A stretch of DNA of 64,000 bases from Ashinkailepas kermadecensis (Eukaryota; Arthropoda; Thecostraca; Neolepadidae), in contig JAOTOM010004141.1 in the NCBI GenBank assembly GCA_034440615.1, forward strand, positions 92,501 to 156,500, written 5' to 3'. Below the pieces are notes generated by a model that was not told where the DNA came from, did not search any database, and saw only the letters and a program-made list of their open reading frames with translations. Made by a program: the position numbers and the translations under genes. Positions within the stretch are counted from its first letter, which is position 1. Every line of letters begins with the position of its first letter. Of this stretch, positions 1 to 64,000 are shown one piece after another.

Positions 1-2790
1 CTGCTTTCTTGTTTCATTACTAAGTAGCCATTCCACTGTATGTGGTTCCCAACATTGTTTGGTACATTTGCACTTTAAGGTAATTCTTTAATTCCTGGAT
101 TTTTTTCCAAATGCAATGTTTAATAATTTGTTGACCATGATGTCTCCACTCATTTCCTCTGCATGTGAATAATTTGCACTTAGCAGGCAAAATAACAAAT
201 GGATGTGGTGTAATATTGCATACAAAATAATGTTCAAAAGAAATAAAAAATGTAACAACCTAGCATAACCTGGCCTAACTAGTACATTTGTGCTTTAAGG
301 TGTTTTATGAATCCTTGGAATTTATCATTAAAATGCAATGTTTATCAATGTGACTAATATGATGGGACCACTCATTTGTTGTGCAAATGCTTACGTTTCA
401 GGTTGTGAGCAAAAATTGCTGCAAAATGGGGCTTTGAGTTAGGTAGCACAGCATAGTAAAAATGTTTAAATAATAAAATAAAAATGCAGCATAACCTAAC
501 CTAAACTAGCTTACATCCCTTTGGAGAAAAAATCAAAAAAATAAAATTAGAAAAATGTAAAATGTATTTCCAACCCAAAACTTACAAAGGTTTTCCAACC
601 TAAAAACCTAAACTAACATAACCTAACCAAACCTAACCAATTTGTTTGCTTTATGGAGGACATTGTGTGTAAAAACATGTCTTATTCTGACCTTAAAGCA
701 CAATAATACTGCCTACCCTTCCATGTAAGAGAAAAAACATTCCTTAGAAAATGGGAAATTTTCAAACATTTAAATCATAAAAATATACGTGAAAAGCCTG
801 ACCTGTCCTAATCTGTTTGGAAGAAAAAAAATACTTTTTTTTTAAAAAATTGGTTCATTGCAGTTTAAGGCATTCATGAGGCATGTTTTACACACATTTT
901 AACTCCATTAATCAAACAAAAGGCATTAGGTTCGATTAGGTTAGATTACGCTTTTGTTTTAAGTTGGAAAGTATTTCTTTTTTGGCAGAGGGGAGGGGGG
1001 AGTGAATAAATCTTCAAGAACAGGTCACACTAGGTTAGGTGACTAGTTAACAAATTTTTTAACATTTTTTAAAAGGAAAAAATGTTGAAAAAATTTGGAT
1101 TTTTCAAGAATTCATTTGGGTTCTTCCATGGAAGGTTTGGCTAGGTTAGGTTAGGTTATTTTATGTTACATTTTTTCTTTATATTGAACATCATTTTTTA
1201 TGCTATATTACTCAACTCCAAACCCATTTTTTGGTGTTACTTTGCCTACCAACTGAAAAGTATACATTTGCAGGGGAAATGAATGGTTGCATCATGTTAA
1301 CCACATTCATAAGCATTGCATTGGAAAAATATAAACCCAGGATTAAAAAATAACTGAACCAGCAAATTTACCGCCATTTGGTTTGAAATTTGTCCAACTT
1401 AAAAGAAGACCCTAACCTAGCCTAATTTAATAAAACTTCACCCCATTGTTTGCTTCATGGAGGTACATGTGTGTAAAGTGTGATGTTGATACCTTAAAGT
1501 GCAATAATAGCCATCATTCTTGGTATATCATTCTGCATCATTCAGTGTCTAATTTCCATCCAATGTACAAATCCCCATGTTTTAGCATGTTAACAGGCAT
1601 ACCAATGGGATTCTGATAGTTACATTTATACCAGGTTATGTATAGCACCTTGTATGCCCTTATTGGTGCCTAAGAGATTAGGCTAACATTGCCATTTTGT
1701 TATTACCTTTGCACTGAGCAATCTTTGCTAATTTTTTGTTTTTGGCCTGATGTGGCATTTTGAGAACCAAAATATTGTAGAAATATATTTCTGAATGTGA
1801 TTAAGATCATGTGATCATACTTTCTTGCAGAAAATGCACACTTTTCAGTTGGTGGCATTCTGCCTAGCCTGATTTAGCCTATCCTTCTTTAAAAAGAAGT
1901 TGATACCTGGCCTAGACTAACATCTCACCTTCATAAATAAAATACATTTCTTATCAAATATGAAACCCAAATATTGAAAACTACAGCCCCATTTGCAGTA
2001 TGAATGAATGGTCATGTCATCTTAACCAAATTCAGAAACATTTTCTGCTTCTTGTTTCCTTTCATTCTGCTGTATTTGTTTCTTTGAACCCAATCTTCTT
2101 GACCCCAGTTTGTGCTATCATTTATTGATATGATTCATAGTGTTCTTCAGAAGGTAGGACTGGAAACTAACCAATTATTTAAGGTATATTGACATTTGTT
2201 GGGACGCATGGGGTGGAAGGCAATGTTCTTCATAATAAATGCATTTATTTCACTGTACCATACCTGGGAGGTGAAATAAATGTTCAAAGATTAACCCATA
2301 TTTGCTGATGGCACCATTTATTGATGAATAGCTTGAAGGTCACATTACATTTTTTTCCAGGATTGGTAATATACTATCCAAACCTAGCCATACCTAATTG
2401 TAATGGACACACCTATGGATATTGGATGGAATAAAACTTATATCTGTGGATGTGGGGTAACAAAGTGTATGATATAATACAATAAGCAGCCTTATGTACT
2501 TTGTTCTTTATGCCCTTTACTCTTCTTGCATGCTTACATTCCATGTTCCAGCTGCAGTTATCCTGTTGTTTCTGCTCAACACATTATATGGAAGCATGTC
2601 ATCTTCTTTTATTTCTCTCTGTGGTTTCAGTGCTGTCCAAATCCATTGGGTATTGAATTTTTGACACAGATAAGCATGCTAATTTGGAATTCATGCATGT
2701 GCCTATGCAGGAAGTTGCCTTGAAAATATTGCAGGAATATAAATACCAACATGTTCAAGTATTTCATGTAGTCATCAGGGGTGTAGACTG
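1..2790. other. AT-rich intergenic sequence, no gene seen
   Basis: This stretch is strongly AT-rich, with many short TTAGGTTAGG/CCTAACCTAA strings and no open frame of convincing length or composition. Parts of it are copies of a dispersed repeat (listed separately). No exon, RNA gene or transposon domain could be recognised. It differs visibly in base composition from the GC-rich exons further right. Confidence 0.6.
95..385 (+). repeat. two copies of a dispersed AT-rich repeat
   Basis: The segments near 95-165 and 312-385 share the layout CCTGGAATTT, AATGCAATGTTTAT, then a tract ending CCACTCATTT. A related copy on the opposite strand lies near 1275-1345 and a further plus-strand copy near 31700-31780. 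The copies are diverged, so this looks like an old interspersed element of unknown class. Confidence 0.4.
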
Positions 2791-2880
2791 TAGAGTGTAG
2801 ACATGCATAGGACAGATATTACAGACACAATACCAACACAAATGTTTCATGTTTTGGACCAATTCCCATTGATGAGTTTC

Positions 2881-3381
2881 TGCAAGCTGGTATTCCATAG
2901 CCGTGTGCGGCGGGCGGATGTTGTCCTGTCAATGGATGTCTATATGCAGGTACTATTCATTCATATCCAGTGGGTGGACCATGTTCTGTTGATGAGTATT
3001 TGTATGCCAGTATTCCACAGCCATATTTGGGCAGTTGGACTCTGTCCTGCTGATAAGTGTCAGTATGCCAGTATTCCACAGCCATAAGCAGCAGGTGGAC
3101 TCTGCCCTGTTCATAACTGTCTGTATGCCAGTATTCCACAGCCTTATGCAGCAGGCAGATTCTGGCTTTTTCATAAGGGTCGGCATGCTGGTATTCCACA
3201 GCCATATGTGGCAGGTAGACTCGGTCCTGTTGGTATGTGTCAGTATGCCGGTATTCCACAGTCATACACAGCAGGTGGACCCTGTCTTGATGATGCATGT
3301 CGGTATGCCAGTATTCCAGCCATGCGTGGCAGGCAGATCCTATCCTGTTGATAAGTGTCGGTATGCCGGTATCCCACAGCC
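2881..3381 (+). repeat. 60-bp tandem array abutting the SMN start codon
   Basis: About eight units of 60 bp run directly into the SMN start region, with starts at 2881, 2941, 3001, 3061, 3121, 3181, 3241 and 3301. Each unit has the form GTATGCCAGTATTCCACAGCC, followed by a tract resembling the first codons of SMN. The last member (from about 3360) is the SMN exon 1 start itself: TATCCCACAGCC, then ATGTCGGGC. The units are diverged, so the array is not very recent. A weaker copy may start near 2821. The array therefore seems to derive from the exon 1 boundary rather than from an unrelated satellite. Confidence 0.75.
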
Positions 3382-3517
3382 ATGTCGGGCGGCCGGAGCC
3401 TGTTCTGTCGCGGTGAGGAGGACCCAGTCGAGCACGACGACATCTGGGAGGACTCGGCCCTGATCGAGGCCTACGACCGCGCGCTGGCCAACGCCAGGGC
3501 GGAGCTCGGCATGGCGG
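3382..3517 (+). CDS. SMN1: SMN coding exon 1 (Gemin2-binding segment)
   Basis: This exon encodes MSGGRSLFCRGEE followed by the acidic DDIWEDSALIEAYDRAL helix, which matches the Gemin2-binding region of SMN. The ATG at 3382 is the natural start because the family begins shortly before the LF-RG motif. The donor is G|GTACAT at 3518, leaving phase 1. The sequence just upstream (CCCACAG at 3373-3379) looks like an acceptor, so the start codon may lie at the beginning of an internal exon. Confidence 0.88.
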
Positions 3518-6047
3518 GTACATGACAACAATTGCGCTGCCACTAACAATTTTCGGTTGACAGAAAACTGTGTGGGCGCTGTATAACCTAGGCAGTTGAT
3601 GCGCCCCTAAACCCCAATAACAACAACAACAGAAAACTATGTCTGTTAAGAAATTGAAGTCTTCCACTGTCTCGCTAAATGCTGGAATTACAATTGGATT
3701 TATGAATTGCATTCTGAGCTTTGGAGATGATAATTTCCGTTCCATGAAATCGTAGAGGATGATTTGGTATCGGGGTTGTAAAAGTAGGCTGTCCCTCGAT
3801 GTTTGTCATCTAGAACATTATGTTTTCACTTTCTCTCATTCAGAAGTTAAACTATGAACCTTAATGTGCCAAAGTGCTGAAGATTCAATGGAAAATACAA
3901 GCTGATATTGGGTGTCATAGGTTGAATATTTTTGGAATTTTTGAAACTTTAAATTGTGGTTGCACAGGTGGAGGAAAAAATATCCTTATTTGATTACCCA
4001 AACATTTTTCTCCATACCCAGGATTACAAAGCACAAATGCAACCCTGCCTCATATTCTTTTTAGCATCGTATTCCCTGATATACTTCAAGAGAACATTTG
4101 GATGTCCAATTTTAATTACATTTAACAAAGCATTAGGTGAAGCAAGTGACTAAAACAAATGCAGAAATGCAAGATGTAGCTCTAGGTTGCTTTCATAGCA
4201 GCGCAGCATGTTATTTCTAGAGTGGAATCCAAGATTAAGAACACACAGGCTTCGAAGTTTCCTGTGTGGGAAGTGTCCACACAGGCTTCGAAGTCAACAT
4301 ATCATTGTGAAGTAAAACCGTTAAACTTTCCTGCAGGAAAAGAATAGAGTGATCTTTCTGGACATGGGTAATGTTCTGGCTGATACAAATTCTTTATAGG
4401 TTTTTTAAACTCTGAATCAAATGTTGCTGCTTGATCATCATCTGATGCAAACTTAGCAAACCTATTCTTGTTTCACAAAGAAGAACTGTGTGTTGTCTTT
4501 TTGCCTGACATTTCATCCAGGGTATGGGTAGAGTTTTAATGTTAACTGGTGGTGCTTGAGCACCATCTATGCATGACTGAACACTACCTAGCTTTTAGAA
4601 ATTCAACATCAGTGTCTATGGACAGCTGTCTGGAAAAGCTCCATGTAGAAACCACCATGCCATGCAAAAGTACCACCTGAAATGTTTGGACGACTTTGAG
4701 AAGAAGAAAAAACTACACTAGTGGTTTGGGCACAGCTTGGCTGTAAAAAAACAGACGGGGCTGTATGCTACCTTGTTTCCAATCTTTACTTTGCTTTTGT
4801 AATGTCTTTCTGTCATTATCTCTATACTGAAAAACAGAAGGTTCTGAAAACTCACGAAATTTAATGCCATATTTATTAAGAACAACCTAAAAAATACTGA
4901 CAGTGTGCTCAATGTGTTTGTCTAGGTTTGAAAATGATTGTCCACAATTCCAGACGTTGGGAAGACCAAGGCCAAAAATGTAATGCAGTTGATAACGATA
5001 TGAAGCATTGATGTGCAGTAAGTAGTAGTCCTAAGTGCTTTTGTCCCATCATTTTATGCTGACATTTTGTACTTTGACCCCTGGAGATGAATCTGACAAT
5101 ATAGCCCTGCTTCTCCCTGACCCGACAGGCGGTGATGGTGACGGGAGTCTGACCAAGTCCCGTCTGTGACATGACCGCCCCCTGACCCGACAGGCGGTGG
5201 TGGTGACGGGAGTCCCGTCTGTGACCTGACCGCCCCTCCCCCTTGACCCGACAGGCGGTGGTGGTGACGGGAAGCCGGCCGGGGCCCGTTCCGCGATAAC
5301 CTGGCAGCAAGGCGACTTTTGTGTGGCTGACTATGACGAAGACTCTCTACCGTACGAAGCCGTCATTGTCTCCCTACAGGGTCGCTCAGCTCAGCTGGAG
5401 TTCCTCGGCTACGGTAATTATGTCTGACCGGCCCCACAACACAGTCTAATTGTGGTGGCCGAGTGGGTGGGAGTGTATGCCATCATAATTGTGGTGACAT
5501 ATTGTCCTGTAATGCATTGGAGGGTAGCAGAGGCGAAGACGTGCATTCCCCTGATGACGTCGAAACAATTGGGTTGATAGGAAAAAGTGCGGATGTTAAA
5601 AAAGAGATGATTTAGATGATTTAGAAAAAGTAGATGATGTTGTCAAATGAACACCACACGTGCTGGCCAGATTGTGATAGCACAAATTCCAGGAGTCGAG
5701 TATGGCGACCAAGTAGCAGTTACTGCAATTGTGTGTGGCGATGCTTCATGGAAACCAATTGAGGAAGTCAAAGCTGTCCGCAGAAGTTCACAAGTGCCTG
5801 ATAGGCGTCGTTTTTCCACGTATATTTCGTAATTCCAGGACACAGGACATTGTAGTGACCTTTAGACTGGCGGACCGGAAGTGCTCCCGTGATGCCCGAC
5901 GGCGTTGCCATAGTACACTGCTGTATTGCTGGTGGAGGGTGATCAAAGAAAATTTAACCAAAACTCAACAACATGAACTGACATCAACACCAGGTTGAAA
6001 ACAGTTTTATTCGAACCGTACATTCGTCGTCGTCATCGTCGTCATCC

Positions 6048-6125
<78 letters not shown>

Positions 6126-9100
6126 GTCAGTCAGTCAGGCAGCCCCAGACTATGATCGTGTCATAGCCTCGCTTCCATCAAGAGCTCGGCAATTTCTAGT
6201 GGCTGGTCCAGGGGTCCCGTAGAGTAGTGATAGAGAGGTTGTTTCGAAGAGTAGAGAATTGAGGGCAGATGAAGAAAAGATGAAAGACATTTCCTTCGCC
6301 GTCGTTGCATCTCCTGCAGGTGGAAGACGAAAGGGCACCAATTTTGTGTAGGTAGTCCTCCAGTTCAGTGTGCCATTCGCTTCTGAGTTTTGCCAAGTCA
6401 ACGCGAAGTTTTCTTGGCAGGGTCTCCTCTTCCGCATTGATGTCTGGCGGCACAGCATCCAGGAGTCGCGAGTTCTCTCAGCTCGCGAGTGAGTCTCGTG
6501 TAAACGTGGTGTGAATAGATTTTCTTGGTTGTTTTACCAGAGTCTCATTATAAAACGGCATCTGCGGCACGAATCTGTTGTAGAAGCGTGATGGGGTGCT
6601 CTTCATTCGTCTTGGAGGGTCTCCCACAGCACGTAAGCAGTTTAGAGGATGATCGGATCGAAAGTACTTGGCCACGTTCTGAGCTCCAATCATATCAAGA
6701 TGATTCTGCACTGGAAGCACCTTCGCTTCCTTGTGGAGGTCTGAAATGCGAGTCATCTTTGTCAAGCCCGTCGCCGCTCTAAGACAGAGATTTTGTGTCA
6801 CCTGCATTTTCTTCAAACTCGTCTCGCTAATGCAGGGGCGCCACGTATTTCAGGCGTAGTCAAAATGAGGCCTAATGAGCTGCCTGTACAGATAAACTGT
6901 TTTCTTTGGACCGCCTATCGTTCGCTCCTGAGACCGCTCTGAGTACATTATATTTCCTTCCGGCTTTGTTATTTATTTCCTCAACATGTGTACTGAAATG
7001 CATGAGGGGGTCGAACCTCACTCCCAAAACCTTAGGATATTGATCGAGAGGCAGCTTGATGCCATTCACTGAGATGTCAGGATGATTGGTGTGTGTGTGT
7101 GTGTGTGATGATTGGTGTGGATGATTGGTGTGTGAGTATTGATGTGTGTCAGGCGTGAATAACGTCACCGTGGACGTGGTAGGGGAGAGTCGTAGTTCCA
7201 GACTCTCGAACCGCTCAACCACAGAGTTCAAGTATCTTTGCATTTTTATCTCAATCGTCTGCAATTTAACATCCCTTGGGCGCAAAATGACCTCGGTAGT
7301 CGATGCGCCCTAAAACCAAAATAACTAACTAACTAATTTAACATCCCTTGGCAGTACCATGAAGTCATCCGTATAAGACCAGACACATATTTCTGGTGAT
7401 GGGGACAACATTTGGTCACATACATGTTGAAGAGCTGGGGCGATAACGGTCCTTCTTGGGGGACGCCGTTTTTAAAGATTCTGGTGCGCGACATGGCTTC
7501 ACCAAATTTAACCCAGGCTTTTCGGTCTGTCAGGTAGCTGCAAAGCCATCTCTGGTCATTCACATGCATTTCATCATTATTCATCATTTCAATCAATTTA
7601 CATCTTGAGACCGTGTCAAAGGCTTTCGTCGCATCCAATGACACCGCAATGGTCCTCTCCGGCGGTTTCTTCATGTTGAAGCCCTCCAGAATGTACTCAC
7701 TCATCTTTGAGAGGTGGGTATTTGTGCTGTGGCATTTTCGATACCCATGTTGATGTGGTTCCGGTTTGAGAAACATTGCATTTCTATCCAGCATCAACCA
7801 CTCTAGAACCTTGGAAGCAATGCAGAGCAGAGTAATAGGTCGGAATGAGGAAGGATTCCTAGGAGACTTTCCAGGCTTCAAGATTGGGATGATGGTTCCA
7901 TTCTTCCAGATCTCAGGTATCTGATTTGTGAGCCATGAAAAGTTGAAAATTTATGTAAGCAAATTCAGGACTCTCTAAGGTGTTTCCGATGATAGATCGT
8001 AATGCCGTCTGGGCCACAGGCGCCTGTATTTCTATTTGCTCCTATTACCGTTCTTACATTAGAGAACTCAAAGGGCTTCTCGAGGCTACTATCAACTTTC
8101 ACATCGTTCATTATATTAATGATCTTTCTGTTTGAATGCACAGGCCTGCCTTTACTTATATCAGCGTAATAGCTTATGAGCTTGTTAGCAACATATTTTT
8201 GCGATGGCACTCCTTCATCCAGGCTAATTACAGGGGGCGGATTCGGATCCGGGTCTTTTGATTTATGAATCGCTTTTATGACCCTCCAGTATTCTTTCAC
8301 GCTGGTTGTTCTATCTGTGCTCGAGACAAACTCAGATAAATTTGCCTTGTGTTGCTGTTTGACAAGCGTGTGGATGTTGCGGTTAAGCTCATTCATTTCT
8401 ACCGTCTTTGGAGGTGTCTCGGCCTTTCGGAGATTTCGCTCATCTATCAACGCTTCTCTTCGGTAAAATTTTGATTGAATTGAGGAATTTTACCTCGTGG
8501 AACGTTGTGCCTGCTGGAAGTGATGATGGTTTTTCTGAGAATGGCTTCAGCCTGTTGTACATCGCCTTTAAATGCGTAATTATCTAGCAGAAAGTCACAC
8601 TCGGCTGCAAACTCTCCCCAGTTGGCCTTTTTGTAGTTTGTGAAAGTCATTTTGGTGCTTATGGAATCACAATTTAAACCCATTTCAATTATGATCGGAT
8701 TATGATCCGACCAGGTTTCATTAATCACTCTCCAGTCTGTGAGTACAGCGAGTTCCATTGAACAGAAGGTGATATCGGGTGAGGTAGGTAGGTGATTGAT
8801 TGGCGACATCGGGTGAGGTAGATGGTATGTGTGTGCACTTAGGGGTCATTGATGCATAATATTTCGTCAAGGTTCTCCTGTATGCTTACTCCTCTTCTAT
8901 CTTCTTCATAGGCAGACCAGGGTGTAGTGTGACTATTTAAGTCACCTCCGACTAGACAATTTTTAATTTCACAGATAAATGACAAACGTCCTCCTTGGTG
9001 CCCTTGGTCCTTGGTGGCAGATACAGACTGACAATATTGAGTATTTTCTCTTGGCCAACCTTGCAGCTCAATATTTCACTGTGTCCATCATTTATTCTGG

Positions 9101-11612
9101 ATTTGACGTCATCAGTAGTATTGGCTACTGGAATGTTCTCACTGACAAGGCCCCAAAAGTGTCTTGCAGCCAGTTTGGTTTCTTGATTGACTATGTCTAT
9201 CTGAAGGTCTTTCACCAACTGTCTGACCTCTTGTATCCTTCGACTTAATCCGTTCGCATTCAGTTGCATTGTTTTGAGCTCTCCATGAGGGCGTGCCGGT
9301 GGCAGGGGCGGGGGTTCCGGTGGCGGTGGCGGTGGAGCGTGGTCTGGCATTGTTGATCTAGCACAGGCTGGACATTTCCAATCACTCACACTGCGTGGGA
9401 CTGTGTCAAGGCCACTACATCTTCTGTGGCACCATTTTCTGCAATAGCCACATAACAGGGAATTTTGGCCCACATTTCCATCACAAACAGCACAGGGGTA
9501 ATGGCTCCGGGACCGGAATTTGACTCAACATCTCCAGCGAGTAGTAGGGAACAGTGAGCTGGGACCCTGAACCTCTCCAGCGAAAAAAAAAACGAACGAG
9601 CTCTATTTGGACGTGACCTGGAGGCCGGGGCATTTGTGAAGCTTCTTTGCAGATCTTGTAGATATGGCCCCTCCACCGCGCGCAGGTAAAGTTCCCGTTG
9701 AGAAGGTTGTCGTCGTCGTCATCGTCGCCGTCTTGTCATATGTGCATTTTGAATCGAATGCATGTGTATCGCGCCAACGCTTTCTCGACGGTGTTTGCCT
9801 TCAAACAGCTCGACGACGGAGTGATATATGGGCGCAATATAACCGAAGCAGCTGACGTGCCCAAAATTATAACTGCACACAACACATGGTGATATGCTAG
9901 CTCTGTGACGAGGTAGTTTGCTGGCTCCATGGCGAATGGTATACGCAAAACTCGTACAATGCGTGTAGCTCGTACAATGCGTATACGCAAAACTCGTACA
10001 ATGCGTGTTTGGGTTCATTCAGACTTTATCTACGGTCACGTGCATTTATAAACTATTACTATGTGCCTCTGGGTTTAAATGAGGTGAACCTGTTGAACTT
10101 GCCATATTTGTCTCGTTCACCCTTTAGTTCCGCACTGCGGCTGCCATTTTGTCTGAATTCACGGGCTCTCGCACCCGTCGATCAACCTGAGGGAAGACTC
10201 GTCCGGGGAGGTAGCCCAACCCGTATGCACTGCTTAGATGTGTGGCAAATAGTTCGCGCCGAACATATTTGGTGCATGGGGTTAAAACCTGCAGCAACTG
10301 TACAATAAAACATACCATGGATTATACGGGGGAAGAAGTGAGTTTTTTTTACTGGAAGTTTCTAACGTATTGTAGGGAGTTCCCATTCAGGATCTATCTT
10401 GAAGCACTGGACGTATTTAAAATGTGTACGGGGCTTCATCCGTGTTTTGATATGCACGTGACCAAGGTCATGACGGTCTAGCTGGTTGGGGAGGAGGGGG
10501 GGGGGGCTGCCATACAACTGATAAGTGTGCGCCGTGTAAGACGATGCACCGCCGAGACATGTCCAAGGACAGTGGGCGAGCCCACTTGGCCTCACTCGCT
10601 AACGAGCACCATGTATGTCCGTTGATTATATGTCTTATGTATGCAACTTGGTAGTGGCGGCGTTGTGTAGGACCTATCCCCTCGGAGGGATGTGCGGTGG
10701 CATTTGTTCGGGCGTGTGCAGAGAGCGGAGATTAGACCTGGGACTTCGAGCGTCGAGGCGAACTCATGTGATGTTTGGTTGCCAGGCAACCAGCAGCGGA
10801 CTCGGCTGTCACGGCTGCGACCCTCGGCCGGCAAGAAGGCGCGGACACAACAAAGGCGGCAGGCCGAACCGGACATGTCTCCGGATCTGGAGACGGCCGG
10901 CGCCGCCGACCCGGAAATCTCGCCAGAATGTGTGTCGGCACCGGCAGCTCAGCTGGAGACGGACGGTCAGGCAGAAGGGTCATGTCAGCAGCAGTCGGGC
11001 GAATCGCACGAGGGTGAGGAAGAGCCAGCGCTGGACGGCCCGGCGCGGCACAGTGACTCTCCGCCGCCGCCTCCGCACCACTGGGCACCGTCGCAGCCGC
11101 TTCTCAATGGGGAGACGCCACGTGGTGGCACAGCGCCTCCACGTGCCGCCTGGGGTCCTCCCCCACATGGCGACTGGGGTCCCTCACGTGGCGGCTACGG
11201 CCCCCCGCATGGTGGCTGTGATCCATCACATGGTGGCCGGGGTCCCTCACCTGGAAACTGGGGCCACTCACATGGTGGCTGTGGCCACTCACATGGTGGC
11301 TGTGGCCCTCCACGTGGCAACTGGGACCCCTCGCATGGCAACTGGGGTCCGTCGCATGGCAGACCGCCACGCGATGGCGGTAATCCATGTGGCGCGTGGA
11401 GGCCATCACATGGTGACTGCCCCGCACATGGTCGATGCCAGACCCCACATGGCGGCTGGGAAGCGCCTCACGTGCCTCCTCCGCCGCCGCCGCCGCCAGC
11501 TGCTGGAGATGATGCGCAGGGTCTGGCCGACATGCTGATGTCTTGGTATATCAGCGGCTATTACACTGGGCTTCATCAAGGCCGTCGGCAGAGCAAGGCC
11601 GGGCGGAGGTGA
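3382..11612 (+). CDS. SMN1: survival motor neuron protein (SMN), 3 coding exons
   Basis: Coding exons are 3382-3517, 5255-5413 and 10786-11612, all joined in phase 1, giving 373 aa (human SMN is 294 aa). By family knowledge SMN is the core of the SMN-Gemin complex that loads Sm proteins onto snRNAs in the cytoplasm and concentrates in nuclear gems. Three SMN hallmarks occur in the right order: a Gemin2-binding segment (residues ~18-36, with DIWEDSALIEAYDRALA), a Tudor domain (~62-100, ending LEFLGYGN), and a C-terminal YG box (~344-366, with SWYISGYYTG). The region between Tudor and YG box is expanded into Gly/His/Trp heptad-like repeats instead of the usual proline runs, although short proline runs remain. 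Intron 2 contains a minus-strand LINE. Exons beyond the TGA cannot be excluded, because the stop sits in a GGTGATG context resembling a donor site. Confidence 0.9.
3573..3628 (+). repeat. tail-only retroposed insertion, 13-bp target duplication
   Basis: A 56-bp segment (TGGGCGCTG...GATGCGCCCCTAAACCCC, then an AAC tail) is flanked by ACAGAAAACTGTG on the left and ACAGAAAACTATG on the right. It is the same GGGCGC...GCGCCC tail that ends the SINEs and one LINE in this window. It sits 55 bp downstream of the SMN exon 1 donor. Confidence 0.75.
3643..5100 (+). other. SMN intron 1, no further feature seen
   Basis: This is AT-rich intronic sequence between the tail insertion and the repeated acceptor of exon 2. 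No coding similarity, RNA gene or transposon end was recognised. A short direct repeat (ACACAGGCTTCGAAGT) occurs twice near 4228-4295. Confidence 0.5.
5110..5275 (+). repeat. three tandem copies of the SMN exon 2 acceptor
   Basis: The string TGACCCGACAG|GCGGT(G)GTGGTGACGGGA occurs three times, with acceptor AGs ending at 5128, 5193 and 5254 (spacings 65 and 61 bp). Each unit contains the acceptor and the first ~20 nt of the exon. Only the third continues into the Tudor-coding sequence. Confidence 0.8.
5255..5413 (+). CDS. SMN1: SMN coding exon 2 (Tudor domain)
   Basis: A 159-nt symmetrical phase 1 exon encodes a GGGDGKPAG linker and the Tudor barrel (TWQQGDFC, then VADYDEDSLPYEAVIVSL, then QLEFLGYG). 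The acceptor is CCCGACAG at 5247-5254 and the donor is TACG|GTAATT at 5414. In the family the aromatic cage that binds dimethylarginine uses W102, Y109, Y127, Y130 and N132 (human numbering). The equivalents here are Y72, Y79, F95, Y98 and N100, so two cage positions carry conservative changes. Confidence 0.88.
5640..5835 (+). other. conserved short ORF fragment of a repeat family
   Basis: A short open stretch with QIVIAQIPGVEYGDQVAVTA resembles a minus-strand stretch near 36302-36440 ([20 protein letters not shown]). Similarity at the protein level between two distant loci suggests remnants of one repeated coding element. I do not recognise the family, and no boundaries are visible. Confidence 0.3.
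6025..6130. repeat. hexanucleotide microsatellite at LINE 3' end
   Basis: A run of CATCGT hexamers of about 16 units ends in CAGTCAGTCAGTCAGG. It lies exactly at the 3' end of the minus-strand LINE, so it probably grew from that element's tail. Confidence 0.8.
6131..9676 (-). mobile_element. degenerate non-LTR retrotransposon (LINE), PHD finger and 2A-like motif
   Basis: Read on the minus strand, the fragments appear in LINE order. They are an N-terminal segment with GDVESNSGP (9509-9536), a PHD-type zinc finger (CGYCRKWCHRRCSGL...WKCPAC), a Pro-rich linker, an APE-type endonuclease (LNANGLSRRIQEV near 9260; SDHNPIIIEMGL near 8680) and a reverse transcriptase (FRPITLLCIASKVLEWL; VSLDATKAFDTVSR; GVPQEGPLSPQLFNMYV). 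They end with a C-x2-C-x7-H-x4-C motif (CRRCNDGEGNVFHLFFIC near 6310). There are many frameshifts and stops, so it is dead. It lies in SMN intron 2 in antisense orientation. The clade is uncertain (Jockey, I, Ingi or CR1-like). Confidence 0.85.
7280..7334 (+). repeat. tail-only retroposed insertion inside the LINE, 17-bp target duplication
   Basis: A 55-bp segment (GCGCAAAATGACC...GATGCGCCCTAAAACC, then AACT repeats) is flanked by perfect copies of AATTTAACATCCCTTGG at 7263-7279 and 7335-7351. It interrupts the minus-strand LINE and is therefore younger than it. Confidence 0.85.
9677..10785 (+). other. SMN intron 2 remainder, minor repeats only
   Basis: No gene was recognised between the LINE and SMN exon 3. 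A small direct repeat with CGTACAATGCGT occurs three times near 9950-10010. The acceptor of exon 3 (GGTTGCCAG) ends at 10785. Confidence 0.5.
10786..11612 (+). CDS. SMN1: SMN coding exon 3 (repeat region and YG box)
   Basis: This exon completes the GYGN end of the Tudor domain (phase 1 join giving GYGNQQRTRL). It then encodes a basic segment, an acidic segment (SGESHEGEEEPALDG), and about thirteen copies of a 7-8-residue repeat such as HSHGGCG or PSHGNWG (11105-11460, 21-24-bp DNA unit). It ends in the YG box GLADMLMSWYISGYYTG. The YG box mediates SMN oligomerisation in the family. The stop TGA is at 11610-11612. The repeat frame is also open in other frames and on the opposite strand, which explains the long shadow frames here. 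Confidence 0.87.
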
Positions 11613-12062
11613 TGTGTCAGGGCCAGGGGTCAGGAGATGGTGATGTGCCGGGGCAGGGTCAGGAGAGGTAATGTATCAGGGCCAGGGTTCTGGAGAGGGT
11701 GATGTGCCAGGGTCAGGAGATGGTGATGTGCCAGGGCCAGGGGTCAAGAGAGGTAACGTATCAGGGCCAGGGGTCGGGAGAGGGTGATGTGCCAGGGGTC
11801 AAGAGAGGTTATGTGCCAGGGGTCAAGAGAGATGTGCCAGGAGTCAGGAGAGGGTGATGTATCAGGGGTCGGGAGAGGTTATGTTTCAGGGGTCAGGAGA
11901 GGTTATGTTTCAGGGGTCAGGAGAGGTTATTTGCCAGGGTTCAGGAGAGGGTGATGTGTCAGGGGTCAGGAGAGATGTACCAGGGGTCAGGAAATGTTAT
12001 GTTCCAGGGGTCAGGAGAGGTTAAGTGCCAGGGCTCAGGATGGGGTGATGTGTCAGAGGACG
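11603..12062. repeat. 23-31-bp tandem array starting at the SMN stop codon
   Basis: About sixteen diverged units of the form GTGATGTGCCAGGGGTCAGGAGAG run from the SMN stop to about 12060. The first GGTGATGTG contains the TGA stop codon, so the array is seeded at the end of the SMN reading frame or at a cryptic donor there. Confidence 0.75.
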
Positions 12063-12139
12063 AAAGAGGCTACGTGCCGAGAGTCAGCTGCATCGCTGCA
12101 GATGTTGCGGGATTGCGGGACCACGGCAGTGTTGTAATT

Positions 12140-12410
12140 GCCATGGTCGTTGTACGCGCCGCTGTCCTAACTCGTTGGAGCGTCGTACGCGCCTCTGTCC
12201 GAACGGGTTTGGGCGTTGTACGCGGCCCTGTCCTAATTAGTTTGGGCGTTGTATACACCGTTGTCCTAACTGGTCCAGGCGTGGTATGCGGCCCTGTCCT
12301 AACTTGTTTGGGGCGTCGTACGCGGCCCTGTTCTAATTGGTTTGAGCGTCGTATGCGCCCTTGTCCTAATTGGTTGGGGCGTCGTACGCACCTCTGTTCT
12401 AAACGACAGG
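12140..12410. repeat. ~33-bp minisatellite
   Basis: About eight diverged units share CGTCGTACGCG(C/G)CCCTGTCCTAA followed by TTGGTTTGGG. No link to a gene is visible. Confidence 0.65.
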
Positions 12411-12419
12411 TTCAAGGTA

Positions 12420-15400
12420 CCCCTGGAAACATTGGCTCCAGGGCCCAGCCGACTCCTCCGGATGCGGGCGGCGCATCGTTTTTGACGGCGTGTGATTTGT
12501 TCGAACTACTCGCATGAAATATATCGTTTTTCTGGTCGTTTTCTTAAGCAGGTGTTTTATTTCGTCACTTGCTGATGCTGTTGTTTCGCGCGAAAGCAAG
12601 CATCAATATGGTGAGATAATGCGTCTTCGGCACATGACATAAGTCAGCAGTTAACGCAACCGTCTCTCTGGCCGGATCCTCACACCCCGTCTCGGGGAAG
12701 GTTATTAAAGACATCTAACTTCGAAACTAAGCGCTGCATGGAAACGGGCGGGTGCCATCGGAAAGTCCCGGTCGATTATGGTCCGAAAATAGTTTTTTTT
12801 GTATTCTGGTGTGCTGGAAGTCAAAATGTTTTTTTTTCGCGAATGAACCGATGAAAAAACATTTCATTTAGGAATATTAAGATAGTTTAAGTCGTGCAAT
12901 GCAGCTTTGACATTATTTAGGCCATGAAACTGGAAATAACTCATGAAAATAGTGTTAGGCGTCAGACGCAATGTTAATGCGGATATCGGGGGATCTCTAG
13001 TAAAGAAAGCATACTGGTATGTTCCTGATGCCATTCAAGTTCTCTGAAATATGCGCCCGCGACAAGCGCACCCGGATGCTCAGTAGTGTATGCGCGAAGA
13101 ATATAGTTACAATTTATAAGAGACTGTATCAATAAAATGTGATGCGAAGTGCGTTTATGAAAGTTAGCTTGTCTTCAGATGTTAATATAATTGCCACTTA
13201 CATCGATATGTTGCGCATATTGTTCCTTTGCGTATTGTCCTCTGGAACTATTTTCCACCATAGACGGCGGCGACGCCCGCGGCCCGTCGCTGACCGTCCG
13301 CCATTTATATTATGGCTGGCATTACCTGAACGCCAATGGGCTCCAACGACAAGGTTACAAGCAGATTTTCATATTTGAAACGATAGGCGATGTGCCTGGC
13401 ATGATTTCCGCCACCATTGGAGTTTAGGCCGACAGGTTTTCTCGATATTGTTTAAGAACATTACGCTTATGGGCGTTGAATGGAAAGAATGCATCTACAA
13501 CCGTGCATTTCTCCTACACCATTTTAGCGTGGAAGAGCCGATGTTGCTTAGTATTGTTCAAGGCTGGAACTTTATTATTTTTCGTGCGCCGCTCGGCGGC
13601 CCTTCGGATCCTCTTGGCAGCATCTGTCTGTGCTTGACGTGCATCGAGCCATGCCAGAATCTCAATAATGTCGGAAAGCTTCATGTCAAAAGGTGAAAAA
13701 TGACGGTTAGATATCTATAAAAGTAGTCGAGTATGACATCAGAAGGCAGCTGATTTTATGCCGGTTTTTTAGACCACTGGAAATTAATTCGTTTATGTAG
13801 AAAACCTGATATTAAATTTAAAGGAATACAATGTGATAAATTCAGACACAAATCCAGGAATTGAGTGCAAAAATGGCAGGGTTAAGCCTTCATGGCAGTT
13901 ATTCAAGATGATATCAAAATATAGCACGTTCGATTTTCGTCTAGTTAAGAACATTGGAAATTGTCAGCACATCACACAGACGACGTATGACGCGTTTTAT
14001 TACAAGAATGTTGAGCGGCCAATTTCTCTCATTTCACATTAAGGGCAAAGTGACAGGGTAAAATTATTTGATAATAAAACGAACTACACATTTTAGGAGA
14101 GCTTGTTTCAATGTTGTTCAAATTTGACCATTGGAAATTACCTGCACCTCCTCTAGAAACTAGAACATGGCATTAATCATAGCAAGCCCACTCTGGTGGT
14201 GTTCCTTCACAAACCCACCACCAGAGCGGCGCCACCCGGGGGGCGGTCAAGTTGTTCCGGGTCTGTGACGTAGCCAAGGCGATAGTCGGCAGCACTTCGC
14301 GTGCGTCTCAAGCCAGAATAGCCAATATTTTCCATGGCTTTACGCAGACAATTTTTATTGTATGTAGGCAAATTTTATGCCATGCGAATACCTGAAGAAT
14401 TCTACATACGAATCCGGATCGTTTTTACTTGTATCACCCCGAAAAGGTATGTTTCCTTGCCGGTAAACGAGGACACTACACAACACCGGCCGGCCGACTC
14501 CCGGAGGGCGGGGCCTAAGTCGTTGCCATGACGACCGGCTGGCCCTCAAGGCCAGTCGTGCGTCGAGCGTCGGCAGAAAAGGAAGCTGCTGTTAAATGAA
14601 ATTGAACGTTCTTTCTCATTCTTTGTACTCTTTTTCATGTCATCCTTTGCTTTCTCGTGTCAGCTGAATACAGGAGAAAGTAAAGCATGCCATAGTACCA
14701 TATGCTCTTTTCTAATGAAAATTATAGAAAAATAAGAAAAAAGAAGCACGTGAAGTTTTTGCCGCGGTTGCGGCACTATATCACCAATTGCCAGGAATCT
14801 GCTAGATGTGGAATATTCTCCTTTAGGATTCTATAATCCGCCAGATGTCCACCACATTCTAGTGGAATATCGCATATTCTAGCTGTGACGTCACCAAGGC
14901 ACAGTATATACTAGATCTGAGAATATACTAAACTTGGGTGTACCCGTTCTTTAATATACTCTGGCGCCACCGATATTATGTCCGCTCATGACGCCCAACG
15001 GTAGTGTCTAAATAGGTCTAGCTCACATTGCACACTTGATGTGTATGTTTATTAGCTTCATCCTCAAACATTTTTGGAGGTGGTCCTCCTTGGCCTGAGT
15101 TAGGTCAATGACCTTACATGACCTTGGGTTGGAACGTTCACTTTAGACTCAAATATGATCAAGGAAAAGGTACCGAAAACGCGCCGTCGTTTTCCGCTAT
15201 CGCACACAAACCTTAGGTGGAGGAGGCACGTAAAAAAAAGATCCCCGAGACGGGGCGGGCGGCGACAGAAACTGCGACACTCTCCGACTTGAGCCAGGCT
15301 CCTGGGCACTGTCCGCCAGCTCGGGGCTAGCTGGATGGAAATGTTGGGATTCGGTTAGGGTGTATGACGACTATCGCTGACGAGGTAAGACCACCAAACA

Positions 15401-17330
15401 ACTGCTCTTGTTCGGGTTTGTACCACCAGCCTGAACTGTGCGGAGGCGTGTGGCGAAACACACGCGGATGTCGAAGGCGGAGGAAACTTCAGATCGCAAG
15501 CAGACATGGCTCGAGATCTCTCATCAAGCCAGGGTGCACGTCCATATTTTCTGAACACATTTTTCAATCGAGTAGAGGAAATGTCAAATTGACATTAGCA
15601 GGGTACCAGGCCAGGCAGCCCGGACCCCGACCCACCCGAGATCTCCAGCCATTCAGGCAGGTATGGCTGAGGAGAGTCGGCATTCTGTCTGGCCCTCCTC
15701 GCCGTGCAGGGGCCGATGGGCTGAAGTGAAGTGGCTGCAGCCGTTTAATAACGAAGCCAGGCCGCAATAGCTGCTGGCTGCTGAGCACTCTGGCTTCACT
15801 AGTTCCGCCTGCTGTGGCACAAAAACGCCGCGGTCGCCCCTCGCGGTCGCGGCGGTGCGCCGGCAGGTTTTTTGCCAACGATGTCCTGCTGCATCCGTCC
15901 ATCTCTGTAGCAGTTGGGCGTGGGAGGGAGGGGGACAGAGCTGCTCACGTTCTGATGACGTGCTTGCCGCCGCACGTTAACCGGGGATGAGTTAAGACGT
16001 GAGGAAATAGTCAGCCACATCGCACACCGCAGTGATCTCGCGATAGCGTAGCGCTTCCCTGCGAGCAACCAGTGTGATTCACGACAGTAATTTCGCATTG
16101 TGTCCAAAAATAAGCAACGCTGGTTTAACCTGAAGGCAAATGGAATTGTTACGAGAGCAACTTTGCCGACCAACGACTTGCGGTAGTCAATGCGTATAGC
16201 AAGATATCTTCAGGTACCATGTCAATCAAGGTCCAGGACTTTCAGGTTCCAGTCAATGCCGAATTAATATTGCGCAACCTGATCATCTGTGCTGCCAGGC
16301 TCATGGGTCGCGCACCTATCTTACACACATCGTTCTTAGCCTGCAACTTCTGACTACAAACTGAACTCATACTAAAAGTGACTAAGTTGTGTTTGGCATA
16401 GGTAGTTGTGTGCAGCGATTTCCAAGAGGTTCACTTTGTATATACTAGTGTGGGGGGGGGGGGGCACTGGCTCCCTCAATCATTGATTTCCCCTCCCCTA
16501 ATCAAGCTGAAACTTAATCATTAGGCGTGCGCTAGATAAAAATGGTTTGCGGTCAGTTTTGGCCATCATAAATGTCATCCCTGAAACCAACTTCACGATG
16601 ACACCTATGCCGATTTGGTTTGTGATGTGAACAGCACGAAATTTTACTTAAAACCTTTTTTTCCCCGAAGTATTCTCTTGAAAATCATCAAGGAAAAGGA
16701 TTTTGTGAGGGGGCAGGGGCGAAGGAGAGGGAAATATTTTGAAAAACGGAAACGTTTTGATTCGGCGTTGGCATCACTCTACCCCTTCATGGGCACAATT
16801 TGTGTTGAAACCCGTCAGCTTCAACAATCCATTGCATATTTCCTGATACTTGTCCTTAACTTGATCAGCAACCGTGACCTTTGTACGTGTCATAATGTCA
16901 GATGAAGCCTTCAATTTGTATATCATTGATATTGGGACACGAAATTACATTTGTTTCACGACTAGGCTCTGAAAACTACGGCGATGACTGCGAGACTGAC
17001 CACGCCGCAACATTGACCCATGGGCTTAAATCGCGAGGTGAATCAAAAGACATACACAGAAATAAGTACCTCTCGAAAATACAAGATTGGAAATACGTCA
17101 TGCCGTTAATCGCATGGCGACGATGATATCGCGTCACCGTTTATCGCTAAATGTATGACGCATTGTCGTATCTAGCTTAGCAAAGTTTGTGGGGCTTAAA
17201 TTACCCATAAAACTCCGAGGGGAGGGATGGACGCGGTATTCCAAAAGATGGCAAAGTTACACCCCACTTGTTCTGGAACGAGAAGCTAATTCCTCCAAAG
17301 TTACTTGTGGTGCCGTATGTACCACAAATA
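12420..17330. other. intergenic sequence, no gene seen
   Basis: No ORF here has recognisable domains, and no splice-consistent exon was found. There is a small hairpin-forming CCCCGTCTCGGGG near 12690, and its counterpart CCCCGAGACGGGG occurs near 15243. A GC-rich patch occurs at 15.2-15.9 kb. Possible polyadenylation hexamers (AATAAA near 13131) cannot be tied to SMN from sequence alone. Confidence 0.45.
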
Positions 17331-17339
17331 GCCAGGGGC

Positions 17340-17756
17340 GAATGCAAGGGGAGGCACTAGGGGAATGTGCCTCCCTCATGGAAAGGTGGCGCTCCTCCGG
17401 CCGGGAAAAGGCGTCCCTCTGGGAAGGGGGAGGCATTAGGGGAATGTGCTTCCCCTCATGGGAAGGTGGCACTCCTCCGGCCGGGCGGGAAAAGGCGTCC
17501 CTCTGGGAAGGGGGAGGCATTAGGGGAATGTGCTTCCCCTCATGGGAAGGTGGCACTCCTCCGACCGGGAAAAGGCGTCCCTCTGGGAAGGGGGAGGCAT
17601 TGGGGGAATGTGCCTCCCTCATGGGAAGGTGGCACTCCTCCGGCCGGGAAAAGGCGTCCCTCTGGGAAGGGGGAGGCATTGGGGGAATGTGCCTCCCTCA
17701 TGGGAAGGTGGCACTCCTCCGGCCGGGAAAAGGCGTCCCTCTGGGAAGGCTTTAGT
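17340..17756. repeat. ~78-bp minisatellite, five units
   Basis: Near-identical units each contain GGAATGTGCCTCCCTCATGG, then GGTGGCACTCCTCCGGCCGG, then AAAAGGCGTCCCTCTGGGAA. High identity between units points to recent expansion. Several frames stay open across the array, but none looks like a real protein. Confidence 0.85.
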
Positions 17757-17769
17757 GCACACCATTCGA

Positions 17770-18060
17770 CTTTGTCCAGCTAAAGCCGCCCTTCTGTGGG
17801 GAATGGCGCCCCCTTGGGAGGAATGGCTCTCCTTTGAGAAGGCCCGAGTAACCTCCGTCGAATATTTCAACCAGGGGCGCCCTTCTGAGAGGAAAAAGCG
17901 CTCGTTCGGAAGGCTTGAGTGTACCCCCACTCATCCCCTGAGTTTTCCAGCCAGAGGTGGCCCTCGGAGCACAGGTGCCCCCCAGGTATTTTTGAAGTGG
18001 CGCCCCTCCGGACATGTGCCAGACATGTGTCAGAGGGGCGCATCGGTGGGATTGTCGCGC
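17770..18060. repeat. dispersed GC-rich repeat related to 60.8-61.0 kb
   Basis: Blocks such as GGGGCGCCCTTCTGAGAGG and GAAGGCTTGAGTGTACCCCC recur on the opposite strand around 60830-60970 (AGAAGGCTCAAGTGAACCCC in reverse complement). This marks an interspersed element; its class is unknown. Confidence 0.5.
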
Positions 18061-19755
18061 GAGAGGCATGTCTGTTCTACTGATTGGTCACATAAACATC
18101 CAAAGTCTGAAACCGAAATTGCTCGAGTTGTCTTTCGAGCTCAGTCAACTCAAGTATGATATCATGGCACTTAACGAGACCTGGCTTAAGCCTGCCACAT
18201 CAAACCGTCTGCTGGTTCTGCCGGGCTATCAACTCTCCCGAGCGGACCGGCCGGACAATCGTGACTTCGGTGGTGTGGCCGCCGTGGCCGTCAGGGACGG
18301 CATAAGCGTGGCACTGCTCAAGGTGACTGTGCAACCACGACCCAACAGCAGGCCCGAGTCATTGTGGACCGTGGTGAAGCCGGATGGCAAGCGGAGGTTC
18401 ATTCTCGGCACAGTCTACCGCCCTACCCGGTGCAATGTTGCAGACTTAAAGGCGGACTTCTCCAATCTAGAGTCCCAGTACGAACGGCTTTGCATTGATC
18501 ATCCTTCATATAAAGTGATTATCTGCGGCGACCTAAATTGCGATCTCACAAAGCCTGATGGCGACTCTGCGAAAAATATGTTGAACAGTTTTTTTGGTCT
18601 GAATACTCGCTGCACCAATTTGTAAAGACACCTACTTATTCAAGCGGTTCTCTGCTGGATGTTTTTATAGCGAATTGTCGTCTTCTTGTCATACGCTGTG
18701 GTTCGTGATTTTGACATCTTATTCCGCACAAGTTTGTTTGCGTTTTTATCGATGTTCCTCGCTGCTGTCCTGCGCGTCGCACCGTGCAATCTCGTAGCTT
18801 GCGCCGGATTGACCAAACTGCTTTGTATCGTGACCTGATGTGTATGGATTGGTGGAGAGTGTTTTATTCACAGACAGTCACGTTGAAGTGGAACGCTTTC
18901 CTGTGTCGCTTTTTACCGATTTTTCACCGACACGCTCCAGTTAGGACGTCGCGCATTCGAAACCCAAGCGCCGCAGCGTTGTCTGACAGAACCAGGGACA
19001 TCATGGCCCGCCGCCGGGAGGCGCTGCGTTACTCAGATCACGGCTCTGCTGCTTACAGCGAGCTCAACAGACAGGTGCGCTCTGCCATTCGACGCGATAC
19101 CCTTGACGATGTGCAGAGGCGTATCCAGGAGAGCGGACGAGGGGGCATATGGCGGTGCATTCGGTCTACCGTGGGCGATGCCAAGTGCCATCGTAAGGTT
19201 CCTGACGCTACGCCTGACCAGCTAAACGATTATTTTGTTGGCGTTGGACCACGCATTGGTGGCGAGGTTGCTGGTCAAATGCCTCCCCGAGCCTGGCCTG
19301 TCGTTTGCAGCGGGTGGGTGCTTGTTCATTCTGCCTTGTGCCATAATCCCTCTCCGAGCTGCGCGCCATCATGTTCGGCTTGAGCAGCTCATCCGCCTGC
19401 GGGGGGGGGGGACGGCATCAACGTGGGTATGATCCGGCTGAGTTTTGACGTCATTGGCAGTGTGCTTCTGCATTTGGTCAACTCCAGCCTCACCACCGCC
19501 GACGTCCCCATCTCCTGGAAGCACTCCATAGTTTCTCCCATCTTTAAATACGGTGACCCTACCAGCCCATCCAACTACCGGCCCATCTCTATTGTCCCGA
19601 TCATTGCCAAAATTGTGGATCGTGCAGTCCACCAGCAGCTCTACGCCTACTTGTCCAACAACCACCTCCTCTCTCCTACCCAGCATGGTTTCCACCCCCG
19701 TCACTCAATGGAGACCGCGCTGATATCCATATCCGACCAAATCCTATCGGCCTGT

Positions 19756-20130
19756 AGAGTCGAAGGTACACTCCACACTGTCTCGATGGCATGTTGCCAG
19801 AAACTTGTGCGTGTCGAATATTGCTTGTATTTGCAGAGAAGATCCAAGTGAGAGAAGGAACAAACGCATTAGTATTGCGGCCGCGTCGGCGTCACACTTC
19901 CCAACAGCTGTGTTAGTTTTCTCCTGCGCATGCGTCAACTCGCCGCTAGCTACGGCGAGGGGGCGGTGAGTAATGACGCGTTGCGTGCCGCCCCGACGGG
20001 CGAATGTGGAGCGGCGTTTGGGCCATGACGGCAAATGTGGCGCAGCGTTTGGGCCATGACTGTAAACGTGGCGCACTGCTTTGGCCATCACTCTAGCTCG
20101 CCGGTGTGCCGCTGTTGCGGCCCGCTACAG
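19756..20130. other. ~370-bp insertion in the LINE reverse transcriptase
   Basis: The reverse-transcriptase frame stops matching after ISDQILSAC and resumes at LDLSKCFDVIDH. The intervening sequence contains three ~37-bp units with GCGTTTGGGCCATGAC (19995-20095). The boundaries are uncertain and the element type is not recognised. Confidence 0.5.
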
Positions 20131-20519
20131 GCCAATGATCGTGGTGAGATGTCCCTCCTTTGACTCCTGGACTTGAGCAAATGCTTTGATGTGATAGACC
20201 ATTCAAAACTCTTGATCAAATTAAGCCAGCACGGTATTGACACTTCATGGTTTTCGGCCTATCTGAAAGACCATACCCAGAGTGTCAGCCTCACTGACAG
20301 TCTGGGTCGCAGCTTAAAGTCTATTTCACTTTCAAACATCATAGGAGTTTTTCAAGGCTCATCTCTCGGCCCTTTGCTCTACTGCGTCTTCGTCAACAAC
20401 CTCAGTCTGTTCGTTGAAGGCGCAGTAGTCGTTCAGTATGCAGATGACACACACATTTTGGTCACCGGAAACAAAACTCGCATCAAAAGTATCGCTTCCG
20501 AGTTGGAACACGTTCTGGC

Positions 20520-21710
20520 CACTGGCGGATCCAGGGGGGGGGGGGCATTCCGGCCATGGCCCCCCCCCCAAGCGCTTCAAAGGGGGGGCCATAGTATCTT
20601 TTGGCCCCCCAAACCAACGAAAGTAAACTGAATTAAAATGCAGTAATCTTTGCTGAGGTTAAAAAATAGCGTTCCGGTTGAAATAATCTACAATTTTACA
20701 GGTATTTTTTAATAATTTTTTGGAAGCACAATATGGTAGCATAGTAGATTCTGACATATCGAGGGTTCTATGCTGTTGAAGTTCTGCTTACAGCAAGAGA
20801 TGACGAAATCAGCAGTTTCATTATCCCTTCGTCAGATAGGTTCATGAAGTTTGTTTAGCCAGTAACGGGCAAGTGGACCCAGTGAGCCAGATTTCGAAAG
20901 CGGAATTTGAACAGGATGTTTTGTGCGAGTGACCAGTTGAGCTCAGTTGAGCAGCATGTTTCGTATATTGGTGTTGGGGTTGCTAAGATGAACAGACAGG
21001 CTACATTGACTGATTTTTTTCAAGAAGAATAGCAACAGGAGGTATGTATTTACACTGGCGGATCCACGGAGGGGCCATTCCGGCCATGGCCCCCCCCGAA
21101 GCGCTTAAAAGGGGGGCCATGGTGCCTTTTGTCCCCCCCGAAACCAACAGAAGTCAACTAAATTAAAATGCAGTAACCTTTGCCGAGGTTAAAAATTAGC
21201 GTCTGGATGAAAGAATCTCCAATTTTAAATTTAAAAAAAAAATTGTTTGGAAGCCAGTGTGGTAGCATAGTAGATTCTAACACACATCGAGGGTTCCATG
21301 CTCTAAGTTCTGCTTACAGCAAGAGTTGACAAAATCGGATCCGCCAGTGTGTACACGTGCATGAACGTTGACGGGGTACAAGATGTTGAACGAGAACGTG
21401 AACGTTTTGGTAAGCAAGAACAAAAATCCGGTAACATAGAAACGGTGGAGGTAGGCTGGGGCCCCTACACAGGAAACTATGTTGTCAATTATTATTTTTT
21501 TCTTCAGATGGGCCCCTTTGCCAAATAGTGGTCTAAATCCGGTGTTTTCAACCAAAAATAGCGGGAGAAGGGGCACCCTCCAAATCCGTTCGACTACTCC
21601 CCTGGTGTAATTCCTAGGTACGCCACTGGGGGAGGGGGAGGGGAGGGGCTGACGCCGAAAACCGAAAGTTGCCCCCCCCCAAAAAAACCGGTGGGCTAGA
21701 TCCGCCAGTG
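20520..21710. mobile_element. hAT-like non-autonomous DNA transposon
   Basis: The ends are perfect 12-bp inverted repeats, CACTGGCGGATC at 20520-20531 and GATCCGCCAGTG at 21699-21710. They are flanked by the 8-bp direct repeat GTTCTGGC (20512-20519 and 21711-21718). An 8-bp target duplication with such ends fits the hAT superfamily. It splits the LINE reverse transcriptase just after the YADD region. It has no transposase, and G- and C-homopolymer tracts lie next to the ends. Confidence 0.8.
21053..21349. mobile_element. shorter related hAT-like copy nested in the first
   Basis: CACTGGCGGATC at 21053 and GATCCGCCAGTG ending at 21349 bound a 297-bp copy. Its left half repeats the left part of the outer element (GGGGCCATTCCGGCCATGGCCCC, AAGCGCTT). 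The flanking 8 bp differ apart from TGTA, so an old insertion or internal rearrangement is possible. Confidence 0.6.
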
Positions 21711-22994
21711 GTTCTGGCCACCCTCGACGTTTGGTTCCGCGGTAACGGTCTGAAAGTAAATGCATGAAAACCCAGCTTATTGTCTTTGGCAGCCAACACA
21801 ATTTGCGCAATCTCCCCAACTTCACTGTAAAGTTTCGCAATCACAACTGCTCCCCTGTTCGGAAGTAAAAAAATATAGGGCTCACTTTTGATCGCACCCT
21901 CAGCTGGGACTCGCATGTTTCCACCATTACCAGACGATGTTTCGGAACCTTGGCCGGTCTATCACATCTCAGAGGTCAACTGCCACCATCTGTCATCTCG
22001 GTGCTCGTCAATGCCTTGACCCTCTCTCAGATCCGGTACTGCATTTCGGTGTACGGAAATAGTACCCAAAGGAATATGTCACGGATTAAATAAAAAACAA
22101 ATCAACTATGGAGCAAAAGTTATTTTCGGACGATTTAAATTTGACCATGTCACGGATCTGTTAGAGCGTCTTTGCTGGATGAGCGCTGAGAACTTGGCTT
22201 CATACCACAAGCTGTGCCTACTTCACAAGGTGCGCCGACTGAAGGAGCCGGCTTCATTAGCCGGCACCATCTCAACAGTCGCCGAGGACCGTGACCGCCA
22301 CACCCATCAGGACCGGGACCTATACATCCCCAGGTCGCGAACAGAGATGGGTAGACGCCGTTTTTGTTCCATAGGTCCTGTCCTGTATAATCAACTGCCA
22401 CACGAACTGAGGAAACTGCCAGTTCCCACGTTTGGTCGCCGCCTTCGGCGGCATTTGTGCATGGGACCGGTCAGATTGACCTGATGTACTTCCTGACTTC
22501 TTATCATATTCGCTGACTTCTTATCATACTTGCTGACTTATCATCATACCTGCTGACTTCTTATCATACTTACCGTACTTGCTGACTTTCCGTGCCGCTG
22601 GTATGAGAAATTGTATGTTTTATGTGTGCCTGTGACAGCCTTTTTCCTGAGACATCTGTTTTAAAACTCGACAATAGGCTGTAATAGCCACGAGTTTATT
22701 CTGGATGGCCTGAATATACGTCTTTGTCTTCGTGCTTCCTCACAAGAATTCCTGGATCCGCCACTGATTGTGGCCTAATCCGAGCTTTAACCCATTAGTG
22801 CCCACGCGTACTTTAAAGGACGCGGAACCGGTTCCTCCTTTTACGCCTATATCTCTGTTTTGCAGGGAGGTAGACAATTAGTTTTTTGTGCATAGACAAA
22901 TGATTCATAGTACGTCCCAACAAGTGCAGTTGAGAAAGCCTAAAGTAATTTCAACTTTCGCTGCAGGCCACTAAATTGAAGACATTCAGTGAAC

Positions 22995-25639
22995 ATGGAA
23001 GGAGGCGCGGGTCGCAAGAATCTGGTCTACAAAAAGAGGTAAATATACTTACTAAGCCGCATTGTTTTCCTTCTAAAAATAACTTGAAAGATGTACCTCT
23101 GTATGTGAAAGAAGAAATTTCAAAAATATTTGCATTTTCTTGAGAAATATGAGAGTTGAATTCTGGAAGTACTTTAAAGTACGTGTGGGCATTGCCCTAC
23201 TAACAGGTGTAAAAGATGAAATGTACAAAGAATTGCGTGTTTGTATATAATTTTGATATTTATCGTTTTTGTTTGTTTTTGTGTTCCATTTGTCAAAAAT
23301 TGTTCATGTTACAGCTCTTTCATAATGTTACGATACGATACAATTTCATTGATCGGTCATCATGAGCGCCATCTGCAATCACTTTTTGCATAATTTCATA
23401 TAAAATAGGGAAACGGATGTTCTTTATGCCAAAGGGAACACGAAATAATAAAAGAAATTCGTATACCAAAAAAATGTACATATAACCATAAAAGTGAATA
23501 AAAAAGGTAATCGTAAAATGTAAAATAGTAAAAAATGATTTTTGCAGGTCTGTTGGACTGACGGTGGAGCAAATTCTCTCAGTGTTAGAGGAAGAACCAT
23601 CCGCTCAACCCACCGACATCGTCATTCTGCCGCCTGATGATGACGCTGTCAGCGGCGGGGACAGCGATGACGAGGATGGTGGACCAAAGACCCCAATCAC
23701 GTGGGGATCCGGCTGATGAACCAGCAGGCGGAACTGGAGACACACCACGCCGTCGACTCCGACGACGAAATAGATGCCTGGCTGGAGGAGAAAGATCCTA
23801 TGAGAAGGAGGAGGGTGGCACAGGACGATGCTGTCCTCGACGACACCCTGGCGATTCCTGGGCCATCCTCATCAAACCCCACGCGGCAGAACCCGAAAAG
23901 ACGGGCTGTGGAACAGTCCATTTCACGAACCCGCCGACACGCAGCGGAGGAAGCGGAAGATTCTGGGGAAGGGACATCACATGGTCTCCGCAGTACATGT
24001 CCAACACCACCTACCACCATAACAACAACAGAAGCAGAGCGCGGACGTCCTCGGAAACGGCCACTGGAAGTGAACAGCACGTCTAGCGAGGAGGAGCCCA
24101 TGGAGCCCAAGCAGAAGCTGGTCCGCGTCAGGAACGCGGACAAGTTCCAGTGCAAGGACAACAGTGGCAACGTGGGGAAATCCATCCCGGCTTTCCCAAG
24201 AGCTGACCTCTTCAGCGAGGACAACCTGCCTCTTGATGTCAGCGAGGTGAAGACTCCCTACGACTACATGAAGCTCTTCATCACGGACCAGCTGGTGGAC
24301 AAGATAGTCAAGGAGACCAAGAGGTACGCGGCCCAGCAGAACTGTGCCGCCTTCCAGACCAAAGTGGACAGAGACCTCATCAGAGCCAGCCACGCCATAA
24401 TGCTGATGAGCGGCTACCTCACACCGGCCCAGAGGAGGATGTACTGGGAGAAGGAGGACACTGGAAATCCTCTAGTGAGGAAGGCGATGCCAAGGAACAC
24501 CTTCGACGACGTCATGCGCTACAGCCACTTCACCAACAGCCACAAGCCAAGGCGGACGACTGCTTCTGGAAGGTGAGACCCCTGTTTGATGCCATGAACA
24601 GTGCAGCCGACAAATACGTCGAGAAGACCGAGTACGTCTCCGTGGACGAGTCGATGGTCAAGTATTTCGGTCCCCACCCGCTCAAGCAGTTCCTCAGGGG
24701 AAAACCGACTCGCTTTGGCTTCAAAGTGTGGGTCTTGGCGACCTTAGCTGGGGAATTCATCCGGTGTGAGCCATATGGTGGTTCCAGGACAAAACTGTTC
24801 AACTACGGCCTCAGTCAAGGACCTGACGTCGTCTACGGCCTGGTGGAGGATGCCAAGTTGGTGGCTGGCACGAAGGTGGCGTGTGACAACCTCTTCACCA
24901 GCCTGGACCTGCTGGATAACATGTCGAAGAAGGGGGTAGGAGTGGTGGGGACGATGCGGCAGAACAGGCTCTGCAAACTGTCGCTCCCGTCCAAGCAGCA
25001 GGGCAAGAAGATGAGGAGGGGGTCGAAGGAGGAAGTTTACGTGGACGAGGACCAGGTCGTGGTGGCGTGGAAGGACTCTGCACCGGTGTACGTGGCCTCC
25101 AACTTCGCGGATGTGAACCCTATGGGAAAGTGCAACAGGTATTCATCGGTGGGGAAGAGGAAGGTGGAAGTGGACCAGCTCAACACCGTCAGGGTCTACA
25201 ACACCCACATGGGCGGCGTGGACCTGCTGGACAACATGGTGATGTGCTACGCCATCACCACCCGCAATCGAAAGTGGTACTGGGCGCTGCACAACTGGTT
25301 CCTGAACGTGTTCTTGTCCAGGCCTGGCGTCTGTACCGCAAGGTGGGAGTGGTGATGGACGTCAGAAGCAGGGAAGATGCCTCTCCTGGACTTCATCCGG
25401 TCATGTGTGGAGATGACGGTGATGCTTCATGGGGAGACCAAGACCAGCCGTATCCACACTCTTCCTGTCCTCTCCACCAGCACCCTGGCCGACGTCAGGA
25501 GGGACAACGGCAACCACCTGGTCATGAAGACGCCGGACAGGAAGAACGTCTGCAACCACTGCAAGAAGAGGACCCTGTACAGGTGCCGCAGGTGCAACGT
25601 GGGTCTCCATCCCGACTGCTTTGAGGCCTACAACCAGTA
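22995..25639 (+). pseudogene. piggyBac transposase, frameshifted
   Basis: A short first exon (MEGGAGRKNLVYKKR, 22995-23039, donor GTAAAT) appears spliced to sequence from about 23549 after a TTTTTGCAG acceptor. The body has the three catalytic aspartates of the piggyBac family: D in SVDESMVKYFG (near 24648), D in VACDNLFTS (near 24886) and D in GGVDLLDNM (near 25216). The C terminus has a cysteine-rich zinc finger (CNHCKKRTLYRCRRCNVGLH, near 25555). Reading-frame breaks occur near 23690, 24550, 25313 and 25365, so it cannot make an intact protein as assembled. Some breaks could be assembly errors. Confidence 0.87.
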
Positions 25640-25885
25640 AGTACACCACCAAGTCACGAGTCAAGTCGCCAGTCAGTTGAGTCGATTCCAATGCCGCATC
25701 CACACTCCTCCTGTCCTCTCCACCAGCACACTGGCCGACATCAGGAGAGACAACGGCAACCACCTGGTCATGAAGAAGCCGGACAGGAAGAACGTCTGCA
25801 ACCACTGCAAGAAGAGGAACCCTGTACATGTGCTGCAGGTGCAACGTGGGTCTCCATCCCGACTGTTTTGAGACCCACCACCGGT
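25440..25885 (+). repeat. direct duplication of the transposase zinc-finger region
   Basis: The ~190-bp segment at 25448-25637, encoding the tail end of the transposase and its zinc finger, is repeated at 25696-25884 with a few differences. It includes strings such as CACCACCTGGTCATGAAG and AACGTCTGCAACCACTGC. The second copy lies downstream of the first stop codon. Confidence 0.8.
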
Positions 25886-26924
25886 GTTGACCACCAACTC
25901 ACCAGTCAATTCGAGTTCATTCCAGTTGCCACAGTCACTTGATTTGTTTTGTTGTAAATAAAGTATCCTCTACTTTTGTGATACTGTATCAAAAGATGAA
26001 AATAAACACTAAACTAAGAATGTTTGTGTTTCATTTCTAGTAACCTTTTACATGTTTCCATGCAATTGGGCAATTTGCAACGGAAAATATCTGAAGATCG
26101 ATGGTATGTACAAGACAAATGATCGGAACAGTAAAAGTGTCGATGTTTACATTACCCTAGATTAGGTGTCTTCCTGGATATAGGTAAACGAAGTTCAATG
26201 TAGTTGTACAGATTGCTTAAAATTGACTTCAAGGAGAATTTCTTCAGTTTTATATCATTTTTCAACGTCTTGCAATATTTCCAATTTACACGCATCCATA
26301 GGGACAGTGCCCCACGTACTTAAAGGACGCACCGGTTTCACCCACTTCCGATAATAATTTTGAAAGTTTCTTTTCGATTCGTCATCCTGACCCGATAGAC
26401 ACTATTTGTTCCATATTTCATTGAAAAAATCAAATGGAATCTATGCTCGGGAACTAATGGGTTAAAGGCTACATTGGCCGTTGTAGTTACTTACAGATAA
26501 AACTCACTGAAGCTCTTGGAAGAAGAATGTGACGCAATGTGGTAGTCTTTGCTTAGGAGACGAGCTTAGCCAGCTGAAGCACTGTCTGAAAATTAAATAT
26601 TCAATATTTCAATAGCCTTCGTGCAGCCATTCCCGTCTTCGTACCCACAAAGACGTCACAGGATGTGCCAGGTCATACCATGAACTCGAATGGTCACATT
26701 TTACCTTGAGTAGCTACGCGCTGCGGCGTTCACGTTTTCCAGCGGTGTCACGTTGAGGGGTTTCGTCTTTGATGCATTATTGGGTATCGGGAGCTGAGAG
26801 GAGGTCACGACGTAATTCAGTAAATATTCACGTCGTTTGTTTTAGAGGCTTCGGTACGCCACAAACAGTTGCCTGTTGAATTGAATGCTTTGACTCAATT
26901 TGCGCCACCTTTATTGTGCAAGCC

Positions 26925-27140
26925 ATGGCAGACAGCGCAAGTGAAAGTGATTCTGGATCTGTTGATGGTGGATCAATTTTGATGCCTCCATCTCCAATTA
27001 CAAGAGAGCAATTGCAAAAAAGAATTGAGTCCTTGGTACAGCAGAACCGGGTACTTAAAGTTGAACTGGATACATTCAGGCTTCGAGTGAAGGGGCTGCA
27101 GGAGGAAAATCGTGCTTTGAGGCAGGCATCAGTGAACATT
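26925..27140 (+). CDS. CCDC6: CCDC6 exon 1
   Basis: This exon has 72 codons. It starts MADSASESD and continues into the first heptads ([19 protein letters not shown], then [15 protein letters not shown]). The donor is ATT|GTGAGT at 27141, phase 0. The ATG at 26925 is chosen because the N terminus matches the vertebrate protein from its first residue. No clear promoter motif was seen in the ~460 bp back to the piggyBac element. Confidence 0.93.
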
Positions 27141-30100
27141 GTGAGTACCTACCTAGCAGAGTGGGAAACTTACTTTCCGGGTTGGGAGTCGGAGTGCATA
27201 CCGATTTCTCCCGGAGTACATTTTCATGGACATTATTTTTATGCATGGAATCCAGAGTGGGAAACTTACTTTCCGGGTTGGGAGTCGGAGTGCAAACCGG
27301 TATCTTCCGGAGTACATTTTCATAGACATTATTTTTTATGCATGGAATCTGTTTACCAGTAACCGACCAGAAAAACCCAACTCAGACCTACATATATGCA
27401 TAAGTAATGTCATTCTCATTTTTGGTCAGATGAAATGTCAAAACATAGGAACAAGGAAGTGAACAATGGATGGCACCGCCCGGCAGTGACTCGTAATAAT
27501 CAGCACTGTTTCGTTTCTCATAACTCACAGGAGCAATGTGCTTTCCTTTCACTTTTGGCTCAGTACAAGGCTAGCCATATGAAAAACAAACAAAAATACT
27601 TCACACTTCACCCTCAGCTCAGAGCGCATACCTACCTACGCAGCCAATTTCCCACGTAATACGAACGCAACTCCGCTACCGCACACGCCACAGTTGGATG
27701 TGATCAAAGCAAAGGATCAGTCGAGGTCTTCTGTTTACAGTATGACACTATTAACCACGTGTTCAAAGTTGCTAATGGTTATGACGTCATATAAAAATTA
27801 CCTTACATTGATTGGTTGACGGACAGATTTCGTAACAGAAAACGCTAACGCAGCCAATTCTGATCGGTGCCCTCCGGGCCTCCAGAGAACGTCTCTTAAA
27901 ACTGTCAAACTTTCCCACTATAGGGTGGCAGAAACACAGCTTTTCCGAGACGCTGCTCCAAAAGCCGGAGAACAGTGTACTCAGTGCGCATGCGCATCTT
28001 TTTGCAAGTTGTAGTCGGCGTGTTGTTGTCGGCAATTGAGGTTGAGATTTGAGGAAATTGAGGTTCAACAATCGGTAGTTGAGAGCTGACTGCTACAAAA
28101 AAAAGTGGTTAGAGTGGTGACCGTAAGTGGAATAACCGGCGTTTTTGGGTGTATTTCTGTGTTGGTTTTTATTCATATCTTTGTTCCCACATTTCAATTT
28201 GTGTCGGAGTACATGTGAAGCCCATCCTATCCAGTATGAACCCGGAGTGCAGAAATGTTTTCAGAGATAAAATCTCTTAAGAAGTGCCTTAATTCCCACC
28301 CTGATGGAATCTGTTACCAGTAACTGACTGGGAAAACCTAAATCAGTACCTACATAATATACATAAGTAATATCATGCTCGTATTTGGTCAAATCAAATG
28401 TCAAAACATTGGAACAAAGAAGTGAACAATGGATGGCACCGCCCGGCAGTGACTCGTAATAATCAGCACTGTTTCGTTTCTCATAACTCACAGGAGCAAT
28501 GCGCTTTCCTTTCACTTTTGGTCTCGGTACAAGGATAGCCATATGAAAAAATAAAAACTTCACACTTCACCCTAAGCTCAGCGCATACCTACCTACGCAG
28601 CCAATTTCCCACGTAATACGAACGCAACTCAGCTACCGCACACTCCACAGTTGGATGTGGTCAAAGCAAAGGATCAGTCAAGGTCTTGTGTTTGCAGTAT
28701 GACACTGATAACCATGTGTTCAAAGTTGCTAATGGTTATGACATCATATAAAAAATACCTTGCATTGATTGGTTGACAGACAGATTTCAGAACAGAAAAT
28801 GCTAATGCAGCCAATTCTGACCTGTCTCTTAAAACTGTCACATTTTCCCACTATGTGGGTGGCAAGAACACAGGTTTTCCGAGACGCGGCTCCAGAGCCG
28901 GAGAACATTGTACTCAGTGCGCATGCACACTATCTTGCAAATGCTGCTGGCGTGTTGTCGGCAATTCCGGTGGTTGAGATTGATGGAGTGTGTGAAGCTG
29001 TGGTCTGGCTGCTGACTGCCACAAAAAGTGGTTAGTTTAGAGTGGTGACCTGTAAGTGGAATAACCAGCGTTTTTTTCTTGGGATGTCATTCTGTGTTTG
29101 TATTGATATCTTTGTTCCCACATTTGTGTCGGAGTACATGTGAAGCCCATCCTATCCAGTATGAACCTGGAGTGCAAAAATGTTTTCAGAGATAAGATAT
29201 CTTAAGAAGTGCCTTAATTCCCACCCTGCTACCTAGGCACTTTCTTTGTTAATGTTCTGGTAATTAATGTTTTGCCATTTTATTTCATTACCTGATCTTT
29301 GTATGGGATTCAACTGTTTGCTTTAGATGATAATATTAAAAATAGACAATCGCTTTGTGCCAACATTTAGTATTTACCACATCAAATATTTCACTCCCCC
29401 TTTTGAAACTTCATATACCCTTTAAAACTTTAATCAGAATTGGAATGAGGTAGAATGGGTTGATTTAAGATTGGGGAAGTGATATGTTCAGCAGAGTGGG
29501 AAACTTACTTTCCAGGTTGGGAGTCTGAGTGCATACCGACTTTGTCCGTAGTACATTTTCATGGAATATTATTTTTTTGATGCATGGAATCTGTTTACAG
29601 GTAACTGACAGGGAAAGCCTATGTAGGTAGTCAATATGTAATATGCATAAGTAATATGCACTCGTCATTTCTGGTCAAATCAAACGTCAAAGCATATGAA
29701 CAAAGAAGTGAACAATAAATGGAACCGCCTGGCAGCGAATCGTGATAATCAGCACAGCTTTGTCTCTCATAACTGACAGGAGCAATGCACTTTCCTTTCA
29801 CTGTTGGTTTCAGTATAAGGTTAGCCATATGAAAAACAAACAAAAAACTTCACACTTCAATGTAAAGCAACTCTTGACCATAAGCAGAACATGGCAGTGT
29901 TCTCCAGTATATGCAGTAACAATATGCAGTGTAAGAATGGCTTCATTGTACCATTGTATTAAGGTATGTAAATGTACCATGTATGTACTGTATCCTCCCT
30001 ATGACATCATCAAATCATTGTGATGTCATCAATTGTATGAACTGTCACTGACTTAAAAGTAATTATTTGCAGTGAAAATGAGTGATCGTATTGTCTTCAT

Positions 30101-33100
30101 CACATCAGAAAGCATACTATTACAAAAAAAATCCCAAAAATAAAATTTTACCTTGATCTCCAGATTTACCATAATTTTCACCTTACCACACTTCTACAGC
30201 TGACTGCCAGTCAGCTGCTGTATGACCAACGCAGTCAATGCGCCCCTAAACCAAAATAACCACCCAACTGCCAGTCAGCTATTGGTGATACCACTTAAAC
30301 GTACTGAGACTAACATCCAGCTGGGTGCCCTGAATTAACCCAGGGGTGTCACCAGGGATATTTCATTGGGGTCAATGCAGTGATAGATTATTTGGGAAAT
30401 AGGGTGGAATGTACCACTTCCTGAACCCTGAATCAACATCCTTCCCAAAGGAGTATTGACATCATGTTTCCTGGCAGAGTGGGAAGCTTACTTTCCAGGT
30501 TGGGAGTCAGAGTGCACACCAACTTTGTCTGGAGTACATTTTCATGGAATATTATTTTTTTGATGCATGAAATCTCTTTACCAATAACAGACAGGAAAGG
30601 CCTATGTTGGTAGTCAATATGTAATATGCATAAGTAATATGCATTGTCGTTTTTGGTCAAATCAAATATCAAAGCATATGAACAAAAAAGTGAACAACAG
30701 ATGGCACTGCCTGGCAGAGAATCGTGATAATCAGCACAGCTTCGTCTCTCATAACTCACAGAAGCAATGAGCTTTCCTTTCACTGTTGGTTTCGGTACAA
30801 GACTAGCCATATGAAAAACAAACACAAAAATTTCACACTTCACCCCCAGCTCAGAGTGCATATCTACCTCAGATAATTCCTTACATAATATGAATCCACC
30901 TCTGCTACAGCACATGCCACATTCAGATGTGATAGCTGTGTGCAATGCAAAGGATCAGTCAAGGTCTTGTGTTTGCAGCATAACACTGTTAACAATGTGT
31001 TCATAGTTGCTCATTGTTATGTCATCATATAAAAATACCTTGCATCGATTGGCTGGCAGACAGATCTCAGACCAGAAAACACTGACTCAGCCAATTCTGA
31101 TTGTTGCACTCTGCTCCTCTGGAAGACGTCTCTTAAAACTGTCAATTTTTCCCACTATAGGGTGGCTGGAAAGCAGGCTTCTGGAAACGCCTCGGCCGAA
31201 TTGGTAGCACCCAGTGGCCACTTTATTCAGTGCGCAGGTGCAAGGTCTTGCAAGCGGCATTGCCACATTGTCGGCTTTTCCGGTGGTTGCGGTTGGAGTG
31301 GTGTGTGTTTGGATGTTGTCTGGGTGCTTGATGGTATGAAAAGTGGCTAGTTTAATTGGGAACAGTATGTAGAATAACATGTTCTTTGATGGATGTTGTC
31401 TTGTGTTTGTTTTTGGTGATATTTCTGTTTCTTCTGCATGTTTGTGTCAGAGCACTTGTGAAGCCCATCCTATCCAGTATGAACCTGGGTGAAAATGTTC
31501 TCGAGATAAACTCTGAGGCTTAATCCACCCTGTTTCCTTGGGTGTGTGTTTGTGAAGTCTTCATTCATCGTTTCCAACTATATCCTGATTACATGTATCA
31601 TGCTTATGCTCACCATAATGGATCCAGGATCATGGTAATGAGCATCACATAGCAAATTCCAGATAAAGGGATGGTATGTTTTTTTTTATAAAAGGTGTTC
31701 TGGGATTTTTTGCCGGAATGCGATGTTTATGAACGTGATTCGAAAGATGCGACCACTCGTTTTCGCCGCTCTTGCTTACTTTTTATATTTGAATGATGTC
31801 ATAGTCACGTCAGTACAGTGTGATGACGTCATAGGTGTGGCACCGAGGCTTCGATTGGCTGACGCTACAAACGGTTCACATACCTTAATGAGATGGTCCA
31901 AGTAGCTTAACCTGACCTACTTGTTATGGGCGCTATATGACCATTGCAGTTGATGCACCCTTTAAACCCAAATAACTAACTAACCTAACCTAACCTAATA
32001 TAGCAAAATGTGCTCTAATCAAAAGTAATATATACTAATATAAACTAATATATTATAATCTAAAAACACAACCGTTCTAACGATTGGCTAATGCTACAAA
32101 CGGTTCACAGCCTAGACGCCTAGAAGCCTAAAAAATAAGGCCTAGATGGAATGCATCCTGCATAACATAAGACTTGACAAGATCCTGTTGCAGCTATTGA
32201 AGCGACGTGTTGGACGGAAAACGGGACTTGTCTACATCCACAGTTAGCAATGCTGTCATTGCCTGTATTTGCTGAGTTATTTGCAATTAGGTCACCTTAT
32301 GGATACTGTTCTGTTATTTGTTGGTGCACAATGTGACGAATAATGGGCGCTATATGATCAACATGGTCGATGTGCCCTAAAGCCCAAATGAGTAACTAAC
32401 AATGTGACCAATAACCTTCCTCTCTGCAGCAAGCTCGTGCTGAGCAAGAGGAAGAGTACATCAGCAACACGCTGATGAAAAAGATTCAGGTGCTCAAGAA
32501 GGAGAAGGAGACGTTGGCCATCAACTATGAGCAGGAGGAAGAGTGCCTCACCAACGATCTCTCGAGGAAACTCAGCCAGGTGGGTGTGGAGCCCTGCATG
32601 GCGTCGTATTGGAGGGCTACCGACAGCGCAGTGGTTAAATGAGCGTCTGGGAGACCGCTAGATAGCCAGCGACAGTTGATGTGCCCCTAAGTCCAGAGAG
32701 TCTGGGAGACCACAGGTGCGGGGTTTGATTCCCCGAAGTGTCCGCCCCTCCTGCCAGAGTTAGAGGCAGCTGGCGCCATATGTCGTCAGCTGCGTAGTGC
32801 GTCACAAAGCCTCACGTAACAACAAGGCGTCGTGTCGGAAGTACGAACGGATGCGCTCTCTCTCTTTTGGCGATCCGTAGGCCTTTGTTGGGTGCGTGGG
32901 AGCAATGTGTCGCGGCTGATCCCACAGGCGCTGAGGCAGTGGTTTGAAATGGCTTCATTGGATGTGCGATGCAGGAAAAAAAATAAATGAAGGGTGTCGG
33001 GAGTCATCTTGAGAATAATGTTCTCGAAGGATGTCACGGGTCCTTGACGTGACGCGACGCGACGGTGACGTACCGAGCCGTGACGCGCTGTGACGTGTAA

Positions 33101-36100
33101 GGCTGCACAGTCCGCTCCTGTCGCGGCCAAGGCGTCGGGCCCGATCCCGTCCTGCTGGTGACGTCACCAACCGTGACCATACGTCACCAGCCACGACCAC
33201 TATAACGTCACCAACTACGGCAGTGATAAATTATTCGTTAAATAGGGTGGAATATACCACTTTCTGAACACTGAATTGACATCCTTCTACAAGAAGTATC
33301 GGCATCCTGCCCCTTGATGAATGCTTATGAAGTCTGCATGTCTCCTTTCGAACAGTATCTTGTTTATAAATAGCATGTGCATGCTCTCGATAAGGAATGG
33401 TGATACACGAACATTTTGCAATGTAACTTCAGGTAAAGGGATGACCTATAATGTGATATGTCATACAATACCAGTTTATAGCATAGTTATTATTCTCCCT
33501 ATTCCGAATATAGTTCCTCTTAAATTATGAATCTCGAAACAAATGATAAAGGTCCAGTCATAAGTGCCTACACCATTGAATCAAATTTTAGTCTGAAGGA
33601 CATCAAAAGCATTTTAAATTATACTAATTTCATGGCAAATTTACACATCCTGCTGTGCTCGTTTAGACATCTCGCACCTAACGAAAAACCATTATTTTAA
33701 CTCTGAACTACGGCCACTATATATCACCTCACCAACTAGGGGACGAGTGGTCTAGGGGTAAGATGCTCGTCTCACAATCGAAAGGTTGTGGGTTCGAGTC
33801 TCACCTGTCGCTACTCTTCGCCCGCGACCAATCGGCGTGAGAGATTGGCGACGCTACATGACTCAACGGTCGACGTGTCGTAAAACCAATAACCAACCAA
33901 CCAACCTCACCAACTACGGCCACTACAAAGTCGCCAGCGACGATCACCACTACGTCACCACCTGACCACCCCCGACCCCACTGCCGTCACATCGAGTCAA
34001 AACATAGGACCTGTTTTGTTTTGTCGTCCTAACTCATCACTGGCCGCGTCCGAAATGTCATTTTCAAAGCTATATATGCGTATTTCCAAGCATTGCCTTG
34101 TTCTGGTTCTGCGTGTTGGTTGTACGTGATCATGGGATATACGAATCCGTGAGCTCAACAGATACCTGCCGTCCCTTCGAGCGGATTGTTGCATATGAAA
34201 CATGTTTGTTTTGAGCATGGACTGTTAAGTGCCATATATGATTAAAACTTATATTTCTAGATAATTTTTTTTCAACGTTATGGTACCCACAAATACACGT
34301 AAGCAGGGTCGAGAATACTAGACATAACCGGGATAATAGCTATCGGTGTTGGATAATTATTTCGTACAGGCTACCACCCACCCGTCTGCCGACCGAGCCG
34401 ACGCCGATTGACGACCGGTCAAGGTCAATCGGTCGACCTTGCCACAGCGTGCAAAAAGAGCTTACGTATCCACTCGTCCCGTTTGCCGGTCAAAGCCAGA
34501 ATGGCTCCGATTTCCGGCGTTGCACGCGAAGTCACATGTGCCGTGCGTACTTCGCCGGGTTTCAGGTTTCTGCACAAAACTTCACCAAATTTTGGTCAGT
34601 GGTAAGAAAACTGAAATTTAAAACGTCGTTCGTTCACATGGAAACAGTTTTGGCCTCCCTCGGCATCTGGTTTCGAGCAAATGGACTGGAAATTAACGTT
34701 GCCAAGACACAGCTGATGCTTTTGGACAGCTCACAAAATCTGCATGCCTTACCGGATATCATGGTGAAATTTCACGAACACTTTCTACCCACCATTTCGG
34801 AATGCAAAAATATCGGGCTTATCTTCGATCGCCTGCTCAGCCGGGACTCGCACGTCTCAGAAGTGACTCGGCGTTGCTTTTGACTTCTGGGTGGTCTGTC
34901 GCATCTAAGGTGGCACCTTCCACCTGCTGTCATCTCCTAAGGGGGCACCTTCCACCCGCTGTCATCTCCGCACTGGTCAATACCCTGCTCTTCTCGCAGA
35001 TCCGCTACTGTATTTCTGTGTATGGTAACGAAACGAAAAAGAACCTGTCTCGCATTCAAACAAATTATGAACTACTCGGCAAAAGTAATTTTCGGCCGCA
35101 AAAAATTTGACCATGTTTCGGATATGCTGAGGAGGCTGGGCTGGCTCAGTGCGGAGAACTCAGCCAGACACCACACCCTGTGCCTCATGCACAAGGTGCG
35201 TCGACATGGTGAGCCAGAGTCACTGGCTCATGACCTCACCACCGTGGCGGAGGTTCGTGACCGAACCACCCGTCAGGACCATCACTTGTATATCCCCCGG
35301 TCCCGCACTGAGATGGGGAAGAGGCGTTTTAGCTCCAGAGCATCACTTATGTTCAACTCGTTGCCACCCGAGCTGATGCGGCTTCCTGTACCGATACTTG
35401 GTCGCCACCTACGGCTTCACCTGTCCAACGTGCCGCCTGCGCCGGACTGATTTGCTGCTCGCCCCGCTATATTTTTGTTTGTATTATTATGACGTATGAC
35501 CACCGGTTTAGCTGTTGTGTGATTTCGACCTTTTCCGCTCTGCTGTTTTATCTAATTGACGCGAGGTTATAATAGCCACCAGTCTATTGTGGATCACCTC
35601 AATACAAGGTCTGTCTGTCTGTCAGCGGACGCGCCCTGGTGGCGGTCGGGGAGCGTCCGACTGCCACCAGTGCCACGTGTGTGCGCTGATCGATGACGAC
35701 CATCAGCTGGGCTGACAACCTGACGTCACGGCCGTTGAGTCATGTGCGCCGCCATGTTTTCTTCGCTGGTCGCGCATCAGCGTTGGGTATGCGGTCACAT
35801 AGACATACGGAATTTCCGTGACGTGGAGTATTCTGATTGGTGCTGAAAATGCCTTGTCGTTGACACCCAACGAGTCATGTGGGCCATCTGGTTCATGAGC
35901 AGTGTTTTTTACGATCTAAATATAGTATTGCTAAAAATATACTCTTTAACTGTCTGCTGTGGTGATCTTGTGGGATTTTGATCCAAGCTACGAGATGTGT
36001 TTAGCGTAAATATCACCCAACAACTTGATCGGGAGTTTCCAGCGCAATGAATTTGTCGGATCTGATGTACACTGTACATGCATTATGATCGGTTGCGATA

Positions 36101-39100
36101 TTTCCAGCGGCATTCTCATCGTTTGACGTGAAGTGGTCGCATGCCACCGGGAATGAGCGCTGCGTCACGGACCCAACGGTCACGTGCCACCATTGACCAA
36201 TGCTCTGGGATTCCGAACTCCACGTGAAAATGGATACCTATCCGTAATTTGTTTCGACCTGCGGACAGAGTTGTGACTTCCTAAATTTATTTCCATGGAA
36301 CTCAACAACATGCACCTGTAGTAGCTATTATTTGTTTACCATACTCCACTACTGGCGTCTGTGCTATCAAAATCGTGGCGAGAGATGCGGTATTGAGCTG
36401 TCGTATCATTTTTGCCCGCATATTTTCTATCATATTGTTCAGCTGTTTCGACGTCATCGGGGGTTGCACGTCATCGCCTGCTACCGTCCACTCCACGGCA
36501 CATGGATTCCAGAACACTACAGAGTGCCGAGACTGCGCCATGGAGTGGGCACTCGGTCAGCGGGCGGTGGCACTTGGAAACGGCACCGGCGACATTGGAG
36601 CGTCGAGTTTAGCGTGCAGCCAGCGGTCGGACGCGATCGTCCTGCTGGCCGTTCCCCCCCCCGCGACCTAAGCGAACCAGATGCCGGCCGACCCCGCAGC
36701 CGTGTGGCCCCAGATGCCGGCAGTGTGCAGGGCAAGAACGTGGTCTTGTCCTGGACGTTTGCCGTTCTGAACATCATCCTCCCCGGAACATTATTCGCTC
36801 CTTGTTGCACCAAAGGATTGAGCGGAGTTGTTTCAGAATGACTGCAAGCTCGTTGTTGTTTGATAAGCATGCTGAAGCGGACCGGGAAGTTGGAACACAA
36901 GTTGCTGATGTCAGGAACAGAAAGCACAGAACACATTATCCTTTCCGAATTGAAGTGGCTTAATATTTACCCTCCAAATCCAAAATACCGAAGCACAAAT
37001 CTATTTGTGGCCGTGTAGCCGCTTGGACCCTGGCTGGTCAGGACATTAGAATCGGTGCTGGTCGGTTCGACCAATTTACGTACTGGAATCGTGAATCAAG
37101 ATTGTAGTTCAGTTGGTATCCGTGTATTTCATGACACCCGCACTCTCCACCACTCGGCGGGGCCTTGCTCCCAGTGGATACGTGTGGCCCCAGTAGATAC
37201 GAGGTCCTCTGCAGGTTGTAATTTCACTGCTGTCTGCGCCACTACGTGGCAGCATGTTCAAATTAACTTTCGTTTCTTGAAAATGACGCTGAACGATACA
37301 AGCTGTTCAACGTGTATCGTTCCGGAATCGCCACATAATCATGTGGCGACTGTTTGGATATTCTGACCAGGTGAGAAAGGAATATACAGAGAAAAAGTCC
37401 AAATTGCTCTTTCGAAGCGAATACTTCCCAGATGGCTTATTCTGAAGCTCCTTTTCACGCCTGCATTGCTTCTGCTCTGACGTGGATTCGTATTTGTGAA
37501 CGATCTCACCGTTGTTAGTAAGAGTGTAAGTGAGTTTTCACGCATTTGGTGACAACAGAACTCGATGAGGCTGGTCGTGTGCCTACACGTTAAATCTAGC
37601 TCAGAATGAATTTCAATGCCGACCACACATACCAGCGGGATTTCTGCTGATGAAGACTGATCTCGACGTTCTTGTTCCTCTCTGCCTCTTCCGTTTCAGC
37701 CAGGGACGAGTAGGGGAGGAGGCGGAGTTGGATGGACGTCGCCCCGTTGGTTCGGAGGACCAGCACTTTAGGATAGGTTCGACGCGCTGGATAACCATCG
37801 TTCGCTCCTCCCTCGTTCTCCAGTTCTCGACGGGAAATTCAGTGCTGCCTTCCACTTTAACAGCTGATGTATCGTTGGTTTCCCTTGCGCTTGACGGTGC
37901 GGTCGCGGTAGCTCAGTCGGTAGGACGTCGTACTCTGGATCGTAGGATGGTGGGTTCTGATCCCACAACCGGCCGGTTACCGAGTCCATCCGCAACGAAT
38001 CAACGTGGGAGTGGTCGTTATGCGAGTTTTAGGCCGCGTCGAGGAAAGTTTGGTGACACTATGTGGCTCAGCAGTCGAATGTGCCGTAACGCAAAGTTCT
38101 TCTTGTTATGTTTAACGGCATTGGCCTTTATTGGACTGATAACATGGACTTCTCTCTGTTTGATGACAATAGATAGAGCCGTAGTTCTGACAGCCAGTTG
38201 GGTCTGACATTGAGTGGAGCGGCAGCTCTGACAGCCAGTTGGGTCTGACATTGGGTGGGGCGGCAGCTCTGACAGCCAGTTGGGTCTGACATTGAGTGGA
38301 GCAACAGCTCTGACAGCCAGTTGGGTCTGACATTGAGTGGAGCAGCAGCTCTGACAGCTGGTTGGGTCTGACATTGAGTGGAGCAGCAGCTCTGACAGCT
38401 GGTTGGGTCTGACATTGAGTGGAGCAGCAGCTCTGACAGCTGGTTGGGTCTGACATTGGGTGGAGCGGCAGCTCTGATAGCTGGTAACATGGGCAATAGA
38501 GGCTTGGCTGGCCGAGCCGCCACCGGCCAGGCTTCTCCCTTTCCACCGGTCAGGCTTATCTCTTTCCACCGGTCAGGCTACTCCATTTCCACCGGCGAGG
38601 CTTCTCCCTCCACCGGTCAGGCTTCTCCATTTCCACCGGCCAGGCTCCTCTCTCCACCGGCCAGGCTTCTCTCCTTCCACCGGCTAGGCGAAGGTGAGCG
38701 CGTGCGCGGCCGTCCATCTGCTGGTATGCGGCGCGTGCGCGGCCGTCCATCTGCTGGTATGCGGCGGGTGCGCGGCCGTCCGTCTGCTGGTATGCGGCGG
38801 GTGCGCGGCCGTCCATCTGCTGGTATGCGGCGGGTGCGCGGCCGTCCATCTGCTGGTATGCGGCGGTGCGCGGCCGTCCATCTGCTGGTATGCGGCGGGT
38901 GCGCGGCCGTCCATCTGCTGGTATGCGGCGGGTGCGCGGCCGTCCATCTGCTGGTATGCGGCGGGTGCGCGGCCGTCCATCTGCTGGTATGCGGCGGGTG
39001 CGCGGCCGTCCATCTGCTGGTATGCGGCGGGTGCGCGGCCGTCCATCTGCTGGTATGCGGCGGGTGCGCGGCCGTCCATCTGCTGGTATGCGGCGGGTGC

Positions 39101-41384
39101 GCGGCCGTCCATCTGCTGGTATGCGGCGGGTGCGCGGCCGTCCATCTGCTGGTATGCGGCGCGTCCGAATGGCCGGCTAGCTCATCAAATGCTCCGAGTC
39201 ACGTCAAGGGAGGGGAGGGGAGGGGCATCAGACGCCGCCAGAACATCGCCAGCCATCTGACAGACAGACATACGGAAGGGAGGCGCCACCCCGTGATCGG
39301 AACGTCCGCGGCTGCGGCAGCGGCTGGCCAATCACGCGACGGCTGCGCCAGAGGTCACGGCAGAGGTCACGGCCGGTCGGCGTCTGTGTCACCGGGAGCC
39401 GACGCTCGGGTTCTCTGCCAGTGCCAGTTTGGCATCACTAATGATCTCCACGCGTGACTGGGCCAATCTCTTCGGCCGATCTGACGGACAGGTGCTGTGG
39501 AAAAGCGTTCGGTTTCTGTTCGCGGTGCAAGTCGGGACAACAGCAGTATCCGGCGCGCGGCCTTGTTTCGGCTCGGGTGGTGCTGCAGCTCCAGCGACGG
39601 GCATTTTCCACCCGTTGGCCTCGTCGTCTGTCACCAGTATCGATCGCAGCCACAACCCCTCCACGCGAGGGCCCATGGCCTGGCCCGGCCTGGCCCGGCC
39701 TGCAGACCAGCGGTGGCTCAGGTGGCCATCCTCGCCAGCTCCGACCCGATCGCATTGACTGGTTGACTGGTTGACTGAACAGATGGGGAATGCCAGTCGG
39801 CCGGGCTGAATGATGTCGACCCGAATGTGACGGATTTGTCCGGTGATTTCCAATTGTGCCTGGCTATGCCCGTGTACACCCGACGATGCCAGACCATATC
39901 AGACACTACCAGACTATACCCGACAATACCCGACCATACCCGACCATACCCAACCATACCCAACCATACCCAACCATACCTAACCATACCCGACCATACC
40001 CGACCGTACCCGACCATACCCGACCGTACCCGACCATACCCGACCATACCCGACCATGCCCGACCATACCCGACCATGCCCGATTGTGCCCGGTTGTATC
40101 GGATTGCACCGGATTGTACCTGGTAGCACCGAGTACTACCGAATTCTACCCGATTTTACCCGGTGATTTCCTATTCCTATATTGTACACGCCCTTGCACT
40201 TTATCCGGATTTTGTGTCACGAAGATCATAGCCGATTGACGTTGTAACCAGCTTTACTCGACGTAATGCGTGTTGTCCTGCGCGGTCCACGTGAACGTAC
40301 GTGTGGTCCGATACTACACGTGTGGTCCGTTCCTACACCTGTGGTCCGTTGCTACATATGTGGTCCGTTGCTGCACGTGTGGTCCGATACTGCATGTGTG
40401 GTCCGATACTACGCGTGTACTCTGATGCTACACGTGTTGTTCCTATACTATGTGTGGTCCCATGCTACGTGTGTGGTCCGATGCTACATGTATGGTCCGA
40501 TACTACACGTGTGGTCCGATGCTACACGTGTGGTCCAACATTTCGTCACGCGTCAACAATTGATACTTCATGAAATCGCAATGTCTCCAAACACGCATTC
40601 CCGAAGTGTTTCTACCCAGAACTAAAACTAGTCACATTTTGTCCAATATATAGACTGTCTGTATTGGCCCGAAATGCACAGAAGCGCACACTAATCTGAT
40701 TCAGCTGCAACGTGCAGCTGAATCAAAATCACCATTTGCAAACTCGCCATTTGCAAACTCGCATGCTGTTGAGCAACGAGCAGTGAAGAGCGTGCTTGCC
40801 TAAGATGCCAATCGGTGACCTCGTTTGACCTTCGCCTTCCGAACGCTGCCTTGCTGTCGCGATTTGGCAGCTCGCAAACCTGAATGTAACTTGCAGCGGA
40901 TGTCCATGTCAGGTGGGATGCTGCAGAGCCGCCACACTTCTGCCAACACTGCCTCCCTCTGTCTCCAGCTGCGTCACGAGAAGGAACACCTGGAACAGAC
41001 CCTGGAGCAGGAGCAGGAGTGTCTCGTCAACAAGTTGATGAACAAGATCCAGAAGCTGGAGTCGCAGACGCTCAATAAGCAGACCACCCTGGAGCAGCTC
41101 AGGCGTGAAAAGGTATACATGGAAATTAACTTGCCTCAGCAGGTTGTGATGGTTATGGACACAACGTGATCTCGTTGTCGGCGTGCCCCGAAGCATCAAT
41201 TCATCAGTATCGGCAGGTTGTTATCATGTGTTGATCCTAAAGAAGGGGTCATGTAGTCGTGACCTGCCTCCCCTACCCTTACCGCCTATTGGATCGAACT
41301 TAGTAGGTTGGGCATAAATTTTAAGTTTGGGCGAAATGTGTATATATATGTATATATATATATATATATGTATACCTACATATA

Positions 41385-41433
<49 letters not shown>

Positions 41434-41446
41434 GTGTATATATATA

Positions 41447-41518
<72 letters not shown>

Positions 41519-41929
41519 CAAACTTATTTGCACATTCCTCGCTCTGGTGAATTGACCGGGTCCAGGCAGATGGGACAGAACAACTATTAGAAGAACTCCT
41601 GATCGACGATTTGTGAGCCCAGGTGTGGGTGGTCGCTGGCCGCTGTCCATGCGCGCGTTGGTCCGCTGTGATGCAGGTGCTGGCGGCCGTGTTCGCGAAC
41701 TGCGTCACGGCCCCCGCCGGGACCGCAATGTGGCTCGATGGGCGACGGACATATTGACCGGGTGAGGGGGGGGGGGAGGGGGTCCTGGTGCATCCGACCA
41801 GCCAACAACCCTGTGACCCTCCCGGTCTCACAGCAGGGGTGTGTCTAACTCCATGTGCAGCTGGTTGTCAGGTGATTTTATATATATATGTATATATATA
41901 TGTGTATGTATATGTATACGTTATGTATA

Positions 41930-42016
<87 letters not shown>

Positions 42017-45000
42017 AAAATGGGCAACTCATATGCGTTTTTGAAGCACCTTAAAACTACCTTTCTTTCGATCAAGCACACATTTTAGCTTCCTGTTCCT
42101 TGTTAATTGCATTCGGTCTGTGTGGTTTGTCTAAGTTGTTCGATTTATCAATTGGTCCGATTCGATGTGTGGTAGCATCGGTCTGCCCTGCTCATTTCCT
42201 CCTACCTTTGTGGTGTTGGAGCCGCTCACATGTGTGTGTGCCACTGGTGTCTACTGCCATGGTATGCGTAACACATGTCACGACCACACATCCACATACC
42301 AACGATGCGATGATAAAGTTTTACCCTCCCATCACTTCCTGTGTCGTTTTGCCTTTACTTTTTGCATCGTATATCGGCTTGATGTATATTTTAAGTACTT
42401 GCACCAAATAAGCAGGGGTGTCGGCGCCTCAGAGGTTAGGCTGAGCGTCCGGGAGACCAGAGGTGCGGGGTTCGATTCCCCGCGGTGTCTGCCCTCGGGC
42501 TGTCGGGGTGAAATACAAGCGACGCCGCACCTCATCAGCTGCTTTGTGCCTCGTAAGACTACGAACGACACTAAATAAGCACACGAGGCACCCCAAAGGT
42601 CGACTTACAACGTCGTTGTGACGTCATGGTCCTGATCGTAACTGATTATGAAGTTAACAATGAATATTGGAGTGATTATCAGATAAAGTTTATCTAGCTG
42701 GGACTCTGAACATTGCCAGGAGCAGGAGCTGACGCGTGACAAGCACACCAGCACCAGGGGACATGCCGTTGTCTGTCTCCGTGTGGAGTTTGGTAGCTCA
42801 TCAGACCAGGATCCGGCGGTATCAGGAGCAGGATATCGCGGTGCCAAGATTCGGCGGTATCTAGATCTGGTGGTATCTGGATCAGGATCAGAATGCGGCG
42901 GTGTCAAGATCCTTCCGTACTGCGTCTGTTCCGGGGTTCAAGCTTGACCGTCGTCTCCAGGTGGAGCTGGAGAACACGCTGGAGCAGGAGCAAGAGGCGC
43001 TCGTCAACAAACTGTGGAAGAAGATGGAGAAGCTGGAGGCGGAGAAAAGGTAGCCACACTTGCTTCTGAAATCCCCAGGGCGTTCTCCAGGTGGTATCTC
43101 GGGTGTCCCTGTGCTCTCTGTCTGTTTCTCTGTAACGTGATCGTTTTGAACGCTGTGAGCGTAGCACTCAACGAACTTCGTGTGAACCACGAGCAATGCT
43201 TATTGAGCATGTTACGGCGATTCTTCGGCAGTTGAGAGTGCCGCCAAGTGTTAGGCGAGTTAGTCGGCTGCTTGCCAGAAGACAATTGCATTGTTAGAGA
43301 ATTGGAGACTTTCCCAGTTCGGGCGAGAGGTGAAACCTCCACCAAAGTCGAGCGGATAATTTAATCGGACCTCCACGATATGTATATATATATATAGATA
43401 TTTAGATAGAGATATATATATATATATATATACAGGCGCGCACCCGGATTCCGGGGGCCCGGACCGAAAGGGCTGACCGGCTAGGGACTTTGCGGCCCGG
43501 GGCGCACGGAGGTGCCGGGTTTGGGACACGTTATATGTATATAGCCAACCCTTGTATTTACATATATATATTTCAAATACATCATGCATGCATTATATAA
43601 AGGCCTGCGGAGGGGTGGGGCATGACCCGCGGCCTTTTGGGCCTATATATATATATATATGCATGCACAACATATTCTACGAGAGACGAAAGGAGAAAGA
43701 CGGACCCCGTAGTGGTTCAGCCATCGTTACTCGACTGACTAGAGAAATCGCGCTCCCTCGTGTTCACGCAGCCGAAGCCCGTGTTCACACAACCCCAAGA
43801 GAGGTGTGGAAGCACGAATGTGCTTCCAGGGTCTCTCGTAATCTCCGTCATCCATCCCTCTCATCCCATTTCCGTATCCAGCTCGTGCCAGCGTCCCTTT
43901 GTATGTCCTTCATCCAACTCTAACAGCAATCCCTCCACTCTCACGAGTACGTAGGCCAGCTTCCCCTGGTCTATCCGTTCGCTGAGTTTTATCGGTGTAG
44001 TCGCGCCCCCTTGGCCTGTCCTCCCCCCCCCCTACCGTGTTGACGGAGTCCTGAGGGTTGAGGTCCCCCGCCGCACGGTGCCAGTTGTGGTGGGAGGGGA
44101 CGAACACCCCTCTTTGGTCTTGATATCCGGGAGGGGCGTGAGGGCTCGTAGGGCCCCATTCGGGCCAAGCGACAGTCGCCTCGGGCTGTGGGCCTGGGTT
44201 GTGGCCTGGTGCCTGCCGGCCCGGCCGGCTTGGGTCAAGGGGTGGTCGGCGCTGTAGCTCGGCTGGGGTGGTGGTCTCTCTCTTCCGGCCGTGCGGAAGT
44301 GCCGCCTGCCCCGTATAGTTCCGTGGATGTTTGGCGTCCTGCTGTCACGGCAGCAGACGTCCCCTCCCCCACGACGGGCCCTGGCCCGTTTGTGGTGGAA
44401 CACGGGGCCGATACCAAGCACTCTATAGATTCTTCCAAAGCCAAACCAAAACTGGGCGTTTGAGCAAGGAGCCAAACCCCGGCAACCCCAGCGGTAGCCA
44501 CGGCACCGATCCTAACACCCGCAGATGAGTACCGTCCTGCGTTTCCCCCGACCCGTACCGTCCCAACAGGGCGTGGTCCGAACCACCAGGATCCGTCGAA
44601 AGTCGGCAGTGCATCACAGTGCAAAACACCGGAGCCGAGGCCAACGATATTGGCTCGGTTCTGTTGCCGTCAATATGTCGTTCACTGTTCCCGGAAGATA
44701 TTGCGATCTGGACGTCCAGCACTTCAACACCAATACTGCAAAGACACTTGCAGCCCACTGTCGCCAGGCGTGAACGCTGGACGAATGTGAATGTCTTCCG
44801 CTTCTCGATGATGATAGCTGTCGCTATGTATTTCTGCCGGTGTTGAAATTGTCCACATATGATCATTATATTGTATGATTCGTAAATTCCAACGGAGACG
44901 GCTGTCAAATTTCTAGGCGTCTGTCTTGGCAATCGATTAACATATAGGCAGCACTTCACAATGTTTAGAGATAGATGTTTTACGTCTATGAATGTCCTGA

Positions 45001-48000
45001 CGGTGGTTGCACGAACATCATATGATGCCGACAGACCAACCCTGCTGCAACTATATCGCTCCCTTATTCGGTCCAGACTAGATTATGCATGTTTTGTCTA
45101 CGACGGCGCGGCTTCAACCACCAAACGAACACTCCACGCAGTACATCACACAGCACTCCGTATTATCACTGGCACCTTTTGCACCTCACCGATTGCCAGT
45201 CTATTGGTAGAGTCCAACGAACAATGTCTTTCTATGCATCGGGAACTGCTCGGCAAGTGCTGTGCCTGTAAGCTGAGTCAGTTCCCCAATCACCCCACGT
45301 ACCGTTCAGTGCTTTCGCGAAGCATTCTGGCTATGTTCAGAAAAAGACTGGCTGTTTGGTCTGTTCCCTTCTGTGCCAGGAGTGATGCGCTGTTCGAGGA
45401 CATTGATATAGGATTGCGCGGAGTGATGCGCGTCGGATCGATGAAAATCCCACCCTAGACACTGATATCACCAGATATTGACCAGACATTGGGCGCTGTA
45501 TGACCAACGCAGTCGATGCGCCCTTAAGCCCAAATAACCAACCAACCAGATATTGACGTTTCACTGTGATGTCTCAAAAAGCGCGAAGTCGTTTCCGAGA
45601 AACTTAGACTAAAGGCACTGGAGTCTATGTCATGTTTCCGTCATTCTCCAAACACCTACACAGATGGATCTAAGACAGAGTCTGGTGTTGGGTGTGCGTT
45701 TATGATGGGCACAGTAATTATCAGAACGTTCTTTCTACCGGTACACCGATCGGTGTATACCTCTGAGTTGGTTGCCATAGGCAAAGCACTGAGTTTTATT
45801 GAGACAGGTGATGACATGCTGTATATAATTTACACCGATTTCTACAGTAGTCTTACGACTCTACGTTCGTTTTCCTATCGAATCGCACAAGACATTTTAC
45901 ACAAAATAGTTTTCCAAGATACACTGTAACTCGTTGCCGGAACTTACGTTCACTTGTTTATGTGTTTCAGTGGCTAAGTTATGGACGCTAAATGACAAAT
46001 GCAGTCAATGCGCCCCTATGCTACAATAACTAACTAAGGCGAAAGACCAAAGACAAGCGATAGAGAGACCAGGCATTGGAGACAGACTGGCAACCATTGG
46101 TGTCAGTTTGAGAAATTGGGTGAGCGGCAAAATGGCTTTTTGACGGCCAAACCTACTCCGAAAACCATTTGTATCTAGTGTTCGCCCATAGGCTAAATGG
46201 TTAAGCTTCAATCTTCAGCCATGGCCCCCTTCAGCGTTGGTGAGATCAATGATTGAGGGGGCCAGTTGCCCCCCCCCCCTCCCTTAGCGTATACAACGTG
46301 ACACCCCTGCTGACAACGTTATTTTATGGCAAAGGTATGTGCTCAGGTTCTGTAAGAGGCTGTCCTAAGATGGCTGCTGAACTTCAATTCAACATGTTAA
46401 GATCGTTTCTGAGTTCAAACTGAACCCTTCTCCAAGGATGTGCGGAGGACTAGGTCATTCTAGGTCACATGCCTGTGCTAATCGAGGAAATGTTTTCCAC
46501 CTGGGTGAGTAGGACATGATATTGGGCAGGCTATGTCCACTGTGTCGGCCAGGCTACTGTCCGGTGAGGCTGCTCACTGTGTCGGCCAGGCTATTGTCCG
46601 GTAAGACTGTACACTGTGTCGGCCAGACTATTGTCCGGTAAGCTGGAGCGGGTGGAACGAGGCGTCGAGTCTGAGCCTGCCTCGCCCGGCGCGGCGCCGA
46701 CCGACCCTTCTACCGCGCCTCGCGCCGCGTCGACTAGTGACGAGCGCGAGCGGGACTCGTCCACGGCCGGCGACCTCAGCCTCTACATCCAGCAGCTGCG
46801 CCGCGAGGTCAATGCACTCAGAAGCCAGCTGCAGCACTCGCGAAGGGAACGTGAGTCGAACTGGGGACGGCAGATGGAAGTGTAAATCGAACTGGGGACG
46901 GCAGATGGAAGTGTGAGTCGGACTGGGGACGACAGATGGAAGTGTTAATCGGACTAGGGACGGCAGATGGAAGTGTGAGTCGGACTGGGGACGGCAGATG
47001 GAAGTGTGAGTCGGACTGGGGACGACAGATGGAAGTGTGAGTCGGACTGGGGACGGCAGATGGAAGTGTGAGTCGGACTGGGGACGACAGATGGAAGTGT
47101 GAGTCGGACTGGGGGCGACAGATTGGAGTGTGAGCCGGACTTGGGAAAACATGAAAGCGTGAGTCAGTTTGGGGATGGCAGATGGAAGCATTTGCGATGT
47201 TGAATGTCGGGGACGGATATGTCACTGCATAATTGAAGGTACAAAATGTACAAAATGGCCATCTCAGTTACAGATGCGTATCTGGTAGATGAAAGACTGT
47301 CCAGTGTAGCATTGATTTACCATTTTATTGCAGAAATGAAACCCGTTGAGTTTCTTTAATAGGTGCACTGCTCGCTGTGGCACAGCTCCTAAGTATAACA
47401 TGCCCCCCACCCCACCACACCTAACCGGTTTTCAGTCTTCCTCGTTGACTTCTCAGGGTGTGGGCAGCGAATTGACGTTGAAGAATGTAATTTGATGAGA
47501 TGTCGAGAACGTTTTGAAACATTTTCGGGCACAATAAAAAGGCAAGCAAATTGGGTGCCCCTCCTCTGCATACACGCACGCATACTCGCTGATCTATTAT
47601 TGCTCCCGGGCCTTCATCGGGTAGCATTGCTCCACGGAACGTCACCGGGTGCGTTGTCCCCCGTGACGTTGCCGGGTGACAGTGGTGCACTCGTCGTGAC
47701 CGGATGCGCACCGCCGGCGGCAGATTCAGTGAAGATGGCCCAGTACGTGCAGGAGGAGCGCCAGATCCGCGAGGAGAACCAGCGCCTTCAGAGGCGGCTG
47801 CAGGTGGAGATGGACCGGCGCGAGACGCTGTGTCGCCACCTGTCGGAGTCCGAGTCCAGGTGAGAGTCGAACGCCGAGTCATAGTCGGGGCAAGCGGAAA
47901 CGCTGAGTCGGAGTCGTGGTCGGAGGAACACGCTGAGCCGTAGTCAAGGTGAGAGTCTCAGAATGGACGACTATTTGAGTTTCTCTCACAAGTACGATTT

Positions 48001-51000
48001 GCTGTTGTTTATCCAGGAAGGTAAAGACATTGCACTGGTTTGGGCATGGTGAATAAGTAAGTCTGGCCAAAACCTGAAACCTAGGTAGAAAGGAACACTG
48101 TTATGGGCGCTATATGATCAACATGGTCGACGCGCCCTAAAGCCCAAATAACTAACTAAGGTGAGAGTCAAACGCACTTAGCACTTTTGTGCTGATGTAC
48201 ATTTGTGTTCACGCACTTTTGGGCCTGCGTATCTTTGCGGGCAGTATCTTAAGTACATTTCCGCACGCGTGCAGTTATCCGGTTGGCCGAAGCCTGACAG
48301 ATTGATGCATGGTGCTGACGTAACTGTATGTCCGCCAGTCTGGATATGGATGAGGGTCGACAGCTAGATGTAGTGCTGATCTCACCGTATGTCTGTCCGT
48401 CCGCCAGTCTAGAGCTGGACGAGGACCGGCAGGTAGATGTAGAGTGCTGATCTCACTGTGTGTCCGCCAGTCTGGAGATGGACGAGGACCGACAGGTAGA
48501 TGTAGAGTGCCGATCTCACTGTGTGTCCGCCAGTCTAGAGATGGACGAGGACCGACAGGTAGATGTAGAGTGCTGATCTCACCGTATGTCTGTCCGTCCG
48601 CCAGTCTAGAGATGGACGAGGGTAGACAGGTATATGTAGAGTGCCGATCTCACTGTATGTCCGCCAGTCTGGAGATGGACGAGGACCGGCAGGTAGATGT
48701 AGAGTGCTGATCTCACTGTATGTCCGCCAGTATGGAGATGGATGAGGGCCGACAGCTAGATGTAGAGTGCTGATCTCACCGTATGGCTGTCCGTCCGCCA
48801 GTCTAGAGATGGACGAGGACCGGGAGATAGATGTAGATTGCTGATCTCACTGTATGTCCGCCAGTCTGGAGATGGACGAGGACCGACAAGTAGATGTAGT
48901 GCTGATCTCACTGTATGTCCGCCAGTCTGGAGATGGACGAGGACCGGCAGGTAGATGTAGAGTGCTGATCTCACCGTTTGTCTGTCAGTCTGGAGATGAA
49001 CGAGGACCGACAGGTAGATGTGTGCTGATCTCACCGTTTGTCCGCCAGTCTGGAGATGGACGAGGACCGGCAGATAGATGTGTGCTGATCTCACTGTATG
49101 TCCGCCAGTCTGGAGATGGACGAGGACCGACAGATGGATGTGTGCTGATCTCACTGTATGTCCGCCAGTCTGGAGATGGACGAGAACCGACAGCTAGATG
49201 TAGAGTGCTGATCTCACTGTATGTCCGCCAGTCTGGAGATGGACGAGGACCGGCAGATAGATTTGTGCTGATCTCACTGTATGTCCGCCAGTCTGGAGAT
49301 GGACGAGGACCGGCAGATAGATTTGTGCTGATCTCACTGTATGTCCGCCAGTCTGGAGATGGACGAGGACCGACAGATGGATGTGTGCTGATCTCACTGT
49401 ATGTCCGCCAGTCTGGAGATGGACGAGGACCGGCAGGTGGATGTAGAGTGCTGATCTCACTGTATGTCCGCCAGTCTGGAGATGGACGAGGACCGACAGC
49501 TAGATGTAGAGTGCTGATCTCACTGTATGTCCGCCAGTCTGGAGATGGACGAGGACCGGCAGATAGATGTGTGCTGATCTCACTGTATGTCCGCCAGTCT
49601 GGAGATGGACGAGGACCGACAGATGGATGTGTGCTGATCTCACTGTATGTCCGCCAGTCTGGAGATGGACGAGGACCGACAGCTAGATGTAGAGTGCTGA
49701 TCTCACTGTATGTCCGCCAGTCTGGAGATGGACGAGGACCGGCAGATGGATGTGTGCTGATCTCACTGTATGTCCGCCAGTCTGGAGATGGACGAGGACT
49801 GACAGGTAGATGTGTGCTGATCTCACTGTATGTCCGCCAGCCTGGAGATGGACGAGGACCGGCAGGTAGATGTAGAGTGCTGATCTCACTGTATGTCTGC
49901 CAGTCTGGAGATGGACGAGCACCGGCAGGTAGATGTGTGCTGATCTCAGCGTTTGTCCGCCAGTCTGGAGATGGACGAGGACCGACAGATGGATGTGTGC
50001 TGATCTCACTGTATGTCCGCCAGTCTGGAGATGGACGAGGACCGACAGATGGATGTGTGCTGATCTCACTGTATGTCCGCCAGTCTGGAGATGGACGAGG
50101 ACCGACAGATGGATGTGTGCTGATCTCACTGCATGTCCGCCAGTCTGGAGATGGACGAGGACCGACAGATGGATGTGTGCTGATCTCACGCATGCATTGG
50201 AGATGGAGAAGAGGAGAGGTGTTGATACTGCATGTCCGCCATCTGGAGATGGACAGACCGACAGATGGATGTGTGCTGATCTCACTGTATGTCCGCCAGT
50301 CTGGAGATGGACGAGACCGACAGCTAGATGTAGTGCTGATCTCACTGTATGTCTGCCAGTCTGGAGATGGACAGGACCGACAGCTGATGTAAGTGCTGAT
50401 CTCACTGTATGTCTGCCAGCTGGAGATGGACGACCGACAGTGATGTAGTGCTGATCTCACTTGTCTGCCAGTCTAGATGACACACCGCAGGTAGATGTGT
50501 GCGATTACGTTTGTCCGCCAGTCTGGAGATGGACGAAGACCGGCAGATGGATGTGTGCTGATCTCACTGTATGTCCGCCAGTCTGGAGATGGACGAGGAC
50601 CGACAGATGGATGTGTGCTGATCTCACTGTATGTCCGCCAGTCTGGAGATGGACGAGGACCGACAGATGGATGGCGTGGCGATTTCCCGCGGTCGCACTG
50701 TCTCCAGCCCCGGACCGGTGGCGCTCGTCTCTCCGGGAGCGTCACGGCCACTCAGTCCAGGTACACGTTCGACCGACAGGTCGTTCTGTAGATCCATCTG
50801 GAGCAGAGTTGGAAGGACAGGCTGTTCCTGAATTTTGTGTTCACGTTCAGAGCATTATCCACCCCAGAACATTATAAATCTCATTTTCCTCATTTGGGGG
50901 TTAAATGGTGCTGTTTGAATGAGCTATTTTCGATGAAGGGTTCAAGAGTGAAAGTGCCAACCTAAAATTCTGATGTCACAAGCTAGAAGAAAATTATAAT

Positions 51001-54000
51001 CTCCATATTTGACTATCCACACATTTTTCTCTACTCATCCAGGTATGCAGGGTACAAATCCGATCCTCATCTGGAGTGGCCAGTACAAGAAGATAGAAGC
51101 GATATACCCCCCCCCCCTACCTAGCTGTCGGAGTCATCGTAGAAGAACGAAAGCTTGCGTTTTGTTTAGTCTTGTTGCATGATATCCCAGTTCAGGGACG
51201 CAAAATGACCACAGCAGTCGACGCGCCCTAAAGCCCCCCAGTTCAGGGACAGTGTCCTCCCAGTTCAAGTACATTGACCCTCACCCAGACCAGGTGCACC
51301 CACCATTCCCTTTGCCTAGAGAGCCTAATCCTCCCCTAGTCCAGAAAGACTGATCCTCTGCCAGTCCAGGTACTCTGACACTACCAGCATAGGTATACCG
51401 ACAAATCTCCCAGTGCCGGTGTACTCACCCTCTCCCAGTATAGGTATACCGACAAATATCCCAGTATCGGTGTACTCACCGTCCCCCAGTATAGGTATAC
51501 CGGCAAATATCACAGTGCCGGTGTACTCACCCTTTCTCAGATATGGCACACACACGCCCTTTAAACTGCATATTTGATGCGCATTGGTCTAAGTTGTATA
51601 ACTTGTATATATAAGTTATATAAACGACACTGACAGTAAGATATAACCGTCCTTAAGCGAAAGATGTTCATATTTCATGCACTTTGAATAATTAATTAAT
51701 CAAACATATTTTTTGTCACAAGTGTTATAACCGCCAGAGATTGTTCCCGTGTCACTGATGCTGAGACGTAACACGAGTAATTCGAAGACGATTGTTTCAC
51801 ATGGGATGCGCTCCGAAGCGCCAGTCACGCTCCAGCATTGCGAGTGCACCCACACCATGCTTCGGAAACTATTGTGTGTGCACGCAGTGGCGCGGCACAA
51901 CGGCAGCAGCTAACCGCGCCAAAACCACACCACGCGCCAAAACCGCACCACGCGCCAAAACCAAACCACGCGCCAAAACCAAACCAACCAGCCAGCCGGC
52001 TGGGATTTAGGTGCTCCGTACCTGGCGCGAACGTGGTGTGTTGTGGGCAGATTGTTGTCGTGGGACTACTCAGTGACTATGGCCTATGCAATTGCCCACT
52101 GCAGTTACTCTGTTTCGCGTGAGCGTTCTCGCCAGAGAAGAACTGCATCGTTTTTCTTGTTATTTTGCTTTGTAGCATCCTGAAGTGTGGAATGTTGTTC
52201 GATGCTAGTTTCTGAAGGTGTGTCTGCTGGGAGCTAACTGGGCCCATTCCAAAGAATATAGTCTTAGCTGGTGATTGTCACTTGCGGATGCTGGTGAGCG
52301 CGCGAACGTGACGTTGTTCGCCTGGGGTTCCCTGCCGTTTCTGTTGCTGGCGGTCCTACTTGACCGTACGTGGCTCGTCAGTTCTGTACCGGAGTCTCCG
52401 TCGTGAAATGACATGGTGCGACCTGACCTGGCCTGACCTGAGCAGGCCGGGACATGTTTGGACCGCCTTCGCCGGCAGCGCCTCGCTGCCAGAACTGCGG
52501 GTCCGTGGTGCACCTGCCGCGGCCCAGACCGTTGGTGGTGCCATCTGTCGGTGGCGCCGGTAACGACAAGTTCGTCAAGCCGACGGCGCCGGCCATCAGT
52601 ATCGGCGCGCCGGCCATGTCTCCTGGCCGGCCGATGCAGGTGGGTCAGTGGTAAACTGATTGTTTTTTGTTAGGTGTGGAGTGTGGCCGATGTCGAATAG
52701 AGTACAGTTGGATGTTGACAGTTGTTATGAAAACATGTTGTTTTATCAAATATAAAAAGATGAAATATCAAGTATTGTAAGTTTTTTTTGCAGCTGAATT
52801 TCGAGCGAAAGCGTACTTATGAGTGTATGTTTTTGTTTCCTTTGGAAAACATCCACTATATACATGTTTATATTAACCATAACGATAACAATACCATGCT
52901 ATCAACAAATGATGTAGAACAGACCACATGATAGGCAATCCCTTTACCTGGAATTATGTTACCGAAAGTGTGTGTCACGAACCGTAATGGTGAGCATGAG
53001 CATAATACTTCTTTACACCAATGAAGAAGCACGATGTCGATCCTTTATAAAACATGTCTGTTCAGTGTTGAGGAAGTGGTATATTCCACCATTTCCCGAA
53101 ACATTTATCACCGAGGTGGCCACAGTCTGAGCTAGTCTGCGGGTGCCGGCGACGCTCACCTGGCACTTCTGGGTGGACGAGTTGTTTGGTGCGGCACTTC
53201 GTGGATGTGTTGCCGTGAAAATAGATCTAGCGACATGAATGAGTTACAAAACAGTAAAACTGAGCCTAAAGTTCATTTTCATCTTTTATCGCAAGGCTTT
53301 TTGGGGGCTGGATTGCCGAGTGGTTATGGTGTTGAGCTCTGGATACCAAGGTTCCCGGGTTCAGCACTCGCACCACTCAGGACATTTCCCAATCCCGCGG
53401 CCCACCGGCGAAGCAGAGTGGGCGGCGCCGTTAGCCGTGATCGTGCACAAAGTACGTCGGGAAACACCCAATAAACAAACAGCAAGGCTTTTTGTACCCC
53501 AAAATGTATGGGTCCAATCAGCTTCAATCACTGGGTTTCAAGCTATGTTATTGGCTGCCATGGTAACTTGTTTTCAACAGCAACAGCCTATGCAGAAGAT
53601 ACCTCCCATGTGACTATTTTGCGATCCATTCTCATTAGCCATCCGTTGTTACGGACATGCAATGTCTGGCTGAGGCTTGGCGTCTGATAGTGAGCGGTCC
53701 TACCTGTGGAAGGTTCATGCAGTGCACAATGTTTATTTTCTTGGTCTGGTGCATGTGGAGCATCCAATGCGCACCTCCTCTTTATAGCAGATTTTGCAGA
53801 GTTTCTACTTGTTGCTTTAACACCGATTAACGTTTTTCTTTGCGTTATGGTAGCGACAGGTCCGTCACAATCGGCTAAACCCTAATCATGAATATATCAA
53901 TCAGTCACAATCGGCTACCGGGTCATTTGTGTCGCGCAGATCTCCAGGTCATTTTACCTATCTTTGTTTGCGTTATGGTAGTGACAGGCCTCGGCAACCT

Positions 54001-55975
54001 GGACACTTGTGTCGGGCAGATTTCCAGATCATTTCACGTATCTGTTTGCGTGTGCATCATGAGCGATGTTTATCCTGCTCCTGGTTTATTCTGTGTTGCA
54101 GGAGCGAATTGTTGAGGTTATATTATTGGAAGGGTACAGGAACGCCAAAGTTGCGCAATTCAGCTTGCATTGGTGTGGCAAGCACCAATGATTCCGTATT
54201 CAAATGCGTGATTATTCGTGAGGCCCAATCACATTGGTGAGCCTCGAGCTCTTCCAACGAGGTGTGAGGCCCACACATTGTAGTAACCATTGGTGGGACT
54301 CGAGCCCCTCCAACGAGGTGTAAGGCCCGCACATTGTGGTAACCTTTGGTGGGACTCGAGCCCCTCCAATGGAGTGTGAAACCCCACACATGACAATAGC
54401 CAAATATTAACCTTGTATGTCGCATTCCTATTCAGTGGGCACCGGGATTTGAAGCGCTTCCATTGTCATCACTGGGCGCAAAATGACCTCAGTAGTCGAT
54501 GCGCCCTAAAACCCAAATGACTAACTAACTCTTGTCATCACATCAGTTACTAGTCACAGTGACGCATTCAACGTGGGGCTATGTGACGTCATTACAACGC
54601 CACCGGTGAAGGACTAAGCCTGTTCTTGCAGAGTGGTTGCCGACGCACCATAAACACAACCGGAATGTTATGATGTTTGGCACTGCTGTGCGTGAAGCTT
54701 TTATTTATGAACAACACACGTCCGCAATACTCTTCGACATTGAAAAGGCACATCATGTAGCGTGACATAATGTCATTCTCGCAAATATTTTTCACTATGG
54801 TATTTTAGGATGTACGGGTAAAATAAACCCGCCACTAGATATGCGTTGAAAGTGTTTGACTGTAAAATACTTACCTCGTATCTCACAATTCCCCACCACC
54901 AATCGTATGGTGGCGTATTTAACAAACACCTGGCGGAGTGTTCCCTGTTTGCTCGCCGTTCCTCAGCGATACCGGTTTGTATGCCGAATGTTTCAGTGGG
55001 TAAGGGATAAGGACAAATTAATCCATATGTGGGATACTGGCAATCTGTTGTTGGGAACAGGAGAATGAAAGTGGTTTGTCAGAGGAGAAGGAGCTCAACA
55101 TTTGCAAGAGGTGTGTCGGAAATGGATGCTGCTTGCAACGTCAATTTTCGAGCTCAGATAGGCTATATAGTTCGATATCGTGTGGCGATGTGCAATGAGC
55201 CATCGCTGACGCACCCTAAAACCCCAATAATCATCATCATCATCAATGAGCCATCGCTTTGACGGAATTTGCAGGGCCGTGTGACATTTTGGAGTAGGGT
55301 GCGACACAGCAGTCAATAAGACAGCAACGGAGGGCACCATTGGCAAACAGAGTGTCAGCCGCACATTTTGAACCCACACCAGCGTTGCGCCATCACCATG
55401 CTGTTGCACCGTTAGTCTGCGCCCCTCCGCCGTTATTCTGCGTGCTCCCCCTGCGCCCTCTCCCCGTCCCCCCTCCCACATCGGTGCCTCCACACCACGG
55501 AGCGGCTGGGCACGGTCGAACCTCGGCGAGCATTGACCGGGCAGGCAGGCGGTGTCTGTCAATGCCGCCGCACGTGGACGCGTCACGGCTCCACCGGAAG
55601 GATTGTGCTCGTGTGAAGCGGGATCACGGGCGACGCGGCCGTACTCCCGATGCGGTCCGACAGTGTCGGCCCCGGCGCTTTTGTCGATTTAGGTGGTGGG
55701 CGGGCAACAATGGAAATCCCCCGCTTGCCACAAACACGCTCTCTTGTGCTGGTTCTCACGCGTTGGTTAGGGTGCGTGAGCGTCCACTAAGCGTCTTATC
55801 AATCAGACAATGTTTCGAGATTTAACGCTGCATCGTGCATCCAGTGGAAAACAGAATGAGGACTGGTGCAGCTCAGCCGATCGGGAGTCAGAAAACTGGG
55901 CAAGACGTCCTTTTGACCAGTGCAGTCGATTTTCACGAACGATGGCCAGTGCTCAGGTCATACTGTGGTCAAGAA

Positions 55976-56047
<72 letters not shown>

Positions 56048-56203
56048 TTCCCTTTTTTTTTTTTTTTTTTGACGCCTTGACCGTCTGTTGTTTGTTGCCA
56101 GATGTCGCCGACACTGCTGGCTCGCGCCGCCACCCCGACGGACCCGCCCGCATCGCCATCGGCCACAGTTCCGGGCTCGCCCATGGATACGACTCGCACC
56201 TAA
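26925..56203 (+). CDS. CCDC6: coiled-coil domain-containing protein 6 (CCDC6), 9 coding exons
   Basis: Coding exons are 26925-27140, 32430-32579, 40969-41112, 42961-43049, 46627-46850, 47730-47859, 50642-50760, 52446-52639 and 56102-56203. They total 1368 nt and 455 aa, against 474 aa in human. Phases agree at every join and all introns are GT-AG. The protein starts [11 protein letters not shown] as in vertebrates. It has a long coiled coil (residues ~30-320, with LEQEQE heptads), then SLEMDED, then a Ser/Pro-rich tail. In the family CCDC6 is a phosphoprotein linked to DNA-damage checkpoint control, and its coiled coil is best known from RET fusions. The introns are crowded with repeats, many seeded at the exon boundaries. 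The assignment is very secure; the exact edges of exons 5, 6 and 9 are by-eye calls. Confidence 0.94.
27150..31520 (+). repeat. ~1-kb segmental tandem repeats in CCDC6 intron 1
   Basis: A unit of roughly 1.0-1.3 kb occurs about four times. Landmark GTAATATCATGCTC-like strings lie near 27405, 28367, 29649 and 30634. A second landmark (AGAACGTCTCTTAAAACTG type) lies near 27880, 28830 and 31125. The third copy is truncated. Within the first copy a ~92-bp piece beginning CAGAGTGGGAAACTTACTTTCC is duplicated next to the exon 1 donor. The copies are diverged by substitutions and indels. Confidence 0.75.
30217..30266 (+). repeat. tail-only retroposed insertion, 14-bp target duplication
   Basis: A 50-bp segment with GATGCGCCCCTAAACC-type sequence (AATGCGCCCCTAAACC here) is flanked by perfect ACTGCCAGTCAGCT at 30203-30216 and 30267-30280. 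Confidence 0.85.
31525..32340 (+). other. CCDC6 intron 1, AT-rich, with one tail repeat
   Basis: This is mostly featureless intronic sequence. A copy of the shared tail repeat lies at about 31925-31985 (GGGCGCTATATGACC...AAATAACTAACTAACC) and a copy of the 1-2 kb dispersed AT-rich repeat lies near 31700-31780. No coding similarity was seen. Confidence 0.5.
32344..32400 (+). repeat. tail-only insertion just upstream of CCDC6 exon 2
   Basis: A 57-bp tail repeat (TGGGCGCTATATG...GCCCAAATGAGTAACTAAC) is flanked by AATGTGACGAATAA on the left and AATGTGACCAATAA on the right. Its final TAACTAAC places a CTAAC branch-point motif (branch A at 32399) 30 nt before the exon 2 acceptor AG. Confidence 0.75.
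32430..32579 (+). CDS. CCDC6: CCDC6 exon 2
   Basis: This exon has 50 codons, residues 73-122: [15 protein letters not shown], then [19 protein letters not shown], then [15 protein letters not shown]. It is in the coiled coil and closely matches the vertebrate protein. The acceptor is TTCCTCTCTGCAG and the donor is CAG|GTGGGT at 32580; both phases are 0. Confidence 0.95.
32610..32825 (+). mobile_element. tRNA-derived SINE with a small insertion
   Basis: A tRNA-like head (AGCGCAGTGGTTAAATGAGC, then a B-box-like GGGGTTTGATTCC) is followed by a body like the SINE at 42415-42572. A ~40-bp piece with GATGTGCCCCTAAGTCC interrupts it, and GTCTGGGAGACC repeats on both sides of that piece. It lies right after CCDC6 exon 2. 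Confidence 0.6.
32830..33735 (+). other. CCDC6 intron 2, no feature recognised
   Basis: A GC-rich patch of GTGACG(C/T) repeats lies at 33030-33210, then AT-rich sequence. Neither coding similarity nor element ends were seen. Confidence 0.45.
33739..33904 (+). mobile_element. complete tRNA-derived SINE with 12-bp target duplication
   Basis: A 166-bp element is flanked by perfect CCTCACCAACTA at 33727-33738 and 33905-33916. The first ~75 nt resemble a tRNA, with A box TGGTCTAGGGGT, a CTCACAA anticodon-loop-like segment reminiscent of tRNA-Val, and B box GGTTCGAGTC. The 3' part (GACGCTACATGACTCAACGGTCGACGTGTCG, then AACC repeats) is a diverged version of the tail shared with a LINE. Acceptor-stem pairing is poor, so it is a SINE and not a working tRNA gene. 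Confidence 0.85.
34636..35625 (+). mobile_element. 5'-truncated LINE, same family as 18.1-22.7 kb
   Basis: Fragments with [39 protein letters not shown] and [18 protein letters not shown] match the 3' half of the LINE at 18-22.7 kb. The 3' UTRs also match (TAATAGCCACCAGTCTATT versus TAATAGCCACGAGTTTATT) and end here in TCTG repeats. Frameshifts make it non-functional. Confidence 0.85.
35630..37895 (+). other. CCDC6 intron 2, one coding-repeat remnant on minus strand
   Basis: At 36302-36541 the minus strand holds a short open stretch with [20 protein letters not shown] that resembles the plus-strand fragment at 5640-5790. Nothing else in this stretch could be assigned. Confidence 0.35.
37900..38098 (+). 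mobile_element. tRNA-derived SINE
   Basis: The head GCGGTAGCTCAGTCGGTAGG is a good tRNA A-box region, and GGTGGGTTCTGATCCCACAACC resembles a T arm. The 3' part (GACACTATGTGGCTCAGCAGTCGAATGTGCCGTAACG) is a diverged copy of the shared tail. No clear target duplication was found. Confidence 0.7.
38165..38490. repeat. 41-bp minisatellite, about seven units
   Basis: Units of CTGACAGCCAGTTGGGTCTG followed by ACATTGAGTGGAGCGGCAGCT are near-identical, pointing to recent expansion. A ~19-bp CCACCGG(T/C)CAGGCTTCTCC array follows at 38518-38690. Confidence 0.85.
38700..39170. repeat. 33-bp GC-rich minisatellite, ~14 units
   Basis: Nearly perfect 33-bp units (CTGCTGGTATGCGGCGGGTG, then CGCGGCCGTCCAT) run for about 460 bp. 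The unit length is a multiple of three, so several frames stay open on both strands. These are shadows and not genes. Confidence 0.9.
39885..40150. repeat. 10-bp minisatellite (ACCATACCCG)
   Basis: About 25 diverging copies of a decamer close to ACCATACCCG lie in CCDC6 intron 2. Confidence 0.85.
40295..40540. repeat. ~19-bp minisatellite
   Basis: About a dozen diverged copies of CTACACGTGTGGTCCGATA occupy this stretch. Confidence 0.8.
40697..40725. repeat. short perfect hairpin
   Basis: TGATTCAGCTGCA and its reverse complement form 13-bp arms around an ACG loop, 245 bp before CCDC6 exon 3. No terminator or RNA role can be claimed. Confidence 0.6.
40969..41112 (+). CDS. CCDC6: CCDC6 exon 3
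   Basis: This exon has 48 codons, residues 123-170: [17 protein letters not shown], then [18 protein letters not shown], then [13 protein letters not shown]. It is the repeated LEQEQE segment of the CCDC6 coiled coil. The acceptor is CTCTGTCTCCAG and the donor is AAAAG|GTATAC at 41113; both phases are 0. Confidence 0.95.
41341..41515. repeat. TA-rich microsatellite
   Basis: A long TA dinucleotide tract with occasional G and C. The apparent Tyr-Ile frames over it are artefacts. Confidence 0.95.
41877..42012. repeat. TA microsatellite
   Basis: A second TA tract, with uninterrupted TA from about 41937 to 42012. Confidence 0.95.
42415..42572 (+). mobile_element. tRNA-derived SINE with 9-bp target duplication
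   Basis: A 158-bp element is flanked by AAATAAGCA at 42406-42414 and 42573-42581. The head has AGGTTAGGCTGAGCGTCC and a perfect T-arm-like GGGGTTCGATTCCCCG. It is the family of the copy at 32610-32825, and it lacks the GGGCGC tail. Confidence 0.8.
42800..42915. repeat. ~30-bp repeats before CCDC6 exon 4
   Basis: Four diverged units with GATC(C/T)GG(C/T)GGTATC occur shortly upstream of the exon 4 acceptor. Unlike the arrays at other exons they do not include the acceptor itself. Confidence 0.55.
42961..43049 (+). CDS. CCDC6: CCDC6 exon 4
   Basis: This 89-nt exon encodes residues 171-200 ([18 protein letters not shown], then [12 protein letters not shown]). It matches the segment of the vertebrate protein that ends EAEKR. 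The acceptor is CGTCGTCTCCAG and the donor is AAAAG|GTAGCC at 43050. It ends in phase 2, splitting the arginine codon. Confidence 0.94.
43375..44880 (+). other. CCDC6 intron 4, short TA tracts, no gene seen
   Basis: Short TA tracts occur at 43380-43432 and 43643-43665. The rest is GC-rich in places (44.0-44.5 kb) without recognisable coding sequence. A LINE begins at about 44884. Confidence 0.45.
44884..45930 (+). mobile_element. LINE 3' half with RNase H domain
   Basis: The end of a reverse transcriptase is visible ([38 protein letters not shown]). An RNase H domain follows ([44 protein letters not shown]). It resembles the element at 56.8-59.4 kb. It is truncated and frameshifted, and a tail-only insertion at 45483-45545 splits it. 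The RNase H domain points to the I/R1-type groups of LINEs. Confidence 0.85.
45483..45545 (+). repeat. tail-only retroposed insertion, 12-bp target duplication
   Basis: A 63-bp segment (ATTGGGCGCTG...GATGCGCCCTTAAGCCC, then AACC repeats) lies between perfect CCAGATATTGAC copies at 45471-45482 and 45546-45557. It interrupts a LINE. Confidence 0.9.
45985..46036 (+). repeat. copy of the shared 3' tail repeat
   Basis: ATGGACGCTAAATGAC...AATGCGCCCC and a CTAACTAA end match the shared tail with substitutions. The target duplication is not clear. Confidence 0.6.
46527..46640 (+). repeat. 37-bp repeats of the CCDC6 exon 5 acceptor
   Basis: GTGTCGGCCAG|(G/A)CTATTGTCCGGTAAG occurs with acceptor AGs ending at 46552, 46589 and 46626, exactly 37 bp apart. 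A partial copy ends at 46529. Only the last continues into exon 5. Two of the copies are followed 11 nt later by GTGAGG or GTAAGA, so they also look like minute exons with both splice sites. Confidence 0.8.
46627..46850 (+). CDS. CCDC6: CCDC6 exon 5
   Basis: A 224-nt exon encodes residues 200-275: [12 protein letters not shown], a Ser/Pro/Thr-rich insert, then [20 protein letters not shown]. This matches the vertebrate order (EKL, Ser/Pro-rich stretch, then a coiled coil ending AAQLQHS). The join to exon 4 completes an arginine codon. The donor is GGGAAC|GTGAGT at 46851, phase 1. Read-through meets TAA at 46883. Confidence 0.88.
46851..47195 (+). repeat. 31-bp array of the CCDC6 exon 5 donor
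   Basis: The unit is GTGAGTCGGACTGGGGACGG, then CAGATGGAAGT (31 bp). Units start at 46851, 46882, 46913, 46944, 46975, 47006, 47037, 47068, 47099 and 47130. Most keep GTGAGT at the start, while two read GTAAAT and GTTAAT. The first unit is the real exon 5 donor, and the last exon bases (GAAGGGAAC) resemble the unit end (GATGGAAGT). About ten potential donors are thus lined up. Confidence 0.85.
47730..47859 (+). CDS. CCDC6: CCDC6 exon 6
   Basis: This exon encodes [19 protein letters not shown], then [18 protein letters not shown], then SESES. It matches KMAQYLEEERHMREENLRL and the following residues of the vertebrate protein. The acceptor is either ATTCAG (exon from 47730) or GGCGGCAG (from 47724). 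Both keep the frame, so the choice is unresolved. The donor is TCCAG|GTGAGA at 47860, phase 2. Confidence 0.9.
47860..48180 (+). repeat. diverged copies of the CCDC6 exon 6 donor region
   Basis: AAGGTGAGAGTC-type strings recur at about 47950 and 48160 after the true donor at 47860. In between lie ~29-bp units with ACGC(C/T)GAG(T/C)C and TAGTC. A shared-tail insertion (48104-48159) separates the last copy. Confidence 0.55.
48104..48159 (+). repeat. copy of the shared 3' tail repeat
   Basis: GGGCGCTATATGATC...GACGCGCCCTAAAGCCC with an AACT tail closely matches the copy at 32344-32400. It lies within the exon 6 donor repeats. Confidence 0.75.
48331..50675 (+). repeat. 60/63-bp array of the CCDC6 exon 7 acceptor, ~39 units
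   Basis: Each unit reads TGCTGATCTCACTGTATGTC, then CGCCAG|, then TCTGGAGATGGACGAGGACC, then G(A/G)CAG(A/G)T(A/G)GATGT. It therefore contains a branch-point-like CTGAT/CTCAC, an acceptor AG and the first ~25-37 nt of exon 7 (S)[10 protein letters not shown] positions start at 48338 and include 49048, 49108, 49168, 49231 and 49291. The last, 50641, opens the true exon. About 37 of 39 units keep the AG; those near 50210 and 50250 lost it. Units with CAGGTAGAT also carry a donor consensus 25 nt downstream. In most units the exon frame ends at TGA within 13-14 codons. The central part is highly homogeneous. Confidence 0.93.
50642..50760 (+). CDS. CCDC6: CCDC6 exon 7
   Basis: This exon has 119 nt, residues 318-358: [18 protein letters not shown], then [19 protein letters not shown], then LSPG. 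It corresponds to SLEMDDERYFNE through RTVSSP to RPISPG in vertebrates. The acceptor is the last member of the 60-bp array (CCGCCAG ending 50641). The donor is GTCCAG|GTACAC at 50761, phase 1. It is the only unit in which the [10 protein letters not shown] frame runs on without the TGA. Confidence 0.9.
50880..51195 (+). other. CCDC6 intron 7, no feature recognised
   Basis: This is ordinary intronic sequence with a C homopolymer near 51108-51117. Confidence 0.4.
51199..51236 (+). repeat. 38-bp tail-only insertion, 13-bp target duplication
   Basis: CGCAAAATGACC...GACGCGCCCTAAAGCCC lies between perfect CCCAGTTCAGGGA copies at 51186-51198 and 51237-51249. It is among the shortest retroposed tails in the window. 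Confidence 0.85.
51237..51535 (+). repeat. diverged ~28-bp array resembling the CCDC6 exon 7 donor
   Basis: Units have the form CCCAGT(C/A)(C/T)AGGTA(C/T)(A/T)C, for example CCAGTCCAGGTACTCTGAC near 51360 and CCCAGTATAGGTATACCG near 51390, 51440 and 51495. The true donor at 50761 reads TCAGTCCAG|GTACACG. The copies lie ~500-750 bp downstream of it. Confidence 0.55.
51925..51990. repeat. ~16-bp tandem repeat
   Basis: About four units of ACGCGCCAAAACC(A/G)CACC type. Confidence 0.75.
52446..52639 (+). CDS. CCDC6: CCDC6 exon 8
   Basis: A 194-nt exon encodes residues 358-422: [19 protein letters not shown], a Pro-rich stretch, then [19 protein letters not shown] and SPGRPMQ. It aligns with the SPDKFKRPTPPPSP region of the vertebrate tail. 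The acceptor is CCTGAGCAG ending 52445 and the donor is ATGCAG|GTGGGT at 52640, phase 0. Confidence 0.85.
52680..53300 (+). other. CCDC6 intron 8, no feature recognised
   Basis: AT-rich intronic sequence without recognisable elements. Confidence 0.4.
53302..53490 (+). mobile_element. tRNA-derived SINE
   Basis: GATTGCCGAGTGGTTATGGTG (A-box region) and CCCGGGTTCAGCACTCG (B-box region) form a tRNA-like head reminiscent of tRNA-Leu/Ser. The body contains CCCAATCCCGCGGCCCACCGG. GCAAGGCTTTTTG repeats near both ends (53291 and 53482), consistent with a target duplication. Confidence 0.7.
54232..54396. repeat. ~58-bp tandem repeat, three units
   Basis: Units share TTGGTGGGACTCGAGCCCCT, then CCAACGAGGTGTGAGGCCC and ACACATTGT. 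Confidence 0.8.
54473..54531 (+). repeat. tail-only retroposed insertion, 10-bp target duplication
   Basis: TGGGCGCAAAATGACC...GATGCGCCCTAAAACCC with an AACT tail lies between TTGTCATCAC copies at 54463-54472 and 54532-54541. Confidence 0.8.
55208..55244 (+). repeat. 37-bp tail-only insertion, 14-bp target duplication
   Basis: Only GACGCACCCTAAAACCCC and an AATAATCATC tail remain between perfect AATGAGCCATCGCT copies at 55194-55207 and 55245-55258. It is the shortest case in the window and shows that the last ~20 nt plus tail are enough to be retroposed. Confidence 0.85.
55977..56071. repeat. TA microsatellite followed by poly-T
   Basis: A TA tract (55977-56043) precedes a CCC-T18-type tract (56051-56070) that serves as the pyrimidine tract of the last CCDC6 exon. 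Confidence 0.9.
56102..56203 (+). CDS. CCDC6: CCDC6 exon 9 (C terminus)
   Basis: After PMQ| of exon 8 the phase 0 continuation is [18 protein letters not shown], then [15 protein letters not shown] and TAA (56201-56203). The acceptor GTTTGTTGCCAG is preceded by a long T tract. The Ser/Pro/Thr-rich end fits the short Pro/Ser/Thr-rich tail of the family (PTVPSAATSQPTP in vertebrates). There is little sequence identity to prove it, so this is the least certain exon. Confidence 0.72.
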   Translation: MSPTLLARAATPTDPPASPSATVPGSPMDTTRT

Positions 56204-56249
56204 ACGCCGCCTGGTCGGTAGTCCGCCGCCTTCTGTCCACCAGCGCCCG

Positions 56250-56395
56250 CTTGCCCTATCCCGCTCCCGCCCCGCCCTCCCCGTCCCCGTCCCCCCCGCC
56301 CTCCCCGTCCACGTCTCCGCCCTCCCCGTCCACGTCCCCGCCCTCCCCGTCCACGTCCCCGCCCTCCCCGTCCACGTCCCCGCCCCTCCCCCTCC
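56250..56395. repeat. ~18-bp C-rich tandem repeat in the CCDC6 3' UTR
   Basis: Units of CCGCCCTCCCCGTCCACGTC type follow ~50 bp after the CCDC6 stop codon. Confidence 0.8.
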
Positions 56396-56799
56396 CACGC
56401 TCCCTCCACCGCCCCGCCGCTCGGCCGCGCCACCCGGTGATATTTGAGGGTGGCGCGTGCCTCCGATCCGTTTACCCATCGCTCGGATATGTGTCACTCT
56501 CCGGTCGTCGCGCGCTCTTTCCACGCTCCGAGGTAGCTGCACCGCCGCCTGTGCGGGCGACGCAGCAGTGCTTCCACCTCGCGGCGGCCGCCGCTACTGC
56601 TACTTACGCCGCTCGGCGCGTGGCGGAGAGTTTGAGTGGTTCGATCAATACAGTACTGTGTCTGCCGCACCCTTTGCGTTTGTCTCCAGCAGGTGAGGTG
56701 ACAGGCATGCAAGGCCGCGAGGTTGGTGACTGATTGGAAGCCCGATGACTAGAACGTGTGGAAAACGACAGCGACACTAGGGAGAGGTGAAAATGCGTG

Positions 56800-59432
56800 C
56801 AATGCATATCTACCGAGCCTAATTATCCCATTGAAGTGATTGAGACTACTTGTTCAATCACAAATGCTTCTCTGTTTTTTCGAAGAGATGCGCCCTCCGA
56901 CGCAATTGCACACGGTGGTGTGCTGCTGGCTGTCCACCACAGCGTGGCAGCGCGGAGATTAGTGCTCCACGCCAAATTGCAGGCTTTTGCAGCAGGAGTG
57001 CATTTTGACCACCGGGGTATATCTATCTGCTTGCTGTATCTGCCGCCCAGTGCTTGGTTCCCATCCAGTGCTACGACACCTGATGTCCGAGCTTACCCTA
57101 CCGGTCTTAATACTAGGCGATTTCAACGCCCACCACACGGCATGGGGATGTGATGACATTAATTCACGCGGTCGGCCTTTAGAATCATTGATGCATGCTG
57201 AGACCTTATGCATTTTAAACACCGGGACTCGGACCCATTTTACTACACTGCCCTCCAGCTGTACCTCGGTGTTGGACCTAAGTATATGCAGCCCACAGCT
57301 CACCCAACTTTTTAACTGGACCGTGCCCGATAACCCCCTCGGCAGCGACCACTTTCCGCTGTGGTTGAGCTACCAAGATGGCGTACTTGGGACGCGACCA
57401 AGCCGATGGAATTTTAGGAAGGCTGACCGGTCAGAATACCAAGCACGACTGGAGGAGATTTTCTCCGTATGGCTTGATGAAACACCGATGTCAGTGGAGG
57501 AGTTTACCAACGTGCTGGTCCAGACCGCCACTGACTCCATTCCTCTTACCTCTGGTGCTCCTCGTCGCACACCCGTCCCGTGGTGGACGGAGGAATGTCG
57601 TCAGGCAATCGGAGCAAAACGCCGCGCTTTCAGAGACCGACCGAAGAAGTAGTATGGTCAGGCCAGGTCCGCCGCACGGCGAACGATTCGAGAGGCAAAG
57701 CGTACCTCATGGAGGGACTACGTTAGTACGTTAAATCGTTCCACGCCCGTCTCACAGGTCTGGTCTAGACTGAAGCGCATCGCCGGTAAGTTCAGCTCTG
57801 CCCCTCTGCCAGCACTGCGGGTTGACGACCGTGACGTCAACCACCCAGTCAACGTTGAAAATGAGATGGCCTGCACAATATCTAGTCGATGTTGGTGCAA
57901 CATCATCCGAGCAAAACTGGACTATGTCTGTTTTATATATGACAGTGCATGGGCAACAAGCAGACGCACACTGGACACTGTACACCACTCGTTCCTCCGT
58001 ATTGTGACCGGCGCTTTTCGCACGTCGCCTTCTGTAAGTCTTCTGGCTGAAGCTCATGAACCGCCCCTCTCGCTCCGACGTGAAATACTCTGGTTGGTTG
58101 GTTGGTTTTGTTTGATGTTGGCTCGGGATGCGCTACGCTTGTAAACTGCGTCAATTCCCCGGTCATCCTACATATGCGCACGTGTTCTCTCATCGCCTCA
58201 TCGCATCATTCGGTCGAGGACGTACTATGCATGCCACCCCCTTTGTGTCAGGATAAGCAAGCTCTTTGAGGACAGTGGAATTCGACTGAAGGGAATCATG
58301 CAGTCCAATTTTACACAAACGCCGCCATGGCAAATGACCACTCCGGTAATAGACATGTCACTCTCTTCGGTTAGGAAGGAGCATGCTACACCACAAGACC
58401 GTCTGTGATGTGCCCTAGAACACATTGCCTCATTCGAGGGATACGTCCAGATTTATACAGACGGGTCTAAGACTGACGCTGGTGTTGGCAGTGCATTTGT
58501 TTCTGGGTCTCTGTGCAAGATCTTTTGCCCTACCACCACATGCAACAGTCTACACATCGGAGTTGGTTGCCATCACAAAGACCCTCAGTTTTGTTGAAGT
58601 GGGGCGGGAGGTCTCGCGTGTCATTTTTACCGATTCCCTCAGCAGTCTGGGCGCTAAGACAGTTTAACCCACCTGACCCCATTGTACAGGATGTTCTACG
58701 GCGTCTCAGACTGCTGGCTCAAGCCGGAAAGGCTGCTGTCTTCTGTTGGATCCCGAGCCATGTCGGCATCGCGGGGAACGAAGCAGCGGATGCTGCTGCG
58801 AAGCGAGCAGCCCAAGCTCCATACCTACGATCTATGCCGCTGTCAGCGAGATAATATCACCGCTCTTTCGTGAACTTTGTTTGGAAAAAAATGGCAGTAT
58901 AGTCGGGGTACGTTGCAGGACAACAAATTACGAGCAATCAACCATGTCTTGGAGAGTGGCCCTCGTCATACCGTCGGATGAGGCGGGACGAGGATGTACT
59001 CTGCCGCCTTCAGCTGGGGCACACCGACCCAACACACCACCATCTGCTCTGTGGGGAGGACAGGCCAAACTGTCCTCGATGTCACGCACCGCTGTCAGTG
59101 TGTCACGTTCTGATTTCATGCCCTCTGCTTGCCAATGATCAAAGACGTATTTTTGGAGGCATGCAGTCGCTGTCACTCTGCGATATCTTGGGTGACCAAT
59201 CACCCATGGGAACTTCAGGACAACTTTGTCGTTTTATCTCGGATGTCGACTAAAGAGCAATTTACACACCTCACTGACATGCAATACTAGACGCTCGAAA
59301 TGACCAGCCTTTATTGTGAAGGTTCGTGTGTTACTGTCGGAACCAATCCTCTTAAGCTGTCCATCTAATATTGTTATGGGCGCTGTATGACCAACATAGT
59401 CAATGCGCCCCTAAACCCAAATAACCAACCAA
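56800..59432 (+). mobile_element. LINE with endonuclease and RNase H, RT core deleted
   Basis: An APE-type endonuclease is present (GGVLLAVHHS; SICLLYLPPS; LPVLILGDFNAHHTAWGC; GSDHFPLWLSY). After ~57650 the sequence jumps to the end of a reverse transcriptase (KLDYVCFIYDSAWATSRRTL; VHHSFLRIVTGAF), so the catalytic core is missing. An RNase H domain follows ([53 protein letters not shown]), then a C-terminal zinc-knuckle-like stretch (GHTDPTHHHLLCGEDRPNC). It ends with the shared tail at 59378-59432. It starts ~600 bp after the CCDC6 stop. Several frameshifts make it non-functional. Confidence 0.88.
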
Positions 59433-59780
59433 CAATTCACTTCAAGTTATGGGTGGTGTGAAGTTAACGGCATCGCCCCGTCCAAACTCTATTCCATTTC
59501 GGCATCACATGCAAATGAAGTTTACTTTTTCGATCGGGAACGAAGTGGAACAATTCGTCAGGTGACATGTATTTGTTCATTTAATTCCCACGTCGAAGGC
59601 GATTCGAGGCAAGAGAGCGCAACGTAAGATTAACAACACATTGGCTCGACAGATCTGTACTTAATTGACACTGCAAATGAGCTTTAGCTACGTAACTTGG
59701 TGGAACTTCGTACAGGGATCCAACCTGAAAACTTGGAAGCAAAACGCTTATGAATGGCAATAAACTAAGCGTATGAATGC

Positions 59781-60010
59781 ATGATTGAAAGTAAAATAAG
59801 GTGAAACGTTTTGGCCCACATTGACAAGGAATGCTGTACTTTTAATACAAATTAGATATATTAGATCTCAAACTTTTCGATCATGGATCATTTTGGAAAA
59901 TGATCCATGATCGAAAAGTTTGAAATCTAATATATCTAATTTGTATTAAAAGCACAGCATTCCTTGTCAATGTGGACCAAAACGTTTCACCTTATTTTAC
60001 TTTCAATCAT
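59781..60010. mobile_element. 230-bp near-perfect hairpin, MITE-like
   Basis: ATGATTGAAAGTAAAATAAGG at the left is mirrored at the right end, and the arms meet near 59895 (GATCATTTTGGAAAATGATC). Over ~115 bp per arm only a handful of mismatches are visible. CGTATGAATGCA occurs just left of the left arm and again near 60050, 40 bp beyond the right arm. This may be a target duplication or part of a larger unit. Confidence 0.8.
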
Positions 60011-60019
60011 GGCAAGCAA

Positions 60020-60780
60020 GGAAATTGTCCATTTCTTCTCACAATTAAATCGTATGAATGCAGTTAGAGTGGGAAGCGTGCAGTCACGTTTTGGGTGACT
60101 TAACTCAGATGGCTACCGCAAAAATACCCGTTCACGATATTCAGACAAATGTTGACAAGTGGACAAGTATTGACCGGCTACCTGTGCCCGAACTTGCTGC
60201 AGACCTTGCCGGAACCTATAGCACCAGTGATGCCAGCTCCGACGTTCGAGGCCCTCCATTTACCGAACCTTGATGACTAAAGTTGCAAATTCCCTCAGTT
60301 ATAGGTGGCGCATATGTAGCCGACAGATGTAGCCACCGAATGCGGCAAACGCCTTTTCTTCAATAAAAGACACTGCCACCTGGGAGTGTTAAGACTAAAT
60401 CCAGGATTTGAAAACATCAATTCACCTCTGCGCACGTTACGCGGTTTTACCTACGTACGTCACAAAGAAGCGCATGATATGGTGCGCTTTGAAGTCTCGA
60501 CAAGCGTCATTCACCAACAGTTCGCATTTCACTATCACTGCTGGATTCTGTCGGCTTCGACTCCGAAAATGATGTCAGTACCAGCAGCACAAATCTTCGT
60601 CGTTGCCTTCTCTTCAGAAATGTTCTCTTTTTGTGGATTATTCGCCATTAAGCTTAAACACATGTTGACTGACTATTCAGCTGTTTTGTCACACACAGAC
60701 CGAAGTGCAACGTTGTCACACCAGGGTTGGATCAAGGAATTGTCATGGGAATACTTGTCTGGAGGGGCGTTTTCGGCTGG
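60020..60780. other. intergenic, no gene recognised
   Basis: Short open stretches here have no recognisable domain and are not supported. Confidence 0.4.
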
Positions 60781-60789
60781 AAATCCGTT

Positions 60790-60975
60790 GAGTGGTGATA
60801 GGTGCACTCGAGCACACTGAAGGCGCACCTTTTTCTCGGGAGGGCGCCTGTTCCTTCCAAGGGGGCCCCTATGCCTCTCCGAGGGGCGCCTCCAGCTGAA
60901 AAATCCGTTGGTCGGGGAGGAGTAGGGGTTCACTTGAGCCTTCTCAGAGGGGCGCCTTTTCTCGGCCGGAAGGGT
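60790..60975. repeat. copy of the 17.8-18.0 kb dispersed repeat, inverted
   Basis: GAGGGGCGCC occurs twice, and the segment around 60915-60960 is the reverse-complement counterpart of 17870-17940. Confidence 0.5.
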
Positions 60976-60979
60976 GCCA

Positions 60980-61955
60980 CCATCCATGGGGAGACTCGTA
61001 TCTCCAGTGACTCCCTGTATCCGTGCCGGTGGTACGTGTGGTATTAAGCGGGCGGGGTGGCAAGACAATTTTGCTATACCGGGAAGTCTGGGCAGATATA
61101 TGTTTTATTGTCCACCAGAAACATCCAGATCAGAACGTATAGGGATACTGCTGAAATGTGGATGGAACGGCGAAATTTTGTCCCATAGGATTGGTAGAGC
61201 TACAGCTAGAGCTGGCAGACCTCAGCTCTGAGGTCACGAATAATGTGGGAGGGGAGGGGGCATTAGCCCCTCCACCCGATGTTCCTCCCACTTCTATGCT
61301 TTAGATGTTTTTATTGTTGCCTATTTTAGTATTTGCAATTCCTACGCGTACAAGAATAATCAACGCTTGTGGTATCGGTGACCAATAAGGACGAACTTTA
61401 AGAAAATACTTCGGAGAGACGGATTGCCCCCCGTAATCACGTTTATTCACTTCATGTTATACACAGAAGAGCACGCTGGGTATTCTATATCATATATTCT
61501 TCGACACTGAGGGTGATGTAATGGACATTCATACCACGTTATCCGTCGCGCTGAAAAACAATATCTTGCAGATTGTCCCACAGCCTACAGGTAGCATTTC
61601 TGGGCTGTAGCACGCTTAAATACTACCCAGGACTTTATGACAGCCCTTTGGTAGGATATACCCGCAAGCTTATCACAAGTGCTACTAGCTCATACGGTGG
61701 TGTGGTAGGAACAGGGACGAATACAGGGCGAGAATGCTGCCCCCCCCCCCCCCCGCACTCACCCTAAACACCCGGAAGGTGCTCCACAGATGGCGCGGCC
61801 GTCCAGGTGGAAAAGTCGTCCCGCCGAAGGTATCCATCCCGGTGATAAGATACTCCCTTAGCCAGATCCATCAGTGGATAGGAAGCATGGCCAAGCTGCT
61901 CCCAGACGGTTGTCGCTATTTGTCTAGCCTTGCCCAGCACTCTAAATGTGCCTGT
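60980..61955. other. intergenic, no gene recognised
   Basis: Apart from a C homopolymer at 61740-61754, nothing could be assigned between the repeat and the end of the minus-strand gene. Confidence 0.45.
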
Positions 61956-61956
61956 C

Positions 61957-64000
61957 CTATCGTGCTCGGCCCCAGCTCCGCACTATCGAGGCGATTTTGG
62001 TCGCGAGCAGACTGTGGATTTCGGGACTGATCTGAGGTCTCTTGAATTGTCTTTTCCGCTCCTCAATCCGAACGGCAACGCCTTGAACCGCCAACAACGG
62101 CGAGTGGTGAAGGCTTGTCTGTGAGTGGCGAGGGATCAACTGTGAGTTGGGAATGTTCGTTTGTGAGTGGTGAAGGCTCGATTGTGAGTGGGGAAGGCTG
62201 GCCTGTGAGTCGGGAAGGCTCGACTGTGATTCGGGAAGACTCGTCTGCGAGTGGAAGAGGCTCGAGTGTAGGTGGGGGATGCTCGTCTGTGGGTGAGGCG
62301 GAGTTTCCTGCGGACCGGGCAGACCCGAGAACGGTCGGAACACTCGTGCTGGCTGAACCGGAAACGGGTGTGAGAAGGAAGCGAGACTGTCGGAGCCAGC
62401 GGGCATTGGGGGAGCAGGAGCAGACGGGATCACCCCACTATCCAGCTGTGACACAAGTTCTGAGGACCCGAGAAGAGAAGTGTATTCGTTCGAATCAGCA
62501 TGTTCTGGAGGAAGAGCGAAAGTGGGGCCGGATGCTTGGATGGTAGCCGGCGGCACGGATGGAGGAAGGGGCCCAGACGGAGGTGAGGAGACGTCTGGAA
62601 CAGTTGGCCTGATAGCTGGAAGGTGCGCAGTGGCAGACGGGAGAGACGCTGGCAGTGGAGTTGGCTCAGGTGACGGACGAACCGTCGGTGGTGGAACAGG
62701 GTGAGGTGGTGGACGAGCCGCCGGTGGTGGAACAGGGTGAGGTGGTGGACGAGTCGCCGGTGGTGGGGTGGGGCGAGGTGACGGTGTTAAAGTCGTCTCA
62801 GGACCGCCGCCAGGTCCCGGCAGGACAGGCGGGTACCCCGTTACAAATGGGACATCCGGTCCACTGGGGAACGACGGGAACGCATCTGGATCTGGTGAAG
62901 GCGCCTCATCCGGGGAAATGCCTGCTGGCTTGATCCCTGGAGGATGTACTCCTGGTGGGTGTGATCCGGGAGGGAGCACTCCTGGAGGAAGTACTCCTGG
63001 AGGGAGCACTTCTGGGGGAGACACTCCGGGAGGAAATACTCCTGGCGGTATCACTTCCGTTGGGGGCACTCCGGGAGGATGCACTCCTGGAGGGAGCACT
63101 CCTGGGGGGAATACTCCGGGAGGGAATACTCCTGACGGCAACACTTCCGTTGGGGGCACTCCAGGAGGAAACACTCCTGGAGGGAGCACTCCTGGGGGGA
63201 ATACTCCGGGAGGGAACACCACTGGAGGAAGCACTCCTGGAGGGCGTACATGAGGTGGGTAGGTAATAGGTGGGCGGATGGAAGGTGGCCTGATCTCTTT
63301 CGAAGTTGTGGTTGTGGGTGTTTCGGTTGTGGTGGTTATCTCGTCACAATACCCGTCCCCGTCTAGATCAGTGTACATTTCTCCTTCGTCCTCACCATTG
63401 CCCTTCCCGTGTCCACCATCGCCCTTGTTCTTGTCACTGCCATGTTCTGTATTCTTGTTATTCTTTCTCTCCCTGTTTTTGTGCATGTTCTTCAGCTTCT
63501 TCCGCATTTCGTAGTACCTGTTGATCTCCTTTCTGATGTCGTCCATCTGGCCTCTGATATCGAGATGACGGCCCGTCGCCGTGGCGATGGCTCTGGCCAT
63601 TGTTCGACGACCAGTGATGATCTCTATGTCATCATAGTAGTGCGTGGACTCTTCCACAGGCTTTGGTGTCGTTGTGTCTGGCACCGGCGCCAGCACCGCT
63701 GGATAATCATAGTCGTAATCTACCGGCTGTGCTTCCTCAGATATGGCCATGCTGGTCGGAGGGTGGTCGTAGTCCAGAGGGAAATCGTCATCGGGAGCAC
63801 TGTCAGGTGCCGACGTCTCGTGCCCTTGCTCGTTCATCTTCTCTTCCCTCTCGGCATCCTCCCCCGCGTCATAGGCCTTCTTCCGAAGCTTGCACTTCTT
63901 GGGCGCGCACCGAAAGCCCACGCACTTCCCACTGAGACACTGTATGCTGCGCATGCACGCCCGGTCTTTGGGCTTCTGCTTCCAGCAACTGTTGCCCAGC
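61957..64000 (-). CDS. unrecognised secreted-type acidic/Pro-rich protein, 5' end outside window
   Basis: The frame is open from the right edge (63999) to the stop at 61957, giving 680 visible residues; the start is not in the window. Order of parts: a cysteine cluster (residues ~5-35, spacing C-x9-C-x5-C-x3-C-x4-C-x4-C, with CLSGKCVGFRC); acidic, Tyr-rich stretches (DYDYDYP, THYYDDIEI); a basic coiled-coil-like segment (IRKEINRYYEMRKKLKNMHK); YTDLDGDGYCDE, which resembles a DxDxDG calcium loop; a Thr run; about 20 PPGV(F/L/H) pentapeptide repeats (DNA 62930-63260); Pro-rich repeats; Ser/Gln heptads such as SLPDSQA (62110-62300); and a basic C terminus ending SWGRAR. The composition suggests an extracellular matrix, cement or cuticle-type protein. 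That is inference only, and no family is recognised. Confidence 0.7.
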   Translation of the reverse strand, partial: LGNSCWKQKPKDRACMRSIQCLSGKCVGFRCAPKKCKLRKKAYDAGEDAEREEKMNEQGHETSAPDSAPDDDFPLDYDHPPTSMAISEEAQPVDYDYDYPAVLAPVPDTTTPKPVEESTHYYDDIEIITGRRTMARAIATATGRHLDIRGQMDDIRKEINRYYEMRKKLKNMHKNRERKNNKNTEHGSDKNKGDGGHGKGNGEDEGEMYTDLDGDGYCDEITTTTETPTTTTSKEIRPPSIRPPITYPPHVRPPGVLPPVVFPPGVFPPGVLPPGVFPPGVPPTEVLPSGVFPPGVFPPGVLPPGVHPPGVPPTEVIPPGVFPPGVSPPEVLPPGVLPPGVLPPGSHPPGVHPPGIKPAGISPDEAPSPDPDAFPSFPSGPDVPFVTGYPPVLPGPGGGPETTLTPSPRPTPPPATRPPPHPVPPPAARPPPHPVPPPTVRPSPEPTPLPASLPSATAHLPAIRPTVPDVSSPPSGPLPPSVPPATIQASGPTFALPPEHADSNEYTSLLGSSELVSQLDSGVIPSAPAPPMPAGSDSLASFSHPFPVQPARVFRPFSGLPGPQETPPHPQTSIPHLHSSLFHSQTSLPESQSSLPDSQASLPHSQSSLHHSQTNIPNSQLIPRHSQTSLHHSPLLAVQGVAVRIEERKRQFKRPQISPEIHSLLATKIASIVRSWGRAR

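Follow-up and report, generated by a model that had tools for sequence, protein, structure and literature searches.

A 39-unit array of exon 7 acceptors in a barnacle CCDC6 gene, probably a neutral minisatellite derived from the boundary of intron 6 and exon 7

When an intron ends in dozens of repeats of its 3' splice site, these copies may serve to regulate splicing or may be a neutral minisatellite that originated at a splice junction, the two possibilities offered by the original prediction for the CCDC6 gene of Ashinkailepas kermadecensis. The window analysed here is a single stretch of 64,000 nucleotides. The earlier identification of the gene was right: nine coding exons were joined into a coding sequence of 1374 bases (457 codons plus a stop) without internal stops and with GT/AG borders in all eight introns. 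Among the matches listed (best 120 of 900), the closest were the CCDC6 proteins of Amphibalanus amphitrite (397 identities in 464 alignment columns, 8 gaps) and Pollicipes pollicipes (366 identities in 459 columns, 48 gaps), the next being an unnamed protein at 59%; in the protein search that gave the Amphibalanus match, scoring was limited to the 7995 candidates with the most shared words. With barnacle proteins as the best matches, a lamprey or amphioxus source was dropped. A partial product matched the Pfam family DUF2046 (conserved protein H4) at 2.6e-65. As had been proposed, the exon 6 donor (47860) joined in phase with the acceptor at 50640-50641 within the unbroken 457-codon frame, and the Amphibalanus and Pollicipes proteins read SESSLDMDEERQ at this junction. 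The Pollicipes model is without about 46 residues that exon 5 (46627-46850) and a similar stretch of Amphibalanus have, perhaps an annotation gap.

The predicted tandem array of about 39 exon 7 acceptors was recovered by Tandem Repeats Finder (rows 48312-50673, 48399-50189 and 50227-50673, with scores of 3104, 2553 and 593), and wrap-around alignment to a 60-base unit divided it into 39 acceptor-bearing units, preceded by a decayed part-unit that is counted as unit 1. Chance need not be considered for an array of this kind. The end of the span first proposed (48331 to 50675) stood, while its start was refined, with a weak continuation upstream of 48331 and units from 48312; the number of copies agreed by alignment, the exact count being approximate with units 32-38 noisy. 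The typical unit begins with the 27 bases at the end of intron 6, from branch site to AG, and continues into about 32 bases of exon 7. Most of the 39 units contain the CCGCCAG acceptor and a branch-site-like CTGAT, which lies about 20 bases upstream of the AG in the typical unit, and the 60/63-bp unit with CTGAT, CTCAC, CCGCCAG and the start of exon 7 was thus found as described. Outside the noisy stretch, the 32 units measured 60 (n = 16), 63 (n = 11), 61 (n = 2), 71 (n = 2) and 69 bases (n = 1). The AG was kept in 37 of the 39 units, the exceptions being units 32 and 33, and the full exon 7 was reached only from the last AG (50640-50641), in the exon-proximal copy, which bore out both parts of the earlier claim. 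Because this innermost copy alone joins the coding exon, the array copies lie on the intron side. The repeated acceptors account for about 85% of intron 6 (Table 1).

Table 1. Coordinates of the CCDC6 gene, the junction arrays and the retrotransposon remains in the window
Feature	Position	Strand	Basis or remark
CCDC6 gene, nine coding exons	26925..56203	+	tblastn of Pollicipes protein; spliced coding sequence with GT/AG
CCDC6 exons 1-5	26925-27140, 32430-32579, 40969-41112, 42961-43049, 46627-46850	+	
CCDC6 exons 6-9	47724-47859, 50642-50760, 52446-52639, 56102-56203	+	
CCDC6 exon 6	47724..47859	+	Donor GT at 47860-47861
CCDC6 exon 7 (ends RPLSPG), 119 bases	50642..50760	+	Amphibalanus and Pollicipes CCDC6 cross the junction in-frame
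Exon 7 acceptor array, 39 tandem units, the last being the real junction	48312..50675	+	Tandem Repeats Finder, wrap-around alignment
Decayed part-unit, upstream edge of the array	48284..48311	+	Wrap-around alignment, unit 1
Units 32-38, read-error-like, with both lost AGs	50177..50554	+	All 46 deletions of the 39 units
Exon 5 acceptor array, 37-base unit, 2.8 copies	46538..46642	+	Tandem Repeats Finder
Exon 5 donor array, 31-base unit, 11 copies	46851..47188	+	Tandem Repeats Finder; starts exactly at the donor
Exon 6 donor weak repeats, AGGTGAGAGTC	47858..48169	+	At 47858, 47947 and 48159
Exon 7 donor-like decayed repeats, CAGTCCAGGTAC	51180..51540	+	CAGTCCAGGTAC at 50753 and 51362
51-base array within the exon 7 donor-like repeats	51384-51540	+	
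Non-LTR retrotransposon remains	17996-18622, 19384-20628, 7336-7950, 44886-45926	minus for 7336-7950	Pfam, except 44886-45926

The array is probably a neutral minisatellite, a mirage of the acceptor type, that arose by tandem duplication of the CCDC6 intron 6/exon 7 junction. The duplicated segment would have comprised 27 bases of the intron and about 32 of the exon, its copies would then have multiplied by slippage or unequal exchange, and the upstream ones would be removed together with intron 6 in splicing. This reading is favoured because the unit spans the junction, carrying both of its halves, and because the exon-proximal copy is the real junction of an intact coding sequence.

The farther a unit lay from the exon, the more it diverged from the unit consensus (Spearman rho = -0.67, P = 2e-5; 32 of the 39 units, which are not independent), and the splice-signal columns of the unit showed no significant excess of conservation over the rest (2/8 variable columns versus 27/52; P = 0.15, with low power). 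Both results favour a neutral array, in which new copies may arise near the exon, where selection would keep the template clean, while older ones decay upstream. Predicted RNA folding, tried for two stretches, was no better than that of shuffles (z = 1.24 and 0.70), which points the same way; on this result, an RNA structure hiding the decoys was rejected. Between the two possibilities raised at the outset, the divergence gradient and the ordinary folding thus support the neutral one, and the regulatory one fits less well. In translation, the first complete unit has LDMDE in common with the two barnacle proteins and RQL in common with that of Amphibalanus; weakly, from these few sites, this unit may represent a fossil of an older exon.

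Six of the 36 decoy AGs (units 14, 18, 22, 29, 30 and 39) were identical to the real site at 59/59 bases (-27 to +32), so the choice of the last AG is not explicable by local sequence. A further 17 decoys matched at 55-58 of the 59 positions, giving 23 with at least 55/59 in this ungapped comparison, and 13 were less similar. The decoys would most likely be passed over through exon definition, an established principle by which the donor at 50760 would pair with the nearest acceptor to yield the 119-base exon, any decoy giving a longer one (179, 239 and 289 bases for the next three upstream). Decoy frames were read on from exon 6 without further splicing. As anticipated for most copies, 27 of the 36 stopped after 13-14 codons, each at the TGA that lies within the CTGAT of the unit that follows; the other nine ran for 7, 9, 9, 20, 35, 35, 37, 135 and 509 codons. 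The stop preceded the exon 7 donor in 35/36 decoys, with the exception of unit 37, within the noisy stretch. Since a stop would arise before the end of the exon, nonsense-mediated decay would probably remove RNAs mis-spliced at these 35 decoys. As a point against the neutral reading, a GT was present at base 26 of the exon part in 12 of the 32 less noisy units, preceded by CAG in 11 of them, and these 12 units, with 25 exon bases before the GT, could in principle act as 25-base exons.

So many good decoys, nearly all followed by a stop ahead of the donor, are also what would be seen if the array were a splice-regulating device, with decoys competing for the splicing machinery and CCDC6 output lowered or timed by unproductive splicing and decay. 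However, stops are expected anyway in a long non-coding reading, and the splice signals were not significantly more conserved than the remainder of the unit; we regard such a device as unlikely. The production of truncated or alternative isoforms, that is, CCDC6 proteins ending just past the coiled coil or carrying a 509-codon repeat tail from the decoy AG at 48863-48864 (the longest frame of the 36), appears even less probable. Although the open frames that they require are present, they amount to only 13-14 extra codons in the 27 decoys mentioned, and the 509-codon tail crosses the noisy stretch, so that even its frame is uncertain. Barnacle proteins named in the best 120 of 475 and the best 120 of 900 matches were Pollicipes and Amphibalanus models only, which also argues against truncated isoforms, in a database where many proteins are unnamed and RNA from the same species may simply be absent.

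The noisy stretch itself, which the original prediction did not remark on, bears on the reliability of the assembly. Compared with the unit, 46/46 deletions fell in units 32-38 (378 bases), which are flanked by near-perfect units, and none in the other 32 units. This distribution suggests unpolished long-read sequence, and makes both the copy number of the array and the two lost AGs uncertain. Deletions confined to seven consecutive units of 39, with near-perfect neighbours, as in unpolished long reads, would also fit an array whose copies had been inflated or scrambled by the assembler. That the array is such an artefact is nevertheless very improbable: the other 32 units vary by substitutions and by ordered lengths (60, 63 and 71 bases), which are hardly assembler-made, and a similar layout was found at other CCDC6 junctions.

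In exon 5, on which the original prediction was silent, the acceptor (3 copies) and the donor (10-11 copies) both lie in arrays. The acceptor array contains two decoy AGs (ending at 46552 and 46589) and the real AG (46626), whereas in the donor array a GT starts units 1-10, seven of these ten having GTGAGT. That two other CCDC6 junctions sit in arrays extending into introns favours a neutral origin of the exon 7 array, as does the richness of the window in minisatellites (39 merged arrays, 13.4% of its bases). Both acceptor decoys of exon 5 and 7/8 of the donor-like decoys tested led to a stop, while the donor-like decoy at 46882 was open through exon 6 in a shifted frame; these stops are uninformative because they are expected in such readings.

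Whether arrays are enriched at junctions was found to depend on the null, and the enrichment is at best suggestive. In the position control, the exon 7 acceptor alone was extreme (0.009-0.013 of random sites as high). Both junctions of exon 5 and the donor of exon 6 were equalled by 0.081-0.184 of random sites, and, leaving aside the exon 7 donor as well, the other 11/16 junctions were ordinary. The repeats at the exon 6 donor, where AGGTGAGAGTC has three exact occurrences in all on the + strand of the 64-kb window, were not beyond chance in this control (0.149-0.184 of random sites as high), and neither were those at the exon 7 donor (0.163-0.200). By a 30-base criterion, a copy was present at 3, 2 and 2 of the 16 junctions (at 70, 77 and 85%) versus 0.214, 0.164 and 0.138 for random sites, with no excess. 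Random placement was performed with 39 arrays, obtained by merging by hand the overlapping rows among 63 Tandem Repeats Finder rows, and allowed an exon overlap of up to 40 bases: 3/39 arrays touched a junction versus 0.42 expected (P = 0.008), the expectation for the 22 arrays of the gene alone being 0.54 (P = 0.015). Counting two or more junction arrays gave P = 0.067, a fairer value than 0.008 because one of the three arrays was given beforehand.

Sequence relationships among the arrays were also compared. A core common to the units of the exon 5 donor array and the exon 7 array (24/28 columns) was dismissed as chance, its consensus score of 27 being reached in 43/200 shuffled sets (812 comparisons); for one hand-picked variant the figure had been 0/3000 shuffles. 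Neither exon 5 array was among the results of a profile search outside the exon 7 array. The likeness between the exon 5 and exon 7 acceptors was attained in 10/2000 shuffles, with no correction for the 28 pairs compared; a higher score was obtained for the exon 4/exon 9 pair (20 versus 18). The exon 5 decoy acceptor at 46555-46589 and the exon 7 acceptor at 50607-50641 share GCTG..CTCACTG..TGTC.GCCAG, a likeness attained in 0/2000 shuffles, uncorrected for the picking of that copy.

Boundary minisatellites have been described before, which the original prediction did not mention: mirages are intron-exon boundary repeats in the amphioxus globin, Adh3 and TnC genes, to which PGBD5 repeats are likened (PMC3087553, PMC3902484). 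These papers report that the BflGb6 haplotypes vary in mirage copy number, propose a role of mirages in intron gain, and take the globin RT-PCR and Adh3 data to show that regular splicing is undisturbed (PMC3087553, PMC3902484). The exon 7 array likewise consists of tandem minisatellite-like repeats whose unit spans the boundary, keeps the splice signal in many copies (AG in 37/39) and includes the authentic junction (AG at 50640-50641) as one copy of the series. In its anatomy it is a large new case of this already described structure, and a neutral origin is favoured because the amphioxus mirages share its anatomy, reportedly without interfering in regular splicing.

The amphioxus mirages (Adh3, TnC, BflGb6 and BflGb9) are similar in being boundary-spanning minisatellite repeats at acceptors or donors, with the AG or GT often kept, but their host is a cephalochordate, whereas that of the CCDC6 array is a crustacean. 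Their copies are fewer, with 6 and 3 units in the BflGb6 haplotypes (PMC3087553) and, in the two versions of PGBD5, repeat numbers of 2 or 7 and of 3 or 6 (PMC3902484), compared with 39 in CCDC6. In CCDC6, both junctions of one exon and a third junction are involved within a single gene. The amphioxus globins are backed by RT-PCR and haplotypes, whereas the CCDC6 array is known from the sequence of one genome assembly alone. Turri et al. 1995 is said to be the original study of the minisatellite splice donors of human IFI6 (6-16). This minisatellite, as cited in PMC4526556, gives multiple splice donors, two downstream repeat units being used to produce three mRNA species. According to that account, IFI6 is alike in having a splice site repeated by a minisatellite inside a gene and differs in that donors are repeated, not the acceptor as in the exon 7 array, the exon 5 donor array being closer to it. 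The IFI6 repeat donors are said to be used in mRNA, whereas the CCDC6 decoys are sites predicted from genomic sequence.

A limited search of open-licence literature found no barnacle report of a boundary minisatellite, and the minisatellite literature retrieved for barnacles contained no title on barnacle genomes; the barnacle genome papers covered, in part, were PMC8917513, PMC8416341 and PMC11331182. The CCDC6 array would extend mirages, which in the searched literature belong to amphioxus only, to a crustacean, and it agrees with the view that introns can grow through duplication of their junctions. If splicing is normal, the cell tells one acceptor by context alone from six 59-base-identical copies, 17 others matching at 55-58 of 59 bases and 13 less similar ones, and the locus would be a natural test of exon definition versus first-come kinetic choice. 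A bolder proposal, which we hold only tentatively and consider rather doubtful, is that barnacles, independently of amphioxus, tend genome-wide to make junction minisatellites, and that the 39-copy array, with its six 59-base-identical decoys, shows the acceptor to be chosen by where it lies with respect to the donor and not by local sequence. If such a barnacle-wide tendency were true, junction arrays would be natural libraries for tests of exon definition and of the seeding of new introns.

Several other features were observed in the window. Among the retrotransposon remains, Pfam detected an endonuclease family (PF03372) at 17996 and reverse transcriptase (PF00078) at 20164 and 7336, the PF00078 match at 19384 being below the curated cut-off; the stretch at 44886-45926 looks by eye like reverse transcriptase plus RNase H and had no Pfam match. 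An open frame of 372 amino acids at 24237-25352 matched DDE_Tnp_1_7, Transposase IS4 (PF13843, 7.3e-39), a family which we take to be piggyBac-like. Six + strand copies of GTCGACGCGCCCTAAAGCCC (up to 3 mismatches) lie at 7299, 32366, 45512, 48126, 51217 and 54495, those at 48126 and 51217 within CCDC6 introns 6 and 7, and are perhaps part of a short interspersed element. A tRNA-like sequence at 33746-33806 (Rfam RF00005, 36.1 bits), the sole Rfam match at gathering score in the window, is either a tRNA gene or a short interspersed element. In intron 2, three distinct tandem arrays with units of 41, 23 and 33 bases lie back to back at 38186-39161, the 33-base one having 14 copies with 98% matching. 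Finally, a 21-base CCCCGCCCTCCCCGTCCACGT array at 56270-56404 starts 66 bases past the CCDC6 stop codon, likely in the 3' untranslated region.
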